64,000 nt of DNA, taken from positions 744,001 to 808,000 of the forward strand of contig NZ_ATTE01000001.1 in assembly GCF_000419525.1 (NCBI RefSeq), read 5' to 3'. This document shows, in pieces, positions 1 to 64,000 of the stretch (the first letter of the stretch is position 1; every line of letters starts with the position of its first letter). Both the position numbers and the translations under genes were made by a program. The notes under the pieces are model-generated. The model did no database searches. It had not been told where the DNA came from and saw nothing but the letters and a program-made list of their open reading frames with translations. The stretch comes from Leucothrix mucor DSM 2157 (lineage in GTDB: Bacteria > Pseudomonadota > Gammaproteobacteria > Thiotrichales > Thiotrichaceae).

Positions 1-213
1 CGCCTTCACAACATTCGACGTGAAGGCGCTGTGATTGAAGAACACCAGGCTATTGTGGCGGCAATCCGCAGTGGCTCGGCCGATGAAGCTGAGGCAGCAA
101 TGATCAGACACATCGGACCACTGGAGCGCGAAGTCGAAACACTGGCCTCACACGCCGGCTTGTTGGACTTTATCGAAGGACTTAATTCAGGGCGATATAA
201 ACATCGTGCTTAA
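1..213 (+). CDS. GntR/FadR-family regulator, C-terminal end (partial)
   Basis: The gene starts before the window; 70 codons remain, open from base 1 to a TAA. The visible part is the end of an FCD ligand-binding domain: the helix EEHQAIVAAIRSG followed by an Ala/Glu-rich helix and a histidine near 'MIRHI' is typical of the last helices of FCD-type GntR regulators, where histidines and acids bind a metal that contacts a carboxylate ligand. The DNA-binding domain is not in view. It lies 43 bp upstream of algS in the same direction, and GntR/FCD proteins commonly control uronate catabolism, so I infer that it senses an alginate breakdown product and controls the downstream operon. The family call is fairly sure, the ligand is a guess. 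Confidence 0.75.
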   Translation, partial: RLHNIRREGAVIEEHQAIVAAIRSGSADEAEAAMIRHIGPLEREVETLASHAGLLDFIEGLNSGRYKHRA

Positions 214-256
214 TGACTAGACCGGTGCTTACAGGCACGGTTGAATTGGAGGAAAG

Positions 257-1360
257 ATGTCAGGGGTAAAGCTTGAAAAGATAGTTAAACGTTATGGCGA
301 CATTGAAGTCGTACATGGCATTGATCTGGAGGTAGCATCGCAGGAGTTTGTGGTGCTAGTTGGACCGTCCGGATGTGGTAAGTCGACCACCTTGCGTATG
401 ATTGCCGGTCTGGAAGAAATCTCCGGCGGTAAGCTCACGATTGATGATCGGGAAGTGAATAATGTCGCTCCGAAAGATCGTGATGTTGCCATGGTATTTC
501 AGAACTACGCGCTATACCCGCATCTCAATGTTGCCGAGAACATGGCCTTTGGTTTGCGCATTCGTAAAGTCCCTAAAGACGAGATCGACCGCCAGGTTAA
601 AGAAGTTGCCGAGATTCTTGGCTTAACTGAATACCTAGAGCGTCGTCCGGCAGATTTATCCGGTGGACAGCGCCAGCGTGTGGCCATGGGCCGCGCCATT
701 GTTCGTCATCCTAAAGTGTTCCTGTTTGATGAGCCACTATCCAATCTGGATGCCAAATTGCGGACGCAAATGCGCGCTGAAATCAAACGCCTGCACAAGC
801 GTTTGGGTGTAACCAGTGTGTACGTAACCCACGATCAGGTTGAAGCGATGACCTTGGCCGATCGCATTGTGGTGATGTGTAACGGTCGCATTGAGCAAAT
901 CGGTACACCGATGGAATTGTTCAATCATCCTAAGAATGTATTCGTTGCCAGCTTTATTGGTTCACCGCCAATGAATCAGCTGGAAGCCGTGCTCGAAATC
1001 AAAGATGACAAACTGTTTGCCAATATTGGTGATGACAGTCTGCAACTGCCACCGATCAGAGAGCTGAGCCATGATGACAATGGCCGCAAAGTGATTTTGG
1101 GTATTCGCCCTGAACACATCATGATCGAAGCCGACGCTGATACCAGCTCTATCTCGGTTGAATTAGATTTGATCGAGACTTTAGGCTCCGAAGCGCTGTT
1201 ACACACGCAGGTAGAAGGTAAGCCATTTGTGGTGAAAACCGAAACCCATGGCGACATCGCGCACTTAGACAACGTCAATGCCTTCCACTTCAAGCCTGGC
1301 ATGATCAAGGTCTTCGATTTTGATACCGGAGACGCTTTCGATCATCCGGGTCGGGCATAA
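257..1360 (+). CDS. algS: Alginate ABC importer ATPase (AlgS/MalK/UgpC type)
   Basis: Cytoplasmic ATPase that powers sugar import; 367 aa, the usual length for the MalK/UgpC/AlgS group. Seen: Walker [10 protein letters not shown] (residues 36-44), Q-loop Gln82, signature LSGGQ (134-138), Walker B VFLFDEP (154-160), switch His192, then a C-terminal TOBE-type regulatory region from about residue 235. The start is set by GGAGG seven bases upstream. It is first in a run of five same-strand genes encoding two permeases, an AlgQ-like binding protein and a PL15 alginate lyase. That context makes the alginate-specific name AlgS more likely than a general maltose or glycerol-phosphate ATPase, although the ATPase alone could not show this. 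One ATPase gene would form the dimer under the AlgM1-AlgM2 heterodimer. Confidence 0.9.
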
Positions 1361-1374
1361 GGAGGAATGATTTT

Positions 1375-2301
1375 ATGTCAAACTTTCAAGACAAAGTAGC
1401 CTGGTTTCTCCGGCACCTACGGAGGGAGTGGCAGATTTACTTAATGCTCGCACCCACCATCATCTGGTTTATTCTGTTTTTATATAAGCCGATGTACGGC
1501 CTGCAGATTGCGTTTAAAGACTACAGTGTATTTCGTGGTATTGAGGGCAGTGCCTGGGTTGGTTTTGAGCATTTCGAAACACTCTTTGGCAATGACCAAT
1601 TTTTGCGGGCGATTAAGAACACCTTAATCATCAGCTTCCTGAGTCTGATCTTCGGTTTCCCGATTCCGATTTTGCTGGCATTGATGTTTAACGAGGTACT
1701 TAACCAGAAGTTCAAGCGTACCGCGCAAACCATCGTGTATCTGCCGCATTTTATATCCACGGTAATTATCGCGGGTATCGTAATAACCGCCTTCTCGCCC
1801 TCATCGGGGATCGTGAATTTGCTGCTCAGTAAGTTCGGTGTCGACCCCATCTACTTCTTAACCAAGCCGGAATGGTTCAGGCCAATCTTTATCGGCTCGG
1901 GAATTTGGCAAGAAGCAGGTTTTAGTTCGATCGTGTTCCTCGCGGCCATGGCAGGTATTAATCCTTCCTTGTATGAGTCCGCGGTAGTAGATGGCGCGTC
2001 ACGCTGGCAGATGATGTGGAAGATCACCATTCCCTGTATTTTGCCAACCATTTTGATCATGTTGATCATCCGGATCGGGAACCTGTTAGAGGTCGGCTTT
2101 GAGCTTATTATCCTGCTCTACCAACCCGCCACTTACGAGACCGCAGACGTTATCAGTACCTTTATTTACCGACAAGGTTTGGTGGGTGCTCAATACGATC
2201 TCGCCGCCGCCGCCGGACTGTTCAACGCTGTAGTTGCCTTTATTCTGGTAATGACTGCGAACACGATCAGTAAACGCTACTCCAGAACGTCATTGTGGTA
2301 A
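1375..2301 (+). CDS. algM1: Alginate ABC importer permease 1 (AlgM1/LplB type)
   Basis: Inner-membrane permease, 308 aa, with about six hydrophobic segments; the first follows a basic cytoplasmic start (about residues 22-45). The EAA loop that contacts the ATPase is visible as ESAVVDGASRWQMMWKITIP starting near residue 201. The 'SNFQDK...WQIYLMLAPTIIWFILFLYKPMYG' region is typical of the LplB/YtcP permease branch used with large, oligosaccharide-binding proteins. A strong AGGAGG lies nine bases before the ATG and the gene follows algS by 14 bp. Partner of AlgM2 downstream. In the Sphingomonas alginate importer the same three proteins (AlgS, AlgM1, AlgM2) have about these lengths. Family call firm, substrate inferred from neighbours. 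Confidence 0.88.
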   Translation: MSNFQDKVAWFLRHLRREWQIYLMLAPTIIWFILFLYKPMYGLQIAFKDYSVFRGIEGSAWVGFEHFETLFGNDQFLRAIKNTLIISFLSLIFGFPIPILLALMFNEVLNQKFKRTAQTIVYLPHFISTVIIAGIVITAFSPSSGIVNLLLSKFGVDPIYFLTKPEWFRPIFIGSGIWQEAGFSSIVFLAAMAGINPSLYESAVVDGASRWQMMWKITIPCILPTILIMLIIRIGNLLEVGFELIILLYQPATYETADVISTFIYRQGLVGAQYDLAAAAGLFNAVVAFILVMTANTISKRYSRTSLW

Positions 2302-2314
2302 GGAGAACGATACG

Positions 2315-3199
2315 ATGAATATGAACATGAATCTCTACTCACGCGGTGACAAGGTCTTCGTCTGGATCAATATGTTTCTGATCACGATGTTTACGATCAG
2401 TACCTTGTACCCCTTTATCTACATCGCGTCGGTCTCCTTTAGTAGTGGAGCCGCCGCAACCGCAGGACAAGTATTACTAACGCCGGTCGATATGACACTG
2501 GCGGCGTATAAACAAGTGTTATCCGAGCCCATGTTTTGGATCTCGTATAAGAACACCTTTATTTATACGATTGGCGGAACCATCGTCAGCCTGATCATTA
2601 TTATACCGGGCGCTTATGCGCTATCACGCCCACAGTTGGTAGGCCGTCGTTTCTGGAATATGACGATTGCATTCACCATGTGGTTTAACGCCGGCATGAT
2701 CCCATTCTTCCTGAATATGCGGGACCTGGGACTGCTTGATAGCTATATCGGTATTATTATCGGCTTTGCCTGTAACGCCTTTAATATCATCCTGCTACGT
2801 AACTTTTTCGAGAGCTTACCCAGCTCCTTTGAAGAAGCGGCGCGCATGGATGGCGCTAATGAATTTCAGGTACTGTGGAAGGTGTTTGTCCCACTGTCAA
2901 AGCCAGCGATTGCTACCATCACGCTATTTTGTATCGTAGCGCGTTGGAACGGCTTCTTCTGGGCGATGATCTTGCTGCGCGATGAAGACAAGATCCCACT
3001 ACAGGTGTACCTGCGCCAAACAATTATTCAGCTGACCAATGATGATGATTTCGCCAGCAGCTTGCTGGAAGCAACCTACTCATTTGAAACCGTCAGCGCC
3101 GCGATTATGGTGTGCTCCATTATCCCGGTACTCGTGTTTTATCCATTCATCCAGAAATATTTCAACAAAGGAATAATGATGGGTGGGGTGAAAGAATGA
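2315..3199 (+). CDS. algM2: Alginate ABC importer permease 2 (AlgM2/YtcP type)
   Basis: Second inner-membrane permease, 294 aa, six predicted membrane segments. The EAA loop reads EEAARMDGANEFQVLWKVFVP-like from about residue 173. The protein ends in a short GGVKE-type tail, which is characteristic of the LplC/YtcP branch (carbohydrate import, CUT1). An AGGAG box sits nine bases before the ATG; the N-terminus has a Met-Asn repeat (MNMNMN), so starts a few codons later are possible, but the upstream one has the best ribosome site. Lies 13 bp after algM1 and 28 bp before the binding-protein gene, consistent with one transcript. Together with AlgM1 it would form the translocation path for alginate or its oligosaccharides. 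Confidence 0.88.
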   Translation: MNMNMNLYSRGDKVFVWINMFLITMFTISTLYPFIYIASVSFSSGAAATAGQVLLTPVDMTLAAYKQVLSEPMFWISYKNTFIYTIGGTIVSLIIIIPGAYALSRPQLVGRRFWNMTIAFTMWFNAGMIPFFLNMRDLGLLDSYIGIIIGFACNAFNIILLRNFFESLPSSFEEAARMDGANEFQVLWKVFVPLSKPAIATITLFCIVARWNGFFWAMILLRDEDKIPLQVYLRQTIIQLTNDDDFASSLLEATYSFETVSAAIMVCSIIPVLVFYPFIQKYFNKGIMMGGVKE

Positions 3200-3227
3200 T
3201 CTCGCATAAATCTATCGGAGGAATATC

Positions 3228-4781
3228 ATGCGATTAAAAACTCTTACAGCCGCGATTATGATGACAACGGCAATCTCAGCGGCAACCCCTGCATTTGCAG
3301 CCAGCCACAGTGAAATGGTGACTGACAAGCCACTAGAGCTGACCATCCATTTTCATACTAAAAAGTATGTGTATGACGAGAACTGGGACGTGGAAAAAGA
3401 AGCCGCCAAGCGTACTGGCGTCAGCCTGAAAAACGTGGCGTCAATGGCGACCACGAACAGTCAGGAAGCGTTTAATCTATTGATTGCCGGTGGCGATCTA
3501 CCAGACATCGTGGGTGGCTCCAGTCTGAAAGAAAACGTAAACCAGTACGGCCCTGAAGGCGCATTCCTTCCACTGAATGACCTGATTGAAGAGCATGCAC
3601 CGAACCTGAAAGCGTACTTTGATGCGAATCCGGATGTGCGCTCAGCGATTACGGCTGCCGATGGCAACTTCTATTACATTCCGTATCTGCCAGATGGCAA
3701 ATATGCCCGTGCTTACTTCATCCGTATGGACTGGCTGGAAAAGTTAGGCCTTGAAGTGCCACAAAACGTGGATGAGCTATACGAAGTACTGGTTGCCTTC
3801 CGGGATAAAGACCCGAATGGCAACGGTAAGCAGGATGAAATCCCATTCTTCGATCGTGACTGGGAAGAAATGCTGCGACTGGTCACCTTATGGGATGGCC
3901 GTACCTCAGGCTCAGACACCCGTCACGACTTTTATGTAGATGGCAAAACCGTTAAGCATGGCTACGTGGGCGAGGGCTACAAAAACGGGATTCATAATCT
4001 GGCTAAGTGGTATAAAGAAAAGCTGATCGACCCTGAAATCTTCACCCGTGGCAGCCGCTCACGTGAGTTTCTATTGTCAGAAAACTTAGGCGGCATGACG
4101 CACGACTGGTTTGCATCGACAGCTGGCTACAACGACTCAATGGCCGACAAAGTGCCAGGCTTTAGCTTTAAAGCCTTTGCGCCACCAGCCTCTGTTTCCG
4201 GCAAGCGCATTGAAGAAAATCGCCGCACCAAAGTGAAGCCGGAAGGCTGGGCGATCTCTTATACCAACAAGCATCCGGTCGAGACCATTAAGTACTTTGA
4301 CTTTTTCTTTAGTGAAGAAGGCCGCCGCCTGGCCAACTTCGGTATCGAAGGCAAGCACTACGACATGATCGATGGCAAGCCAATCTTTAAACCAGAAGTG
4401 CTGAACGCCGATAAGCCAATCAACGCTCAGCTATGGTCAGTTGGTGCGCAAGTACCGCGTGGCTTCCACATGGATTACAGCTATGAAATGCAGTGGAGCA
4501 ACAAACACGCACTGGAAGGAATCGCCCTGTACGACGAAGGTGACTATCTGGTTCCTGAGTTCTTTGGTGTTGCACTAAACAAGAAAGAAAAGTCTGTTTA
4601 TGACAAGTACTGGATGAGCATCCAAAACTACATGTTAGAAAAGCAGCAAGCCTGGATCTTAGGCACACGCGATGTTGACGCCGACTGGGATGACTACATG
4701 TCACAAGTTGAAAGAATGGGCTACTCTAAAGTCATGGAAGTGATGCAGTCTGCCTACGACCGTCAGTACAATACTAAATAA
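3228..4781 (+). CDS. algQ: Periplasmic alginate-binding protein (AlgQ1/AlgQ2 type)
   Basis: Large (517 aa) extracellular solute-binding protein. A signal peptide is plain: basic start, hydrophobic core, AFA cleavage near residue 24. The mature protein closely follows Sphingomonas AlgQ1/AlgQ2 as I remember them: TDKPL near the N-terminus, TNSQEAFNLLIAGGDLPDIV, an EF-hand-like calcium loop DPNGNGKQDEI (about residues 195-205), DPEIFTR, GGMTHDWFAS and the final AYDRQY. AlgQ proteins bind alginate poly- or oligosaccharides in the periplasm and deliver them to AlgM1M2-AlgS. The calcium loop acids are all present. A GGAGG box lies six bases before the ATG. A hairpin with a T-tract follows the stop, which would leave this gene more abundant than the lyase behind it, as is common for binding proteins. 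Confidence 0.92.
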   Translation: MRLKTLTAAIMMTTAISAATPAFAASHSEMVTDKPLELTIHFHTKKYVYDENWDVEKEAAKRTGVSLKNVASMATTNSQEAFNLLIAGGDLPDIVGGSSLKENVNQYGPEGAFLPLNDLIEEHAPNLKAYFDANPDVRSAITAADGNFYYIPYLPDGKYARAYFIRMDWLEKLGLEVPQNVDELYEVLVAFRDKDPNGNGKQDEIPFFDRDWEEMLRLVTLWDGRTSGSDTRHDFYVDGKTVKHGYVGEGYKNGIHNLAKWYKEKLIDPEIFTRGSRSREFLLSENLGGMTHDWFASTAGYNDSMADKVPGFSFKAFAPPASVSGKRIEENRRTKVKPEGWAISYTNKHPVETIKYFDFFFSEEGRRLANFGIEGKHYDMIDGKPIFKPEVLNADKPINAQLWSVGAQVPRGFHMDYSYEMQWSNKHALEGIALYDEGDYLVPEFFGVALNKKEKSVYDKYWMSIQNYMLEKQQAWILGTRDVDADWDDYMSQVERMGYSKVMEVMQSAYDRQYNTK

Positions 4782-4797
4782 ACCGATCTCCTCGTTT

Positions 4798-4836
4798 GGC
4801 ATGCCTGTCTTCACGTAAGCGGGCATGCCTCTTTTT
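4798..4836 (+). terminator. Intercistronic hairpin, probable attenuating terminator
   Basis: An 11-bp stem (GGCATGCCTGT at 4798-4808 with GCGGGCATGCC at 4819-4829, two G-T pairs) with a 10-nt loop is followed by TCTTTTT. It lies 16 bp after the binding-protein stop and 29 bp before the lyase start. I read it as partial termination or an mRNA-stabilising 3' hairpin that raises the ratio of binding protein to lyase. Confidence 0.7.
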
Positions 4837-4865
4837 ACTCACAATTTTATAAGGATGAGTTTTTA

Positions 4866-7214
4866 ATGTCTTCAAGCATGAACCCTCACTCGCAGGCTAG
4901 TTATCTTGACGAGCCAAAAGCCGGACGGTTGAATATCCAGTATTCTCCTGCGTCGGGTACATCAGTCATTGAAAATCCACCTCGTTTTATGTGGCTGCCC
5001 GTGGTGGAAGATGAGGCGCAGTATGTACTGCAAGTCTCTGACAATGCCGATTTCAGCGGCGCGAACACACACTCATTTAGTAACATCGAAGTTAACTTTT
5101 TAACGCCGGATGTCACCTTTAAGCCCGGCGAATACAGCTGGCGTTATGCCGTTTGCGATGCCAAAACCGGCAAGCCACAAAGTGCCTGGAGCACGGTGCG
5201 CAGTTTTAGTATTCCGGAAACAGCGATTGCTGGGCCGATTCCTAATCGCGCGAAGCGTTACCAGTCAGTTAGTACCGCTCACCCACGCTTATGGCTCAAT
5301 CCGGAAAGCGTTGCGGCCTTTAGCGAGTCGCTAAAAGAAAACCCCGATTATTGCAGCTGGGAGACCTTTTTTGAGAAGTCAGTCCAGCCATGGCTTGAGC
5401 GTCCTGTGATGGATGAGCCAAAGCCATACCCGAACAACACCCGAGTCGCGAACATTTGGCGACAAACCTATATTGATTGTCAGGAGTTGGTCTACGCGAT
5501 CCGCCATCTGGCCGTCGCAGGGCATGTATTAAAAGATCAGCAGATGCTCGATCAGGCCAAAGCGTGGTTACTCTCCTCAGCCGCATGGGACCCGGATGGC
5601 CCAACCTCTCGCGCTTATACCGATGAGTGGGCATTCCGCGTGGCCGTTGCATTAGCCTGGGGCTATGACTGGTTATATGAAGAAATGACACAGGATGAGC
5701 GCGATTTAGTGCGTGCCTCCTTGTTAGCCCGTACCCGCCAAGTTGCCGATCACGTCATCAAAAACGCCAACATTCAATTGTTCCCATACGACAGCCACGC
5801 GGTACGCTCAGTGTCTGCGGTATTGGTTCCGGCCTGTATTGCAATGTGGGATGAAGAGCCGGAAGCGCGCGAATGGCTGGACTACTCCATTGAGTTCCTC
5901 GCCACGGTTTACACGCCATGGGGCGATGAGCAGGGTGGCTGGGCAGAAGGCCCGCACTACTGGATGACGGGAATGGCGTATCTGATTGAAGCGGCCAACT
6001 TGCTGAAAAACTATTTCGCAATTGATTTGTATCAGCGTCCGTTTTTCCAGAAAACCGGCGACTTCCCGCTCTACACCAAAGCACCTGACACCCGTCGCGG
6101 CACCTTTGGTGATGACTCCACCATGGGTGATTTAGTCTGCCTGAAAGTCGGTTATAACCTGCGCCAATTCGCCGGCGTGACGGGCAATCAGGCTTACCAG
6201 TGGTATTACGAAGAAGTAAAGCGTAATGACCCCGGCACTGAAATGGCCTTCTACAACTACGGCTGGTGGGATCTTAACTTTGACGAGCTGATGTATCAGC
6301 ACGACTACCCCATCATCGAAGAAGCAGCCCCAGCAGATGATGACAAACTGCGCTGGTTTAAAGGCGTCGGTTGGGCCGCCATCCAGCATAAAATGGATGA
6401 CCCCGATCAGCATATTCACTTTGTAATGAAAGCCAGTAAGTTCGGCTCGATTAGCCACAGTCACGGCGACCAAGGTGCCTTCTGTATGTCGGCCTTTGGT
6501 GAAGATTTAGCGATTCAATCTGGCTATTACGTGGCGTTTAGCAGTGATATGCACATGAACTGGCGACGTCAAACGCGTTCTAAAAATGCCATTTTAATTA
6601 ATGGTAAAGGGCAGTATGCGGACCATGATAAATCCTTAACCATGCGCTCAACTGGTCAGATATTGGCGGCTGAAACGCGTGATGATCATATTTATATTAA
6701 AAGTGAAGCCACAGCGGCCTATCAGCACTTTAATCCACAAGTCACTCGGGTGGAGCGTGAAGTTTACTTTGTGCAAAACAACTACTTTGTGATCGTGGAC
6801 AGTGTGGATGCCGATGAGCCGGTTGAAATTGATTGGCTGCTACACGCTAACAGTGATTTCAGTCTGGGCGAAAGCTCATTCCGTTACAGCGGCGAAAAAG
6901 CGGGCTTCTACGGTCAAGTACTTTGGTCGGAAGGTGGCGCGGCAACATTGACTCAAGCCAAAGATTTTGAAGGGATTAATCCTGAAGAATACGCAGGCTT
7001 GCCAGTGAGCACGCACTTGAATGCTAAATTTCCAGCGGCAAAGCGCCACCGGATTGCGACTTTGCTAGTGCCGTATAAATTGGATGAGCCAAAGCGGATT
7101 TTCCAATTTTTGGATGATCAGGGTTATGACTGCAACTTGTACTTTACGGACTCTGAAGAGCGCTCGTTTAAGTTGGTGATTGAGAAGCTGGCCACTGTGT
7201 TCAAATATGGCTAA
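4866..7214 (+). CDS. Exolytic alginate lyase, polysaccharide lyase family 15
   Basis: 782 aa, the length of Agrobacterium Atu3025 (776 aa), the type PL15 exo-alginate lyase, which releases unsaturated monosaccharide from alginate oligomers by beta-elimination. The sequence follows that enzyme throughout from memory: N-terminal beta domain with ENPPRF-WLP, an alpha-toroid with PYPNNTRVA and WRQTYIDCQE, then the heparinase II/III-like beta domain. The catalytic residues I recall for Atu3025 fall at identical numbers here: His311 in YDSHAVRS, Tyr365 in EGPHYW and His531 in SHSHGDQ. No signal peptide is seen, so it should act in the cytoplasm on imported oligomers. It is last in the alginate operon, after a partial terminator, and is followed by a strong one. 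A heparin lyase assignment is less likely given the AlgQ neighbour. Confidence 0.93.
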   Translation: MSSSMNPHSQASYLDEPKAGRLNIQYSPASGTSVIENPPRFMWLPVVEDEAQYVLQVSDNADFSGANTHSFSNIEVNFLTPDVTFKPGEYSWRYAVCDAKTGKPQSAWSTVRSFSIPETAIAGPIPNRAKRYQSVSTAHPRLWLNPESVAAFSESLKENPDYCSWETFFEKSVQPWLERPVMDEPKPYPNNTRVANIWRQTYIDCQELVYAIRHLAVAGHVLKDQQMLDQAKAWLLSSAAWDPDGPTSRAYTDEWAFRVAVALAWGYDWLYEEMTQDERDLVRASLLARTRQVADHVIKNANIQLFPYDSHAVRSVSAVLVPACIAMWDEEPEAREWLDYSIEFLATVYTPWGDEQGGWAEGPHYWMTGMAYLIEAANLLKNYFAIDLYQRPFFQKTGDFPLYTKAPDTRRGTFGDDSTMGDLVCLKVGYNLRQFAGVTGNQAYQWYYEEVKRNDPGTEMAFYNYGWWDLNFDELMYQHDYPIIEEAAPADDDKLRWFKGVGWAAIQHKMDDPDQHIHFVMKASKFGSISHSHGDQGAFCMSAFGEDLAIQSGYYVAFSSDMHMNWRRQTRSKNAILINGKGQYADHDKSLTMRSTGQILAAETRDDHIYIKSEATAAYQHFNPQVTRVEREVYFVQNNYFVIVDSVDADEPVEIDWLLHANSDFSLGESSFRYSGEKAGFYGQVLWSEGGAATLTQAKDFEGINPEEYAGLPVSTHLNAKFPAAKRHRIATLLVPYKLDEPKRIFQFLDDQGYDCNLYFTDSEERSFKLVIEKLATVFKYG

Positions 7215-7248
7215 TGGCGCTTAACCGCGACCAGTAGCGATTGGGGGT

Positions 7249-7284
7249 AGAGCAAGTGAGTGTGATAACTCACTTGCTCTTTTG
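7249..7284 (+). terminator. Rho-independent terminator of the alginate operon
   Basis: A perfect 13-bp stem (AGAGCAAGTGAGT, 7249-7261; loop GTGATA; ACTCACTTGCTCT, 7268-7280) is followed by TTTTGCTTT. It begins 35 bp after the lyase stop. On the other strand it could also stop transcripts leaving cls, but the T-tract favours the + strand. Confidence 0.88.
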
Positions 7285-7320
7285 CTTTCTGAGGACTGCG
7301 CTGACGTAACCTTGCACGCT

Positions 7321-7353
7321 GGCTATTGGCTATTGGCTATTGGCTATTGGCTA
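7321..7353. repeat. 7-bp tandem repeat (GGCTATT)
   Basis: Four full GGCTATT units and a partial fifth in the space between the alginate terminator and the 3' end of cls. Non-coding; a site of possible length variation. No function is evident. Confidence 0.8.
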
Positions 7354-7399
7354 CTGATTGATGAGCTTGCGCGCTAATTGCATAGCATTGAGCTGGCAA

Positions 7400-8812
7400 T
7401 TACAAAATAGGATCAAATAAACGCGCCAAGCGCACCGCCCAACGAAATAGTAAGCCACGCGAATATAAATCGGCACTTGATACCTGCCGGCTATGAGTAA
7501 AATCATCTTTCAGCATATCGGATACTTGCGCGGCGAAGTGCTTATCCACCACCAAAGCCGTGACTTCAAAATTTAAGTACAGCGAGCGATTATCCAGATT
7601 GGCCGTGCCTACGCTGGCGACCTCGTCATCCACCAAAATCACCTTTTGATGTAGAAAGCCGCGTTGATAACGATAGAGTTTAATGCCCGCGCGCTCGGCC
7701 GCTTTTAAAAAGGTAAACGAGGCCAGATACACCACTTTATGGTCCGGCTTTTCGGGCAGCAAAATGCGCACATCCACGCCACGTAAAGCCGCCAGTTGCA
7801 ACACTTCAAACACGGCATGGCTTGGTACAAAGTAGGGGCTGGTAATCCACAAGCGCCGCTTGGCTCCAATAATCGCTTGATGAAACATCATCGAGCAGGC
7901 ATCAAACTTATCCGTCGGGCCGGTGGCATGGATTAGCACGGCCTGATCACCCACCGCTTTCGGTTTGTTATTCAGCGTGATGAGCTTGCGCGAAGCCCAA
8001 TACCAATCCGACTGAAAGCTACATTGCAGCGCTTGCACTGAGGGGCCTTCGAGCTTTAAAAAGGTATCGCGCCAATAGCCCAGCTTGCCAAGGCCAAGGT
8101 ACTCATCACCCACATTTAAGCCGCCGGTTAGCGCGATATGGCCATCTGCAATCACCATCTTTCGATGATTGCGGAAGTTAAGTTGGAAGCGATTGCGCCA
8201 GCCGCGCGTGGTGTTAAACGAGCGTACTGCTACGCCACCGGCGCGCAGCCGTTGTAAATAATAACGGCTCAGCGCATGGCAGCCGATTTCATCATATAGC
8301 AGGTAAACCTTCACGCCTTGGGCTGCTTTTGCCAGCAGTGCCGCGTGAAATTTCCGACCCAGCTCATCGTCGTGGATAATGAAAAACTGGATGAGCACAT
8401 AGTGCTGCGCTTGCTCAATGGTTTCAAACAGCGTATCGAAGGTTTGCTGACCATTGATCAACAATTCCAAACGATTGCCTCGGGTGTAAACCGTATCGTG
8501 CAGCTTGGCCAGCAAGCCAAAATTATGCTCCAGCTCAGCGGGCAACGTGGCGCGAAACGACTTGATCGACTGCATCGGGTGATGATGGTCGGCCTGCTCA
8601 GTGACTTGGCGCAATACCTCCACATAACCGCGAAAACGATTGCGGCCAAACACCCAATACAGCGGCAGCATGACATAAGGCACCAGCAGCAAACCCATCG
8701 CCCAGGCAATCGCCCCTTGCGAAGTTCTCACTTTAACCGCTGCGTGAATCGCCGACCAAATGCCCAGCAGGTGAACGCCGGAAAGTAAGGCCGAAGCGAG
8801 CCACAGGCTCAA
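7400..8812 (-). CDS. cls: Cardiolipin synthase (phospholipase D superfamily)
   Basis: Membrane enzyme of 470 aa that joins two phosphatidylglycerols (or PG and PE, depending on the subtype) into cardiolipin. Seen: two N-terminal membrane segments (about residues 1-22 and 35-58) ending in the WVFGRNRFRGY border typical of Cls, then two HKD motifs: HRKMVIADGHIALTGGLN (first half) and HQKVILVDDEVASVGTANLDNRS (second half), both with His, Lys and Asp in register. Length and order match ClsA-type bacterial enzymes (about 480 aa). It stands alone, convergent with the alginate operon. About 270 bp without a gene separate its start from the next gene; I see only AT-rich sequence there with no clear promoter boxes. 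Confidence 0.92.
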   Translation of the reverse strand: MSLWLASALLSGVHLLGIWSAIHAAVKVRTSQGAIAWAMGLLLVPYVMLPLYWVFGRNRFRGYVEVLRQVTEQADHHHPMQSIKSFRATLPAELEHNFGLLAKLHDTVYTRGNRLELLINGQQTFDTLFETIEQAQHYVLIQFFIIHDDELGRKFHAALLAKAAQGVKVYLLYDEIGCHALSRYYLQRLRAGGVAVRSFNTTRGWRNRFQLNFRNHRKMVIADGHIALTGGLNVGDEYLGLGKLGYWRDTFLKLEGPSVQALQCSFQSDWYWASRKLITLNNKPKAVGDQAVLIHATGPTDKFDACSMMFHQAIIGAKRRLWITSPYFVPSHAVFEVLQLAALRGVDVRILLPEKPDHKVVYLASFTFLKAAERAGIKLYRYQRGFLHQKVILVDDEVASVGTANLDNRSLYLNFEVTALVVDKHFAAQVSDMLKDDFTHSRQVSSADLYSRGLLFRWAVRLARLFDPIL

Positions 8813-9083
8813 AACATAACCGCCTTCGCGGGATAACTGAAATGCTTGATCATAAACCGGGAATATTACAAGTAACGTAATAGTGTAGCGGGATTGTGGC
8901 TTAGCGGCTAGCGGCTCACCAGTTCTTAGTATGTTGTGACTTGATTAGCAGCTGTATGGTGAAATTGTTGAGACTCAACCTCGGTAAAAAGATAGCGGGA
9001 TAAAGGTGTAATTATGAAAATACACCCCTAAAATCATAATCTGATATACTGATTGTTACGAGAAATAGTTATGGTCTAAGGTA

Positions 9084-10459
9084 ATGTATCGTCAGCAGCT
9101 TGATTTTCTGAAGAAGTGGTTACAAAACAGCAAACGTAAACCTCTGATAATTAGAGGGCGCGGCAAGTGGGTAAGTCCACTTTGGTCGAGCTATTTGCAC
9201 GTGAGCAATCACTTTCGTTGATGAGTGTAAATCTTGAGCGTTATCCTGAGCTGGAAAGCGTCTTTACCAGTAATGACCCCCAGCAAATACTTAATGCCAT
9301 TGAAGTACTGCCTAGAATGCCCGAATATCAGGACGCTTCATTATTATTTCTGGATGAGATTCAGGCGACTCCGCAAGCAATTCCTGCCTTGCGTTATTTC
9401 TACGAGGATCTGCCCAGTTTACCTTTGATTAGTGCGGGCTCCTTGCTGGAATTTACGTTATCTGACCATAAGTTTTCCATGCCTGTCGGCAGAGTTCAGT
9501 ACCTACACATGGGGCCAATGGTGTTCTCTGAGTTTCTGGCGGCACTCGGTGAAGATAAATTACATCAAATAATCACTCAATATTCATTGCATGACACCAT
9601 CCCTGAGGTGGCCCATAAGCGTTTATTACAATTATTGCGTCAGTATTATTTTGTAGGAGGAATGCCGGAAGCAGTGGCCGCTTATGTGGAAAACCGAAGT
9701 TTTCAGGCAGTGAGCGAAGTGCATAACTCGATCATTGACACCTACCGTGAAGATTTTCCAAAGTATGGAAATCGACGTGATCTTAATCGTATGTTGAATG
9801 TGTTTAACTTTGCTGCACGTAATGCCGGAGTAAAAGTCAAATACAGCAATATTTCTCGAGAAGAGCAAAGTGCCACACTGAAAAAAGATTTGGAGTTGCT
9901 ATGTATGGCACGAGTAGTTAGCAAGGTGGTACATAGCCATTGCTCAGGGTTACCATTACAAGCAAGTCTGGATGAAAAGACTTACAAGTTATTGTTTTTA
10001 GATGTTGGATTAATGAATGCAATATGCGGACTTAATGGTCAGACCCTCTCACAAATGGATGACCACAAACTCATCAATGAAGGCGCGATTGCCGAGCAAT
10101 TTATTGGTCAGCACTTGCAGGCATTGTTGTCTGAAAGCCCTAACCGAGAGCTAACCTATTGGCTGCGGGAGGGACGCTCCTCCAATGCTGAAGTGGATTA
10201 TGTGGTTGCCTTATCTGGTGAGATAGTGCCGATTGAAATCAAATCAGGGACCAGCGGTAGCATGAGATCGCTGCATCAATTTATGGGAGAGAAACAATCG
10301 CGAATGGCAGTGCGTTTTGATGCGTCTTTACCGTCAGCGACTACTGTAGAGACAACGATCTCGCAGGGTAAGCAGTCTAAAGCGGTTAGTTACCCGCTGT
10401 ATTCATTGCCATTATATTTGGTTGAAAGGCTACATGAGGTGATTGACGCAGTGGATTAA
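9084..10459 (+). pseudogene. AAA ATPase with DUF4143, frameshifted in Walker A
   Basis: The protein is a typical AAA_14/DUF4143 ATPase of about 458 aa, but the reading frame breaks at the P-loop. From ATG 9084 (AAGG four bases upstream) the frame reads MYRQQLDFLKKWL...LIIRG and then runs out of frame; the rest (GKSTLVELF onward) is in another frame from about 9160. Inserting one G in the run at 9158-9160 would restore the usual RGARQVGKST motif, so a single base is missing. The remainder is intact: Walker B LLFLDEIQ, the sensor SAGSLLEF, and a C-terminal nuclease-like fold with EVDYV and EIKSG. If not a sequencing error, the gene is dead or makes a P-loop-less fragment from GTG 9167. Such ATPases are common near defence and toxin-antitoxin genes; their function is poorly known. 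Confidence 0.8.
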
Positions 10460-10470
10460 TTGCCTGAGCT

Positions 10471-10695
10471 TTAGTGGTAGTGTTTCGGTAGCGGCGTGCC
10501 GCTAATCGTCATGCCATCTGGCCACAGGGCTTCACCCCAGGCATACCACTGCGGGCGCTGGGGCAGCGGATACATGCGCACATCATCCGCTTTTTGATCA
10601 ACCAGCACTTCTATTGCGGCGGTTAACTCCTCGCGGTCGGCCTCGTTTAACACGGCAATAAACACCGACTTTTGCATGGCAATGGCTTGGCTTTT
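10471..10695 (-). pseudogene. Truncated duplicate of cas2 (3' part only)
   Basis: About 215 bp match the 3' two-thirds of the cas2 gene at 14027-14335 at roughly 95% identity by eye, including the stop and the bases after it. The match begins at MQKSVFIAVLNEADREE and runs to PLPKHYH; the first 34 or so residues, with the beta strand and Asp of the Cas2 ferredoxin fold, are missing. The similarity ends abruptly at about 10695, where unrelated sequence leading to the primase-helicase gene begins. It is a remnant of a cas2 copy cut by an insertion or rearrangement. A 68-aa peptide could still be made but cannot be a working Cas2. Confidence 0.85.
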
Positions 10696-10805
10696 GTTTA
10701 CCCCCCTGAAAACACTGATTGTATACCTGCTAGTTTAGGCAGAAGCGGGTAGACACATCTGTTTTTTACAAGCTTGCGGTGCGCATTACTAGAAAAGGAA
10801 GCGGC

Positions 10806-13160
10806 TTACCCGCTTGAAGAAGTACAGGATGATTTAACCGAGTAGCCCATCGTCTTATAACTTTTTTCTCGCTTTTTAAACATTCGTTCAAGCATAGGTA
10901 TATTTATATCAACATAGTCGAAAATCGTGACTTCATCCTTACCTTCAGATTCTCGATGAATCCTACCAGCATATTGGGCCAGTGAACCTTTCCAAGCTAT
11001 AGGCATCGCGAGAAATAGAGTATCGAGCCTTGGTAAATCAAAGCCTTCACCCACATACTTCCCAGTCGCTACGACCACACTTGCGGTGTGTAGGCATTCT
11101 TCTACTTTCCTTCGTTCTACAGCTCGCATGGAGCCTTTTAAAATGACAGAGTTCACTCCGTTTTCTATGAGCAGCTTGTGGATTCTCTCTGCATGTGCTC
11201 TTCGCTCAGTTAGCACGAGTGGGTGTTTCGATGAGACAACATGCTTAAGTACGTCGTCAATAATCCTTTGGGTGCGATTATCATTTTCTAAAATCCATTG
11301 GTAGACATCACTGATTTTGGGTCGCTCGGCTGGATTAACCAATTTTTCAGGAGGTTGGTCGTCTATTTGGGTAACGATAACCTCTTGTTTAAACTGAGCA
11401 CCATGGTTCGGCTTCATTTTGTGACGAATGGGGCCTACTGTCATAAAGATGATTTTCTGATGTCCATCTTGTCTGTCTGGTGTTGCTGTCAGTCCTAGCA
11501 CAAACTTAGCCCTAGCTTCATTTAATACCATTTCGAACCGTGGCGCTGAGACATGGTGGCACTCATCAACGATAACCTGGCCATAATTCTGCACTATTGA
11601 GTCGACTGTATTGTCTCTTTTATTAATCAAGCTTTGGTAGGTCGCGATATCGATGAGCCCAGTTGGTTTTTTCTTCCCGCCACCAATCACTCCTACCTCA
11701 ACACCAGGTAAAAAAGTTTGAAGTCTCTCCTGCCACTGGCTCAGCAACTGTCGGCTATGAGTCAAAATAAGTGTGTTCGTTTTTCGTTTAGCAATAATGC
11801 CAATGGCTGTTACTGTTTTACCGAAAGCAGTTGGCGCATACAAAATTCCTGTGTCGTGTTTGCTCATTATTTTGACCGCTAAGGATTGATTTTCTCTCAG
11901 TTTAACCAGTAACTTCAGCCCCTTTAACTCTATTCCTTCCTGTCGTTTGTCATTGATATCGATGCTTATGTTTTGCTCTTTAAGTAAGTCAATAGCTTCA
12001 TCAGCGCAACCACGCGGTAATGCTAGGTAACCCTGTTCTATTTTGGCACAAGTGATAAATCTTGGAATACCGTGGGTTGAGAACCTTAACGCTTGGGTTT
12101 TAAAAAATACCGGGTTTGAGAAACTGGCTAGCTTTCGTAATTGGGCAATGAGCAATGCCGGAGTTTCACTAAGCTTGAGGTAAAAGTGATTTGCCAACGT
12201 TACGGTTATTCGTTTCGGAGGATTTTCAATGAATAACGGTTTTATCTTAGCTGTTTGTTCCCACGGCAGGCTTCTATCGGCAAGATCTTGTTCTTGCGGT
12301 TGTATCAGGCTGGGAGATATTTGAGAAAGCAACTTCGATAGTGTTTGTTGAGACACGGTTTTAATTTGCGCCAGATGATCCCACTGATCAGAGTAGGGTA
12401 GTAAGGACTGGCCTACGAAGCAGCTATAACCAGATTTACGTGCCTCTTTCTGTAGTGGTAGCGCAATGAGATTTCCAAATCCTCCTTCTGGCATGATGTC
12501 TTGACTTGGAAATAAGCGATCGTAGGCGTCGAACGATAGGCTGGGATAAATCTCCATTGCTTTATCAAGTAAGGAGAACCCAAGCAATCGAACCTCTTTA
12601 GCCTGGACAGGTTCGGAGAAAAATATCCAGAGGTGAGCTCCATTTCCAGAGCGTGAGACTTCAATGGTGTGCGGAATGTCAAATTGAGAACAGGCTTCTG
12701 ACATCGCTTTTACAGCATCTTGCCAGCCTGCTTTATCAAAGTCTGCGGCAAGTAGGTAGCAGGAATTATCGGGAAGCAGAGGGTAAAGCCCAACGACTTG
12801 CCTTCCCGATAGGTGATCATAAAGTACTTGTTGATTGAGTAATGTATATTTTCGATTAACGCACTCGCTGCACTTTATTCGGGGTTTTTCACAAAGACCC
12901 TTTACCCATTCATTGTCACAAGCTACAGAGTATCCACTTCGACCTTTAGTACTTTGCCAACGGGTAGCAAAAATATCTGTTCTACCTTTGAAAAGGCTTT
13001 CGAATACAGATATCTTTTGCTGGATTGTTAGTTTTGATTGCGTTTGACTATTTTGCTGTTGAATCAGACTTTGGCGTTTGTGCAACAGCTGCTGCTTCTC
13101 AGCTTCCAGCTCAAGAATACGCTGATCAATGATTTTTATTTCATCGACCCAGTCAGCCAT
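10806..13160 (-). CDS. Primase-helicase: AEP domain fused to SF2 helicase (TOTE-type)
   Basis: 784 aa. Domains in order: N-terminal coiled coil (about 10-45); a cysteine cluster C90-x6-C97-x2-C100, probably zinc binding; an archaeo-eukaryotic primase domain with the DxD pair Asp140/Asp142 in LLAADFD and His176 in SGNGAHLWIFF; a linker; and an SF2 helicase with Walker A APTAFGKT (442-449), DECH (532-535), GLTATP and a late AGRIHR motif VI. This primase plus DEAH-like helicase arrangement is known from the TOTE conflict systems and from related genes in mobile elements. It likely makes or copies nucleic acid at a damaged or invading replicon; the exact role is unknown. It follows the small gene and the PIN gene by 17 bp in one operon and sits exactly between two fragments of a duplicated cas1-cas2 pair, which suggests arrival as a cassette. 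Confidence 0.85.
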   Translation of the reverse strand: MADWVDEIKIIDQRILELEAEKQQLLHKRQSLIQQQNSQTQSKLTIQQKISVFESLFKGRTDIFATRWQSTKGRSGYSVACDNEWVKGLCEKPRIKCSECVNRKYTLLNQQVLYDHLSGRQVVGLYPLLPDNSCYLLAADFDKAGWQDAVKAMSEACSQFDIPHTIEVSRSGNGAHLWIFFSEPVQAKEVRLLGFSLLDKAMEIYPSLSFDAYDRLFPSQDIMPEGGFGNLIALPLQKEARKSGYSCFVGQSLLPYSDQWDHLAQIKTVSQQTLSKLLSQISPSLIQPQEQDLADRSLPWEQTAKIKPLFIENPPKRITVTLANHFYLKLSETPALLIAQLRKLASFSNPVFFKTQALRFSTHGIPRFITCAKIEQGYLALPRGCADEAIDLLKEQNISIDINDKRQEGIELKGLKLLVKLRENQSLAVKIMSKHDTGILYAPTAFGKTVTAIGIIAKRKTNTLILTHSRQLLSQWQERLQTFLPGVEVGVIGGGKKKPTGLIDIATYQSLINKRDNTVDSIVQNYGQVIVDECHHVSAPRFEMVLNEARAKFVLGLTATPDRQDGHQKIIFMTVGPIRHKMKPNHGAQFKQEVIVTQIDDQPPEKLVNPAERPKISDVYQWILENDNRTQRIIDDVLKHVVSSKHPLVLTERRAHAERIHKLLIENGVNSVILKGSMRAVERRKVEECLHTASVVVATGKYVGEGFDLPRLDTLFLAMPIAWKGSLAQYAGRIHRESEGKDEVTIFDYVDINIPMLERMFKKREKSYKTMGYSVKSSCTSSSG

Positions 13161-13177
13161 TAAATATTGATGAAGTG

Positions 13178-13387
13178 CTAGTTTGTAGCTGCTTGTATTG
13201 CATCAAATAACTCGTCGACGCTTGGATTTCCCAAAAGCGTATGGCGCTCCTCAGTATAATTACCATGTCCTTGCTCATACTGTTGTATGAATCGAATAAA
13301 GCCAGTAGAGCCTAATTGCTTATGCAAAGCTTGATAGGCTATTGTCTGGATTTCTCTTTCTGTGGGGTAGCTAATTATGGCGCTCAT
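13178..13387 (-). CDS. Small antitoxin-like protein paired with PIN toxin
   Basis: 69 aa from the ATG at 13387, which shares one base with the stop of the PIN gene (TAATG) and has AGGAG eight bases upstream; a longer start at 13408 has no such site. The protein is mostly helical (YPTEREIQTIAYQALHKQ, then a polar tail ending VDELFDAIQAATN) and acidic overall. No DNA-binding motif is obvious. Size, translational coupling and partner point to the antitoxin of a VapC-like pair. The order is unusual, toxin first and antitoxin second. The next gene downstream is the primase-helicase, 17 bp away, so all three genes probably share one transcript. Confidence 0.65.
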   Translation of the reverse strand: MSAIISYPTEREIQTIAYQALHKQLGSTGFIRFIQQYEQGHGNYTEERHTLLGNPSVDELFDAIQAATN

Positions 13388-13821
13388 TATAAAATCTCCT
13401 GTACCCAAGCAAGTGGGTTGCTAGCTGTGAGCTTAACATCCGGTAGTTGCTTGATCTTCTTCAATAAACGGTCATCTGTGGTCAAAAACACGTCTGCGTG
13501 TGCCTCTGCACATGCTAAATGTAAAGCATCAAACGCTTTAATTCCTGACTGCTCAAAGTATCTGGCACGCTCTCTAAAGGAAGGTTGCAATCTAATATTG
13601 AGTTGTGCCGAACTTAATATCAATTCTAGGTATTGACGCTTGTCAGGTGCTGTAATCTTTTGAACTTCATAGCTTAGTACATCACTCGTTAACAGGGCCC
13701 ACCCATCTTGTTCGCACAGGGACAGAATCGTTTTAACCGCTTCAGCTTCTAAATGAATTCTGGGGTAAGACTGATCATCGAATGGACGATTCAAACAGCA
13801 ATTATCAAGGTAAATGTTCAT
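13387..13821 (-). CDS. PIN-domain ribonuclease toxin (VapC-like)
   Basis: 144 aa, the whole protein is one PIN domain. The first acid is in MNIYLDNC (Asp6), a middle Glu in EVQKI, the third acid in FDALHLACAEAHADVF, and the last pair in TTDDRLL; these are the four acidic positions that bind Mg2+ in PIN nucleases. VapC-type toxins cut tRNA or rRNA when not held by the antitoxin; the target here cannot be told. It opens a three-gene operon: PIN, 69-aa partner (overlap of one base) and AEP-helicase. It may stabilise the inserted cassette or serve as an abortive-infection element. Confidence 0.8.
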   Translation of the reverse strand: MNIYLDNCCLNRPFDDQSYPRIHLEAEAVKTILSLCEQDGWALLTSDVLSYEVQKITAPDKRQYLELILSSAQLNIRLQPSFRERARYFEQSGIKAFDALHLACAEAHADVFLTTDDRLLKKIKQLPDVKLTASNPLAWVQEIL

Positions 13822-13827
13822 TAGTTA

Positions 13828-14016
13828 CTAGTCCGATAGCCCATGCTTCAGATAAATACTAGCATAATAGCCTTTGTCATAATGAATATCTTTATAGCCA
13901 CAAAAAGCAATCAGGGCGCAATTCTCACTGTCAAAACCAAAATACTGTAATAGTACCGTCTGCGATGCCATAAACCAGAGATCCAGCAATAGCCTTTGCA
14001 AGCCTTTGCAAGCCAT
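13828..14016 (-). pseudogene. Relic of the cas1-like gene (internal fragment)
   Basis: An open frame of 62 codons contains GLQRLLLDLW-x3-SQTVLLQYFGFDSE, which aligns with CLKRLLPMLAAQQTVLLKHFGFDSE inside the Cas1-like protein encoded at 14322-15086; the DNA is similar at about 70% over some 40 bp (around 13915-13975). After FGFDSE the similarity ends and the following residues are not Cas-like. Taken with the cas2 fragment at 10471-10695, this looks like the other half of a cas1-cas2 copy interrupted by the PIN/primase-helicase cassette. Two direct copies of CAAGCCTTTG lie at its 5' edge (about 13990-14010). Not expected to be functional. Confidence 0.7.
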
Positions 14017-14026
14017 TGCCTGATCT

Positions 14027-14335
14027 TTAGTGGTAGTGTTTTGGTAGCGGCGTGCCGCTAATCGTCATGCCATCTGGCCACAGCGCCTCACCCCAGGCAT
14101 ACCACTGCGGGCGCTGGGGCAGCGGATACATGCGCACATCATCCGCTTTTTGATCAATCAGCGCTTCTATTGCCGCAGTTAGCTCCTCGCGGTCGGCCTC
14201 GTTTAACACGGCAATAAACACCGACTTTTGCATGGCAATGGCTTGGCTTTTGAGCAAGCGATGCACCCGCTGCAAGCGTCGGGAATCACTAATGTCGTAG
14301 GCGATTAGATAGGGCTTTTGTTTAGTTCGGCTCAT
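14027..14335 (-). CDS. cas2: Cas2 (set B, paired with Cas1-like beta-domain protein)
   Basis: 102 aa from the ATG at 14335, which overlaps the end of the upstream cas1-like gene by 14 bp; a start four codons earlier is possible. The ferredoxin-like start KPYLIAYDISDSRRLQRVHRLLK with the conserved Asp, and the SVFIAVLNEADREEL strand, mark it as Cas2, the structural partner of Cas1 in spacer capture. The tail is longer than in many Cas2 proteins and ends in a proline-rich ISGTPLPKHYH. It differs clearly from the Cas2 of set A (16265-16549), so the locus carries two Cas2 types. A truncated near-identical copy is at 10471. Confidence 0.9.
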   Translation of the reverse strand: MSRTKQKPYLIAYDISDSRRLQRVHRLLKSQAIAMQKSVFIAVLNEADREELTAAIEALIDQKADDVRMYPLPQRPQWYAWGEALWPDGMTISGTPLPKHYH

Positions 14336-15086
14336 GTTCAATCTCATAAAAACGGTGCCACAGGCTATCGACCCAAGCGCGCGTTTTGCGCTCCAGTACA
14401 GGGCTGTGCTGTTGAAAATAATGAATCAGCTGGTTGCGGCGCTTGCCCGTGGGTAACTGCCCGTTGGCAGCCAGCGCCCAAAGCTCCCACTCCAGCAGTT
14501 CAATAAATTGCTGTAATAATCCCCGCGTAGCCGGAGCGGGGCGCAACACCTCGCTATCAAAGCCAAAGTGTTTTAGTAGCACGGTTTGTTGCGCCGCCAG
14601 CATAGGCAGTAAACGCTTCAAGCAATCGGCCCAGTAATAAAACTGGTGATCCAGACAAATCAGCTCGTTTAAACGGGCTTTGATAAACGCCGGCTCGTAC
14701 TGTGAACGCGGCAACCGGAAGCGCTTTTGCAAGTGCAGAATCTGCCGCCGATGCTGTGCCTGAAACCAGTGATCCAGCAAGTACAATTGCGAGCGGGACT
14801 CGTGCAGCTCTAATACATGTGACTGCAAAGTTTGCTGGCGGTAGTCGGTGCCAAAACAAATGCCGACATACTCACCGCCGGAGCCTGCAATCACCACCGG
14901 AATATTGTTTGAAAGGCAGGCCGCCAGCAGCGTTGAAGAAAGCTCCAGATGGCCATTGATAATGACGCGTGAAATGCGCTGTAGTGGAAACCAGACATCG
15001 GCCAGCTGCTGAGAAGTGACACGAATGGCATTGTGCTCCAGCTTAGCCCGCAGCACCTGATTGCCATCCAGATATAAAGGCTTCAT
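14322..15086 (-). CDS. Cas1-like protein: N-terminal beta domain, no clear nuclease motif
   Basis: 254 aa from the ATG at 15086 (AGGAG nine bases upstream); the open frame extends further up but without support. Residues 1-85 (MKPLYLDGNQVLRAKL, then VWFPLQRISRVIINGHLELSS and LSNNIPVVIAGSGGEYVG) follow the Cas1 N-terminal beta domain, which forms the Cas1 dimer interface. The remaining 170 residues are helical (LLPMLAAQQTVLLKHFGFDSE, LLEWELWALAANG) but show none of the Cas1 signatures: no EGxAA helix glutamate, no FLH, no SLALDL. The missing nuclease half is present in a separate gene at 15589-16215. This protein could supply the dimerisation half in trans, or be a degenerate Cas1 with another role. 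It is translationally coupled to cas2 (set B). The adjacent array leader lies upstream, transcribed the opposite way. Confidence 0.7.
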   Translation of the reverse strand: MKPLYLDGNQVLRAKLEHNAIRVTSQQLADVWFPLQRISRVIINGHLELSSTLLAACLSNNIPVVIAGSGGEYVGICFGTDYRQQTLQSHVLELHESRSQLYLLDHWFQAQHRRQILHLQKRFRLPRSQYEPAFIKARLNELICLDHQFYYWADCLKRLLPMLAAQQTVLLKHFGFDSEVLRPAPATRGLLQQFIELLEWELWALAANGQLPTGKRRNQLIHYFQQHSPVLERKTRAWVDSLWHRFYEIEHEPN

Positions 15087-15159
15087 GTGGTTTGCTCCTG
15101 TGAATATCGCTGATTGTATGTGCGCTAGTGTAGCCAGAGGCAGGGGCATAATTCAGCCT

Positions 15160-15342
15160 TTACAAGCTTGCGGGAAGTGACAGGCAGCTGATTTGGGTGG
15201 ATAATGCAAACTCACCGCTGGACTGTTTATTAAATTCACGTAGTTGGTTAAAGAATGTTCAAACCTAACTTTTTGAAAACTGAAAATCCTGACAAGGGCC
15301 CTTGCAAGTTATTGAAAGTAAAGGTCGAAAAAGGTGCCCGCG
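15160..15342 (+). promoter_or_regulatory. CRISPR leader of array 1
   Basis: About 183 bp that match the region before array 2 (17414-17596) closely over their whole length, from AAGCTTGCGGGAAGTGACAG to GGTGCCCGCG just before the first repeat. The shared block includes GGGTGGATAATGCAAACTC and CACGTAGTTGGTTAAA. Such conservation next to the first repeat marks a leader: array promoter plus Cas1-Cas2 docking site. The degenerate final repeat lies at the other end, which agrees with this orientation. Confidence 0.85.
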
Positions 15343-15516
15343 GTGAAAACGATGCCCTGATGAAGAAGGGATTAAGACCGATCTGTTACAGCCTGACTAC
15401 GTTCTGACAGAGCGTGAAAACGATGCCCTGATGAAGAAGGGATTAAGACATACTTCATTGCTCATCGTTTGTACCACTCATCAGTGAAAACGGTGCCCTG
15501 ATGAAGAAGGGATTAA
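15343..15516 (+). CRISPR. CRISPR array 1 (3 repeats, 2 spacers)
   Basis: 36-bp repeats at 15343-15378, 15414-15449 and 15484-15516; the last loses its final GAC. Spacers are 35 and 34 bp (15379-15413, 15450-15483). The repeat begins GTGAAAACGATGCC and ends GAAGGGATTAAGAC; it can form a short CCCT/AGGG hairpin with loop GATGAAGA, followed by the 8-nt ATTAAGAC, a plausible crRNA 5' handle resembling the ATTGAAAC of type III systems. The array sits between the two cas1 halves, on the opposite strand. Confidence 0.95.
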
Positions 15517-15520
15517 ACAA

Positions 15521-15568
15521 AAACACCCACAATCGCACTACAGATACATAATGCGCTTGTGGGTGTTT
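15521..15568 (-). terminator. Terminator of the cas2-cas1 (set A) transcript
   Basis: Perfect 12-bp stem (AAACACCCACAA, 15521-15532; TTGTGGGTGTTT, 15557-15568) with further inner pairing CGCA/TGCG. Read on the - strand it is followed by TTTTTGTTT, a good T-tract, and lies 21 bp after the stop of the Cas1 nuclease gene. On the + strand it also lies just behind the last repeat and may end the array transcript. Confidence 0.8.
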
Positions 15569-15588
15569 GTTCTAAGTAAGCTGCTATT

Positions 15589-16215
15589 TTAAGCGGGCAG
15601 ATCCTGCTGAAATGCCTCCAGCCTTTTCCGCAAATGCCGAATCTGCCAACGCATGGCCCGCATAATCGGTTTTAACTGCGCCTCATACGCCATATAAAAA
15701 CGATAGCGTCCGGCTTTGGCGAGCAGGCAGCCGTTCTGATCGGTGGTAAAATCGTCCGCGCGCAATTCCCGCTCATTAAACAAGCGCCAAACAAACTCAT
15801 CCACATGCGGTCGCCAGGGCTCGATGAGGTCGGCGGCGAGCGAGTCGCGACTGTATTTCGGCTCATGTAAAAAGCCCAACATCGGGTCCAAACCCTGAGC
15901 GTAAGCCAGCTGTACGGCGCGCGAATGCAGCAAGGTGTAAGCCAGCGATAAACAGGCATTCACCGGATCGGGTGGCGGGCGACGTTTGCGACCGGTAAAG
16001 CTCAGTGACTCGGCAAAAAACAACTGATACGCCCCAAACCCAATCCGCGCCGCATTGCCTTCAATGCCTCGCAAGCGCACCACGTCGACCGGTGTTTGCA
16101 GGCTTGCCACCGTATCTGATAATTGATCGATAGCTTTGGTTAGCGGATAGCGTAAATCGGCTCGGGCCTCCAGCTGGCGTTGTAAAAATCGGCGTTGGTT
16201 GCGGACTTTAGCCAT
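15589..16215 (-). CDS. cas1: Cas1 nuclease domain as a free-standing protein
   Basis: 208 aa from the ATG at 16215. It starts where a full-length Cas1 (about 330 aa) is roughly one third through: MAKVRNQRRFLQRQ corresponds to the AKxRNQ helix after the beta domain. From there all signatures of the catalytic alpha-helical half are present: Glu52 in RGIEGNAAR, FTGRKRRPPPDPVNACLSLAYTLL, His117 in GLDPMLGFLH and Asp129 in SLAADLIEPWRP. These are the three metal-binding residues of the integrase site. The beta domain is absent; only 49 bp separate this start from the preceding cas2 stop, leaving no room for it. A Cas1-like beta domain is encoded separately at 14322-15086. Either the two work as a split Cas1, or this gene is an N-terminally truncated but otherwise intact remnant. 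Confidence 0.85.
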   Translation of the reverse strand: MAKVRNQRRFLQRQLEARADLRYPLTKAIDQLSDTVASLQTPVDVVRLRGIEGNAARIGFGAYQLFFAESLSFTGRKRRPPPDPVNACLSLAYTLLHSRAVQLAYAQGLDPMLGFLHEPKYSRDSLAADLIEPWRPHVDEFVWRLFNERELRADDFTTDQNGCLLAKAGRYRFYMAYEAQLKPIMRAMRWQIRHLRKRLEAFQQDLPA

Positions 16216-16264
16216 CAATTTTGAGTTGGGTATTTTTGCGGTCGAGGTAGAGTGTTGTCATGGT

Positions 16265-16549
16265 TTATCCCACATAAAAGCAATTGCCATCATCTGGCGA
16301 GAGGGCGCGCCCGAGTGTAATCACTTGTTGGCGCGGATCGAGTCGGATGCAGATTAAGCTATCCACGGCATCGTCGATGATCATAGATAAGGTGGCTAAT
16401 AAATCGCCACGCTCAGCATCGGATAGCCAGCACTCATGCACCGACTGCTGCCCGCCGGTTGCAAAGCCGCGTGTGGCCTTGAGCGCGGCCCGTCGCCGTT
16501 TTGTCTGGCGAATGTCGTAGGCAATAAGGTAAAGGTTTCGATTTTTCAT
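16265..16549 (-). CDS. cas2: Cas2 (set A, paired with Cas1 nuclease domain)
   Basis: 94 aa, complete. LYLIAYDIRQTKRRRAALK holds the first beta strand and conserved Asp, followed by GFATGGQQSVHECWLSDAER, a stretch typical of Cas2 in type I and type III loci, and the closing strand LICIRLDPRQ. The role is to bridge two Cas1 dimers and bind protospacer DNA during integration. It is upstream of the Cas1 nuclease-domain gene by 49 bp and probably co-transcribed, ending at the hairpin at 15521-15568. It is only distantly similar to the set B Cas2 at 14027. Confidence 0.92.
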   Translation of the reverse strand: MKNRNLYLIAYDIRQTKRRRAALKATRGFATGGQQSVHECWLSDAERGDLLATLSMIIDDAVDSLICIRLDPRQQVITLGRALSPDDGNCFYVG

Positions 16550-16590
16550 GGGGTGAGTTTAAGCATAAGGCGCGTGTGGATTCAGCGCTT

Positions 16591-16608
16591 ACAAGCTTGT
16601 GGGAAGTG
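16591..16608 (+). repeat. Isolated copy of the leader-edge motif
   Basis: ACAAGCTTGTGGGAAGTG is the same sequence that opens the leaders at about 15161, 17416 and 19543. Here it stands alone, between cas2 (set A) and the membrane-protein gene, with no array behind it. A weaker copy (ACAAGCTTGCGG) is at about 10768-10779. Confidence 0.75.
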
Positions 16609-16692
16609 CTACTGACATAATCAGGATAGTAACTGCATCTTTGTGCTAATATTATGCATCTTTATTGATCAAAGTAATCAGTGGCTGGCGTT

Positions 16693-17415
16693 ATGGAAAA
16701 TGAACTCACCGCAAAGAGCACAGACAAGTATGAGATCTTTGCTTTCAGCTATTGGTATTACCTCGTCTTTCTCCTGCTCTATATTCCGCCCATTATTTTG
16801 TATTTTGTTTACTCCGATTCGGTCAGTTTAGCCATGGGTGAGACCGGCGCTACAATTGGCTTTCTGGTAATAATGCTATTGCCGTATTTCATTGCGGGGT
16901 ATGTCGCCAACCGATTAACTCGCCGTCCCGTTAGAGTGAGCTTCGATGATTGGCAGATTACGGTGGAATATTTTTCACGAAATTTAGAGTATGTGAAGAA
17001 AACCGAGAGCTGCCAGCTTAAGTATATTGAGAGTTTTAACGACTACAATTTGACCAGCAATAGTTTCCGTTTGAAGCTTATGAATGGCGATACTTTTTCA
17101 CTCCATCCAAGCGGGCATCAGAAGAAAGACAGTGATTACGAGCGCTTGGTCAAAGATTTTAAGCAGCACGTCCATACGCTGAACCCACACAATGCTAAAG
17201 GAGCAGTGAAGTACGATGATTTTCTGAGTAGCTTTTGGGGAAAGGCGCTTTACCAGATCTGCTTGGTTGCTGTTTGGGGGAGCGTGCCATTATTTATCTA
17301 TGTCATTTTCATCCGTGATCCGTTTGAGTGGAGCTTGTTAAAGTTGCCTGTTGGGCTATTGTTTGGCGGCCTTGCGTACATTTCAAAGTATTTAAAGTGG
17401 GATGATGAAGAGTAA
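16693..17415 (+). CDS. Membrane protein of unknown function in the CRISPR island
   Basis: 240 aa from ATG 16693 (GTG 16681 is also possible; neither has a strong ribosome site). Two hydrophobic segments near the N-terminus (about residues 18-42 and 52-75), then a soluble part of about 100 residues rich in beta strands (RVSFDDWQITVEYFSR, SFRLKLMNGDTFSLHP) that resembles a PH-like membrane-associated fold, and two more hydrophobic segments near the C-terminus, ending in acidic WDDEE. I do not recognise the family. It lies between a lone leader-edge motif and the leader of array 2, whose edge motif begins one base after the stop codon. It may be a cargo gene or an accessory membrane effector, but nothing in the sequence proves a link to CRISPR. 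Confidence 0.65.
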   Translation: MENELTAKSTDKYEIFAFSYWYYLVFLLLYIPPIILYFVYSDSVSLAMGETGATIGFLVIMLLPYFIAGYVANRLTRRPVRVSFDDWQITVEYFSRNLEYVKKTESCQLKYIESFNDYNLTSNSFRLKLMNGDTFSLHPSGHQKKDSDYERLVKDFKQHVHTLNPHNAKGAVKYDDFLSSFWGKALYQICLVAVWGSVPLFIYVIFIRDPFEWSLLKLPVGLLFGGLAYISKYLKWDDEE

Positions 17416-17596
17416 ACAAGCTTGTGGGAAGTGACAGATGGTTGGCTTGGGTGGATAATGCAAACTCACCGCTGGACTGTTTGTTAAATTCACGTAGTTG
17501 GTTAAATAATGTTCAAACCTAACTTTTTTAAAACTGAAAATCCTGGCAAGGGCCTCTGCAAGTCATTGAAAGGAAAGGCCGAAAAAGGTGCCCGCG
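17416..17596 (+). promoter_or_regulatory. CRISPR leader of array 2
   Basis: About 180 bp nearly identical to the leader of array 1. It opens with ACAAGCTTGTGGGAAGTGAC right after the stop of the preceding gene and ends with GGTGCCCGCG before the first repeat. The differences are scattered single bases, so the two leaders are diverged duplicates rather than an assembly artefact. It should carry the array promoter and the integration anchor. Confidence 0.85.
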
Positions 17597-18118
17597 GTGA
17601 AAACGGTGCCCTGATGAAGAAGGGATTAAGACGATGGTGGCGCTGACCAATCGCTCAATTGATTTGCGTGAAAACGGTGCCCTGATGAAGAAGGGATTAA
17701 GACACTTTCCATCGGCTTATCTCGCCGTCGTCTAAACGTGAAAACGGTGCCCTGATGAAGAAGGGATTAAGACCGCTACATGGTGATGCATCAAGAAAGA
17801 AAAAGCGTGAAAACGGTGCCCTGATGAAGAAGGGATTAAGACTTTGCAAAGTAGGTGCAGCATTTGATCTGCTTATAGTGAAAACGGTGCCCTGATGAAG
17901 AAGGGATTAAGACGGTCTCGCCGGGACCATTGGATGATTCAAGAATGTGAAAACGGTGCCCTGATGAAGAAGGGATTAAGACGCAATTTTGAATTGCACG
18001 GTGTAAGAGCCTTTGGTGAAAACGACGCCCTGATGAAGAAGGGATTAAGACCATCTGCAACAAGCGTGTCCAGAATCTGCTTACGGTGAAAACGATGCCC
18101 TGATGAAGAAGGGATTAA
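17597..18118 (+). CRISPR. CRISPR array 2 (8 repeats, 7 spacers)
   Basis: 36-bp repeats start at 17597, 17668, 17738, 17807, 17878, 17947, 18016 and 18086; the last is cut after GATTAA. Spacers are 33-35 bp. Repeats 1-6 carry GGTGCC; repeats 7 and 8 carry GACGCC and GATGCC, so variants gather at the leader-distal, older end, as expected. The repeat is the same as in array 1, ending ATTAAGAC. Open frames across this block that repeat MKKGLRR or VLIPSSSGHRFH are translations of the repeats and are not genes. Confidence 0.98.
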
Positions 18119-18133
18119 ACTCACTCACCAAAC

Positions 18134-18172
18134 TGTCCGATAACTTGAGCTTTGTCCGATAATGTCCGATAA
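18134..18172 (+). promoter_or_regulatory. Triple TGTCCGATAA operator-like repeat before the Fic gene
   Basis: Three perfect copies of TGTCCGATAA at 18134, 18153 and 18163 stand 8-47 bp upstream of the Fic start. Inside the gene, at 18253-18280, the inverse sequence TTATCGGACA occurs followed by two more ATCGGAC units, which encode the SDKSDKSD stretch. Repeats on both sides of the start codon, next to a gene whose product has an N-terminal winged helix, suggest autoregulation by looping or cooperative binding. Confidence 0.6.
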
Positions 18173-18180
18173 TTAAATTT

Positions 18181-19560
18181 ATGGACAAAAACCTACAATC
18201 ACTCCTCGAGAAGCTAGCAAAACAGGGCGGTTCAGCCGTTTCAATCGCTGCATTATCGGACAAATCGGACAAATCGGACGTATCCCCGCGTACGATTCGC
18301 CGTCGCTTGCACCAGTTAATCGAGCTTGGCTTGGTCGCCTCACACGGTAAAAATCGCGGTGTTCGTTACGCGCTGGCAGCGGTGCAGGCTGCACCGGATA
18401 GCCCCCCAACGGCGATTGCCGAGCCCGCCGAAAGCTATGCCAGTTTTGGTTTTAGCGCAGCCAATCAGGCCTTGATTAACCAGATTCAGCAGCCATTGAT
18501 TTGTCGGCAATATTGCAGTTATCGCCCCGAATGGCTGGCGGCGTATCAGCCAAATCGCAGCTTTTATTTATCCGCCGCACAACGCGACACGCTTCGCCAA
18601 GCCGGTCAGCCGCTGGCACAAGGGCTGCCTGCCGGTACTTATGCGCGGCAGATTTTCAATCATCTTTTGATCAACCTGTCGTATAACTCCTCGCGTTTGG
18701 AAGGCAATACTTACTCGCTGGCGGATACTGAAAAACTGCTGCTGTCTGGCAAAGCGGCGGATGGCAAGTTGGATATGGAAACCCTGATGCTGATCAATCA
18801 CAAAGAGGCGATTCGCTTTTTGGTGGATGGCATTAATCGCATGGAAATCAGCATTGATAACATCCGCTCCCTGCATTATTTGCTGGCGGATGGCTTGGTG
18901 CAGCCGGAGGATGCGGGGCAGGTGAGAACTGGTGGCGTGCGGATCTCCTCATCGGTGTATCTGCCATGGGAAGGCGAGGCGCGGTTAATGGCGCAGCTTT
19001 CGGCGATTGTGGACACTGCCGACGCCATTCACGACCCGTATGAACAGAGCTTTTTTCTGCTGGTGCATCTGGCGTATTTGCAGGCTTTTATTGATGTGAA
19101 TAAGCGCACCGCGCGGCTAGCGGCTAACTTGCCATTGGTGCGTCATAATTGTGTGCCGGTGTCGTTTAGCGATATTAGTGTCGAGGCTTATGTGTCGTCG
19201 ATGCTGGTGTGTTATGAACTGAATGAAACCGGGCCATTGGCCGAGCTGTATACCTGGTCGTATTTGCGCAGTTGCGAACATTACACCGCGCGGGCGGACT
19301 CCTTGGGGATTGACTTATTGCGGGTGCAATACCGTGCGCCGCGTCGGGCTTTGATTGCCGACATTGTGCGGGAAAATCTACACGGCGAAGCGCAGTTGGC
19401 CGCGATTGAGGCCTTTGTGCAAAGCCAGATCGAAGATGCGCATCGGGAAAAGTTCTTAAGCGATCTGCAGTTTGATCTTGATGCACTGGCACCGCATCGC
19501 ATAGCAGGCATGGGGATTACGCAGGCTGAGTTGGCGCATTGGCAAGCTTGTGGGAAGTGA
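18181..19560 (+). CDS. Winged-helix/Fic-fold protein with degenerate Fic motif
   Basis: 459 aa. The first 65 residues look like a winged helix (VSPRTIRRRLHQLIELGLVASHG...GVRYAL). The Fic part has the inhibitory helix SSRLEGN (170-176) and the core LQAFIDVNKRTARL (300-313). In an active Fic enzyme this core reads HPFxDGNGR or HPFxDGNKR; here the catalytic His is Gln301 and the first Gly is Val306, while Phe303, Asp305, Asn307, Lys308 and Arg309 remain. AMP transfer would be impaired, so the protein may act mainly as a regulator or have another activity. The last residues (WQACGK) are encoded by a copy of the CRISPR leader-edge motif (AAGCTTGTGGGAAGTGA), so the 3' end has probably been remade by recombination. 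An operator-like cluster flanks the start. Its place between arrays 2 and 3 is probably cargo. Confidence 0.8.
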   Translation: MDKNLQSLLEKLAKQGGSAVSIAALSDKSDKSDVSPRTIRRRLHQLIELGLVASHGKNRGVRYALAAVQAAPDSPPTAIAEPAESYASFGFSAANQALINQIQQPLICRQYCSYRPEWLAAYQPNRSFYLSAAQRDTLRQAGQPLAQGLPAGTYARQIFNHLLINLSYNSSRLEGNTYSLADTEKLLLSGKAADGKLDMETLMLINHKEAIRFLVDGINRMEISIDNIRSLHYLLADGLVQPEDAGQVRTGGVRISSSVYLPWEGEARLMAQLSAIVDTADAIHDPYEQSFFLLVHLAYLQAFIDVNKRTARLAANLPLVRHNCVPVSFSDISVEAYVSSMLVCYELNETGPLAELYTWSYLRSCEHYTARADSLGIDLLRVQYRAPRRALIADIVRENLHGEAQLAAIEAFVQSQIEDAHREKFLSDLQFDLDALAPHRIAGMGITQAELAHWQACGK

Positions 19561-19600
19561 CAGTTGGTGGTTTTGAGTGGATAATGAAAACTCACTGTTG

Positions 19601-19700
19601 GTGAAGCGATGCCCTGATGTCGAAGGGATTAAGACCGGCAATCGTAAGTGTACATGTTCCAGTAGAACGGTAGAAAGATGCCCTGATGAAGAAGGGATTA
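19601..19700 (+). CRISPR. CRISPR array 3, degenerate (2 repeats, 1 spacer)
   Basis: Two imperfect copies of the array 1/2 repeat at 19601-19635 (one base short, loop changed to GATGTCGA, CCCT/AGGG stem kept) and 19670-19700 (cut after GGATTA), with a 34-bp spacer. The preceding 60 bp (19541-19600) match only the outer third of the leader, with some 120 bp deleted, so expression and growth of this array are doubtful. It is 99 bp before cas6, where a leader-proximal array would be expected. Confidence 0.85.
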
Positions 19701-19799
19701 CCAAACTACTGCTAAAGTAATAACAGATGGAGTCTGTGCCTTTTTTAATCTAAAAAATTAAGATACTATCGGGTTGATATCTCATTTTGAGTAACATCA

Positions 19800-20726
19800 A
19801 TGCAGTCACCACTCCTCGATTTACCCTTTTCCGAATACCGATTTCTTTTTCAGGCTGATGAGAAAATCAGTTTTCCTGAATACACGGGCTCCATGTGGCG
19901 AGGCGCATTCGGTCATGCCTTAATGGAGCTTGCGTGCTGTGGTTCAAAGCCACACCTTCCATGGTGCCCATACAGCCAGCTATTCGAAGCAGAGCAACAT
20001 AACTTTGTTGATAACGAGCTAACTCTTACCTATAAAACACTCCCTGTTCCCTATGTATTTAAGGTACAGCGACAGCCAGCTAGAGAGGCCTCAAAAGGTG
20101 ATTGGTTTTCAGTTGATCTATTGTTAATTGCTCAGGCTAATCAGCATCTGGTATTGGTGATTGATGCCATGCAACGTATAGCTAAAGTCGGGATCGGCAA
20201 GGGCAAAGGTCGGGCTCAGCTTAAAGAGGTTGTTCAGCAAAATGCATTTGGAAATCAAAGCTTAATTTATGCAGATGGGCTGCATTTTAAACCCGATTGC
20301 TTAACCACGATTCCAGTGGTCACTCCCAGTACTGCGGCACGCATACATATTGAGACACCTCTGAATATTAGAAATGATGAAAAAGAGTTCTCTACCGAGC
20401 GTTTTCTCATGGGCGTTGTCCGGCGGATTTCATTGCTACAACGCATTTATGGCAATACGCTGGCAGATGTGGACTATGTCTGGCTAAAGCATCAATCAGC
20501 CTTGGTTGAAAGTAAGGCGAGTGTTTGGGTCGATGGGTGGAAAAAGCACTCTTCCCGGCAAGGAGCTTATCAGCCTGTACGTGGCTGGATGGGGGACGTG
20601 TTTTTGCAGGGTGAGGCCTTACAGAGCTTTTGGCCATATTTGTATCTTGGGCAATGGGTACATACCGGAAAGATGACAAATATCGGACTAGGGCGGTATC
20701 AGTTACAACGTGTAACAGTCAGCTAA
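19800..20726 (+). CDS. cas6: Cas6 pre-crRNA endoribonuclease
   Basis: 308 aa RAMP-fold nuclease that cuts the repeat RNA to release crRNAs. The N-terminal half has the RAMP pattern with TGSMWRGAFGHALMEL (about residues 29-45) and an HLPWCPYSQLFE segment typical of Cas6 in type III loci. The C-terminal half ends with SFWPYLYLGQWVHTGKMTNIGLGRYQL, the glycine-rich loop that closes the RNA-binding cleft. The Cys pair near CPYS and ELACC may be structural. First gene of the effector operon, 19 bp before the cas10-like start codon region. A second, truncated Cas6 at 29040-29476 shares the same C-terminal layout. Confidence 0.93.
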   Translation: MQSPLLDLPFSEYRFLFQADEKISFPEYTGSMWRGAFGHALMELACCGSKPHLPWCPYSQLFEAEQHNFVDNELTLTYKTLPVPYVFKVQRQPAREASKGDWFSVDLLLIAQANQHLVLVIDAMQRIAKVGIGKGKGRAQLKEVVQQNAFGNQSLIYADGLHFKPDCLTTIPVVTPSTAARIHIETPLNIRNDEKEFSTERFLMGVVRRISLLQRIYGNTLADVDYVWLKHQSALVESKASVWVDGWKKHSSRQGAYQPVRGWMGDVFLQGEALQSFWPYLYLGQWVHTGKMTNIGLGRYQLQRVTVS

Positions 20727-20757
20727 TCGTACTAAAAATATATACATGGAGGTTGGA

Positions 20758-22212
20758 GTGCCACAAAATTACTTGTTGCGCGCTGAAGGCGTTAATTTAA
20801 GCGCTGTGCTTGAGGATACGAATCAGCTTAGTGTTATCCGGGGGAGTAGTCTCATGCTGAGCGACTCCGTGAAATGCTTATTGCCTCATTTGAGTGCACG
20901 GTTTAAAGATATCTTGTTTTCAGAAATATCCCGCGATGCTTCCGCAGTCATTATCAAATTCAGCTCGCTTGAGACAATCGCTACCTTGGTTGTGAAGGAA
21001 GCGATTCAATTCTTTTGTGATCAGTATAAAGATTTTACGTATGTAGTTGACTCTATAAGTGCGACGGATGATTTTATTGAGGATCAGCATCGGCTACTGG
21101 CAAAGAATCGTCTACGGCAACTACAACAACCAACGCTCGCTGTACCAGAGTGGAATACGACTAATACGACTGTGGCCGTGTGTGAGGTCGATGGTATTCG
21201 ACCAAGTGGTTCTAATAAAATTACCGGTAGCACGATTACTTCAGATTCTGTTTTCAGGCGCTTTAGCGTTGGTAGAGATAAGCGGTCTGCATTTTACAAA
21301 GATGAATTAGGTGATGTGGTTGACTTCGACACCCTGATGTTTACCAGTGATCTGCAAGCATTGGCGAAAAGCCATCAGCATGGAAATCTGAATAATAAAA
21401 TTGCAGTCATTTATTGGGATGGTAATGGCTTTGGGTCGATGCAATCACGGCTGGTAAAAACAGCAGAAGAAAAAACAGCCTTTGATGATGAGATTACTCA
21501 AAAGCATCGTGCTTTTCTGAAACAGCAGATTTTGGACTCACTTAAAAATAAAGATTATCTGACTCATAACGGAGAGCTGCGTTTAGAGACTTTGCTGTGG
21601 GGAGGGGATGAGATTTTAATGGTGGTTCCGGCCTGCTGTGGCTTTGATACCTTGTTACGGTTTTATCAAGCGATTGAAAACTGGACGTATCGAGGCGAAA
21701 AAATGACTTATTCGTGCGGTCTGGTTTTCTCTCAGGCCAATACGCCAATTTATCGGCTGACTAAATTAGCCAAAGATTTAGCAGAAACGAATAAACAAGA
21801 CCCACAGTTAAAAACTCATAACCGACTAGATTATCTGGTGCTGGAATCAATGGATTTTCCATCTGAGCCATTGGATGTGCTTCGCCAACGCCAGTACCAA
21901 CTAGTCGCTGAGAGCCGTCAAAACTTACAACCTCTGGATGCGACAGGTTTGTCAACGCTCGCTCATGCACTGATCGAGTCCGATTTTCCAAAGAGCAAGC
22001 TTGTCGAGCTTGTAAAAACGTATGTTGCAGACGGAGAGGAGGCGGCTCAAGTTGTTGAAAACCGGATTGCACATGTTATTGGGGAGGCGCAAATGACAAG
22101 AGTGACGCGGCATATTGCACAACTTTTCCAGCAGGATGACCCTTTCTGGAACTGGCTGCACTTGGCTGAGTTATGGGACTACTTGCTACCTTGGGGAGAT
22201 CGCAATGACTAA
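20758..22212 (+). CDS. cas10: Cas10-like palm protein without HD domain, GGDE motif
   Basis: 484 aa from GTG 20758, preferred because GGAGG lies five bases upstream; ATG 20746 would put that box inside the gene. Cas10 is the large subunit of type III complexes and can make cyclic oligoadenylates with its palm domain. Here the palm is recognisable: IAVIYWDGNGFGSM with Asp221, and WGGDEILMVVP with Gly282-Gly283-Asp284-Glu285, in place of the usual GGDD. Acids needed for two metals are therefore present. No HD nuclease motif is seen at the N-terminus and the protein is far shorter than Csm1 or Cmr2 (about 750-900 aa). A Cys pair (PACCGFD) follows the palm and the C-terminus is helical. Overlaps the next RAMP gene by 8 bp. 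It is a reduced Cas10; a plain GGDEF cyclase is unlikely given the neighbours. Confidence 0.82.
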   Translation: MPQNYLLRAEGVNLSAVLEDTNQLSVIRGSSLMLSDSVKCLLPHLSARFKDILFSEISRDASAVIIKFSSLETIATLVVKEAIQFFCDQYKDFTYVVDSISATDDFIEDQHRLLAKNRLRQLQQPTLAVPEWNTTNTTVAVCEVDGIRPSGSNKITGSTITSDSVFRRFSVGRDKRSAFYKDELGDVVDFDTLMFTSDLQALAKSHQHGNLNNKIAVIYWDGNGFGSMQSRLVKTAEEKTAFDDEITQKHRAFLKQQILDSLKNKDYLTHNGELRLETLLWGGDEILMVVPACCGFDTLLRFYQAIENWTYRGEKMTYSCGLVFSQANTPIYRLTKLAKDLAETNKQDPQLKTHNRLDYLVLESMDFPSEPLDVLRQRQYQLVAESRQNLQPLDATGLSTLAHALIESDFPKSKLVELVKTYVADGEEAAQVVENRIAHVIGEAQMTRVTRHIAQLFQQDDPFWNWLHLAELWDYLLPWGDRND

Positions 22213-24001
22213 GCCAGTAAATGATTATAGGTTTGAAGTCGTTCTGACGCTGCGTTCTCCGGTTATGTCTGCTGGCGTGGATGCGGCTTCCTTAGGTATT
22301 GATGCGAGTCCTCTGCTAACTGATAAAGCAGGGCAGCGATATCCCATACTACCAGGTAGTTTGATTAAGGGGAACTTAAAACACAGCTGGAAAAAATTGT
22401 GCGAGATCAGCTCATCCGGTTCTTGGATGAGTGATCAGCAAATTCAGTATTGGCTGGGTAGTGAAGCCGATCAAAAAAACAATGCTCCATCCCGCGCAAA
22501 ACTGAGAGAGTCAGATCAGTGGATTGCTGAGATTCCGGCTATGGCAGGGCAGACGCGTTACCGGATTAAGCTTGAGGAAGAGACCGGTAAGGTGGAGCGT
22601 GGTGCACTTCAGCAAATTGAAATTCCTCATCCGGTTGGTAAAGAAGTCAATTATGTCGGCTGGTTTGAATGTACCTGTACCGAAACTGTCGCACAGCAGT
22701 TATATGGATACCTTAAGCAGGGATTAGCGTTTGTGCCTTCACTGGGTGCATTCAAAGGTATCGGCTTTGGCGTGATAAAAAAGGTAGAAATTACGCCACC
22801 TCAGTTGGTGGAACATCGCCATCAGATCACTGACTGTGGTGGTGATGTATTTGGTATGAGTTTAATGCTGGATCGTCCTCTTTCGCTCAATCATGCACTG
22901 AACCAAGTGGGTAATCGCTTTGAGCCAATCGACTTTATTCCGGGTGCTGCAATCAAAGGAGCCATTGCTAGCCGTATCGCTCAATTTGATGATCAATCAC
23001 GATGGCCAAGCTTGTTGGGCCAACTTGATAAGATTCGATTTACTCACGCTAAAACAGAGTTAAGACGAGAGGTAACGCGCAGGAGTGTTCCTGTGCCTAT
23101 GAATCTGTACGTTCACAAGCAGCAAGCAGTGGTCAGCGCGGGGCTTATCACACCGGAAGTATCGTTGCCTGAGAGTGGTCATATTGCCTTTCAGCCGGAT
23201 TGGAAAAGCACAGAATGGAGCGCAGTGAATAATCTGTTTCAAAGCGATTTTGAACAGCCACCGGTTCACACGTTGCGAGTTAGGACAGCTATAAAAGAAG
23301 GTGCGGGTATTGCTGATGATGGGCGGCTTTTTTCAAGTGAGGTGATTGAGGCTGATCAGCACCAATGGCTGTGTGATGTCAGCCTCACTGCCGTGCCTGG
23401 TATGGAAAGGGATCAAGTCCGGCGAGAGTTAATCGATCTATTGAGCTACGGCATTAATAGCTTGGGCAAACTGGATGCCTGCACTGTTGATATTCGATTG
23501 AAGGCTGGGCGTTGGCCAACTACGATTCCTGAGAGTCCTGTTAATAAGACGCGGGTGTGCTTATTGCTCATGAGCGATGCAAGGCTGTTTCCCGATAAGG
23601 GTTTAGATCTGAGTGGAACTAACGGTGGGGACGAATTACATCGCTATTATTTTGAGTGTTGGAGTTCTCTCTCTGGCGGATTGTTAGAGCTGGATGAGTT
23701 TTATGCCCGTCAGAAACTAGTGGGCGGCGAGTATTATCGCAGACGTTTTAAGCAGTTGGAGAAAGCGTATAACCCATGGTTGGTTACTGCCGCTGGTAGC
23801 ATTTTCTATTTTCAAACATCTGATGTTGATGCCTGTGCGAAGTTGTTGGAGACGTGGGGACACTCAGGGGTGAGAGTCCTGCCAGAGCTTTCAGATAAGT
23901 GGGATGAAAACCCAATGGTACCTGCCAATGGTTACGGTGAAATATCGGTTAATCCTATTTTTGATACTCAGGCAATAGAGGAGGCACTGAACCATGGTTG
24001 A
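22205..24001 (+). CDS. Type III RAMP protein 1, at least two fused Cas7-like domains
   Basis: 598 aa from ATG 22205 (GGGGAG seven bases upstream, 8-bp overlap with cas10). Domain one: LTLRSPVMSAG, then SLGIDASPLLTD with Asp33, then YPILPGSLIKGNLKHSWKK, the order found in Csm3/Cmr4, where the equivalent Asp cuts target RNA every six bases. Domain two: MSLMLDRPLSLN and DFIPGAAIKGAIASRI (about residues 244-258). The last 130 residues (TRVCLLLMSDARLF, FYARQKLVGGEYYRRRF, WLVTAAGSIFYF) resemble the C-terminal part of Csx10/Cas5-like proteins, so a third RAMP unit is likely. It would form a continuous piece of the crRNA-binding backbone. Not assignable to a single Csm or Cmr name. Confidence 0.8.
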   Translation: MTKPVNDYRFEVVLTLRSPVMSAGVDAASLGIDASPLLTDKAGQRYPILPGSLIKGNLKHSWKKLCEISSSGSWMSDQQIQYWLGSEADQKNNAPSRAKLRESDQWIAEIPAMAGQTRYRIKLEEETGKVERGALQQIEIPHPVGKEVNYVGWFECTCTETVAQQLYGYLKQGLAFVPSLGAFKGIGFGVIKKVEITPPQLVEHRHQITDCGGDVFGMSLMLDRPLSLNHALNQVGNRFEPIDFIPGAAIKGAIASRIAQFDDQSRWPSLLGQLDKIRFTHAKTELRREVTRRSVPVPMNLYVHKQQAVVSAGLITPEVSLPESGHIAFQPDWKSTEWSAVNNLFQSDFEQPPVHTLRVRTAIKEGAGIADDGRLFSSEVIEADQHQWLCDVSLTAVPGMERDQVRRELIDLLSYGINSLGKLDACTVDIRLKAGRWPTTIPESPVNKTRVCLLLMSDARLFPDKGLDLSGTNGGDELHRYYFECWSSLSGGLLELDEFYARQKLVGGEYYRRRFKQLEKAYNPWLVTAAGSIFYFQTSDVDACAKLLETWGHSGVRVLPELSDKWDENPMVPANGYGEISVNPIFDTQAIEEALNHG

Positions 24002-25481
24002 GCAAGTGAACTATCAACGACTACGGATACATGCTGATTTAACCTTGATATCGGAACTCCACGTGGGAAGTGGAAAGAGCGCTGAAATTGGCGAACGCAC
24101 TAGTGATAGAAACGGAGAGACTAGTACAGCGCTGTACGACGCTATTTGTTTGGATGATCAACAGAAACCTTATTTGCCGGGTAGTACTTTGAGGGGTGTT
24201 TTACGCGGTTTGGCGCTTTCATGCATTGATGACTCTGATTGGGTAAACCAACTCTTCGGGCAACAGCAAAGCTCTGACAACGCAGGTTGCCGATTGCGTG
24301 TGCATGATGCATTTATTCAATCGATGCCTGAGACTAAAAACTACTCCAATAGCCGGATGACTGAGTCTGACAAGCATCTACCTTCCCGTATTGCTCACGG
24401 TATTGCGATTGATCCTGTTCGGCAAGTGGTTGATGAGCACAAGCTATTTCAATTTGAAGTGATTCCGGAGGGCACGGTTTTCAGTGTGATCGTTGAAGGG
24501 GATGATCTTGACCGAAATACAGTGCTGTTATTGTGCCAACTGTTAAAGCACTGGCAAAAGCAACGTGTTGCGATGGGGCGAAACCATTTAAAAGGCAATG
24601 GGCTTGTTGAGTGTCTAACTACCCGCATAGAGGTAGCTGATCAACATAGTATCAATGCTTGGTTGGCAGGGGAGGCAGATGATTTCTATAAAGAGTGGGT
24701 TGTTCCTTCTGAAGTAGATTCTTTTGCGCCTCGTTATCAGGCGGCTCTCTCATACCAGTTTGAGAGTATCGGTATGATGTTGGTGAATGACCCAGATAGA
24801 GTTAAGAAAAAGAGTGATGATCATACTCCACAGCAGGTTTTTGCTCAGCTGGAAAATGGGCAAGCAGTCGTGCCGGGTAAAGCGATTAAAGGATTGCTTC
24901 GATCACATGCCCGTAAAATCATGGCGACGCTGCTGGTTAATAAGGGAGTCTCTTTAAAGGAAGCTAGTAACGTGGCTGATCAGGCTTTGAATAGCGTGTT
25001 TGGTTCAAGCGAAGAAGCTTCCATGTTGAGCTTTACAAATGCACTTTCTGCCTCGAAATCACCGCGAGTAAAAAAACAAGCCTTTATCGCAGTTGATCGT
25101 TTTACGGGAGGAGTTAAAGAGGGTGCTTTGTTTCATGTAGAGGGGACTTTGAATGAAGCTTTTACAGGCGATATTGTTTTTATAGATAGAACCAAGTCAG
25201 GATCTGGAAAGGATGACGTGACTAAAAACTGGTGGAAGGGCCTACTCAGCTATGTAGTTCGAGACATGATGGAAGGTGATGGTTATCTGGGATGGGGGAA
25301 GAACCGTGGCTATGGTCGATTTAAGCTTTCTCAATTCACGGTCAATGGCAAGACAATCCAGTGCTGGGAGGAGGTAACAACCCTAGCTCCGGAAGCCGAA
25401 TTGAAACACTGGCTAGCAGCACTCCAACATTTCATTGAGCAGCAAGTTGAAGCAAATATTAAAGGGAGGAAGATGTCATGA
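23994..25481 (+). CDS. Type III RAMP protein 2, two fused Cas7-like domains
   Basis: 495 aa, ATG overlapping the previous stop by 8 bp. Domain one: LTLISELHVGSGKSAEIG, ALYDAICLDD with Asp49 in the position of the Cas7 catalytic loop, then PYLPGSTLRGVLRGLA (60-74). Domain two: YQFESIGMMLVND, a loop, then AVVPGKAIKGLLRSHARK (about 289-306), and near the end YLGWGKNRGYGRFKL, the glycine-rich RAMP finger. Each half thus has the PGSxLRG motif that RAMP proteins use to hold crRNA. The first Asp suggests that one half may cut RNA; the second half has no obvious equivalent. With RAMP 1 and RAMP 3 it would replace the separate Csm3/Csm4/Csm5 subunits of ordinary type III-A. Confidence 0.82.
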   Translation: MVEQVNYQRLRIHADLTLISELHVGSGKSAEIGERTSDRNGETSTALYDAICLDDQQKPYLPGSTLRGVLRGLALSCIDDSDWVNQLFGQQQSSDNAGCRLRVHDAFIQSMPETKNYSNSRMTESDKHLPSRIAHGIAIDPVRQVVDEHKLFQFEVIPEGTVFSVIVEGDDLDRNTVLLLCQLLKHWQKQRVAMGRNHLKGNGLVECLTTRIEVADQHSINAWLAGEADDFYKEWVVPSEVDSFAPRYQAALSYQFESIGMMLVNDPDRVKKKSDDHTPQQVFAQLENGQAVVPGKAIKGLLRSHARKIMATLLVNKGVSLKEASNVADQALNSVFGSSEEASMLSFTNALSASKSPRVKKQAFIAVDRFTGGVKEGALFHVEGTLNEAFTGDIVFIDRTKSGSGKDDVTKNWWKGLLSYVVRDMMEGDGYLGWGKNRGYGRFKLSQFTVNGKTIQCWEEVTTLAPEAELKHWLAALQHFIEQQVEANIKGRKMS

Positions 25482-27889
25482 CTACTTTTTATCACCCCTA
25501 TCAGTTCATTCCTGCAACGGGGAAAATCAATAATAAATCGTCTGCAAGAACCAGCTTTCAAGCGGTTAAAGAAGGTCGCTCGCCTGTTCGTCATGACTTA
25601 TGGTATCCCGGTGGTTTATCTGGTGAGATTGTTTGCAGGTTAAGCACTGTCTCACCCATTTTTGTTGGAGCACAACATGATGGTGTCAGCTCTGAGACAG
25701 TCGCGAAGACAGTGCCGCATTTCAAGTTGCCAGTGAATGGGAAGGATTATCCTGCGATACCGGCGAACAGTCTGCGGGGAATGATTTCTCAATGCATTGA
25801 AACACTCAGTCAATCTACATTGAGGGTTTTGGAAGATAAGACATTATCAGTGCGCAAGTCGATGCCTAAGAAGGGCGCTGCTCAGGAGGATAATGACTTG
25901 CTGTATGGTTTAGGCTTAATCAGAGAAATGCCTGCTACAGAGCACGACGATTCAGGGTTTGGTGTACTGCCTTTGGCCGTAAGCACTGAGCTTGAAATGG
26001 GTGATGGAAATGATGGGGCAGCAGGCGTTAGTTGTAACAAGAAGTTGCCATGGATGAGTCTGTTTAACGGGCGTAAATTAGGTGACTGTTTGCCAGTTTA
26101 TGTCGATGGTTATAATGAAAAAAATGGTCTTACCGATACATTGTATGTTTATAAACCAGAAGCTTATCCCAGTCCTAATCCAGAGACATTTTACTATGCA
26201 AAGCTCAGTGACACGCTAAAGCAAGTTCGGGTAGGCGATAAGTTTAACTGGACGAATGAAATGAGGCAGTCTGTTCATCCTGTTGGGAAACGCTTGTTAG
26301 CTCAGAAGCATTATGGTTTTTTGTCGGGCACTGAGTATCAGGCCTTGGCTGAAGATCAAAAAAGGCTCTATACCCGTGGTGTAATGCGTGTGCTTGATAT
26401 GGATAAGTATAAATCTGAGATTCCGTACACTAAAAACAAAGAGTTATTTCTTCCATTTCCTGAGTACTTGGAAGAGGAGACTTCATTACTACCAATCCCT
26501 AAAAGCGTTTCAGATACTTTTAATGCGTTAGCTGCTGAATCTGCCGCGCGAGGGAAAGATAAAGATTTGCCAGTGAGACTTAAAGGGTATGACGATGCTG
26601 GTTTGGCAGAAAACAGATTGTTTTATTTTGCCTGTGATTGTGAAGTTTTAAAGCCTGACCCTGTAGAAGAGCCTCAAGAGTCAAAAACAGCACCTCCCGG
26701 AGGATTGCTAAGTATGATTCAGTCTAGAATTAAGAATCATGAATCTGCTGAGCCCGAAGAGGAGCCAGAAGAGCAAAGAGTTTATACGGTATCCGAGATC
26801 AGTATGACAGCGCTCTGGCGTAAGCGTATTCCAGAAAGTTTGTACGCATTTTTCAATAATCATTCTGAGCGTGCGCACCTTACACCTTGGCGTGATGAGG
26901 AGCAGCAAGTTAGGCCGCGTGATTTAACACCTGCGGAAACGTTACTAGGCTTTGTGAGTGACGGCACACTAGAAGGGAGCAAAGTTGCTAGTGCGTTGGC
27001 TTCCAGAGTTCGGTTCTCAGATGGATTACTGACAAATGCTGATCAAGAGCCTGATTACTACAGGTCGAAGAAAGATTGTGTATTAAAGATTTTAGACTCA
27101 CCTAAACCGCCATCACCGAGTATGTATTTCAGTGACATAGATGATGAAGGTAGGTTTATCAGTAAAACGGCTTTAACCCCGGAAAAACATAGAGCCAATG
27201 GGTTTAAGTATTACCTGCATCATCCAAAGGCTTGCCAACAAAATTCAATTCATACTCCATGGGAAACGGCGAATGCTAAAGATCGCTTGAAGCAAAAAGT
27301 TAACATCCGACCTGTAAGGCAGGGAATAGATTTTAGCTTCACTGTTTCATTTGAAAATCTGGATAATGCTGAACTTGAATTACTATTGACTGGCTTGAGT
27401 CCGGGTCCAAACACGACTCACCATCTTGGAATGGGTAAGCCTCTTGGCTTAGGTAGTGCCAGTATTGATGTGGCAGGTGTTTATTTTATTGATAGATCTC
27501 ATCGTTATGAGACGGATAATTTATTTGCACCACGATTCCATAAGGGTTGGGTGAGCTCACAGGACAACCCGGTTAACCAAAGTATCAACGCGAACTTCAT
27601 TCGACAAACCGCTGAAGTTATTCCTTTGGAAGATGCGCTTGAGAATCAGAAAAACTCAGATCACGATAAGCTGATTGACCGAGTTACTCATCAACTATTA
27701 AGTATATTGATGCAGACTGACGCTGTCCCGCATGACTCGGCGATTCATTATCCATTGACTGAGGGTCAGGAAGAAGAATCAGAGGGTTTTAACTGGTTTG
27801 TGAAAAATGACAAAGTTACTGAAAAAAAGCAAATGCTAGGTACTGTAACCAGTGATGGAATACCTGTTTTAACGAGACATTCTGATTAA
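25478..27889 (+). CDS. Type III RAMP protein 3 (TIGR03986-like), large
   Basis: 803 aa, ATGA overlap with the previous gene. The start FYHPYQFIPATGKI and GGLSGEIVCRLSTVSPIFVG, followed by YPAIPANSLRGMISQCIETLS (about residues 91-111), match the CRISPR-associated RAMP family I know as TIGR03986. The centre (about 395-440) is an acidic, probably disordered linker (AEPEEEPEEQR) after a GGLLSMIQSRIKNH helix. The C-terminal part contains the VSFENLDNAELELLLTGL strand-helix unit and HHLGMGKPLGLGS (about 648-660), a RAMP glycine loop. It is probably the crRNA-end or cap subunit, with two RAMP units joined by the linker. No nuclease motif outside the RAMP fold is visible. The DNA is somewhat AT-richer than the housekeeping part of the window. 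Confidence 0.82.
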   Translation: MTTFYHPYQFIPATGKINNKSSARTSFQAVKEGRSPVRHDLWYPGGLSGEIVCRLSTVSPIFVGAQHDGVSSETVAKTVPHFKLPVNGKDYPAIPANSLRGMISQCIETLSQSTLRVLEDKTLSVRKSMPKKGAAQEDNDLLYGLGLIREMPATEHDDSGFGVLPLAVSTELEMGDGNDGAAGVSCNKKLPWMSLFNGRKLGDCLPVYVDGYNEKNGLTDTLYVYKPEAYPSPNPETFYYAKLSDTLKQVRVGDKFNWTNEMRQSVHPVGKRLLAQKHYGFLSGTEYQALAEDQKRLYTRGVMRVLDMDKYKSEIPYTKNKELFLPFPEYLEEETSLLPIPKSVSDTFNALAAESAARGKDKDLPVRLKGYDDAGLAENRLFYFACDCEVLKPDPVEEPQESKTAPPGGLLSMIQSRIKNHESAEPEEEPEEQRVYTVSEISMTALWRKRIPESLYAFFNNHSERAHLTPWRDEEQQVRPRDLTPAETLLGFVSDGTLEGSKVASALASRVRFSDGLLTNADQEPDYYRSKKDCVLKILDSPKPPSPSMYFSDIDDEGRFISKTALTPEKHRANGFKYYLHHPKACQQNSIHTPWETANAKDRLKQKVNIRPVRQGIDFSFTVSFENLDNAELELLLTGLSPGPNTTHHLGMGKPLGLGSASIDVAGVYFIDRSHRYETDNLFAPRFHKGWVSSQDNPVNQSINANFIRQTAEVIPLEDALENQKNSDHDKLIDRVTHQLLSILMQTDAVPHDSAIHYPLTEGQEEESEGFNWFVKNDKVTEKKQMLGTVTSDGIPVLTRHSD

Positions 27890-27904
27890 AAGGAATAGAA
27901 GATA

Positions 27905-28747
27905 ATGAATGATGGAATAACAGTGCTTGCTAAGCAGAATGAAGCAGAGAGTTTAGAGCTTCTGGCAGCCATGCGGCAAAACTATATTTATCAAAAACGG
28001 GTGCTGGCTTTACTGTTTATCCTAAATATTGTTGTGGTGATTGTTCTTGCTGTACTGGCTTCATTGCTAAGTAGTCAGATTTTTAATGAGTGGGTGGCTG
28101 TTTATGGTGTGTTTTTAACGTTTATAGATGTGGTCATTCTTACGCCTCGAATGAAGGGTTTTGGTGTGAGGGCAGCCGCCATACAGGAACTTTTTGATTG
28201 CTATGTGCTGGGACTATCAAAGCATATTGTTAAGCAGCCGGACTGTGTCGATCGGTATGATATTTCGACAGCGGCAAAGGCTTATAAAGAAGTGCCTGAA
28301 GCTCCATTGAGGGGGTGGTATAGTGAGGTAACAGCAGAAATGACAGCTTCTGAAGCGGTTTATAATGCTCAGCTTATGAATGTTTGGTGGGATAAAAAGC
28401 AAAAAGAAATCTTCCAAAAGTGGGCGATTATTGTCTTGGTCGTGCTGAGCTTTATTGTGCTACTAACCGCCTATATGCAGGACTTGGGTTTCAGAAGTTT
28501 GTTGGCGTATGTGATGCCTCTGATTCTGCCAGCTGTAATCTTTTGGTATAATTTTCATTCTGGCTTGGCTGGTGATATCACCCGGTTGCAGAAGTTAGAA
28601 GCATTGGTTAGCGGGAGTAGTGCCAACTCTTATGGTAGTGATAAGGCAAGACAAATTCAGGATGCTATCTACGAACATCGTAGGTCTAACACGCCTGTTT
28701 TTGACTGGATCTTTAAGCGGCTTCGTCCTGCATTTGAAAAAGCCTGA
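27905..28747 (+). CDS. S-4TM family putative pore-forming effector
   Basis: 280 aa integral membrane protein. Four hydrophobic segments in two pairs (about 33-56, 63-82, 175-195 and 203-223) are joined by a cytoplasmic helical region. The N-terminus KQNEAESLELLAAMRQNYIYQKR, the AVYGVFLTFIDVVILTP second segment, AAAIQELFDCYVL and the Trp pair NVWWDKK are the marks of the S-4TM family as I know it: predicted membrane effectors found beside nucleotide-signal systems in bacterial conflict loci. It starts 15 bp after RAMP 3, with AAAGGAA before the ATG, and ends the effector operon. This is where type III loci usually carry a CARF-type effector. I infer that it is triggered by the Cas10-like palm product and damages the membrane of infected cells. 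No ligand-binding domain is visible. Confidence 0.8.
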   Translation: MNDGITVLAKQNEAESLELLAAMRQNYIYQKRVLALLFILNIVVVIVLAVLASLLSSQIFNEWVAVYGVFLTFIDVVILTPRMKGFGVRAAAIQELFDCYVLGLSKHIVKQPDCVDRYDISTAAKAYKEVPEAPLRGWYSEVTAEMTASEAVYNAQLMNVWWDKKQKEIFQKWAIIVLVVLSFIVLLTAYMQDLGFRSLLAYVMPLILPAVIFWYNFHSGLAGDITRLQKLEALVSGSSANSYGSDKARQIQDAIYEHRRSNTPVFDWIFKRLRPAFEKA

Positions 28748-28935
28748 AATGATCCAACTTAATGCTGATTCGAGGCTTGTTTAGGGTGAGAGTGAAGGCA
28801 AAGTTATGTAGCTGTTTAGGAATAATATTCAGTGAAAACCAGACAAAAAAACACTAAGTGCTATATATCTCTTTTGATATATATGACAGAGGCTTGTAAG
28901 TTTCTGAAAGCAGGGGTATTTTGGGAAGTGGCAGG

Positions 28936-29039
28936 GTCTGGATGGTTACCTGATAAATAAGGTATTAAGACTGAGTCCAGCTGTCCTGTTTCCGTAGACC
29001 GCCGTCTGGATGGTTACCTGATGAATAAGATAGTAAGAC
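28936..29039 (+). CRISPR. CRISPR relic 4 (2 repeats of a different family, 1 spacer)
   Basis: Two 36-bp repeats at 28936-28971 and 29004-29039 begin GTCTGGATGGTTACCTGATG and end TATTAAGAC or TAGTAAGAC, with a 32-bp spacer. They differ from arrays 1-3 in the outer part but keep the loop GATGAA and the AAGAC end; the stem has changed together on both sides from CCCT/AGGG to ACCT/AGGT. Upstream, 28748-28935 holds no gene: it has an 8-bp AT-rich inverted repeat (28862-28869 with 28876-28883) and a GGGAAGTGGCAGGG stretch like the leader edge of the other arrays. Repeat 2 is decayed in the stem. Confidence 0.8.
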
Positions 29040-29476
29040 ATCATACAGGCCTCATCCCTTTGTTCTCACGCCCGCAGGGTGAAGTGCGTTTGGAGTTTTC
29101 AACGCCACTTCGCATGCGCCTGAAAAACCGCGAAGTGACCGCGGCCAGCTTTGATTTTTATGCCTTGCTGAGTGTGCTAATGCGGCGTATTTCGATATTG
29201 CAGCAGTTTCATACCGATCAGCCATTGGACTTGGACTTTAAGGCGTTATCAGCACAGGCGCGAACGGTTGGTCTATTGTGCAATGCGCTGTTCTGGCAGG
29301 ATTGGACGCGTTACTCCTCACGCCAGAAAACGCCAGTAAAAATGGGCGGGTTAATGGGTGAGGTGGTGTTGGATGGCAAGGCCTTGCAGGATTTCTGGCC
29401 GCTGTTATGGCTTGGTCAGTATGTCCATGCAGGCAAAGGCACATCAATGGGCTTGGGTGCTTATCAACTCAGTTGA
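29040..29476 (+). pseudogene. Truncated cas6 (C-terminal part only)
   Basis: The frame is open from an ATG at 29021 that lies inside the second relic repeat, so the first seven codons are repeat sequence. From about VRLEFSTPLRMRLKNREV onward the protein is the C-terminal half of a Cas6: SFDFYALLSVLMRRISIL, TRYSSRQKTPVKMGGLMGEV, then DFWPLLWLGQYVHAGKGTSMGLGAYQL. The same motifs occur in the intact Cas6 at 19800 (RFLMGVVRRISLLQRIYG, GWMGDVFLQG, SFWPYLYLGQWVHTGK). The N-terminal RAMP half, about 150 residues, is missing. It looks like the rest of an older CRISPR locus, its cas6 deleted up to the relic array. A stable half-protein could be made but should not process RNA. Confidence 0.85.
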
Positions 29477-29492
29477 GTTTAATGAGTTCTCT

Positions 29493-29540
29493 TTTTGTTT
29501 CATAGTTTGCTATATTGATAGCGGGGCTAATGAAACAAAA
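29493..29540 (+). promoter_or_regulatory. Compound inverted repeat in the umuD control region
   Basis: A perfect 11-bp inverted repeat (TTTTGTTTCAT, 29493-29503; ATGAAACAAAA, 29530-29540) encloses a second one (GCTAT-ATTG-ATAGC, 29509-29522). It ends 8 bp before the umuD start. It could be an operator for an SOS-type repressor, since no E. coli-like CTGT-N8-ACAG LexA box is present, or a 5' hairpin covering the ribosome site, or the terminator of the cas6 relic. Confidence 0.5.
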
Positions 29541-29548
29541 GGTGATCT

Positions 29549-29998
29549 ATGACTGCCATCAATCCAACAATAAGCAGCAATCAAGCGCTGACACTACACG
29601 ACAATCCAAGCATTTTGGCGGTGCCGTTATACGCCAGTCGCATTTCTGCGGGCTTTGCATCGCCTGCCGATGATCATTTAGAAAACAAGCTGGATCTCAA
29701 TCAATTGCTGGTGCCCAGGCCTTCAGCCACCTTTATGCTCAAAGTCGCGGGGGATTCGATGATTGGCGCGGGCATTTACGATGGGGATCTGTTGATTGTC
29801 GATCGTTCAGAAACGGCGGTAAATGGCTCCATTGTGATTGCGGTGGTGCATGGGGATTTGACGGTTAAGCGCCTAAAGCAGGATGCCACCGGCTTGTGGC
29901 TAATGCCTGAAAACCCAAAATACCAGCCGATTGCCATTGGTGAAAACAGCGACTTTCTGATCTGGGGATGTGTCACGCATGCCATACACAACTTCTGA
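29549..29998 (+). CDS. umuD: UmuD-like self-cleaving subunit of DNA polymerase V
   Basis: 149 aa S24-family protease. On RecA filaments it cuts itself and then, as UmuD', joins UmuC for translesion synthesis. Cleavage should fall between Ala and Gly in RISAGFASPADD, the place of Cys-Gly in E. coli UmuD. The serine is in KVAGDSMIGAGI and the lysine in LTVKRLK, both in the usual order. Longer than the E. coli protein by about ten residues at the N-terminus. Overlaps umuC by about 20 bp. The upstream inverted repeat probably mediates control. It directly follows the CRISPR island and marks its right edge. Confidence 0.92.
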   Translation: MTAINPTISSNQALTLHDNPSILAVPLYASRISAGFASPADDHLENKLDLNQLLVPRPSATFMLKVAGDSMIGAGIYDGDLLIVDRSETAVNGSIVIAVVHGDLTVKRLKQDATGLWLMPENPKYQPIAIGENSDFLIWGCVTHAIHNF

Positions 29999-31277
29999 AA
30001 CGCCCACGCGCTTTGCGATTGTCGATTGCAATAATTTCTATGCCAGCTGTGAGCGCTTATTTCGGCCGGAGCTGGTTGGCAAGCCGGTGGTGGTGTTATC
30101 CAATAATGATGGCTGCATTATCGCCCGTAGCAATGAGGCGAAGGCCTTAGGCATTCCCATGGGTGCGGCTTATTTCAAATCCAAACCGTTGCTTAAACAG
30201 CACGATGTCGCGGTCTTTTCATCCAACTATGCCTTATATGGTGACTTGTCGCAGCGGGTGATGGATGTGTTGTCGCGCTTTGCACCGCGCATTGAGGTGT
30301 ATTCTATTGATGAGGCGTTTCTGGACTTTGAGGGCTTTGATGAGTGGGATTTAAACCGCTATGGCCATGAGATTTGCCGCACGGTTCAGCAGTGGACGGG
30401 GATTCCGGTCTCCATTGGCTTTGGCTCTACTAAAACGCTGGCCAAGTTGGCGAATCGGGTTTCGAAAAAGCAGGCGGACTTGAATGGCGTGTTTAACTTT
30501 GCCGATGCGCAAGATCAGGACGCGGTGCTCTCTCAAGTCGCGGTCGGGGAGGTTTGGGGAGTAGGCAGGCGCTGGGCGCAGAAGTTAGAGCAGCAGGGAA
30601 TCTATACGGCCTTGGACCTTAAGCGTTGCGATGCTGGCATGATTAGAAAGCGCTTTAATGTGGTGCTGGCGCGTACGGTGCAGGAGCTACAGAGCGTGTC
30701 TTGTATTGAGCTGGAGGAAGTCCGTGCCGATCGCCAACAGGTGTTGTGTTCACGTTCGTTTGGGGTGCGGGTGACTGAGTTTCAGGATATGCGTTCAGCG
30801 ATCACGCATTTTGTGACCCGAGCCGCTGAAAAGCTACGTGCACAGTCCTTGTTAGCCAGTGCGATTAGTGTGCACCTCAGTACTAGCCCTTTCGATGAGC
30901 GCGGTGAGTTTTACAGCAATGCGGCGACCCAGCGATTGACCACTCCCTGCGACGCGACTCACGAATTAACTGCTGTCGCGCAAGAGTTGCTAAAGCGTAT
31001 TTATGTGTCTGGTCATAGTTATCAGCGGGCAGGAGTGCTGTTAATGAATTTGGTCTCGCCGCGTTTTGCGCAAGCGGATTTATTTGCAGAGACGGCGCAA
31101 GCTCAGCACTCGGCGGCACTAATGAAAACGCTGGATGCGATCAATTCTAAAATGGGAAAAGGAGCATTGAGGTTTGCAGGGGAAGGGGTTGACGAGAAAG
31201 CCGGTTGGCGTATGAAGCAGCAATTACGTTCACCCCGATATACCACGCAGTATTCGGAGTTAAGGGTTGTTCGGTAG
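29979..31277 (+). CDS. umuC: UmuC, error-prone DNA polymerase V catalytic subunit
   Basis: 432 aa from ATG 29979 (a GTG nine bases earlier is the alternative). Y-family polymerase that copies past lesions. Seen: FAIVDCNNFYASCERLF with the first catalytic Asp, NNDGCIIARSNEAKALGI, and YSIDEAFLDF with the Asp-Glu pair; then the thumb helix-hairpin-helix VGEVWGVGRRWAQKLEQQGI and the little-finger domain. The C-terminal tail carries the UmuC family end (MKQQLRSPRYTTQYSELRVV). Length agrees with the family (about 420-430 aa). Translationally coupled to umuD; a short hairpin with T6 follows the stop. Confidence 0.94.
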   Translation: MPYTTSETPTRFAIVDCNNFYASCERLFRPELVGKPVVVLSNNDGCIIARSNEAKALGIPMGAAYFKSKPLLKQHDVAVFSSNYALYGDLSQRVMDVLSRFAPRIEVYSIDEAFLDFEGFDEWDLNRYGHEICRTVQQWTGIPVSIGFGSTKTLAKLANRVSKKQADLNGVFNFADAQDQDAVLSQVAVGEVWGVGRRWAQKLEQQGIYTALDLKRCDAGMIRKRFNVVLARTVQELQSVSCIELEEVRADRQQVLCSRSFGVRVTEFQDMRSAITHFVTRAAEKLRAQSLLASAISVHLSTSPFDERGEFYSNAATQRLTTPCDATHELTAVAQELLKRIYVSGHSYQRAGVLLMNLVSPRFAQADLFAETAQAQHSAALMKTLDAINSKMGKGALRFAGEGVDEKAGWRMKQQLRSPRYTTQYSELRVVR

Positions 31278-31290
31278 TTTAAAATCAGTA

Positions 31291-31313
31291 ATGAGACAAG
31301 GTTGTCATTTTTT
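31291..31313 (+). terminator. Possible terminator after umuC
   Basis: ATGAGACAAG/GTTGTCAT can pair over about six bases with a two-base bulge and is followed by TTTTTT. The stem is weak, but the place, 14 bp after the umuC stop and just before the end of a convergent gene, fits a terminator. Confidence 0.45.
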
Positions 31314-31315
31314 GC

Positions 31316-32503
31316 TTAACGAGCAAGCTCTAATTCAACCTCAGATTTACTCTTATTTGAAGCGGCCAACTCAGCGCATAAGGCTCTGGCGCGAGTCGAT
31401 GCTTCCGTGCCACTCCAGCGTACAGTACTTTGTTGGTTTTGTTTGGCGGCATACATAGCAACGTCGACTTGCTCCATTAGCATGGCAGGGCAGTAAGCAG
31501 CTCCTGAGGCGGGTGCTGCGCCCGCGCTAAGTTTCAGCTGGATGAGTTCATGGCCAATGGGGTAGGGCGTCTCTAGTTGTTTCAGCAGCTTCTGGTGCAA
31601 GCGTTCGATGCTGTGCTTATCGGTTGCATCACAAATCCATAAAAACTCATCACCACCGATACGGCCAACGAGGTTGGTGCTGTCTGGGTCTTTAAGTGCA
31701 ATTTTAAATTGCTTGGCTAGGTGAGCAAGCAGCAGGTCGCCAGCATGGTGGCCGTATGTATCATTCACGCGTTTAAATTTGTTCAAATCAAAAGAGATCA
31801 AGCTGAAGTCTTGCTGCTTTTGGCAGTAGTTATTGATCGTATGCATGGTGAAGTCACGGCTGGCGAGGCCAGTGAGCGAGTCATGTTTTAACAGATGTTG
31901 GTTGCTCTGGTATTCGTTCCAAAGAATTCTGATCAGGAAGCCAAGATACACAACAAAGCCAGTTACAAAAACACCCAGTACGAACAGGGCGTCCAGTAAT
32001 TTTCCAGAGGTAAAGTGCGAGTAAGCGGTATCGTCATCCATAATGCTTTTGGAAACAAAGTGGGTGAAGTTAGACGATGAGTCTAAAATATCGTCCAGCC
32101 ATGAATGCAGGAAAGCCGCGTTGGGCTCATCGCTTTTGATGGTGCTATCAGCTAGCTTGAACAGATCAAATACGGCTTCTACCGCCTCTAAGTCGGTAGT
32201 CGTTTCCATCAGGCTTTTGTTGTATAGCAAGACAGGGAAGCGACTCCAGGTCAGGTCGTATTGTTGCCTGAGTGCTTTGAGCGAGGTGTGACCATTCAGA
32301 AACGTTTCACCGGCGTAGAGTATATGACCGATTTCTTTGTTGAGCTGTACGATTTGCCACATCACTTCACGCTCAGCGCGTTCGGTGTCGCCATAGGTTT
32401 TGATTAAGTTCTGGACGCTTAACGAGATGCACACAAGTAACAATGGAGCCGTGAGAATCATCGAAATGAGCTTTAATCGTTTTATCAGGTATCGCTGTGC
32501 CAT
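31316..32503 (-). CDS. Membrane-bound diguanylate cyclase A
   Basis: 395 aa. Two membrane segments (about residues 12-32 and 168-190) bracket a periplasmic sensor region of about 135 residues with no recognised domain. The cytoplasmic GGDEF domain has DSLTGLASRDF, FDLNKFKRVNDTYGHHAGD and the active loop RIGGDEFLW. It should make cyclic di-GMP from two GTP in response to an outside signal. No RxxD inhibitory site precedes GGDEF, so product inhibition through the I-site is not expected. The gene follows its paralogue by 8 bp and the two share layout and much sequence, evidence of tandem duplication with sensor divergence. Confidence 0.9.
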   Translation of the reverse strand: MAQRYLIKRLKLISMILTAPLLLVCISLSVQNLIKTYGDTERAEREVMWQIVQLNKEIGHILYAGETFLNGHTSLKALRQQYDLTWSRFPVLLYNKSLMETTTDLEAVEAVFDLFKLADSTIKSDEPNAAFLHSWLDDILDSSSNFTHFVSKSIMDDDTAYSHFTSGKLLDALFVLGVFVTGFVVYLGFLIRILWNEYQSNQHLLKHDSLTGLASRDFTMHTINNYCQKQQDFSLISFDLNKFKRVNDTYGHHAGDLLLAHLAKQFKIALKDPDSTNLVGRIGGDEFLWICDATDKHSIERLHQKLLKQLETPYPIGHELIQLKLSAGAAPASGAAYCPAMLMEQVDVAMYAAKQNQQSTVRWSGTEASTRARALCAELAASNKSKSEVELELAR

Positions 32504-32511
32504 GGTATAAA

Positions 32512-33729
32512 TTATCCACTCACGAACTTCATGAATGGTGTCTCCAAATCAGATTTATTATTGTTATTTTGTGTGTTGTTATTACGGTGGTTCTTGCTAC
32601 CCGTTTGGCACCAGTTGATGCCAGACAACTTTTGTTGCTTAGCTTCGTACATCGCGGCGTCAATCTGCTCTAGCAGGCGGTTAAGATTAAAATCATAATC
32701 TGCCGCCAAGCCACCCCCGGCACTTAGGTGGAGTTTGATATATTTGCGGTTCATACGATAAGGCTTTTCTAATGACTGCAAAAAGATAGCGTATTGTTTC
32801 TCGATATAGCGTCGGTCGGTATTTGGGGAAATCCAAAGAAATTCATCGCCGCCCATACGTCCGACAATATTATCGGCATCGCACAGGGCATTTTCAAATT
32901 TTGCCGCTAAGTGAATGAGTACGCTATCACCCACATGGTGACCGAAAGTGTCGTTGATCGCTTTAAACTTGTTCAGGTCGAAAGTCACAACGGTGAAGTC
33001 TTGTTTGCTCGCGATATTCTTTTCGAGTGCCTTCATGGTGAACTCGCGACTGGCTAGTCCGGTCAGAGTATCGTGCTGCATGAGGTATTGAATATTTTGA
33101 TATTCCTGCCAGAGCGTACGGACCAGTAAGGCGATATAACAGAAGAAAAGCAGAATGGTGACGCCGACCCAAAGCAGGGCATTCAGAAGTGCTTCTGAGA
33201 TGGCATCTGAGTAGTCACTATTATCATCGATAATGTTGTGCATGGTGTTTTTGGTGACATTGTCGGCGGCAATATTCAGCTGAGCCAACCAACTACTTAC
33301 ATAGTCGGGCTCGGGTGTTGGTGAGAGGATTGCTGTTTCGGCAGATCTCACCAGATCAAACATTTGAGTGATGGCCAACACTGGGGCAAGGCCTTCTTGA
33401 GCGACAATGTCACTGCCACTATTTGTCTCTTCGTTTTCTAGGTGGACGAGTGCAACCGGAATACGGCTCCATAGCACTTGATACTGAGTCTGGAATTGTT
33501 TAACCGTGCGGCTATCTTTGAGGTAAATATTGCCATCGTAGAGGGTTTTACGGGCTTCTTTGCTGATTTGTACCAAGCTCCAAATTGTCCGGCGCTCGGT
33601 ACGTTCTGTTTTTTCGTAGGTAATGAGCAAGTTATTAATGGCGAGCAAAATGCTAAAGACCAATGTGGGTCCTATTAATATAACTACCAGCAATTTAATT
33701 TTGCGTATTAGTGGTACTTGCAGCAGCAT
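32512..33729 (-). CDS. Membrane-bound diguanylate cyclase B
   Basis: 405 aa, paralogue of the gene just downstream. Same plan: N-terminal membrane segment (about residues 12-34), periplasmic region rich in helices, a second membrane segment (about 186-208), then GGDEF with DTLTGLASREF, FDLNKFKAINDTFGHHVGD and RMGGDEFLW. No RxxD I-site. The C-terminus has an Asn-rich run (NHRNNNTQNNNNKSD) not present in the partner. First gene of a two-gene operon. The sensor halves differ more than the catalytic halves, so the pair probably reads different signals with the same output. Confidence 0.9.
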   Translation of the reverse strand: MLLQVPLIRKIKLLVVILIGPTLVFSILLAINNLLITYEKTERTERRTIWSLVQISKEARKTLYDGNIYLKDSRTVKQFQTQYQVLWSRIPVALVHLENEETNSGSDIVAQEGLAPVLAITQMFDLVRSAETAILSPTPEPDYVSSWLAQLNIAADNVTKNTMHNIIDDNSDYSDAISEALLNALLWVGVTILLFFCYIALLVRTLWQEYQNIQYLMQHDTLTGLASREFTMKALEKNIASKQDFTVVTFDLNKFKAINDTFGHHVGDSVLIHLAAKFENALCDADNIVGRMGGDEFLWISPNTDRRYIEKQYAIFLQSLEKPYRMNRKYIKLHLSAGGGLAADYDFNLNRLLEQIDAAMYEAKQQKLSGINWCQTGSKNHRNNNTQNNNNKSDLETPFMKFVSG

Positions 33730-33892
33730 TAAGAGAGATTTCCATTACAACAAAGGTCTTCATGGACTGCGATACCGCTCCCTCCCAGAGAGTAGATATT
33801 GCTTAAATCCAATGAAGGTATTTATGCTTAAGCATAGCTTTTTTTTCCTTGCTCATAACTTAACCAAGCATGAATTTTGAGCATCGGAGGGA

Positions 33893-34465
33893 TTAACCTC
33901 CGACAAGTGGCATGCCTGCGAAATAGCGATGTGTCATAAATAACACTAAATAAGCCACGATCGTTGCCACCACTAAAATGCCTTCGCGGGCGAAGCTGGC
34001 GATTTCTGTTGGCTTTTGCCATTGGCCATCACGGCGATTAATAGCGATTTGAGAGATGATTGCCCAGACCGTCATGCCGCCAAATAAAATTAGTGATCGG
34101 ATATCACCATTTGCGAACAAGTGGCCAACACTCCAGATCAGCACACCGGTAAGCATCGGGTGGCGAATGTATTGCTTAATACGAGATTTGCCCTTGGGGC
34201 TACCTGCGCCGAGCAATAAAATCGCAAACAGCATGGCGGTCATATTGAGATGACGGCCCCAAAGCGGAGCCTGATAAACCGGCTCGGGTACAGTTGCTCG
34301 CCAGCCGATCACGATTAGCAAGATGCTAAAGGCAATACAGGCTGCAAAGATGCCATCATAAGATTTACCCAGGCGCTCTTTAACGGCATTGCGTCGCTCG
34401 CTAAAGAGGCTGGGGTAAAGATGTACCACACTCCACAGTAATACACCGATAATAAGTAATGCCAT
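33893..34465 (-). CDS. NnrU-family membrane protein
   Basis: 190 aa, five or six hydrophobic segments. The pattern is that of the NnrU group, related to isoprenylcysteine methyltransferase-like membrane proteins: LLWSVVHLYPSLF at the start, LWGRHLNMTAMLFAILLLGAGSPKG in the middle, then YIRHPMLTGVLIWSVGHLFANGDIRSLILFG. NnrU was first seen near denitrification genes, but its biochemical role is not settled. It lies 21 bp downstream of the last Mrp-type gene in the same direction and may be co-transcribed. Nothing here ties it to nitrogen metabolism. Confidence 0.8.
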   Translation of the reverse strand: MALLIIGVLLWSVVHLYPSLFSERRNAVKERLGKSYDGIFAACIAFSILLIVIGWRATVPEPVYQAPLWGRHLNMTAMLFAILLLGAGSPKGKSRIKQYIRHPMLTGVLIWSVGHLFANGDIRSLILFGGMTVWAIISQIAINRRDGQWQKPTEIASFAREGILVVATIVAYLVLFMTHRYFAGMPLVGG

Positions 34466-34486
34466 GTCAGAGCTCCCTTGCTGTAC

Positions 34487-36187
34487 TTAAGGTTTCATGA
34501 AGTAAAGGATCATTGAGGTTGCCAATAACACGGCGACCCACATAACCATACTTGCACTTGGCCAGGTGCGGCCAAGAATGCCTTGCGGCCCGTGCACATG
34601 AAACAGGTGGTCGTAGCGTCGCTGACCGAAATCGCGGATGGCTTGTAAAGCTGGCCCACCGTGAATTTTATTGTGTGCACTTAACCAACTTATCATACCC
34701 GGCACCAATTTTCGGTAAATCCAGTCAAAATCGAGGCTGACGGTCATCATCGGTTTGATCATTGGTAACAACATAAAGAAGGCCAAACCTGCAAATGCGA
34801 TCAACTGCAGCTGGGTGACAATGTGGTCAGCCGTGTACGGTTTGTAATCAATCGGGTAGGGCAGAATATTGTAAATCAGTGCCGGAAATACGCCGATTAA
34901 TATACACAGACCCGAGGTCAGCCACATGGCCAGTCGCATATTCCATGGTGGATCAGGCGGGCGCATGCCGGAGTCTTTCTGGAAGAATACAAACCACGGG
35001 AATTTAAGGCCCGCATATAAGAAGGTACCGGCAGAAGCGGCGATTAGCAGGAACCAGACTAAGCTTAATCCTTCATAAGCTGCAGCGCTGGTTTCCAGTG
35101 ATTTGGTGACAAAGCCAGAGGTTAGCGGCACCGCAGAAATGGCCAAGGCACCGATAATGCCGTTAATGGCCGTGACTGGCATGGACTGGAATAAACCGCC
35201 TAAATCAGTACATTTGCGCTTGCCCGTCATTAGCAATACGCTGCCGGCAGACATTAGCAGTACGCCTTTGTACAGGATGTGAGCGAAGGCATGCGCGGTT
35301 GCGCCATTTAGCGCCAGCTCGCTACCAATCCCGATGGCCGTCACCATAAAGCCAACCTGACTCACGATACTGTAAGCCAGAATGCGGCGAATATCGTTTT
35401 CCAGCAGTGCGTAAACAATGCCGTAAAACACCATGTATAGGCCGATATAAATCAGAATGGTTTCACCGGGGAAGCCAACCAGCAATGCAAAGACAGCCGT
35501 TTTAGTGGTGAATGAGGATAAGAAGATCATGCCGCTTGGGCTGGCTTCAGGGTAGGCGTCGGCAATCCATGAAGACAATGGCGGCGCACCGGCATTCACT
35601 AGGAAGCCAATTAGAATAAGTATGGTGCCAAAGCTATCAGCGCGCATGGCGGTGAATTCAATGCTGCCAGTGGTCGCAACGTGGGCTGCGATTCCGGCCA
35701 TTAAAATCACACCACCTAAGAGATGGATTAGCAGGTAGCGGATGCTGGCGGAATAGGCGCGTGCATTGGCATTACTGTTAGCCCATAGCACCAGCGTGGA
35801 GCCGATTGCCATGATTTCCCAGAAGACAAACAAGCTAATCAGGTCGCCCGAAAATGTGACGCCAATAGCTGAGCCGGCATACACAAAGGCAGCACTCAAC
35901 TCTAACGGGCGAGCCACTTTTAGCGCATACAGCCCACCGAGCCCTGCCATAATCGCAAATACGGTGGCGAATACCTTACCGACTGGCGTCACATTCAGCA
36001 GCTGCACGGTGTGGTCTAAAAAGCCGATATTTAAGCTGGCATCCGGACTAATCGTCCAAATCAATAACAAGACAAGGGCAGGCAAACCGATCACGGCAAC
36101 CGGACGCAAGCGCTCCGATAACCAAGGTAGCAGCAGGCCGCCGAATATCAGGATCAGGCCGGGTGGCAGCGCCAGACTACTCATCAT
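34487..36187 (-). CDS. Mrp/Mbh-type antiporter, third MrpD-like subunit
   Basis: 566 aa from the ATG at 36187 (AGGA eight bases upstream; starts three codons up are weaker). Proton/cation-translocating subunit of the NuoL/M/N family with about 14 membrane segments, containing FVFWEIMAIGSTLVLWAN, the HLLGGVILMAG region and AFAHILYKGVLLMSAGSVL. It is longer than standard MrpD (about 490 aa) and has an extra C-terminal part with two more membrane segments. It is the last Mrp-type gene of the operon, the third such subunit after 37909 and 36440, and overlaps the small gene before it by 11 bp. A role in electrogenic sodium or proton exchange is likely, but which ion each of the three carries cannot be told. 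Confidence 0.85.
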   Translation of the reverse strand: MMSSLALPPGLILIFGGLLLPWLSERLRPVAVIGLPALVLLLIWTISPDASLNIGFLDHTVQLLNVTPVGKVFATVFAIMAGLGGLYALKVARPLELSAAFVYAGSAIGVTFSGDLISLFVFWEIMAIGSTLVLWANSNANARAYSASIRYLLIHLLGGVILMAGIAAHVATTGSIEFTAMRADSFGTILILIGFLVNAGAPPLSSWIADAYPEASPSGMIFLSSFTTKTAVFALLVGFPGETILIYIGLYMVFYGIVYALLENDIRRILAYSIVSQVGFMVTAIGIGSELALNGATAHAFAHILYKGVLLMSAGSVLLMTGKRKCTDLGGLFQSMPVTAINGIIGALAISAVPLTSGFVTKSLETSAAAYEGLSLVWFLLIAASAGTFLYAGLKFPWFVFFQKDSGMRPPDPPWNMRLAMWLTSGLCILIGVFPALIYNILPYPIDYKPYTADHIVTQLQLIAFAGLAFFMLLPMIKPMMTVSLDFDWIYRKLVPGMISWLSAHNKIHGGPALQAIRDFGQRRYDHLFHVHGPQGILGRTWPSASMVMWVAVLLATSMILYFMKP

Positions 36188-36443
36188 AATAATCATCCTT
36201 GCGTTTTAATACATAGCCTAACAGCTTGGCGACTAGCACCATGACGGCGCAGGTGGCAAAGCCATACCACGGGTAAAAACCAGCACGTCCATCCAGATCA
36301 ATGCCTTGGGCTTCAAAGCTTTTATGGTGGTGCATAAACAGTTCAGGCAATGAGACGAGTACCAACACAGCGGCTAGGATGTACCAGAGGGTGCGGCGAT
36401 TCTCTTCGCGGTATAACCAGTGTTTTTGTTTTTCCGGGGTCAT
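36177..36443 (-). CDS. Small membrane protein inside the Mrp-type operon
   Basis: 88 aa, two hydrophobic segments (about residues 17-32 and 55-78), charged start MTPEKQKHWLYREENRRTL and acidic end KDDYYDE. The ATG overlaps the stop of the preceding MrpD-like gene (ATGA). I do not recognise a family. Its conserved translational coupling on both sides suggests a structural subunit that holds the third MrpD-like protein to the complex. Such small unnamed genes occur in several Mrp-type operons. Confidence 0.7.
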   Translation of the reverse strand: MTPEKQKHWLYREENRRTLWYILAAVLVLVSLPELFMHHHKSFEAQGIDLDGRAGFYPWYGFATCAVMVLVAKLLGYVLKRKDDYYDE

Positions 36444-37912
36444 GGGCTGATCACTCCGACGGCTTGAGCCAGCGCTAAGGGCACGCTAGGGAACAGGAAG
36501 ATAGCAATGGTGGCCGTGGCGGTAAGGCATAAGGCAACCACCATCGGCAGCGGCGCTTCTTTGTGGTCACGCTTCTGTACCGGATCTTCGCGCTTGAAGA
36601 AAGCGGCATAGATAATGGGCACAAAGTAGGCCGCATTTAACAAGGTGGATGCCATGATCACGCCAACCGCAATGTACTGCTGGGATTGGGCTGCGCCTTG
36701 CAATATGTACCACTTTGAGAGAAAGCCTGCGGTCATTGGTAGGGCAATCATGGATAGCGCGCCGATGCTAAAGGCGGTCATGGTCCAAGGCATACGCCAG
36801 CCGATGCCATTGAGCTGGCTGATATCTGTTTTCTTGCTGGCGGTGTAAATTGCACCTGCCGCAAAGAACAGGGTAATTTTACCAAAAGCGTGCGCCAGAA
36901 TATGCAGCGAAGCACCAACCAATGACAGTGGCGCTAACACCATCGCACCCAATACCACATAGGATAATTGGCTAATAGTGGAGTAAGCCAAGCGGCGCTT
37001 CAGGTTATCTTGCTGTAGCGCAATCAGTGAAGCCAGTATCACGGTGAATCCTGCGATATACAGCAGCCACTCGATACCGGGTGCAGTCTGTAAAATCTCC
37101 AGCCCAAATATATAGGCAACGACTTTTACTACACTAAATACACCCGCTTTTACAACGGCGACTGCATGCAACAGGGCGCTAACCGGCGTTGGTGCCACCA
37201 TAGCGGCAGGCAGCCAGCGGTGAACGGGCATCACACCCGCTTTACCAATACCGAAGAGGAATAGTGCCGCCAGTATGGTGATTAGCCCACCGCTGAGATG
37301 GCCTTCTAAGATACCGCCAGCCCTGAAGTCGGTTGTACCCGTGGCATACCAAACCCAGATAATTGCAGGCAGTAGCAGACCAATCGAGGTGCTGATTAAA
37401 ATCCCTAAATACACACGTCCGGCATCACGCGCTTTAACATGTCCTGCATGTGTTACCAGTGGATAGGTGGAGAGCGTGAGCGCTTCATAAAATACGAATA
37501 AAGTCATCAGGTTACCCGCAAATGCGATTCCCATAACTGAGGAAAGCGCAATGGCAAAAAATACGTAGAAGCGGGTTTGATTGGATTCGTGGTTACCACG
37601 CATATAGCCGATTGAGTACAGCGAGTTAATTGGCCATAAGGTGGAAGCCACGCAGGCAAATAGCATCCCTAGTGGTTCAAGCTCAAACTTTAGCTCTAGC
37701 CCCGGCATTAGCTCGGTGAGGATCAGCTCCGGACGCTCGCCAGCCAATACATGCGGCAGCAAGCTCATTACGGTAATAAACAGCAGTACCGAGCCGACTA
37801 GGGTGACGCCTTCCCGGATATTGGGCCATGGGCCAGCGAGTAAGATTCCACCCATTGTGAATAGCGGAATCACTATCGCCAATAACATCAGACTCTCAGG
37901 TGTGAACATCAT
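36440..37912 (-). CDS. Mrp/Mbh-type antiporter, second MrpD-like subunit
   Basis: 490 aa, NuoL/M/N family, about 13-14 membrane segments. Visible: FVFYEALTLSTYPLVTHAGH with the essential glutamate of helix 5, then GIGKAGVMPVHRWLPAAMVAPTPVSALLHAVAVVKAGVF with the family's His and Lys residues, and ILAHAFGKITLFFAAGAI. Closest in feel to the MrpD/MnhD and NuoM branch. Overlaps both neighbours by 4 bp. The reading order mrpE-F-G-B-C-D1-D2-x-D3 means this is the middle of three pumping subunits. Confidence 0.88.
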   Translation of the reverse strand: MMFTPESLMLLAIVIPLFTMGGILLAGPWPNIREGVTLVGSVLLFITVMSLLPHVLAGERPELILTELMPGLELKFELEPLGMLFACVASTLWPINSLYSIGYMRGNHESNQTRFYVFFAIALSSVMGIAFAGNLMTLFVFYEALTLSTYPLVTHAGHVKARDAGRVYLGILISTSIGLLLPAIIWVWYATGTTDFRAGGILEGHLSGGLITILAALFLFGIGKAGVMPVHRWLPAAMVAPTPVSALLHAVAVVKAGVFSVVKVVAYIFGLEILQTAPGIEWLLYIAGFTVILASLIALQQDNLKRRLAYSTISQLSYVVLGAMVLAPLSLVGASLHILAHAFGKITLFFAAGAIYTASKKTDISQLNGIGWRMPWTMTAFSIGALSMIALPMTAGFLSKWYILQGAAQSQQYIAVGVIMASTLLNAAYFVPIIYAAFFKREDPVQKRDHKEAPLPMVVALCLTATATIAIFLFPSVPLALAQAVGVISP

Positions 37913-39393
37913 GGCTTTACCCCGAATAGCATTTCAGCGGCGGAGGTGGCGAGCTCAACACTGTATTCCGATTGGATACCGAAATACAGATTAGCGAAGA
38001 TCAGCACCCAGGTAGGAATGAGTAAACTTAACGGTGCCTCCTTAACATTGGGCATACCCGCAGCTCGCGGCTGGAAATAAGCATGTTCAATGATGCGCCA
38101 AGTGTAAATCACCGCTAGTAAAGAAGAGATTAGGATTACGACGGTGAGTGGCCAGTAACCACGCTCCATGGTTGCCAAAATCAGATACCATTTAGAGATA
38201 AAGCCGACAGTGAGCGGTACACCAATTAGGCTTAACGCACCGATTACAAATGCGGCCATGGTGTACGGCATTTGTTTACCGAGCCCGGCGATATGCTCTA
38301 AGCGGGTTCCTCCGGCGCGGTAGGCAATTGCCCCCAGTACCAGAAACAGTCCACCTTTCATAAGAGCATGATTAAACAAGTGGAGCAGGGCAGCGGTAAG
38401 GCCGGTCACGCTGACCAGTGAAATACCCAGCAGCATATAACCGATTTGAGCAACCGAGGAATAAGCCAGCAGGCGCTTCATGCCATCCTGAAACACGGCA
38501 ACCATCGAGACGAATAGAATCGCGACCAGCGCTAACGGCATTAACAGCCATTGCACCTGCATGGTTTCAAAGCTGAACTTGACCCCGAAGACGGTGAATA
38601 GGAATCGCAGCAGTGCATAGACAGCGACCTTAGTTGCGGTAGCGCCAATAAAGGCTGAGACCACTGAGGGCGCAAAGGCGTATGCGTTCGGTAGCCACAA
38701 ATGCAGCGGAAACATGGCTAGCTTCAAACCAAAGCCAACCAGAATAAAGGCAAAGGCTACCTGCAGCGTTCGCGAGTCATCAATCGAGGCGATGCGATTG
38801 GTCAGATCGGTCATGTTCAGGGTGCCGGTTAAGGCATACAGGTAACCAATCCCGATTAGGATAAAGGTGGCACCGATGGTACCCATAATCAGGTATTGGA
38901 AAGAGGCGGCCAGTGCGCGCCGGTCACGTCCAAGACTGATTAAGGTGTAAGTCGATAGCGAAGAGATTTCCAGCAGTACAAACAAATTGAACGCATCGCC
39001 GGTAATGGTGATTCCCAGCAGGCCAGCCAAACACAGCAACATGGCGGTGAAGAATAGCCCGTGATGGCTCTTGGCCACTTCCTTTTGAATGCTAGTCCAG
39101 CTGTAAGGAAAGATCACCGCAGCGATACCACTCACAATCAGTAGCACATAAGCATTTAGTCGGTCGACCCGGTAGTCAATGCCCCAAGGCGGTTGGAAGC
39201 CGCCAAAAGCATAGTGCAATACATCGCCGCCGCTGGTTTGAATCACCAGCAGTATCGAAATGGCTAAACACACCCAGCTGACTAGGGTTGAAAACAACCA
39301 AGCTAGGCGGGTATGACTAATTAAATAACAAATTGGTGCAGCCAGTAATGGCAATACGACTTGCAGGGCGGGCAGGTGTCCGGTAAGCGTCAT
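37909..39393 (-). CDS. mrpD: Mrp-type antiporter subunit D
   Basis: 494 aa, the usual MrpD length, about 14 membrane segments. Features: LFVLLEISSLSTYTLISLGRD with the helix-5 glutamate, LAMFPLHLWLPNAYAFAPSVVSAFIGATATKVAVYALLRF with the conserved His and Lys, and LLHLFNHALMKGGLFLVLGAIAYRAG. Directly follows mrpC with a 4-bp overlap, which is the canonical C-D order, so this of the three D-like genes is the one I would name mrpD. It exchanges Na+ (or K+) against H+ within the hetero-oligomeric membrane complex. Confidence 0.9.
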   Translation of the reverse strand: MTLTGHLPALQVVLPLLAAPICYLISHTRLAWLFSTLVSWVCLAISILLVIQTSGGDVLHYAFGGFQPPWGIDYRVDRLNAYVLLIVSGIAAVIFPYSWTSIQKEVAKSHHGLFFTAMLLCLAGLLGITITGDAFNLFVLLEISSLSTYTLISLGRDRRALAASFQYLIMGTIGATFILIGIGYLYALTGTLNMTDLTNRIASIDDSRTLQVAFAFILVGFGLKLAMFPLHLWLPNAYAFAPSVVSAFIGATATKVAVYALLRFLFTVFGVKFSFETMQVQWLLMPLALVAILFVSMVAVFQDGMKRLLAYSSVAQIGYMLLGISLVSVTGLTAALLHLFNHALMKGGLFLVLGAIAYRAGGTRLEHIAGLGKQMPYTMAAFVIGALSLIGVPLTVGFISKWYLILATMERGYWPLTVVILISSLLAVIYTWRIIEHAYFQPRAAGMPNVKEAPLSLLIPTWVLIFANLYFGIQSEYSVELATSAAEMLFGVKP

Positions 39394-39761
39394 CGGGCGC
39401 GGGCCTCATCGTCTATGGTGTCCATTTCCAAAATCTCATCTTCCTGTATGGTGCCGTAGGCTTCTTTGATGCGAATCACTAAGGACAGTGCCAATGAGGT
39501 GGTGGCAATACCGACCACAATTGCGGTCAGAATCAATACGTGTGTCAGCGGGTTTGAATAGACGTCAATGCCTTCTGCAGCAATTGGTGCAGTACCTCCG
39601 GAGACTTTACCCAAGGAGATGTAAAGCATGAAGACCGAGGTTTGGAAAATGTTGAGTCCGACTATCTTTTTGATCAGATTGTTACTGGCAATCAGAATGT
39701 AAAAGCCAGCCATCATCAGAAAGATAACGACCCAGTAGTTGTAGTGACCTAAGAAATTCAT
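39390..39761 (-). CDS. mrpC: Mrp-type antiporter subunit C (NuoK-like)
   Basis: 123 aa, three membrane segments: YNYWVVIFLMMAGFYILIAS, LNIFQTSVFMLYISLG and LTAIVVGIATTSLALSLVIRI. This is the NuoK/MnhC fold; the ending THVLILTAIVVGIATTSLALSLV is a good family mark. The segment ALI/ALIL order is followed by a polar acidic tail (QEDEILEMDTIDDEARAR). Overlaps mrpB and mrpD by 4 bp each. Structural and proton-path subunit of the antiporter. Confidence 0.92.
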   Translation of the reverse strand: MNFLGHYNYWVVIFLMMAGFYILIASNNLIKKIVGLNIFQTSVFMLYISLGKVSGGTAPIAAEGIDVYSNPLTHVLILTAIVVGIATTSLALSLVIRIKEAYGTIQEDEILEMDTIDDEARAR

Positions 39762-40735
39762 GGGTTTTTGTTCCCCCGGCTGATAAAGGCAAAAAACAGC
39801 AGCATCATAACGGCAGCCACGGTGAGACCAACGCCAAACTCGATGATTAAAATACCTAAATGTTGACCTGCAACAGCGTCGGAAGCGAGGACGCTATAGT
39901 TTAAAAACACGCCGCCTTCCAGCATGGTCCAGATACCCACACCGCCATAGATTAAAACGCCGAGTGCCGCCAAGCGCTTGAGCAACACCGGTGGGACAAG
40001 GCGCATGCCATCGTATTGGCTAAAGGTGAGTGAGTACAAAATAATCGCGACCGCAAAGATAACACCGGCCTGAAAACCGCCGCCGGGCCCAAAGTCGCCA
40101 TGAAATTGCACGTACAGGGCAAACAGGACAATAAATGGCACCATGAATTTCGCCATCACTTGCAGAATCGGGCGTGGAGGTGGTTCGCTGTAATTGGGTG
40201 GAATCACCTGTTCGCGAATACCGATGAGCGATAGCACGCCGATCAGCGCGGTGAACACCACAATGACTTCGCCCATAGTGTCATAACCACGGTAGCTGGC
40301 GAGTACTGAGGTCACCATATTTGGAATGCCGATCTCGGTCGGTGAGTCGATGATATAACGCGGCGCGACATGATTATGCACTGGCGCCAGTGGATCACCA
40401 ACGACGGGCATATCCAAGGTGCCATAGATCAGCACAACGCCGGTGATAACGACCACAATAAGCGGCACGATGGCGCTACCTTTGGCGCGTTTTTTCTGCT
40501 CTTGACCAGTGATCCCAAGGGTTGCCAGCATCAGTACGGTAGAAATACCAGCACCCACTGCTGCCTCGGTAAAGGCCACGTCGACGGCGTCCAGAATAAT
40601 AAAGATATTCGCCGATAACAGACTAAATATGCCGGAGAGCATGATAATGGCAAACAGACTGCGGATACGCACCATCGCCACGGTCGTGAACACCAGCATG
40701 GTGAGTAGAACAACGTTAATTAACTCATTGATCAC
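39758..40735 (-). CDS. mrpB: Mrp/Mbh-type fused subunit: DUF4040 + MbhE-like + MnhB
   Basis: 325 aa. The first 85 residues (IRSLFAIIMLSGIFSLLSANIFIILDAVDVAFTEAAVGAGIST) are the DUF4040/MbhD-like unit that in classic Mrp is the tail of MrpA; the middle (about 90-185) corresponds to the MbhE-like region with TMGEVIVVFTALIGVL; the last 140 are MnhB (FHGDFGPGGGFQAGVIFAVAIILY, HLGILIIEFGVGLTVAAVM). No large MrpA exists in this operon, so this fusion carries what is left of it. The layout is closer to archaeal Mbh-type modules than to Bacillus Mrp. Overlaps mrpG and mrpC by 4 bp each. Confidence 0.88.
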   Translation of the reverse strand: MINELINVVLLTMLVFTTVAMVRIRSLFAIIMLSGIFSLLSANIFIILDAVDVAFTEAAVGAGISTVLMLATLGITGQEQKKRAKGSAIVPLIVVVITGVVLIYGTLDMPVVGDPLAPVHNHVAPRYIIDSPTEIGIPNMVTSVLASYRGYDTMGEVIVVFTALIGVLSLIGIREQVIPPNYSEPPPRPILQVMAKFMVPFIVLFALYVQFHGDFGPGGGFQAGVIFAVAIILYSLTFSQYDGMRLVPPVLLKRLAALGVLIYGGVGIWTMLEGGVFLNYSVLASDAVAGQHLGILIIEFGVGLTVAAVMMLLFFAFISRGNKNP

Positions 40736-41073
40736 GATTTATCCCCTTTAGCTTTAGACGCTGAACGGGAGGTTTTGAGCTCTGGCTTTAAGCCCGTTTC
40801 ATAGGCTGAGCGGATTAGAGCATGAGTGGCTACCGGGCTGGTAAGCCATAACAGCAGTACCACAAAGACCAGTTTGACCGAGACGATGGTAAAGCCTTCC
40901 TGCAGGATTAAGCCGAGCACAATAAAGAAGACGCACAAGGTATCGGTAACACTGGCAGCGTGCAGTCGGCCGTAGAATTCTTTAAAGCGGAAAATACCCA
41001 CGGCACCACTGATGCCAAGTATTGAGCCCGTCATTAGGAACACCCAGCTGAGCACATCGAGTAGTAAATTCAT
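40732..41073 (-). CDS. mrpG: Mrp-type antiporter subunit G
   Basis: 113 aa, three membrane segments and a basic tail (SRSASKAKGDKS). LDVLSWVFLMTGSILGISGAVGIFRFKEFYGRLHAASVTDTL is the hallmark of MnhG/MrpG (PhaG). A small subunit needed for assembly and activity of the complex. Five bases separate it from mrpF upstream, and it overlaps the next gene by 4 bp. Confidence 0.93.
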   Translation of the reverse strand: MNLLLDVLSWVFLMTGSILGISGAVGIFRFKEFYGRLHAASVTDTLCVFFIVLGLILQEGFTIVSVKLVFVVLLLWLTSPVATHALIRSAYETGLKPELKTSRSASKAKGDKS

Positions 41074-41078
41074 CGGGC

Positions 41079-41354
41079 TTAGTCCTCGCTTTGAGCGCTG
41101 GCGGGAGGGAAGCGCTCAACAAACTTGAGCACCGCGATAACGCCGATAAAGTTAATCAGGGCATAGACCAAGGCGATATCCAGAAACTCCGGGCGCTCAG
41201 TCATAAAGCCATAGGCTGCAATGAACAGTACGGTTTTGGTGCCAAACATATTCACGGCCAGAATCCGGTCATACACGGTTGGGCCAAGAAAGGCGCGGGC
41301 CAGTGCGATGCCCATGACGACGAGTATGGCTAAGCAGGTTACAACAAACATCAT
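41079..41354 (-). CDS. mrpF: Mrp-type antiporter subunit F
   Basis: 91 aa, three membrane segments. ARAFLGPTVYDRILAVNMFGTK is the conserved centre of MrpF/PhaF proteins (GPTxxDRxxAxN), followed by DIALVYALINFIGVIAVLKF. In other species MrpF is needed for antiport and has also been linked to solute efflux. Overlaps mrpE by 4 bp. Confidence 0.93.
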   Translation of the reverse strand: MMFVVTCLAILVVMGIALARAFLGPTVYDRILAVNMFGTKTVLFIAAYGFMTERPEFLDIALVYALINFIGVIAVLKFVERFPPASAQSED

Positions 41355-41839
41355 TTTGAGGGGCCTTCTAATACGTGGATTCGACGACCCATTTCACCCT
41401 CTTCAAGGCTTTCCATGGCACTTTCCAGCAATGAGTAGACAAGTACTTCATTGTTGCGTACTTCAATAGCAACGGTGCCGGGGGTCAGGGTAATGGAGTT
41501 GGCGTACATGGTGCGGGCAATGCGTGACTCTGGTTGCATTTTCAGCTGTTTGATAATCGGGCTGATGGGGTAACGCTTAGGCATCCAGATGCATTTCAGC
41601 ACATCAAGATTGGACCAGATCAGTTCTTTAAACAGCCAAGGCCAGAAGGTGAATTGGCGCATTAGGATGGATAAACCTTTATCCTTAAAAGCGTAATCAC
41701 GCTCCATGCGCATGGCTATCCAAGTCGCTAAGGCAACAGAAGCCGCGCCTAAGCCTAGAATCAGTGGGTTGTCCCAGAGCCCGGAGAGCAGTAACCAGAA
41801 CAGTGTCAAACTAATAATCAGAAGATAACGGTATGGCAT
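41351..41839 (-). CDS. mrpE: Mrp-type antiporter subunit E
   Basis: 162 aa from the ATG at 41839; the GTG at 41863 would add eight residues and lacks a ribosome site. Two membrane segments at the N-terminus, then the cytoplasmic MrpE domain with FTFWPWLFKELIWSNLDVLKCI and ARTMYANSITLTPGTVAIEV, the most conserved part of the MnhE/PhaE family. It is the first gene of the operon, so the promoter should lie between 41840 and 42001, where I see no clear boxes. Confidence 0.92.
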   Translation of the reverse strand: MPYRYLLIISLTLFWLLLSGLWDNPLILGLGAASVALATWIAMRMERDYAFKDKGLSILMRQFTFWPWLFKELIWSNLDVLKCIWMPKRYPISPIIKQLKMQPESRIARTMYANSITLTPGTVAIEVRNNEVLVYSLLESAMESLEEGEMGRRIHVLEGPSK

Positions 41840-42001
41840 TGTCGCAACGATTCCCCTTACCACAGGCGACTGTGGTTTAACTGTAGGATGAAATGATGGA
41901 TCAGATTGTAGCTTTCTATGGTAATGGATTGAGGGAAATCACACAATCATTCCCGCAGTACCATGAAGCCCGCAGAGGCTGTTTTGGCGCGGATGTCAGC
42001 C

Positions 42002-42607
42002 CTATTTGAACTGACTCATGCCGGCAGAAATACGCAAAAAAGTGGTGATGATACATATTAATGCGAAGCCGTAGGCGAACACCCCGAACCAGCTCGGAAA
42101 TAAACACATCAAAGCGAACACAAAAATTGTTTCAGTCGCCTCTGATAAACCGCCCAAATAATAAAAACTCTTATCCGGAAACGCCAAACTGCTTAAATTT
42201 CGTTTTGCGGCAATGGTGGCGAAGGCAAGGAAGCTACAGCCAGTGCCAATAAACGCATAAATTAGCACGGCAGCAGGCAAGGCGTTTAGCTCTGGATTGC
42301 CCAGTGCAAAGCCCAATGGAATGGCTGAATAAAACAGAAAATCCAGCACGATATCCAAAAAACCACCACGATCAGTAGGCTCAGTGAGGCGCGCTAAGGT
42401 GCCGTCAAGGCCATCGAACAAGCGGTTGAGTAAAATGCAAACCAGTGCCAGTAATGGGTGGTTAAAGGCCAGTAACGGGAGCGCCATCATGCCGACCACA
42501 AAGCCTGCGACCGTAACTTGATTGGCCCCAATGCCACGGGCTAATAGTGACTTGGCAATGGTTTGCAGCGTACTGCGGGTGGCATCGAGGACGCGTTTAT
42601 CAAACAT
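42002..42607 (-). CDS. ynjF: CDP-alcohol phosphatidyltransferase (YnjF type)
   Basis: 201 aa inner-membrane enzyme with about five membrane segments. The family signature is complete: DGLDGTLARLTEPTDRGGFLDIVLDF, that is DGxxARx(8)GxxxDxxxD, whose acids bind two metals and the CDP-activated donor. The acceptor alcohol cannot be deduced. Its ATG overlaps the ynjD stop by 8 bp. In E. coli ynjF also closes the ynjBCD operon, so the link between this lipid enzyme and the transporter is old. Comparable length (E. coli YnjF about 206 aa). Confidence 0.88.
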   Translation of the reverse strand: MFDKRVLDATRSTLQTIAKSLLARGIGANQVTVAGFVVGMMALPLLAFNHPLLALVCILLNRLFDGLDGTLARLTEPTDRGGFLDIVLDFLFYSAIPLGFALGNPELNALPAAVLIYAFIGTGCSFLAFATIAAKRNLSSLAFPDKSFYYLGGLSEATETIFVFALMCLFPSWFGVFAYGFALICIITTFLRISAGMSQFK

Positions 42608-43256
42608 TGGCTGGCTCCGGTGAGCTGAGTTCTAGTACGCGCCCACCGGCGGGAACGTCTTCAGCATCGTGGGTGACGAGTAAGGTAGGGATTTTGCGCT
42701 CGGTAACCCGGTCGTACACAAACTGCCGGAATTGCTGGCGAAGTTCGGCGTCGAGTTTGGAAAAGGGCTCATCCATTAGCAGCGCCTGAGGCTCGGCTAG
42801 CAAAGTACGTAGCAGGCTCACACGGGCGCGTTGGCCGCCGGATAGTGTGGCAGGGTCGCGATCATGGAATGCACCCAACTGGACGCTATCCAGCACCTCC
42901 TCAACCGCTGCACGGCGCGCTTTGCGGCCTTTAATGTGCGCGGGTAGGGCATAAGCCAAATTGTCGCCTACGCTGAAGTGCGGGAATAATAAATCTTCCT
43001 GAAACAAGATGCCGACCCGACGTTGCTCGGTGGGCAGCTGGTCGATGTTTTTGCCATCCAGCCATGCTTCGCCGCTAATGGTAAACATTGGCTGGCGTGC
43101 GCCAATCAACCAGTTAAGCACGGTTGATTTACCCACACCGGATGCGCCCATTAGCGTCATGACTTCACCGGCGGCGATGTCAAAATTCAACGGGCCGATT
43201 AGGATTTCGCCTTCATTGCGCCGGATAATGAGTTGTTTAACACTGAGCATATTCAT
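42600..43256 (-). CDS. ynjD: ABC importer ATPase YnjD
   Basis: 218 aa, a short ATPase of the iron/thiamine-like class. Walker A GASGVGKST (about residues 33-41), Q-loop FQEDLLFPHFSVGDNLAYALP, signature LSGGQRARVSLLRTLL, Walker B ALLMDEPFSKLD and switch His in LLVTHDAEDVP. The lack of a C-terminal regulatory domain is as in E. coli YnjD (217 aa). Follows ynjC by 7 bp and overlaps ynjF by 8 bp. Substrate of the YnjBCD system is not established in any organism I know of. Confidence 0.9.
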   Translation of the reverse strand: MNMLSVKQLIIRRNEGEILIGPLNFDIAAGEVMTLMGASGVGKSTVLNWLIGARQPMFTISGEAWLDGKNIDQLPTEQRRVGILFQEDLLFPHFSVGDNLAYALPAHIKGRKARRAAVEEVLDSVQLGAFHDRDPATLSGGQRARVSLLRTLLAEPQALLMDEPFSKLDAELRQQFRQFVYDRVTERKIPTLLVTHDAEDVPAGGRVLELSSPEPANV

Positions 43257-43263
43257 GATCGGA

Positions 43264-44943
43264 TTATTTCAGTCCTTGTCGGTTTCTGGCCTGCCAGTTG
43301 GCGAGCATAATGGCGAGTATAAAGGCGCATAATGGCAATGCGGTTTGCAGCAAACTTTGCACAGCCAGCACCCGACGATTACCGCCAGCACTCAGCGCGA
43401 CCGCTTCGGTGGTTACAGTGGCAAAGCGCCCGCCACCAGAGAATAGCGTCGGTAGATATTGCGCAACGCTCACCGCAAAGCCGACTGCCATCGCTGCCAT
43501 AATGGGCCGTAATAGCATTGGCCATTTAATGCGTAAGCAGCCTTGCAGATGAGTGTGACCAAGTGCTTGGGCGGTACACAGATAGCGGTTGTCGAAAGTG
43601 TGATAGGGGCCAACCAGTACCAAGACCATATAGGGGAAGGTCCACGTCAGATGGCTCCAGATCACGGCAACGGCCGTGCTGTCTAAGTTCAGGTGTAGTA
43701 GGATATTGTATTGCGCAGCGGCCAGCGGTAAGGAGGGCAAAATCAGTGGCGCATATAGCCAGCCATGATGCTTACGCGAACCCCATTCCAGCCAAGCTAA
43801 AGTCAGTGGCAAAGCAATCATAACGGTTGCTGCGGCAATCCAAAAGGCGGTAAATAGCGGGCCAAAATCAGCTTGCTGCCAGCTCGCTAGACTGAGTTTC
43901 CCTGGCCATAGCTTTGGGAAAAACCATCCGCCAGCGACTGACCATAGTCCCAGTATGGCTAGCGATAACCAGCCCGGAATAAAGCTGAGCACGCCATAAA
44001 TGGCTTTATTTTGCAGCTGCTTGCCGGGTTTACGCAGGCCAGTAGGGTTGCGATAGAGGCGTTTGATTAAAGACCATGCGCCGCGCCCTAATAGAATCAA
44101 TACACCCAAAATTAGCATTAAGCTAAGTGCCGCTGCGCTACCTTTGGACTGTGTCATGGAGTCTGGATCAGTAAGCCATTGCCAGCACAGTACTGCGAGC
44201 GTTGGTGGCGTCGATGGCCCTAAAATCACAGCCATATCCACGACTGATAGGCTATAGGCTAATACGGCTACCAGTGGCCAACCCATACGAGGGAGCACTT
44301 GCGGCAGAATCACGCCTAACCAGACCTGTCGGCGGGAATAGCCCATGCTATTGGCAATGGTAATTTGGCGGGAAATGGTCTGTTCGCCCAGCAACGTCGC
44401 CAAAATCCATAACAGAAACCACGTTTCCTTGATCGCCATGGTGATGGTTAAACTAATCGCGTAGGGGTCTTTAATGCTGACCCATTGCGGCGGGCTGCCC
44501 CAGCTAAAGACATTAGCCAAGGCTCTAGCCAACCAGCCAGACGGCGCAACCAAAAAGGCTACGCCGATCGCAAAAGCAATGTGCGGGAACGCCAAAAATA
44601 GCGGCAACTGGCGGGTTGTTTGCGTCCAGCCCTTGCCAGGGTATAGCCACATGGCCAGCAGACTGGCACATAATAGCGCCAAAAAGCTGGAGCCAACCGA
44701 GGAGGTTAGGGTGCTCATTAGCGCCGGTGGCAGCTGTGGGTCAGAAACAAAGGCCTGCCAAGTCGCCAACTCAAACGTTGGCCATAGCACCCAGAGCAAA
44801 CCGGGTACTAGTGGCAATAACGTAAGCGAAACGCCGGCTAATGCAACCAGCGAGCCCGTCGAATAGCGACGTTTAGGCATTAGCGAGCGTTCCAAAGGAC
44901 GCTGAGCATCTGTGTTTATTGTGTTCCGTATCGCTTCAGCCAT
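43264..44943 (-). CDS. ynjC: ABC importer permease YnjC (fused double permease)
   Basis: 559 aa with about 12 membrane segments, two permease halves in one chain, like ThiP and FbpB. EAA-like loops are seen in each half: NSMGYSRRQVWLGVILPQVLP in the first and AQALGHTHLQGCLRIKWPMLLRP in the second. The N-terminal 28 bases overlap ynjB; an internal ATG 21 codons later is a possible start. YnjC of E. coli is of similar length (511 aa). Works with YnjB and YnjD. Confidence 0.9.
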   Translation of the reverse strand: MAEAIRNTINTDAQRPLERSLMPKRRYSTGSLVALAGVSLTLLPLVPGLLWVLWPTFELATWQAFVSDPQLPPALMSTLTSSVGSSFLALLCASLLAMWLYPGKGWTQTTRQLPLFLAFPHIAFAIGVAFLVAPSGWLARALANVFSWGSPPQWVSIKDPYAISLTITMAIKETWFLLWILATLLGEQTISRQITIANSMGYSRRQVWLGVILPQVLPRMGWPLVAVLAYSLSVVDMAVILGPSTPPTLAVLCWQWLTDPDSMTQSKGSAAALSLMLILGVLILLGRGAWSLIKRLYRNPTGLRKPGKQLQNKAIYGVLSFIPGWLSLAILGLWSVAGGWFFPKLWPGKLSLASWQQADFGPLFTAFWIAAATVMIALPLTLAWLEWGSRKHHGWLYAPLILPSLPLAAAQYNILLHLNLDSTAVAVIWSHLTWTFPYMVLVLVGPYHTFDNRYLCTAQALGHTHLQGCLRIKWPMLLRPIMAAMAVGFAVSVAQYLPTLFSGGGRFATVTTEAVALSAGGNRRVLAVQSLLQTALPLCAFILAIMLANWQARNRQGLK

Positions 44944-46115
44944 TCTGCTTCCAGTGCCTCAACCCAAGTTGCGTGTGGCTCTGGCAGCGTTACAACAACG
45001 TCGCTTAAACCGCCAGGGGCGCGTTTATTAAAAATGGCTTGTTGTGCTTCGCTTAACTTGCTGGCATCTAATACCGAGGGGTCGCCCCAGATGCTGATAT
45101 CGGCTTTACGCACTTGCGCTTCAGGTGACATCAGGAAGTTAGTGACAACTTGCGCGCCTTGCTTGGCCTTGGCGTTAAATGGAATTGCCAGAAAGTGCAC
45201 ATTACCGATGGTGCCTTTATCAAAGCCAAAGCTATAGGTGCTTGGTGGAAGCTGTTCGGTAGCGACTAGGTTTGCGCCTTCATTTGGATTAAATGTCAGT
45301 GAGATTTTTATCTCGCCATCGGCTAGCTTCTGGTGCATTTCAGCATTGGTTGCCGGAAAGGCTTTACCTTCGCGCCATGCAACTGGGTGTAGCTTATCCA
45401 GATAATCCCATAGCGGTTGGCTGAGCGTGGCGAATTCATTGGCCTCAACGGGCTCTAGCAGTCTGCTTGGGTCTTCGATTAACTCAGACAGCAGCTGTTT
45501 TACAAAGGTTGTGCCATGAAAATTAGGTGGCTTCGGGTAGCTGACGCGCCCCGGATTTTTGGTAGCAAAGGCCAGTAATTCTTCAGCAGATTTAGGTGGC
45601 GTTTCCACACTGTTTTTATCCGCGATAAAGGTTAACTGTGCCGTACCCCAAGGGGCTTCAAGGCCGTCGGTGGCTTCGGAGAAATCTTGTCTTACAGGTT
45701 TGTTGGTATCGACAAATTGCCAGTTAGGCACTGACTCAGCCCATGGTCCGTAAAGCAGGCCGTTGGACTTTAGCGCGCGGAAATTCTCGCCATTCACCCA
45801 CATCAAATCAACTGAGCCGCCTTCATCACGACCGGCTTTTTTCTCCGTATTAATGCGTTTAACCATTTCGGAAGCATCGGTAATTTTGACATGCTCAACG
45901 GTAATGCCGTAGCGTTTTTGAACTTCTTCACTGGCCCACTTCACATAGGCATTCACATTTTCACTGCCGCCCCATGCATTGAAGTAGACAGTTTGACCTT
46001 TGGCTTGTTCGGTGATGTTGTCCCAAGATTCGTCGGCGAAAGCGTTGGTGGAGAAGCTACCAACGATGGCCATGATGGCCGCCCCAATTAAACGTTTTTT
46101 CATAAGTAGTACCAT
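44916..46115 (-). CDS. ynjB: ABC importer substrate-binding protein YnjB
   Basis: 399 aa with a signal peptide (MKKRLIGAAIMAIVGSFSTNAFA from the second Met; the first Met four codons up has GAAG seven bases before it, so I kept it). The mature part has TVYFNAWGGSENVNAYVKWA at its start and SVDLMWVNGENFRALKSNGLLYGP, which match E. coli YnjB; the fold is that of iron/thiamine/polyamine-type class F binding proteins. First gene of a four-gene operon ynjBCDF. The true ligand is unknown. Confidence 0.9.
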   Translation of the reverse strand: MVLLMKKRLIGAAIMAIVGSFSTNAFADESWDNITEQAKGQTVYFNAWGGSENVNAYVKWASEEVQKRYGITVEHVKITDASEMVKRINTEKKAGRDEGGSVDLMWVNGENFRALKSNGLLYGPWAESVPNWQFVDTNKPVRQDFSEATDGLEAPWGTAQLTFIADKNSVETPPKSAEELLAFATKNPGRVSYPKPPNFHGTTFVKQLLSELIEDPSRLLEPVEANEFATLSQPLWDYLDKLHPVAWREGKAFPATNAEMHQKLADGEIKISLTFNPNEGANLVATEQLPPSTYSFGFDKGTIGNVHFLAIPFNAKAKQGAQVVTNFLMSPEAQVRKADISIWGDPSVLDASKLSEAQQAIFNKRAPGGLSDVVVTLPEPHATWVEALEAEWLKRYGTQ

Positions 46116-46422
46116 GATTTCTTCAATAGATTATCGGGATACGCAATCCGACTTTATATTTATTTCAATACGTGAATATTGCCATTTCAGATGCGTAGGC
46201 TTTTTAATTATTACTATGATTAGTCGCACATAATTGATGATTATAACTCGATTTAATCGGGTTTTGCCGGAATAATATGCAAAGTCATCGCGCACGATAC
46301 AATTATTTACGTGTGCTTAACTTGAATAATTGTTGCTAAATCGCGACAATGAGGGGTTTGATTAAGTCCATCGTTTTTATCAGACTTTCATTTAATATTC
46401 GCTAGTCCGCAGAGGGTTTCAC
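46116..46422. promoter_or_regulatory. Divergent intergenic region between ynjB and alaS
   Basis: 307 bp without a gene, AT-rich at the ynjB side (for example around 46145-46275). It must hold the promoters of both operons. I could not single out convincing -35/-10 pairs and found no riboswitch-like or T-box-like structure upstream of alaS. The short repeat GATTATAACTCGATTTAATCG near 46240 is imperfect and not assigned. Confidence 0.5.
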
Positions 46423-49047
46423 ATGCAACGCAACAGCACTGCCGAAGTGCGGCAACAATTTCAGGATTTTTTCGCCGCAAAGGGCCATGAAATTGTTCCG
46501 TCCAGTTCATTGATTCCGGGTAACGACAAGACTTTGTTGTTTACCAATGCGGGAATGGTTCAGTTTAAAGACGTATTCACCGGTGCCGAAACGCGCCCTT
46601 ACACTCGTGCTGTAACATCCCAGCGCTGTGTACGTGCGGGTGGTAAGCATAATGACCTTGAAAACGTGGGTTACACCGCGCGCCATCATACGTTCTTCGA
46701 AATGCTGGGTAACTTCAGCTTTGGCGATTACTTCAAGCGTGAAGCGATTGGCTATGCGTGGGAGTTTTTGACCGAAGTCGTTAAGCTGCCAAAAGAGAAG
46801 CTGTGGGTCACGGTGTATGCCGATGATGAGGAAGCTGCCAACATCTGGATTAATGAGATGGGTTTTCCTGCTGATCGCATCAGCCGAATTGGTGATAAGC
46901 CGGGCAAGCCATATGAAAGTGATAACTTCTGGGCGATGGGCGACACAGGGCCTTGCGGGCCTTGCTCTGAGATCTTCTATGATCACGGTGAAGAGATCTG
47001 GGGTGGCCCTCCGGGGACGCCGGAAGAAGATGGCGACCGCTTTATCGAGATCTGGAACATCGTATTTATGCAATACGAGCGCTCTGCGGATGGCACAATG
47101 AATCCACTGCCCAAGCCTTCCATTGATACCGGTATGGGTCTTGAGCGTTTGTGTGCGATTTTACAAGACGGTCACAGCAACTACGATATCGACCTGTTTC
47201 AGGCACTGATCAAAACAATTGCAGAAATGACGGGCACTGAGGACTTAAATGAAGCCTCTTTGAAAGTTATTGCTGATCATATTCGCTCCTGTTCGTTCCT
47301 GATTTTGGATGGTGTAGTACCATCAAATGAGGGACGTGGTTATGTGTTGCGCCGGATTATTCGCCGCGCAGCCCGTCATGGTCATAAGCTTGGATTTGAA
47401 GGCGCGTTCTTCTACCGCTTAGTTGGGCCATTGGTTGAGCAAATGGGCGCAGCATATCCGGATTTGGCCGCGGCTGAATCACAAATCGCTGAGACCCTGA
47501 AAAAAGAAGAAATTCGCTTTGGCGAAACGCTGGATAAAGGCATGAAGTTGCTGGATGCGGCGATGGAAGACGTCAGCGATGGCGTACTGCCAGGCGAAGT
47601 GATCTTCAAACTGTATGACACTTACGGATTCCCTGTTGACTTAACTAGCGATATTGCGCGTGAGCGTGGCTTGTCGGTGGATGAGGATGGCTTTGAAGTC
47701 GCGATGAATGCACAGCGTGAACAAGCACGTGCCGCCGGAAAGTTTGGCGTGGACTATACTGATAAATTAGATGTTGACGGTGAGACTGATTTCACTGGCT
47801 ACGATAACGTTGAAAGCGACCAAAGCAAAGTGATGTCGATCTTTGTTGATGGCGAAGCCGTTGATGCCATTAGTGCTGATCAAACTGCGCGCATTGTGCT
47901 GGATATTACACCGTTTTATGCCGAGTCCGGTGGACAGATTGGAGATAGCGGCCAGCTGGTTGCGGGTGATGCCGTATTTGCCGTGAGCGACACGCAAAAG
48001 CAGGGCACTGTATTCCTACATCAGGGAAGCTTGAAGTCTGGCAGCCTGAAAGTGGGTGATTCGGTACAAGCCTTGGTTGATGCTGAGCGTCGTCAGGCGA
48101 TTGTGTTAAACCACTCTGGCACGCATTTGATGCACAAAGCGTTGCAGCAAGTATTGGGCAATCATGTGGAGCAAAAAGGCTCGCTGGTCACCGCTGAGCG
48201 TTTGCGTTTTGACTTCTCTCATCCTGAGGGCGTTAGTGCGGCTCAGATTGCTGAAGTTGAAGCGATTGTGAATCGCGAGATTCGTGCCAATGCGGCAACG
48301 GAAGCTGAGCTGACTACCATGGAGCGTGCGCTGGAAAAAGGTGCAATGGCTTTATTTGGTGAGAAGTATGGCGAAGAAGTTCGGGTACTGACTATTGGTT
48401 TCTCTACTGAGCTTTGTGGTGGTGTACACGTTAAGCGCACGGGTGATATTGGCTTATTCAAAATTGTGAGCGAAGGTGGTGTTGCCGCTGGCGTACGTCG
48501 TATCGAAGCGGTGACGGGGGCGAATGCACTGGCATGGATCGATGCACGTGAAGCGCAATTGTCGCAAATCGCACAAGCGGTTAAATCCAATGTGCAGGAT
48601 GCGCCTGACAAAGTCATGCAGCTGGTTGACAAGTCTAAGCAATTGGAAAAAGAGCTGGATCAACTAAAGCTACGTTTGGCCTCTCAAGCTGGTAATGATC
48701 TGGTTTCACAAGCGGTTGATGTGAATGGTATTAAGGTATTGGCTGCTCACCTTGAGGGTGCTGATCCTAAGTCATTACGCGATACGGTTGATCAGTTGAA
48801 AAACAAACTGGGTCGTGCGGCAGTGATTGTGGCGACGGTTCAGGGTGGCAAAGTCAGTTTGGTTGCGGGCGTCACTAAGGCAGAAAGTGAGACGATTAAA
48901 GCCGGTGCGTTGTTGTCGCACGTTGCGGCGCAAATTGATGGTAAAGGTGGTGGACGTGCTGATATGGCACAGGGCGGCGGTAATAATCCGGATGCCTTGC
49001 CACAGGCTTTAGAATCTGTCGTTAATTGGGTTAAGGAACACGTTTAA
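46423..49047 (+). CDS. alaS: Alanine-tRNA ligase
   Basis: 874 aa, normal for bacterial AlaRS. Charges tRNA-Ala. Motifs: class II catalytic core from [51 protein letters not shown] (motif 2); GMGLERL (motif 3); editing domain with [11 protein letters not shown] and [13 protein letters not shown], whose His and Cys residues bind zinc; C-terminal oligomerisation domain with [12 protein letters not shown]. The next gene, lysC, starts on the first base after the stop codon, so the two are one transcript, as in many gammaproteobacteria. Confidence 0.98.
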
Positions 49048-50280
49048 ATGGCTCTTATTGTTCAAAAGTACGGAGGGACTTCGGTTGGAAGTCCTGAGCG
49101 GATCATCGAAGTAGCTAAGCGGGTTATCCGCTGGCGAGAACGTGGTAATGATGTGGTGGTTGTGGTCTCGGCAATGTCGGGCGAAACCAATCGCCTGGTC
49201 GGCCTGATTAATGCTTTAAATCCGCAAGGGCCAGCACGCGAGAAAGACGTTGTGCTATCCACGGGTGAGCAGGTCACAATTGGTCTATTGTCATTGGCAC
49301 TGGACTCTCTAGGTTGCCCGGCAAAATCATACACTGGCCAGCAAGCGCGAGTGATTACGGATAGCGCCTTTAGTAAAGCGCGAATTCGTCAAATTGATGA
49401 CACCAAAATGCGTGAAGACTTGGCTGAGGGCAAAGTCGTTGTTGTGGCAGGTTTCCAGGGTGTGGATGCTGGTGGCAATATTACGACTCTAGGCCGTGGT
49501 GGTTCAGATACGACGGCAGTGGCTTTAGCGGTTGCGCTAAAAGCTGATGAGTGCCAGATCTACACTGATGTGGATGGTGTGTATACCACTGACCCACGCA
49601 TGGTGCCAAGCGCTCGCCATATACCGATGCTGGCTTTAGAAGAGATGCTGGAAATGGCCAGCCAAGGTTCTAAAGTACTGCAAATTCGGGCGGTTGAGTT
49701 CGCTTACAAATATAATATGCCGATTCGGGTGCTATCTAGTTTCGATGAAGGTGATGACGGTAAAAGTACGCTAGTGACGCGTGAGGAAGACATTATGGAA
49801 GAAGTATTAGTTCGTGGCGTAGCATTTAACAAAGATGAGTCGCAGTTAACCATTAAAGGCGTGCCGGATAAGCCAGGCGTTGCTTATGAGATTTTAGGTC
49901 CGATTTCGGATGCTAACATCGAAGTGGATATGATCCTGCAAAATGTCGGCACTGATGGCACAACGGACTTCACTTTCACCATTCACCGTAATGACTACGC
50001 TGAAGCGATGAAGATCCTGCAAGCAACTGGTGAGCGTTTGGGCGCGGCTGAGTGCAGAGGTGATGACAAGATCGCTAAGGTATCGATTGTGGGCGGCGGT
50101 ATGCGCTCTCATGCGGGTGTTGCGAGCGGTATGTTCAAAGCATTGTCAAAAGAAGGGATCAATATCCGTATGATTTCTACCTCAGAGATTAAGATCTCTG
50201 TTGTTGTGGATGAGAAGTACCTTGAGTTGGCGGTAAGAACTTTACACGACACCTTTCAACTGACTGAAAAAGGGGCTTAA
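49048..50280 (+). CDS. lysC: Aspartate kinase
   Basis: 410 aa monofunctional aspartokinase, first step of the lysine, threonine and methionine pathway. KYGGTSVGSPERI at the N-terminus binds ATP and aspartate; GRGGSDTTAVALAVAL is the second active-site loop. Two ACT domains from about residue 265 (LTIKGVPDKPGVAYEILGPISDANIEVDMILQN; VSIVGGGMRSHAGVASGMFKALSKEGINIRMISTSEIKIS) indicate feedback control by lysine and/or threonine. The length and an inner start typical of the alpha/beta type (a Met near residue 250) suggest that a separate beta chain may be made. Directly abuts alaS. Confidence 0.97.
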   Translation: MALIVQKYGGTSVGSPERIIEVAKRVIRWRERGNDVVVVVSAMSGETNRLVGLINALNPQGPAREKDVVLSTGEQVTIGLLSLALDSLGCPAKSYTGQQARVITDSAFSKARIRQIDDTKMREDLAEGKVVVVAGFQGVDAGGNITTLGRGGSDTTAVALAVALKADECQIYTDVDGVYTTDPRMVPSARHIPMLALEEMLEMASQGSKVLQIRAVEFAYKYNMPIRVLSSFDEGDDGKSTLVTREEDIMEEVLVRGVAFNKDESQLTIKGVPDKPGVAYEILGPISDANIEVDMILQNVGTDGTTDFTFTIHRNDYAEAMKILQATGERLGAAECRGDDKIAKVSIVGGGMRSHAGVASGMFKALSKEGINIRMISTSEIKISVVVDEKYLELAVRTLHDTFQLTEKGA

Positions 50281-50342
50281 GCGCTAACATTAAAGGTTAG
50301 TAATTAAGTGTAAGTTCAGCTGAAATGTGAGAATGTTAGCGC
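50281..50342 (+). repeat. Long-range inverted repeat between lysC and csrA
   Basis: A perfect 11-bp inverted repeat, GCGCTAACATT (50281-50291) and AATGTTAGCGC (50332-50342), with 40 bp between. The left arm begins at the first base after the lysC stop. It could be a 3' stabilising or terminating hairpin (followed by a moderately T-rich stretch) or a regulatory structure upstream of csrA. The next 160 bp up to csrA hold no other gene. Confidence 0.55.
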
Positions 50343-50502
50343 GTCCGTATTTATGTTGTTTTAAAGCCACAATTAAAATTATAAGCGAAGTGCCTAATCT
50401 GCTTTAACACCGGCCTTGATCCTGAGGCCACTGAATACTGGACGTAGATTAGAGCCGTATTGGCACAGGGTAGTATAACAATTATTAAACGGAGAATTAG
50501 GG

Positions 50503-50709
50503 ATGTTGATTCTAACACGGAGAGTGGGCGAGACACTCATGATAGGGGATGATGTGAGTGTGACTGTCCTAGGCGTTAAAGGAAACCAAGTTCGAATTGG
50601 TATCGATGCGCCGAAAGATGTAGCAGTACATCGTGAAGAAATCTACGACCGCATTAGAGACGAAGAGTCTGGGGCTGTTAAGTTTGAAGAAGACCCCACA
50701 CACAGCTGA
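50503..50709 (+). CDS. csrA: Carbon storage regulator CsrA (RsmA)
   Basis: 68 aa RNA-binding dimer that controls translation of many mRNAs by covering GGA sites. [34 protein letters not shown] is nearly the consensus; Leu4, Arg6/7 and the later [12 protein letters not shown] with Arg44 are the RNA-contact residues. Slightly longer than E. coli CsrA (61 aa) through an acidic tail. GGAG lies 11 bases before the ATG within ACGGAGAATTAGGG, a GGA that could be an autoregulatory site. In many gammaproteobacteria tRNA genes follow csrA; here none is seen. Confidence 0.97.
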
Positions 50710-50720
50710 TTACCACTGAT

Positions 50721-50764
50721 TTTTCCAATAACCGGGACGGGGCAATGTTCCGGTTATTGGAAAA
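50721..50764 (+). terminator. Strong hairpin after csrA
   Basis: A perfect 15-bp stem, TTTTCCAATAACCGG (50721-50735) and CCGGTTATTGGAAAA (50750-50764), with a 14-nt loop, begins 11 bp after the csrA stop. There is no separate T-tract behind it, but the first arm begins with TTTT, so termination may work best on the other strand, or the hairpin protects the csrA mRNA end. Confidence 0.7.
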
Positions 50765-50903
50765 TAAGACACCCCGTATTATTTTCTGCACGATACCCCT
50801 CTCTATATATTCTATGTTCCAAGCTTTGCTGATACCCTCGTTATCCTTAATTTAGGTGTAACGTTGTTTAGTGGCAGCGACACAAGCACTCAAGGAATAA
50901 GAT

Positions 50904-52892
50904 ATGGCAGCTATTTGGCAGACGATTGCCGATAAACTCACCGCACAAACGCGAATTTCCTCAAAAACACTGATTTCCGCCATTCTGTTTACACTGGCTG
51001 GCGCGTATATGGTGACCCAGACGCCCACCATTGCGGTGAGTTGGGTTGTGGTGATTTTGCTATTTACCATCTACCTGTTTGTGTTTGAAGTGGTGGATGT
51101 GGATGTAGCTGCTGTACTCATCATGGTGTTACTAGGCTTATCCTCGCTGCTTGGACCGTATATTGGCTTGGATGAGAAAGGTCTGGTTGATAACCAACAA
51201 CTATTCAATGGCTTCTCCAGTAATGCGGTGATGTCGATTATTGCCGTGATGATCATTGGTGCAGGCTTGGATAAAACCGGTGTGATGAGCAAGGTCGCAA
51301 CCTTTATTCTGAGAGTCGGTGGCACCAACGAAAATCGAATCATTCCAATCGTTTCAAGCACTGTTGCGTTTATCTCCTCGTTTATGCAAAACGTGGGCGC
51401 TGCTGCCTTATTCTTGCCAGTGGTTGCGCGGATATCCTCGCGCTCTGGTTTGCCGATGTCACGCTTGCTAATGCCAATGGGCTTTTGTGCCATTTTGGGC
51501 GGCACAGTGACCATGGTTGGCTCTTCACCGCTAATTTTGCTGAACGATCTAATTCATACTTCAAACCAGTCCTTACCCGCTGACAAGCAGATGGATTTGT
51601 TTGGTTTGTTCGCCGTAACACCGATTGGTGCGGTGTTGGTATTGACCGGTATTTTCTATTTCGTGGTTGCCGGGCGCTATGTGTTGCCAGTATCAAATCA
51701 GGAAACTAGCGGCTCGAAAAGCGGCGGCATGCAGTATTTTCAGGATGTGTACGGCATCAACTACGATGTATTCGAAGTGGTTATCCCGCCAAACTGCGAG
51801 CTACTGAATAAGCATTTGGATGATGTGGAAACCGAGTACCGAGTCAGAATTGTTGCGTCAAAACACGGCGGAACAATCAAAATCGGGCCGGGCGCACATG
51901 ACCGGGATACCGATTTTAAAAGCAATATGGTGATTGGTATCGTTGCCTCGCCAGATGACTTGGATCACTTTGTTGAGAAGTATCACCTGTGGAAACACAA
52001 AGAGATCAAGGTGTTTGGTGATGCCTTGTCATCCGCAAAATCGGGTATGGCTGAAGTGGTCATTCCACCACGCTCGCAGTTGGTAGGCAAAAGTGCCCGC
52101 GATGTGTGGATGCGTAAGGTGTACGGAATTGCCATGGTTGGTTTGCACCGTGCTGGCGCGACAATGCGCGAAGGTGAAGATATTCGCAGCATTCCCTTGC
52201 AGGCAGGTGACACGCTGGTGGTTCATACCACATGGTCCACGCTGGCGCGTTTAGAGCAGGATAGTGACTTCTTAGTGGTATCCACTGAGTTCCCGCATGA
52301 AGAGCTAAGACCGCAAAAAGTCGGTTGGGCAGGCTTGTTCTTTAGTATTGCTTTGTTCTTGGTGTTGTTCACTGATATTCGCTTATCGATTGCGCTGCTA
52401 ACCGGCGCTTTGGGCATGGTGTTGAGCGGCGTATTGCGCATGGATGAGGCTTACCGTGCGGTATCGTGGAAGACAGTGTTTTTGCTCGCCAGTTTGATCC
52501 CCTTGGGGATGGCGGTTGAGACTTCGGGTACGGCGGCGTGGATTGCGACGCTGACGCTTAGCGTGGTGGGCGATATGCATCCTATCGTGATTCAAAGCTC
52601 GATTATGATATTGGCGACCTTCTTTACCTTGGTGATGTCGAATGTTGGCGCGACGGTGCTATTGGTGCCGCTGGCAATTAATATTGCGCATGGCGTCGGG
52701 GCTGATCCTGCTGTGTATGCTTTGACGGTGGCGATTGGAACCTCTAACTCATTCCTAATTCCAACGCATCAGGTGAATGCGCTGATTATGGGACCTGCAG
52801 GCTATCGGGTGGTGGACTTTATTCGAGCGGGTAGTGTGATGACGATTCTGTTCCTGATCGTTTCAATGACAATGATGTGGCTGTTGTTCTGA
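50904..52892 (+). CDS. SLC13/DASS-family permease with two RCK_C domains
   Basis: 662 aa. N-terminal half: about five membrane segments, with NGFSSNAVMSIIAVMIIGAGLDKTGV and AFISSFMQNVGAAALFLPVV, the SNT-like hairpin of DASS carriers; central soluble part (about residues 275-450) with two TrkA-C/RCK_C-like units (VFEVVIPPNCELLNKHLDDVE; MAEVVIPPRSQLVGKSARDVWMRK), then a second membrane half with FTLVMSNVGATVLLVPLAINIA and TSNSFLIPTHQVNALIMGPAGY. DASS carriers take up sulfate, dicarboxylates or other anions with Na+. Proteins with internal RCK_C units are often annotated as sulfur or sulfate carriers, but the substrate is not clear from the sequence. Stands alone between hairpins. Confidence 0.88.
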   Translation: MAAIWQTIADKLTAQTRISSKTLISAILFTLAGAYMVTQTPTIAVSWVVVILLFTIYLFVFEVVDVDVAAVLIMVLLGLSSLLGPYIGLDEKGLVDNQQLFNGFSSNAVMSIIAVMIIGAGLDKTGVMSKVATFILRVGGTNENRIIPIVSSTVAFISSFMQNVGAAALFLPVVARISSRSGLPMSRLLMPMGFCAILGGTVTMVGSSPLILLNDLIHTSNQSLPADKQMDLFGLFAVTPIGAVLVLTGIFYFVVAGRYVLPVSNQETSGSKSGGMQYFQDVYGINYDVFEVVIPPNCELLNKHLDDVETEYRVRIVASKHGGTIKIGPGAHDRDTDFKSNMVIGIVASPDDLDHFVEKYHLWKHKEIKVFGDALSSAKSGMAEVVIPPRSQLVGKSARDVWMRKVYGIAMVGLHRAGATMREGEDIRSIPLQAGDTLVVHTTWSTLARLEQDSDFLVVSTEFPHEELRPQKVGWAGLFFSIALFLVLFTDIRLSIALLTGALGMVLSGVLRMDEAYRAVSWKTVFLLASLIPLGMAVETSGTAAWIATLTLSVVGDMHPIVIQSSIMILATFFTLVMSNVGATVLLVPLAINIAHGVGADPAVYALTVAIGTSNSFLIPTHQVNALIMGPAGYRVVDFIRAGSVMTILFLIVSMTMMWLLF

Positions 52893-53012
52893 CCTAAGGA
52901 ATTGGCCCTGAGTATGATTCTACTTAGGGCTTTAGTGAGGCAGGATTAACTGTTGGTGCTGGGGTTAACTTTTAGAATATGACATTAGTCCAACAGTGTG
53001 GGCTGTTTAAAT

Positions 53013-53045
53013 GGCGATGAGAATCTTAACCCGATTCTCATCGCC
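53013..53045. terminator. Bidirectional terminator between SLC13 gene and creD
   Basis: Perfect 13-bp stem (GGCGATGAGAATC, 53013-53025; GATTCTCATCGCC, 53033-53045) with a 7-nt loop, between two convergent genes. The + side is followed by TCAAAACTTT and the - side by ATTTAAAC, so neither has an ideal T-tract. Confidence 0.72.
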
Positions 53046-53066
53046 TCAAAACTTTACCTGTAATAA

Positions 53067-54437
53067 CTAACTGTCGTACTTCAGGTTTCGTGTCGCAAAC
53101 ATCAGAATCATGATAATAAACATCATCGTTCCGGCACCGGCCAGCAAGGCATAATCTTCCATTTGCAGAATAAAATACAACACGGCATACAAGCTGCTCA
53201 GGAAGATCAAAATCAGCATAACCCGTGAGAAACTTTTCAAGATAGCAATCGTATACAGCGTGATCATACTCACCGTCGCCGTGGCGGCATACAGATAGGC
53301 CATGCGGAATGGAATCTGCTCAGATAGCGACAGCAAGATAATATAAAATAGACTCAGCGCAATGCCGATTAGCCCATATTGAATCACATGAAAGCGCGTA
53401 TTCTGAGTGATTTCAAAAATCAAAAAGGTCAGGAATGTCAGGCCAATAAACAGCACGCCATACTTTACCGCACGCTCAATTTTGGCGTAAAGCGACACGG
53501 GGCTAAACAGTTTAACGCCTGATTTTAGCGCATAGAGATCATGCTTTTCCTCACCCAATAACCAATTCTGAGGATAGTTGCGAGCGATATTGGGCACTTG
53601 CCACTGTGCATCAAAGCCTTTGCTAGTGACAATAGAGCGAACTGGTGGAATATCGCCAATAAAGCTAGGGTGTGGCCATCCGGATTTGATATTGGCCGTG
53701 GTGCTTTCTCCAACTGGGGCAAAGCTTAGGCCTTCACTGCCATTCACGCTGAATTTGATCTTAAATTCCGGCAGAATCAAATCCCGCTCCAGATCCTTCA
53801 TGCTGGCATGAAAACCTTGCGGTAGCAGGTTTGGCAGTAGCGTACCGGGGCGCAGTGGCGCAGTGGTATTGCTATCCCAACGCAGTGGCAGCGTTTCATC
53901 AATGGCTTTGGTATCACTCATACCGACGGCTAGCCATGCATCTTTCCAGCGTACTCGCTTTTGCTTGGAGTCGATATCAGGCAGGGCATTCATATCAAAA
54001 TGCCCACTCATTTCAATGTCAGCCGTGTAGACTAGCGCATCGTAAATGCCGCGCTTGCGGTGCTTTTCCAGTATTTGAGTGTCGATGCGCAAATCTTTGG
54101 GTAGCAGCACAATGGTTTTTTCATTGAAAATATCGCGGGTAACCGTACGGGTTTCACCTTTATCATCCGTTACCGTGTCTATACTGATAATATGCTCGGT
54201 ATAAGGCACGACCAGAATAGGGCCGGCAATCACTTGCTGAGTGCCCCAGGTATCGGCAATGCTGGAGATCGCGGTGCGGTAGTAATAGGTGCGGTCGCTG
54301 ACCACTTGTTTTGCAAGAAATAAAGGGATTAGCATCGCCGCTGCGATAAAACCGATCAAAATACTGCGAAAACCAAGTGAATAGCGAATCGATTGCAGTT
54401 TACCCGCAGGCGTTTCTTTTGTAGATTGTTGGTCCAT
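53067..54437 (-). CDS. creD: CreD-family inner membrane protein
   Basis: 456 aa. One membrane segment near the N-terminus (about 27-46), a large periplasmic domain of about 260 residues starting RTYYYRTAISSIADTWGTQQVIAGPILVVPY, then five or six membrane segments at the end (YGVLFIGLTFLTFLIFEIT onward; GLIGIALSLFYIILLSLSEQIPF is typical). CreD is the strongest target of the CreBC two-component system in E. coli and Aeromonas/Pseudomonas relatives, with a role in envelope integrity; its activity is not known. No creB or creC gene is next to it. Divergent from tsaD. Confidence 0.92.
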   Translation of the reverse strand: MDQQSTKETPAGKLQSIRYSLGFRSILIGFIAAAMLIPLFLAKQVVSDRTYYYRTAISSIADTWGTQQVIAGPILVVPYTEHIISIDTVTDDKGETRTVTRDIFNEKTIVLLPKDLRIDTQILEKHRKRGIYDALVYTADIEMSGHFDMNALPDIDSKQKRVRWKDAWLAVGMSDTKAIDETLPLRWDSNTTAPLRPGTLLPNLLPQGFHASMKDLERDLILPEFKIKFSVNGSEGLSFAPVGESTTANIKSGWPHPSFIGDIPPVRSIVTSKGFDAQWQVPNIARNYPQNWLLGEEKHDLYALKSGVKLFSPVSLYAKIERAVKYGVLFIGLTFLTFLIFEITQNTRFHVIQYGLIGIALSLFYIILLSLSEQIPFRMAYLYAATATVSMITLYTIAILKSFSRVMLILIFLSSLYAVLYFILQMEDYALLAGAGTMMFIIMILMFATRNLKYDS

Positions 54438-54517
54438 AAATAGTGTCAGACGCGTTCAACGCAACAAGAGTGATAATCTGGCAGAGCATACAGGATTGAA
54501 GGGGTACATTAAAGCTG

Positions 54518-55531
54518 ATGAAAGTATTAGGGATTGAGTCATCCTGTGATGAGACAGGTGTTGCGGTTTACGACACTGAGGCCGGATTATTATCGGAGCG
54601 ATTATATAGTCAGGTTGCGATGCATGCCGAGTACGGTGGCGTAGTGCCGGAGCTGGCGTCCCGCGATCATATTCGCAAGCTGGTGCCGCTAGTGCGTGAA
54701 GCGCTCAGCGATGCAGGCTTGACCCTGAATGATTTGGATGGCATTGCCTATACCTCAGGGCCGGGCTTAATTGGCGCGTTGATGGTCGGTGCATCAGTCG
54801 GGCGGACCATGGCTTGGAGTCTGAATATTCCCGCTTTGGCCGTGCATCATATGGAAGGGCATTTATTAGCCCCAATGCTGGAAGATTCAGCACCTGAATT
54901 TCCCTTTGTGGCACTGCTGGTCTCTGGCGGTCACACCATGTTGGTTCAGGTGAAAGCTGTCGGCGATTATGTGATTCTGGGTGAGTCGGTGGATGATGCA
55001 GTCGGTGAAGCGTTTGATAAGACCGCCAAAATGCTGGGCTTATCCTACCCCGGTGGACCAGAGCTGGCGAAACTCGCCGAGCAGGGTGTACCTGGTGAAT
55101 ATAAATTCCCACGGCCAATGGTGAATCGCCCTGGATTAGATTTTAGTTTCAGCGGATTGAAAACGGCTGCGCTACAAGCGTGGAATCAATCGGCACAGAC
55201 TCCGGAAGATAAAGCCAATATCGCCCATGCTTTTCAGGAAGCGGTAGTGGATACTTTAGCGATTAAATGCGATCGGGCATTAAAGCAAACAGGCTATCAG
55301 CGCATGGTAGTGGCTGGTGGAGTGGGCGCAAATAAGCGCTTGCGCGCAAAATTAGATGAGTTAAGGGCGGAAGTGTTCTTCCCAAGACAAGCATTCTGTA
55401 CGGATAATGGTGCGATGATTGCTTATGCCGGTGCCTTACGGTTGGCAGCGGGCCAGTTTGAACCCGCTACCATCTCACCAAAACCGCGCTGGTCCTTAGA
55501 GACGCTGACCGTCTTGCCCGACGCCGTGTAA
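54518..55531 (+). CDS. tsaD: tRNA N6-adenosine threonylcarbamoyltransferase TsaD
   Basis: 337 aa, universal enzyme that transfers threonylcarbamoyl to A37 of ANN-decoding tRNAs, with TsaB and Tsa[20 protein letters not shown] opens the ASKHA fold; HMEGHLLAP carries the metal-binding His pair; [41 protein letters not shown] and [13 protein letters not shown] bind the nucleotide. Length is standard. The usual divergent rpsU gene is not there; creD is instead. The 3' end overlaps the end of the convergent dihaem peroxidase gene by 36 bp. Confidence 0.98.
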
Positions 55532-56920
55532 CATATTGCCATCCGGATCATTGGCATTCGCCGCCGGAATCCAAGGGCTTAGGCACTGACGACTCTTCAC
55601 GCAAGGGTCGGTCAGTGTTTTCATAAACGCCACCAAGTCATCAATATCTTGCTTACTACTATTAGCGACCGGCTTAATGTCGATACCTGCTTTTAAGCTG
55701 CCTTGGCGGCTACGCTCCAGGCTTTTCTGGCGAATACCCGTTTGCTGTAACTGTTTCGGGTCATATTGCTTAAGCGCCTTTTGAGGGTTAAGCATGTGAG
55801 CAGTGACTGCTTCCAGTGATGTGTACGCACCGTTATGCCCCCAAGGGCCGGTGACTTCCACATTCAGCAAACTAGGCGTGCGGAAACGGTAGCGATCATC
55901 TTCCTTGCCGGAAATAATAAAGCAGCCTTGGTCATCATGACTGGTATCGCCAGCGTGTAACGGCTTACCCTCGCCAATCTGTGGCATGCCTGTATTGTAG
56001 AACTCTTCGTTCGTGAAAAAATCACCGCTATGACAGCTGGCACAGTCTGCGCCGCCTTGGCTTTGCGGCTTAAAGAACAGATTAGCCCCACGCTTGGCAG
56101 ATTCAGAAATCGCCTGTTGATCACCTGCAATATAGGCTTTCCACGGATTATCAATAAACAATTGCGAGCGCTCATAATCAGCAAGCGCTTCAGATACATT
56201 CTGCTCCGTAATCAAATCGCCAATCGGCGTGCTCTTATCATTAAAGGCTTTGCGAAATGAGCTTTCCCAGTTTTGCTTTAGGCGATCAGTTAATGAGCGG
56301 CGTAAGGTTTGAGTTAAGGCGTCCGACATAAAACCACCACGCATTTCTTCTATGGAGGTGATCGGGAAGCGGGCTTGGGCTTGAACCAGATTTTCGCCAC
56401 CCAGTGCATCGGCTTTGTTAAAACCGGTATCTGGTGTTTCAATCGAGTATTGATCCAAACGCTTGACGCGTCCATCGTGGAACATGTGCTTTTTCCAAAG
56501 CGCCACATTGAAGGTCGTTGGTGCGTTTCGCGGTACATTAATAAAGTCCGCTTCACTGAGTTGTCGGCCTGGGCCCAGCAAATTAACTTGGGTACTGCCA
56601 ACGCCAACAGGCAACGAAAGATTATCACCGCCACCTAACATCGGATGATGGCAGGTCACGCAGGCCGAGTCCTGCTCGCCACCGAGGCTTTTGCTGTAAA
56701 ACAACTGCATGCCAAGCTGCGCTTTTGGGGATTTAATATCCGGAATCGTCATGCCACGGCTTGGGTCGCCAGTTAAACCTAGTACCTGAATCAATTGCGT
56801 TAGCTCAGCATCCAGTGACGAGTTATCAGTGGATTTTGCAAAGCTCTGGCCACTTGCCATAACTAAGGCTGCCAGTAAAAGATGTACTGAGCGCATCGGA
56901 AATCTCATAACCAAACTCAT
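55496..56920 (-). CDS. Dihaem cytochrome c peroxidase / MauG-like protein
   Basis: 474 aa, exported (signal peptide [18 protein letters not shown] near the N-terminus; Met1, Met5 or Met9 could all be the start). Two haem c sites: CVTCH (about 87-91) and CASCH (about 293-297), each with downstream ligands, in the CcpA/MauG order. These periplasmic proteins reduce H2O2 with electrons from cytochrome c or oxidise protein side chains. The protein is longer than classical CcpA (about 320-350 aa) and has an extra stretch around residues 300-360, so a MauG-type subfamily is more likely. It stands alone; the partner is unknown. Its 3' end overlaps tsaD by 36 bp. Confidence 0.9.
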
Positions 56921-57129
56921 TATTTTATATTGGGGATAATGATATTGGAGTGGTCAACAAAGTGGCAGCCACAGCCGCCTCGACGGGCCAGTTCCAGAGA
57001 TAAGCTGCAAAAACTTGATGGAAGTCATTTCATTCAATATCAGTTGTTACTAATATTTGCGGTCACTAGTGTTAAGAGGCTGGCTATGTCAAAATGCGCG
57101 CCATCGTTGATAAAGCCTGAAATATCGTA

Positions 57130-57714
57130 ATGAGTGAATACCTGCTGATCATTGTTGGCACCGTCTGGGTGAACAATATTGTGCTGTCTCAATTTTTGGG
57201 GCTGTGTCCGTTTATGGGCGTTTCGCGTAAGCTGGAAACCGCCATGGGTATGGGGCTGGCGACGACTTTTGTGCTGACCTTATCCTCCATCACCAGCTAT
57301 TTAGTGAATGATTATTTGCTAGCGCCGTTTGGTCTGGAATACCTGCGAACCATTAGTTTTATACTGGTAATCGCCGCCATCGTCGGCTTTACCGAGCTGG
57401 TCGTGCACAAATCAAGCCCGATGCTTTATAACGTATTAGGCATCTATCTGCCGCTAATTACCACTAACTGCGCCGTTCTCGGGGTGGCATTGCTCAATGT
57501 GCAGCAAAGTCACGGATTCTTAGAGTCGGCTTTATATGGTTTTGGTGCTTCAATTGGCTTCACCTTAGTATTGGTGCTATTTGCGGCCATGCGCGAGCGA
57601 ATTGCGGTCTCTGATGTGCCGCAAGCCTTTAAAGGCAACGCCATTGGCATGATCACGGCAGGCTTAATGGCACTGGCGTTTATGGGTTTCACCGGTTTAA
57701 TCAAGGCGCAGTAA
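57130..57714 (+). CDS. rsxA: Rnf/Rsx electron transport complex subunit A
   Basis: 194 aa with six membrane segments. [49 protein letters not shown] is close to E. coli RsxA (193 aa), including the conserved Cys in LGLCPFMG and the TTNCAVLG in the other half; those Cys bind a [2Fe-2S] cluster between RsxA and RsxE in the membrane. First gene of the operon. The 200 bp before it hold no convincing gene. Confidence 0.96.
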
Positions 57715-57720
57715 TTCACA

Positions 57721-58293
57721 ATGGTTATGGCAATTCTAGTAATGGTGGGTTTGGCAGCGTTTTTTGGCGCACTGCTAGGCTATGCGGCGCTTAAATTTAA
57801 AGTTGAAGGCGATCCGATTACCGATCAAATTGATCAGTTACTGCCACAAACGCAGTGCGGTCAATGTGGTTACCCCGGCTGTCGGCCTTATGCCGAAGCC
57901 ATCGCCAAAGAAGAGGTGGGAATTAATCATTGCCCGCCAGGTGGTGAAGCCACGATTCAGGCATTGGCCGATCTGCTGGATGTAGAAGCCGTTCCGCTAG
58001 ATGCTGAAATTGGCGAGCATCCTCCCGAGCCATTAGTGGCGATTATCCGCGAAGACACTTGCATCGGTTGCACCTTGTGCATTCAAGCCTGTCCGGTGGA
58101 TGCGATTGTCGGTGCGGCGAAACAAATGCACACGATTATTGCAGATGAATGTACCGGCTGTGAGCTGTGCTTGCCGCCATGTCCCGTGGATTGCATTGAT
58201 ATGATTCCGGTACCTAAAACGCCGGAAACTTGGGTGTTTCCTGAGCCAAAGGGGCTGCGGAATATTCCGGTAAAAGTGGAGTACAGCGCATGA
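57721..58293 (+). CDS. rsxB: Rnf/Rsx complex subunit B (ferredoxin)
   Basis: 190 aa. N-terminal membrane anchor (about residues 3-24), then the [16 protein letters not shown] four-cysteine cluster, then a two-cluster ferredoxin unit with [16 protein letters not shown] and [16 protein letters not shown]. Passes electrons between the soluble partner and the membrane subunits. GTG or the next ATG could start it ([10 protein letters not shown]); the first ATG at 57721 lies 6 bp after rsxA. Ends overlapping rsxC by 4 bp. Confidence 0.96.
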
Positions 58294-59930
58294 GCGGCAT
58301 CGTCCAACAACTTTGGCGCATGAGCGGTGGGGTGCATCCTGAGTTTCATAAAGCGATTTCCACGCATTCGCCAATTGAAACCTCCGCCATTCCAAACGAA
58401 TTAATTGTGCCATTGCAGCAGCATGTGGGGCATTTGCCTGATTTGCAGGTTAGCGTTGGTGAACCCGTTTATAAAGGGCAGGTGCTGGCGACCTCCAGTC
58501 ATGCAGGCGTCAGTGCGGCGGTTCATGCGCCAAGCTCTGGCACGGTCAGCAAAATTGATAATCACGCCTTGCCACATCCTTCAGCCTTGCCGGGCTTATG
58601 CGTCACGATTAAAACCGATGGCAAAGATGATTGGGGCAGTGAGCGCATGGCTCCGCTGGCCAATTACACTGAGCAGTCGCCGGAAGAGTTACTGGCCCGT
58701 ATTGATGCGGCAGGCGTAGTGGGCTTAGGCGGCGCAGTATTTCCCTGTGAAGTGAAGCTGGCTTCAGCCGGTCAAAGTCGGGTCGATACGCTCATTATTA
58801 ATGGGGCAGAGTGCGAGCCATACATCAGCTGCGATGACATGCTAATGCGCGAGCGGGCGGCAGAAGTATTGCAAGGCATCGATATAGTCATGTATTTGCT
58901 GAAAGCCAAGCGCTGCCTGATTGGCATTGAAGACAATAAACCGGAAGCCGTTGCGGCGCTCAAGCAAGCACTTGCAGATCAAAGCAACTTAGCCAATGCC
59001 ACCAATATCGAAGTCATTGCCGTACCAACCATGTACCCCAGCGGTGATGCGCGCCAGCTAACCAAAATTCTGACCGGCCTTGAAATCCCTCGCAATGTGC
59101 GCTCTCCTACACTGGGTTCGCTTTGCCACAATGTGGGCACGGTTTACAGTATTTATTGCGCCGTGGTGCGTGGCGAGCCGTTGCTCTCGCGCATTGTGAC
59201 CGTCACGGGGGATGGCATTCAGCAGCCTAAAAACTTCGATGCCTTGTTGGGTACGCCGTTTAGTTTTTTGGTCGAGCAGGCTGGCGGCTACACCAAGCGC
59301 GCTGAACGCCTGATTATGGGCGGCCCGATGATGGGATTCGCATTGCCTAGCGATGAGTTCCCCGTGGTTAAAGCCACCAACTGCATTTTGGTTAGCTCCA
59401 AATCCGAGTTGCGGCTAAATCAGCAGCAAGAGGCACCTAGTGAACGCTTGGTGATGCCGTGCATTCGTTGCGGTAAGTGTATGCAAGCCTGTCCAGTGGA
59501 ATTACTGCCGCAACAGCTGTACTGGCATGCCCGTGCTAAGGATTTTGAAAAAGCCGCCGAGCATAAGTTGGCTGACTGCATTGAGTGTGGTGCTTGCAGC
59601 TATGTTTGCCCCAGTCATATACCGCTGGTGGATTATTTCCGCTTTGCTAAAACTGAAATCAAAGCGCAAGAACTGGCGACCCTAAAAGCCAATCAATCCC
59701 GCGAACGACACGAGTTTAACGAATACCGCAAAGTGCGCGATAAAGCGGAGCGAGAAGCCAAACGCCAAAAACAAAAAGAAGCCCTGCAACAAAAGAAAGC
59801 CGGTGCTGCGGGTGGCGGCGATAATAAGCAGGATGTGATCAAAGCGGCGATGGAACGCGCCAAAGCCAAAAAAGCCGCACTCAAAGCGCAGGCTGAAACA
59901 CAACAGGATGATTCTGATCATGCAGTTTGA
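58290..59930 (+). CDS. rsxC: Rnf/Rsx complex subunit C (NADH-binding)
   Basis: 546 aa. Contains the NuoF-like NADH/FMN site ([38 protein letters not shown]) and a two-cluster ferredoxin part [17 protein letters not shown] with [17 protein letters not shown]. The C-terminal tail is an Ala/Lys/Glu-rich coiled region (about 470-546), shorter than the long tail of E. coli RsxC (740 aa). It takes electrons from NADH and hands them to RsxB. ATG overlaps rsxB by 4 bp. Confidence 0.96.
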
Positions 59931-60966
59931 TACGCAAACCGCCAGCTTAGTCAACGACGCGCCGGATATCTCCGGCCTGATGAAGCAGGTTTTATACGCG
60001 CTGGTGCCGGGCGTACTTACGCTGCTGTACTTCTACGGCTGGGGCGTACTGATTAACGTGTTATTGGCGGTGGCATTCGCGTTATCGCTGGAAGCCTTAG
60101 CGCTGTGGGTACGTAAGCGGCCCATTAAAGCCTTTCTCAACGATTACAGTGCGGTGGTTACCGCTTGCTTATTTGCGCTGACTTTGCCGCCACTGGTTAG
60201 CTGGTGGATGATATTGGTCGGGCTGTTTTTCGCCATTATCGTCGCTAAGCATTTATACGGCGGCATCGGCTACAACCCCTTTAATCCGGCCATGATTGGT
60301 TATGCGGTGTTGATCATTTCATTCCCGCTTCAAATGAGCCAGTGGCCGGGCGCTTCGACGATTACCGGTGAATGGTTAGGGCTGGGCGACTCGCTCTCGA
60401 TTGTATTCGGGATGATGGATGCCGACTGGGATGCCATTACCCGCGCCACGCCCCTAGATGCGGTACGCACCGGATTAATTACCGGTCGGGAATATCAGGA
60501 AATTGTGGCCGATGACAGCTTTGGCTGGCTATCGGGCAGCGCTTGGCAATGGACTTCGCTGGCGTATATGGCAGGTGGTTTATGGCTACTGAAAAAGCAA
60601 GTCATCAGCTGGCAAATCCCAAGCGGTGTGCTGGGGGGCTTGGTGGTGGTTTCCTTAGCTATGTGGATGTTTGATTCAACCGTCTTTGCGTCACCGGTAT
60701 TTCACCTGTTTAGCGGCGCGACGATGTTGGGTGCATTTTTTATCGCGACCGACCCCGTGTCTGCCAGCACGACGCCATTAGGGCAGCTATTTTACGGCGC
60801 GAGTATTGGATTCTTTATCTACGTGATCCGTACCTGGGGTGTGTATCCGGACTCGGTCGCCTTCGCCGTATTGATTATGAATATGGCCGTGCCAATGATC
60901 GATTATTACACGCAGCCAACCGTCTTCGGGCAATACAGCAAAGGTAAAACTAAGCATGTCCGTTAA
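59920..60966 (+). CDS. rsxD: Rnf/Rsx complex subunit D
   Basis: 348 aa from ATG 59920 (a start four codons earlier is also open; AGGATG lies 10 bases upstream of the chosen one). About nine membrane segments. KRPIKAFLNDYSAVVTACLFALTLPP and GGIGYNPFNPAMIGYAVLIISFP are the family marks, and DAITRATPLDAVRTG carries the Thr to which FMN is linked by a phosphoester. Overlaps rsxC by 11 bp and rsxG by 11 bp. Ion-translocating core with RsxA and RsxE. Confidence 0.95.
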   Translation: MQFDTQTASLVNDAPDISGLMKQVLYALVPGVLTLLYFYGWGVLINVLLAVAFALSLEALALWVRKRPIKAFLNDYSAVVTACLFALTLPPLVSWWMILVGLFFAIIVAKHLYGGIGYNPFNPAMIGYAVLIISFPLQMSQWPGASTITGEWLGLGDSLSIVFGMMDADWDAITRATPLDAVRTGLITGREYQEIVADDSFGWLSGSAWQWTSLAYMAGGLWLLKKQVISWQIPSGVLGGLVVVSLAMWMFDSTVFASPVFHLFSGATMLGAFFIATDPVSASTTPLGQLFYGASIGFFIYVIRTWGVYPDSVAFAVLIMNMAVPMIDYYTQPTVFGQYSKGKTKHVR

Positions 60967-61579
60967 TAATGTAAAAGCCATGTGGCGCTCAGGCATTACG
61001 CTGGGCTTCTTTGCCTTAGTTGGCGTTGTGTTGTTGATTGGCGCGCAGTGGCTCACCAAAGATCAGATCGCCGAAAACGATCGCCAAATGCGCCTGCAAC
61101 GTTTAAACGAAATTGTGTCTGCTGCGGAGTATGACAATGACTTGCTGAGTACGGCCCAGCAGCTGGATGTGGGCATTAAAGGCCTCGCCAATACCATTAA
61201 AGTATTTACCGCAAAGCAGGGTGCTAATAGCGTTGCTCGCATCTATGAAGTCACTAGCTTACAAGGCTATAGCGGCCCGATTAGCCTGCTGATTGGGGTC
61301 GATGCGCTGGATAATAGTCTGCGTGGCGTGCGGGTTATCTCGCATAAAGAAACACCGGGCTTAGGCGATAAAATCGAAACCAATAAAGCCGATTGGATTT
61401 TGCAATTCTCGGGGAAATCCTTAAGCGATCCCGATGAAAGCCAGTGGAAAGTGCGCAAAGATGGCGGCGAATTTGATCAGTTTACCGGAGCCACCATTAC
61501 GCCGCGCGCGGTGGTCAATGCGGTACGCGAAACCTTAAAGCTGGCCACCTCACAACCTTTGGAACAAGCGCATGAGTGA
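60956..61579 (+). CDS. rsxG: Rnf/Rsx complex subunit G (covalent FMN)
   Basis: 207 aa; single N-terminal membrane anchor (about 13-34) and a periplasmic FMN domain. [20 protein letters not shown] holds the Thr that carries FMN (S/TGAT motif); [13 protein letters not shown] is the other conserved stretch. Overlaps rsxD by 11 bp and rsxE by 8 bp. The flavin is put on by ApbE, which is not in this window. Confidence 0.95.
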
Positions 61580-62300
61580 GCTGAGTTACAAAAAAATTAT
61601 TCAGGACGGTTTGTGGCATAACAACGCCGGTCTGGTGCAATTACTGGGTTTATGCCCGCTATTAGCTGTCACCAACAACGCGGTGAATGGCTTAGGGCTA
61701 GGGCTGGCAACGCTGGTGACCTTGGTGATTTCCAATGTCTCGGTGTCGTTTAGCCGGCATTGGGTCAGCCGTGAAATCCGCATTCCGTTTTACGTAATGG
61801 TAATCGCTGCCAATGTGACGGTGGTGGACTTGCTGATGAATGCCTACCTGCATAATTTGCACAATGTACTGGGCATCTTCATTCCGTTGATTGTAACCAA
61901 CTGCGCGATCATTGCCCGCGCTGAAGCCTTCGCTTCTAAAAACGCCATGTTGCCATCGTTTGTGGATGGCTTGATGATGGGCTTAGGTTTCTTAGCCGTA
62001 CTGGTATTGCTGGGCGGAATGCGGGAAGTGATCGGCAGCGGCACCTTATTTGCCGATGCTTCGGTGATGTTTGGCGAGTCCGCACGCGGCTTGACCTTGC
62101 AGCTATTTGATAAAGATTATCCCGGCTTCTTGCTGGCAGTATTGCCACCCGGTGCCTTTCTGGGCTTGGGGCTGATTATCGCCATTAAAAACATGATCGA
62201 TGCGCATTTAGAAAAAGGGCGCGCGGCAAAACGCTTGGAAGAAAAACAAGCGGCAGAAGCGGCGAGCCGCGTGATCGGAGGCGTGCCACAAAGTGAATAA
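61572..62300 (+). CDS. rsxE: Rnf/Rsx complex subunit E
   Basis: 242 aa, six membrane segments, paralogue of Rsx[39 protein letters not shown] and [21 protein letters not shown] hold the paired Cys residues for the shared [2Fe-2S] cluster. The C-terminus is an Ala/Glu/Lys-rich cytoplasmic tail. Overlaps nth by 8 bp. With the other five genes it gives the gene order A-B-C-D-G-E of the gammaproteobacterial Rsx operon. Confidence 0.95.
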
Positions 62301-62925
62301 AGAAAAGCGCTATGAAATCTTCCGACGCTGGCGAGAAGCCAATCCGCACCCGACCACTGAGCTGAACTTTGCCAACCCGTTTGAGCTGTTGGTGGCGGTC
62401 ACCTTATCCGCGCAATCCACTGATAAGGGCGTGAATAAAGCCACCGACAAACTGTTTAAAGTCGCCAATACGCCGCAAGCCATTTTAGATCTCGGGCTGG
62501 AAGGCCTGCGCGATTACATCAAAACCATCGGCCTGTATAACAACAAAGCCAAGAATGTGTACGCAACCTGCGAGATTTTGGTGGAGAAGCATGGTGGCGA
62601 AGTGCCGGATGATCGTGAAGCGTTGGAAGCCTTACCGGGCGTTGGGCGCAAGACGGCAAATGTAGTGCTGAATACGGCCTTTGGCCATCCTACAATGGCG
62701 GTAGACACGCATATATTCCGGCTGGCTAATCGTACGGGGATTGCTAAAGGTAAGAATGTGGTGGAAGTCGAGAAGGGCTTGCTGCGACATATCCCTAAAG
62801 AGTTTATGGTCGATGCGCATCATTGGTTGATCTTGCATGGGCGGTATATTTGTGTGGCTAGGAAGCCTAGGTGTGCTGCGTGTTTGATTAGTGATTTGTG
62901 TGATTTTAAAGAGAAAGAGCTTTAG
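62293..62925 (+). CDS. nth: Endonuclease III
   Basis: 210 aa DNA glycosylase/AP lyase for oxidised pyrimidines. Helix-hairpin-helix [18 protein letters not shown] with the catalytic Lys in GRKTAN, catalytic Asp in [12 protein letters not shown], and the [4Fe-4S] site [17 protein letters not shown] (C-x6-C-x2-C-x5-C). Coupled to rsxE by an 8-bp overlap, the usual place of nth in gammaproteobacteria. Base composition drops in the last 80 bp before the AT-rich gene that follows. Confidence 0.97.
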
Positions 62926-63036
62926 AGTATCAGTATCAAGAGTTAACGAGCCTATAGTAACATAGATAAAGCCAAATTTAGGGTTTATAATAATATGCAG
63001 CTATTCATTTATTAAGATAGTAAATAAATATTCCAT

Positions 63037-63936
63037 ATGAGCAAATGTAAAAATAGTGTTTCTTATTATATTCATAGAATCATCCCAAGAAGCAAGGGTG
63101 ATCAGCCGAATATTTATGTAGATCAGCAAAATTATTTATCTCGACTTGCGAATTTAAAATCAAAGTATATAGGTGTTGAGCATAGAAAAGAACAGTGGGA
63201 TTTCTATACTTCTAGTCACTTAAAGGAAATAAATGCAAAGACGTTTTATAGCTTAAAACCTTCGAGTTTATCTGAGTTACCAGAAGGCTCCGTTGTGACA
63301 AGAAGCTTTAAATATAGAGATATTAGACTGGAAAATGAATTCCAAGCGATCATATACTCAATTAGCAGTGCGCTCTCGGCACTAACTTATGTGATAACGT
63401 CCTTTGTAAAAGGTAGTCAGAGCTTGCATAGCCATACTAAACTAATAAAAATCCTGCTAAAGACGTCAGACAACTCTATCCTTTCTAGGTTAATAATTGA
63501 AAGCGGAGAAAGTTGGTATGATGAACTTAAAGTCCGCAGGGATACAGGAACATATTACGTTTCTTTGTTACTAAAGTCTACCTTAGAACATACAATTCTT
63601 GATGGTGAAGAGTTTTTCGAAACTAAGAGCATATTAAGTTTAATGAAGTATCCAGTAAAAAAGAATTTTTTGTTATTGGATGATATACCACTTCTTGATG
63701 GTTCAGAAATGAAAAGTAAGTCCAGCGTAATTAATGGTAAAGTTGAGCTTGAAGAACAAGTACTAGATATAAATAAACAGGTTGTCTATCAAAGTAACTC
63801 ACAAAAAATTGATCCAATTGATCCAATTGATCCAATTGAGTTGATTGACGGGATTTCTTATATAAACAATATTTGTTTTGAGCTAGAGTCTTATGTTATA
63901 AAGGTATTGGAAGAACTAAATAAAAAAATAATCTAA
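63037..63936 (+). CDS. Unknown AT-rich gene
   Basis: 299 aa, no family recognised. The composition is much more AT-rich than the rest of the window (many AAA, ATA, TTA codons), as is the upstream spacer, so the gene was probably acquired. No signal peptide is seen; one moderately hydrophobic stretch (FQAIIYSISSALSALTYVITSF, about residues 103-124) could be a buried helix or membrane segment. The protein is Ser/Lys/Ile-rich, with a DPIDPIDPIE repeat near residue 260 and an ending helix. There is no -35/-10 pair I can defend. Placement next to a conserved operon end is typical of accessory genes such as defence or phage-related ones, but there is no direct evidence. Confidence 0.6.
   Translation: MSKCKNSVSYYIHRIIPRSKGDQPNIYVDQQNYLSRLANLKSKYIGVEHRKEQWDFYTSSHLKEINAKTFYSLKPSSLSELPEGSVVTRSFKYRDIRLENEFQAIIYSISSALSALTYVITSFVKGSQSLHSHTKLIKILLKTSDNSILSRLIIESGESWYDELKVRRDTGTYYVSLLLKSTLEHTILDGEEFFETKSILSLMKYPVKKNFLLLDDIPLLDGSEMKSKSSVINGKVELEEQVLDINKQVVYQSNSQKIDPIDPIDPIELIDGISYINNICFELESYVIKVLEELNKKII
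63811..63837 (+). repeat. 9-bp tandem repeat inside the AT-rich gene
   Basis: Three perfect GATCCAATT units code for DPI-DPI-DPI. The unit length is a multiple of three, so change in copy number would keep the frame. Confidence 0.85.
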
Positions 63937-64000
63937 AAATTATTTTTCGATAAGGCTTTAAAGAAAATAGGTGTGTCACTCTTAAGTTCATAGGGAGACT

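Follow-up and report, generated by a model that had tools for sequence, protein, structure and literature searches.

The adaptation genes studied here lead to a family of catalytically inactive Cas1 partners, conserved and widespread but barely described, which we call dCas1. The module to which it belongs, cas2a-cas1-dcas1-cas2b, sits in type III CRISPR loci. On balance, we favour the view that the intact operon encodes a heteromeric integrase of Cas1, dCas1, Cas2a and Cas2b with dCas1 as a dedicated non-catalytic subunit, and that the copy in the window is damaged and probably non-adapting. The window is the whole 64,000-nucleotide stretch of Leucothrix mucor DSM 2157 that was analysed, and its relevant features are as follows.

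10474..10695, minus strand: second, incomplete cas2b (97% over 74 of 102 residues)
13924..14001, minus strand: dcas1 scrap from a second copy (65% over 26 columns; 10-kb search, E = 8e-4)
14027..14335, minus strand: cas2b (PF09827, E = 4e-17), overlapping the 3' end of dcas1
14322..15086, minus strand: dcas1, encoding dCas1, a conserved-family member with a predicted complete Cas1 fold without the catalytic Glu and His
15142..15342, plus strand: array 1 leader, a copy of that of array 2
15343..15516 (about), plus strand: CRISPR array 1, 3 repeats, between cas1 and dcas1
15521..15568, no strand assigned: terminator-like inverted repeat that separates array 1 from the end of cas1
15589..16215, minus strand: short cas1, encoding the Cas1 alpha (nuclease) domain only (208 aa), a beta-domain deletion product
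16208..16261, minus strand: out-of-frame remnant of the Cas1 N-terminus, about 16-17 codons (MTTLYLDRKNTQLKIDG) plus TAA
16265..16549, minus strand: cas2a (PF09827, E = 9e-12)
17597..18121, plus strand: CRISPR array 2, 8 repeats, with its leader at about 17396-17596
19800..27889, plus strand: genes for Cas6, Cas10 and fused RAMP (Cas7/Cas5-like) proteins, type III, most III-D-like

As the earlier note had described, short cas1 and dcas1 lie on the same strand, each beside its own cas2 (16265-16549 and 14027-14335), with array 1 and a hairpin between them. The hairpin arms, read from the sequence and checked, are AAACACCCACAA (15521-15532) and TTGTGGGTGTTT (15557-15568). The adaptation genes are linked to type III effector genes and CRISPR arrays, and the odd arrangement of short cas1, dcas1, the cas2 pair, array 1 and the hairpin is far beyond chance. 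The alpha domain of dCas1, the remnant of the Cas1 start, the partial cas2b and the dcas1 scrap had escaped the earlier note.

The profile PF01867 matches dCas1 in its first half only (residues 14-122, E = 2e-10), and the protein had been taken for a Cas1 beta domain without a catalytic motif. The beta domain and the missing motif were both borne out, but an alpha domain was found in the fold. The predicted dCas1 structure (pLDDT 91.3) superimposes on Thermotoga Cas1 over 249 of 254 residues with a Z of 20.2, and a profile-profile comparison extends over 245 columns (probability 98.8, E = 6e-17). These models indicate that dCas1 has the complete two-domain Cas1 fold, its own alpha domain included, and is not a beta-domain fragment. 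The catalytic residues, on the other hand, are lost. Every one of 96 Cas1 rows carries the Glu, His and Asp, whereas a profile alignment of 78 dCas1 rows contains nothing equivalent to the Glu helix, the motif G.EG..[AG] occurs in none of the 78, and the catalytic His is found in four; 62 of the 78 retain Asp in its column, where the window protein has Gln193. Across 75 loci, conservation of dCas1 peaks in residues 1-80 (1.93 bits versus 1.22 elsewhere), and the same comparison is reversed for Cas1 (2.22 versus 2.50 bits). The beta domain is the dimer-forming part of Cas1.

A search of relatives for the same pair of genes, as the earlier note had proposed, recovered it repeatedly. Full-length Cas1 and dCas1 occur together in 14 of 15 loci of a first clade set, and dCas1 follows a full-length catalytic Cas1 in the order cas2a-cas1-dcas1-cas2b in 63 of 80 scanned loci; these are the best 80 of 497 confirmed, so that this fraction describes the nearest relatives and not all Cas1s. 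In the 63 loci from this best-80 sample, the gap between cas1 and dcas1 has a median of -1 nt and a maximum of 247 nt, versus 502 nt in the window, and within the same 80 loci dcas1 and cas2b adjoin and in many cases overlap. A search led by dCas1 itself matched 37 of 397 genomes, the window's own counted, and 9 of 30 fetched loci were annotated: the own genome, seven with dCas1, and G292, in whose annotated locus Cas1 and cas2b are present and dCas1 is absent. All seven carry cas2a and a cas1 bearing Glu, His and Asp; cas2b stands beside dCas1 in six, and the remaining locus is cut by a contig end. The other 28 matching genomes gave best matches of at most 51 bits, mostly partial, which are probably ordinary Cas1 beta domains. 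Within the best 80 of 497, the records of loci with dCas1 come from Pseudomonadota, Nitrospirota and Acidobacteriota, many of them metagenome assemblies; cultured strains, such as Ectothiorhodospira mobilis (L090) and Thiothrix eikelboomii (L062), carry dCas1 as well, and Deltaproteobacteria gave a single weak match (L135). By sample, the relatives' modules are linked to Cas10, RAMP, CARF or Cas6 genes and to CRISPR arrays. Across 74 loci, dCas1 distances track those of Cas1 (r = 0.85), although simple co-inheritance would also produce this correlation and the adjacency of the genes.

The other Cas1 gene of the window is a normal Cas1 gene damaged by a local deletion. Its product matches PF01867 at profile positions 107 to 282 only (E = 3e-55) and begins at column 112 when aligned to the Cas1 family; the beta domain is thus absent in both the profile search and the alignment, and the catalytic ligands Glu52, His117 and Asp129 are all present, as the earlier note had stated. 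The start of the missing beta domain, MTTLYLDRKNTQLKIDG, is still encoded upstream at 16261-16211 in a different frame from short cas1, and tblastn with residues 1-15 of the Cas1 of relative L045 matched this remnant (E = 0.008). The stub ends in a TAA two bases past the ATG of the short gene (16215), so that the two frames overlap (ATGGCTAA). The net loss is about 281 nt, corresponding to Cas1 residues 17 to about 110, and is out of frame.

These results bear on the reading first given to the two genes, in which the beta domain from 14322 and the nuclease domain from 15589 together make one Cas1 in trans. Both genes are open and their Pfam matches are complementary, each without the other's part, as this reading would expect. 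The 14322 protein, however, has a complete predicted fold with its own alpha domain, its relatives coexist with full-length Cas1, and the missing Cas1 beta domain left its out-of-frame stub upstream. We consider a split Cas1 highly improbable and reject it: in relatives a full-length Cas1 and a 14322-type protein are encoded side by side. The second option in the earlier note, a truncated Cas1 with a degenerate paralogue, holds for the truncation, while the paralogue turned out to be a member of a conserved family and not a degenerate copy. A full-length Cas1 without a partner, which had been named as the sign of recent truncation, was found only in three-gene loci such as L047 and L061.

The two genes became separated by segmental duplications, which brought in the leader and array that now part cas1 from dcas1: the segment 15162-15516 is 84% identical to 17416-17770, array repeats counted in. 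Repeats and leader copies flank the site, a point in favour of assembly or sequencing errors as the source of deletion and separation; yet the contig is 5.1 Mb long in a genome of two contigs, and independent errors would be needed for the deletion, the inserted leader-array and the two gene scraps, which leaves such an artefact with very little credibility.

We also considered whether the machinery of the window works as it stands, with a re-initiated, alpha-only Cas1 that uses the beta domain of dCas1 as its dimer contact in a minimised integrase. Short cas1 is open and keeps all catalytic residues, the stub frame overlaps it (ATGGCTAA), and dcas1, cas2a and cas2b are all open frames. Short Cas1 is 66-68% identical to the Cas1s of L045 and L046, which share 72% with each other, and 60% identical to that of L047, to which L045 and L046 show 57%. 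It breaks one of 49 columns invariant in ten relatives, and the others break 0-6 in the same test. Synonymous distances (NG86) were saturated in six of six Cas1 comparisons and no omega was obtainable. From these sequence comparisons a clear acceleration is not seen, which fits a recent loss and also a retained use. Against a working form, the beta domain is present in every one of the 95 other Cas1 rows, the deletion shifts the frame, and the arrays are short, with 12 repeat matches in the genome versus 39 and 56 in two congeners. We regard a functional minimised integrase as improbable. Because a whole-genome search found only these two Cas1 matches and no complementing Cas1 elsewhere, spacer acquisition in this genome is probably lost or much reduced; the effector and arrays of the system may still work.

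Loci without dCas1 inform on what the subunit may do. Among the best 80 of 497, 17 lack dCas1; two of these are cut off by the end of a contig, and the other 15 have three genes:

Three-gene cas2a-cas1-cas2b loci: L061, L073, L082, L095, L106, L119, L123, L128, L130, L132, L133, L136-L139

The three-gene loci have the Cas1 clade and the two Cas2 types in common with the four-gene operon and differ from it in the absence of dcas1. Cas2b is kept in 15 of 15, and both Cas2 types in 14; the contig of L119 starts inside cas1, leaving cas2a off the contig. Since these loci lack dCas1 and keep two Cas2 types, dCas1 is not indispensable to such an integrase. In a quick Cas1 tree, on which this phylogeny rests, they form one group of 10 rows (SH-aLRT 98) and five scattered cases, and the four-gene state needs seven changes, gains or losses, among the labelled rows.

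For the intact operon, we infer both heteromer formation and a division of labour. Cas1 would be the only catalytic subunit. dCas1, which has lost the metal site and retains the Cas1 fold, most strongly in the beta domain, would occupy the position of the protomer that performs no chemistry ('Cas1b') in solved Cas1-Cas2 integrases. Every Cas1 dimer would be a Cas1:dCas1 heterodimer, two such dimers would be bridged by a Cas2a:Cas2b heterodimer, and Cas1 alone would join the prespacer ends to the array. In the window, Cas1 has lost residues 17 to about 110 to the net out-of-frame deletion of about 281 nt, a duplicated leader-array segment separates cas1 from dcas1, and the leftover alpha domain is perhaps translated by re-initiation at the overlapping frames.

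Dimer formation between the two proteins was approached through a fused Cas1-dCas1 chain from L090, whose predicted fold reached a pTM of 0.53 with only five aligned rows on the Cas1 half. The alignment folded held fused chains and dCas1 rows only, with its conserved columns in the dCas1 half. In an alignment of five fused chains with Cas1 and dCas1 rows, the dCas1 rows were apparently placed on the Cas1 half, and likewise in a version with ten Cas1 rows. The two-chain integrase suggested in the earlier note thus gains from the conserved pairing and receives no support from this single docking attempt. The lack of confident Cas1-dCas1 docking, and the adjoining and often overlapping dcas1 and cas2b genes, would suit a separate dCas1-Cas2b complex acting in prespacer capture or trimming, in leader recognition or in restraint of Cas1, outside the integrase itself. 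However, the 15 three-gene loci, which lack dCas1, all keep Cas2b, so that Cas2b is not just a partner for dCas1, and the best-kept part of dCas1 is the domain that forms dimers in Cas1. We hold a separate complex to be rather unlikely and prefer the heteromeric integrase.

More tentatively, and with somewhat less than even expectation, a large class of type III systems may use an obligately heteromeric integrase, with catalysis (Cas1) and scaffolding (dCas1) on separate genes and a heterodimeric Cas2 core. The built-in left and right of such a machine could determine how spacers are oriented or restrict which of the ends joins first, and the three-gene form would be a simpler relative. To our knowledge, every solved Cas1-Cas2 integrase contains identical Cas1 copies, only half of which do chemistry. 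If the proposal is true, a silent protomer on its own gene and two Cas2s would make protomer roles testable genetically and could reveal the origin of polarity in an integrase. As a broken example, the window is of lesser importance.

The searched profile libraries mostly score dCas1 simply as Cas1, and no paper on the family was found in the open-licence literature, though subscription papers could describe it; in the excerpt of PMC3150331, the text on 'inactivated cas1' concerns Cas10. The closest named entry is the PADLOC profile PDLC01185, 'Cas1, diverged variant, second in the loci', which matches 63 of 63 dCas1s (best E = 6.7e-147). The window dCas1 is matched partially (residues 4-92, E = 3.3e-9), with PDLC01185 as its fourth-best Cas1 profile. 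The name agrees with the position of dCas1 in relatives, second after active Cas1; unlike these, the window has the inserted leader and array 1 standing between cas1 and the dcas1 that comes after it. As shown, the entry gives the name only and says nothing of lost catalysis, of the Cas2 pair, of a three-gene form or of the type III setting.

The canonical integrase, with Cas1 dimers bridged by a Cas2 dimer, has the Cas1 fold in common with dCas1. Catalytic Cas1a and non-catalytic Cas1b protomers occur within one complex, according to an excerpt of PMC8102632; one protomer of the Cas1 dimer is non-catalytic in that solved structure. There, one gene provides both protomers, whereas the dcas1 operon has two cas2 genes and could encode the silent protomer separately. 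Cas6-RT-Cas1-Cas2 (7kfu, 7kft), the integrase of an RT-carrying system that we take to be type III, has a Cas1 domain that matches the window dCas1 model with a Z of 18.6; the Cas1s of the present clade, with a median of about 325 aa, are too short to include the fused RT and Cas6 of that protein.

At the window locus, transcription along the minus strand runs through cas2a, the Cas1 nuclease domain, array 1 with its leader, dcas1 and cas2b. Here cas2a and cas2b are two different Cas2 genes, and dCas1 (gene dcas1) is our name for the family of the 14322-15086 (-) protein, which has the Cas1 fold without the catalytic Glu and His.

16549-16265 (-): cas2a
16215-15589 (-): Cas1 nuclease domain, 208 aa
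15516-15142 (read on +): array 1 with leader
15086-14322 (-): dcas1
14335-14027 (-): cas2b
19800-27889: type III genes (Cas6, Cas10, fused RAMPs), most III-D-like

An earlier note had proposed a Cas1 split over two genes, with its beta domain at 14322-15086 and its nuclease domain at 15589-16215; re-reading the sequence confirmed the catalytic residues and coordinates that it gave for the window Cas1. A Fic-family gene at 18181-19560 (+) and a membrane protein gene at 16681-17415 (+) lie between the arrays and leaders, placed as though inserted into the locus.

Pfam matches only the first half of the 14322 protein. A profile built from 78 dCas1 proteins aligns over its full length with the active-Cas1 profile (prob 98.8, E 6e-17, 245 columns), and an AlphaFold2 model of dCas1 from 63 aligned sequences (pLDDT 91.3, pTM 0.87) aligns 249 of its 254 residues with Thermotoga maritima Cas1 (4xtk_D; Z 20.2, rmsd 3.2). 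In Foldseek the model's best hit is a casposase (E 2.7e-8), closely followed by Cas1s. The catalytic-Glu helix has no counterpart in dCas1 (78 rows), His is present at its column in 4 of 78 rows and Asp at its own in 62 of 78, the window dCas1 having Gln there; in active Cas1s Glu, His and Asp are each invariant (96/96 rows, window Cas1 included), all row counts containing loci fetched twice (L047/L061, L056/L062, L058/L084). By profile and model, the 14322 protein is a whole Cas1, predicted to be catalytically dead.

Of the 15 clade loci in the first relative set, 14 have dcas1 flanked by cas1 and cas2b (the latter a short frame in L058), and the exception, L047, reads cas2a-cas1-cas2b; dCas1 could not be matched in a 16th fetched locus, L060, whose Cas1 was judged to be of a different kind and which was left out. 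Measured from stop to stop, Cas1 frames in the 15 loci span 319-410 aa. The pairing of Cas1 with a 14322-type protein is thus borne out in relatives, and the split of Cas1 is not. A search with the Cas1 alignment gave 80 named loci (the best 80 of 497), of which 63 have dCas1, including L070, where dcas1 is broken into two frames and was omitted from alignment A3. The remaining 17 comprise two that break off at a contig edge and 15 three-gene loci (cas2a-cas1-cas2b). Within the same 80, cas2a was found in 78 (missing in L100 and L119) and cas2b in 76, the other four all ending at a contig edge. A dCas1-led search of 397 genomes of the phylum was positive in seven other genomes (six complete, one at a contig end), each with dCas1 beside cas2a and a cas1 carrying Glu, His and Asp, so that dCas1 always had an active Cas1 as its neighbour in the annotated loci. 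dCas1 is a conserved partner. The window is the only annotated locus with a long cas1-dcas1 separation, 502 nt against a median of -1 and a maximum of 247 in the 63 loci.

The window cas1 itself is damaged. At its start 16 codons survive in another frame, followed by one further codon and TAA, and this remnant frame overlaps the 5' end of the short cas1 gene (ATGGCTAA); the net loss relative to the relative locus L045 is 281 nt. Array 1 and its leader duplicate array 2 and its leader (84%, 361 columns). There are also remains of second gene copies, a partial cas2b at 10474-10695 (97%) and a short piece of dcas1 at 13924-14001 (E 8e-4). The simplest account is a segmental duplication of the locus, then losses that left cas2a-cas1 and dcas1-cas2b in separate parts, an order of events that we infer. 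Of 49 columns invariant across ten relatives, 1 is broken in the truncated Cas1 and 0-6 in those relatives under the same test; the fragment's divergence is little above theirs, suggesting that the loss is recent or that the fragment is still in use. A genome-wide search of the window genome (5.19 Mb, two contigs) found no further Cas1, and repeat matches number 12 there versus 39 and 56 in two congeners; the lack of another Cas1 and the low repeat count, the latter from only two comparisons, fit lost adaptation. A TOTE conflict-system primase-helicase protein (10806-13160 (-); PF22548, E 2e-95) adjoins the CRISPR gene scraps. Between the cas2b copies, 13178-13821 (-) contains a PIN-domain gene (PF01850) that overlaps a small gene lacking any Pfam match; the two could be a toxin-antitoxin pair.

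Flanking proteins of the relatives were sampled in 30 scans (3 x 10) chosen from 220 listed frames, corresponding to 28 proteins, as those of L066 and L112 were scanned twice (no NCBIfam match, Pfam Cas6 match). Cas10, RAMP, Cas6 or CARF/Csm6-type matches came from 21 of 30 scans, several under the curated cut-off; nine scans gave no such match, the misses being housekeeping, NYN, ArdC-like, AAA and helicase proteins. The module accompanies more than one kind of type III effector, with Csm (L045, L057, L052, L102), Cmr (L046) and III-D-like (L055, window) types all represented beside it. Arrays with a common core CCCTGAT...AAGGGATTAA adjoin it in the six relatives scanned for repeats. An NYN-domain protein (L045:4400-5767; PF01936, E 4e-28) adjoins a congener's type III-A locus. 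At 488 aa the window Cas10 (20746-22212 (+)) is short; it matches a palm2 domain and contains GGDE, and domain-profile scans gave no HD-domain match in it. Beyond the effector genes is a second, N-terminally short Cas6 (28961-29476 (+); PF10040, E 6e-19). Directly 3' of the RAMP genes lies a gene for an S-4TM membrane effector (27905-28747 (+); PF18159, E 2e-53; PADLOC '4TM' effector), a placement that looks unusual because the family is known from CBASS.

In a quick Cas1 tree, four-gene loci (cas2a-cas1-dcas1-cas2b) are scattered across the whole clade (95 rows, SH-aLRT 96). Three-gene rows form one group of ten (L082, L119, L128, L130, L132, L133, L136-L139; SH-aLRT 98), in which two different Cas2s flank one Cas1 (cas2a of L119 is off the contig), and five scattered cases (L061/L047, L073, L095, L106, L123). 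Both Cas2 types occur in both forms, which suggests that Cas2a and Cas2b may form a heterodimer; we found no account of two-Cas2 modules in the open-licence literature. The three-gene loci indicate that, in this clade, an integrase lacking dCas1 is possible. dCas1 may instead have a separate role, in prespacer handling, leader recognition or restraint. A fused-chain Cas1-dCas1 model was not confident (pTM 0.53). With the analyst-set boundary at residue 80, dCas1 is more conserved in its beta than its alpha domain (1.93 vs 1.22 bits, 75 loci), the reverse of Cas1 (2.22 vs 2.50 bits, 75 loci), in line with dCas1 as a dedicated subunit at a non-catalytic Cas1 position. By analogy, dCas1, its metal site gone and kept beside an active Cas1, would fit such a subunit.

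The family is the one that PADLOC-DB lists as 'Cas1, diverged variant, second in the loci', a profile matching 63 of 63 dCas1s, so curators had already noticed it. We found no study of it in the open-licence literature, and it is therefore known by name and apparently undescribed as a machine. Non-catalytic Cas1 positions do appear in described integrases: for a type II-A integrase, a non-catalytic Cas1 is pointed out as contacting the repeat (PMC6895254), and for a Cas6-RT-Cas1-Cas2 complex the Cas1 domains are distinguished as catalytic Cas1a and non-catalytic Cas1b (PMC8102632). Where that complex has a silent Cas1b position, dCas1 is a separate gene that could supply one.
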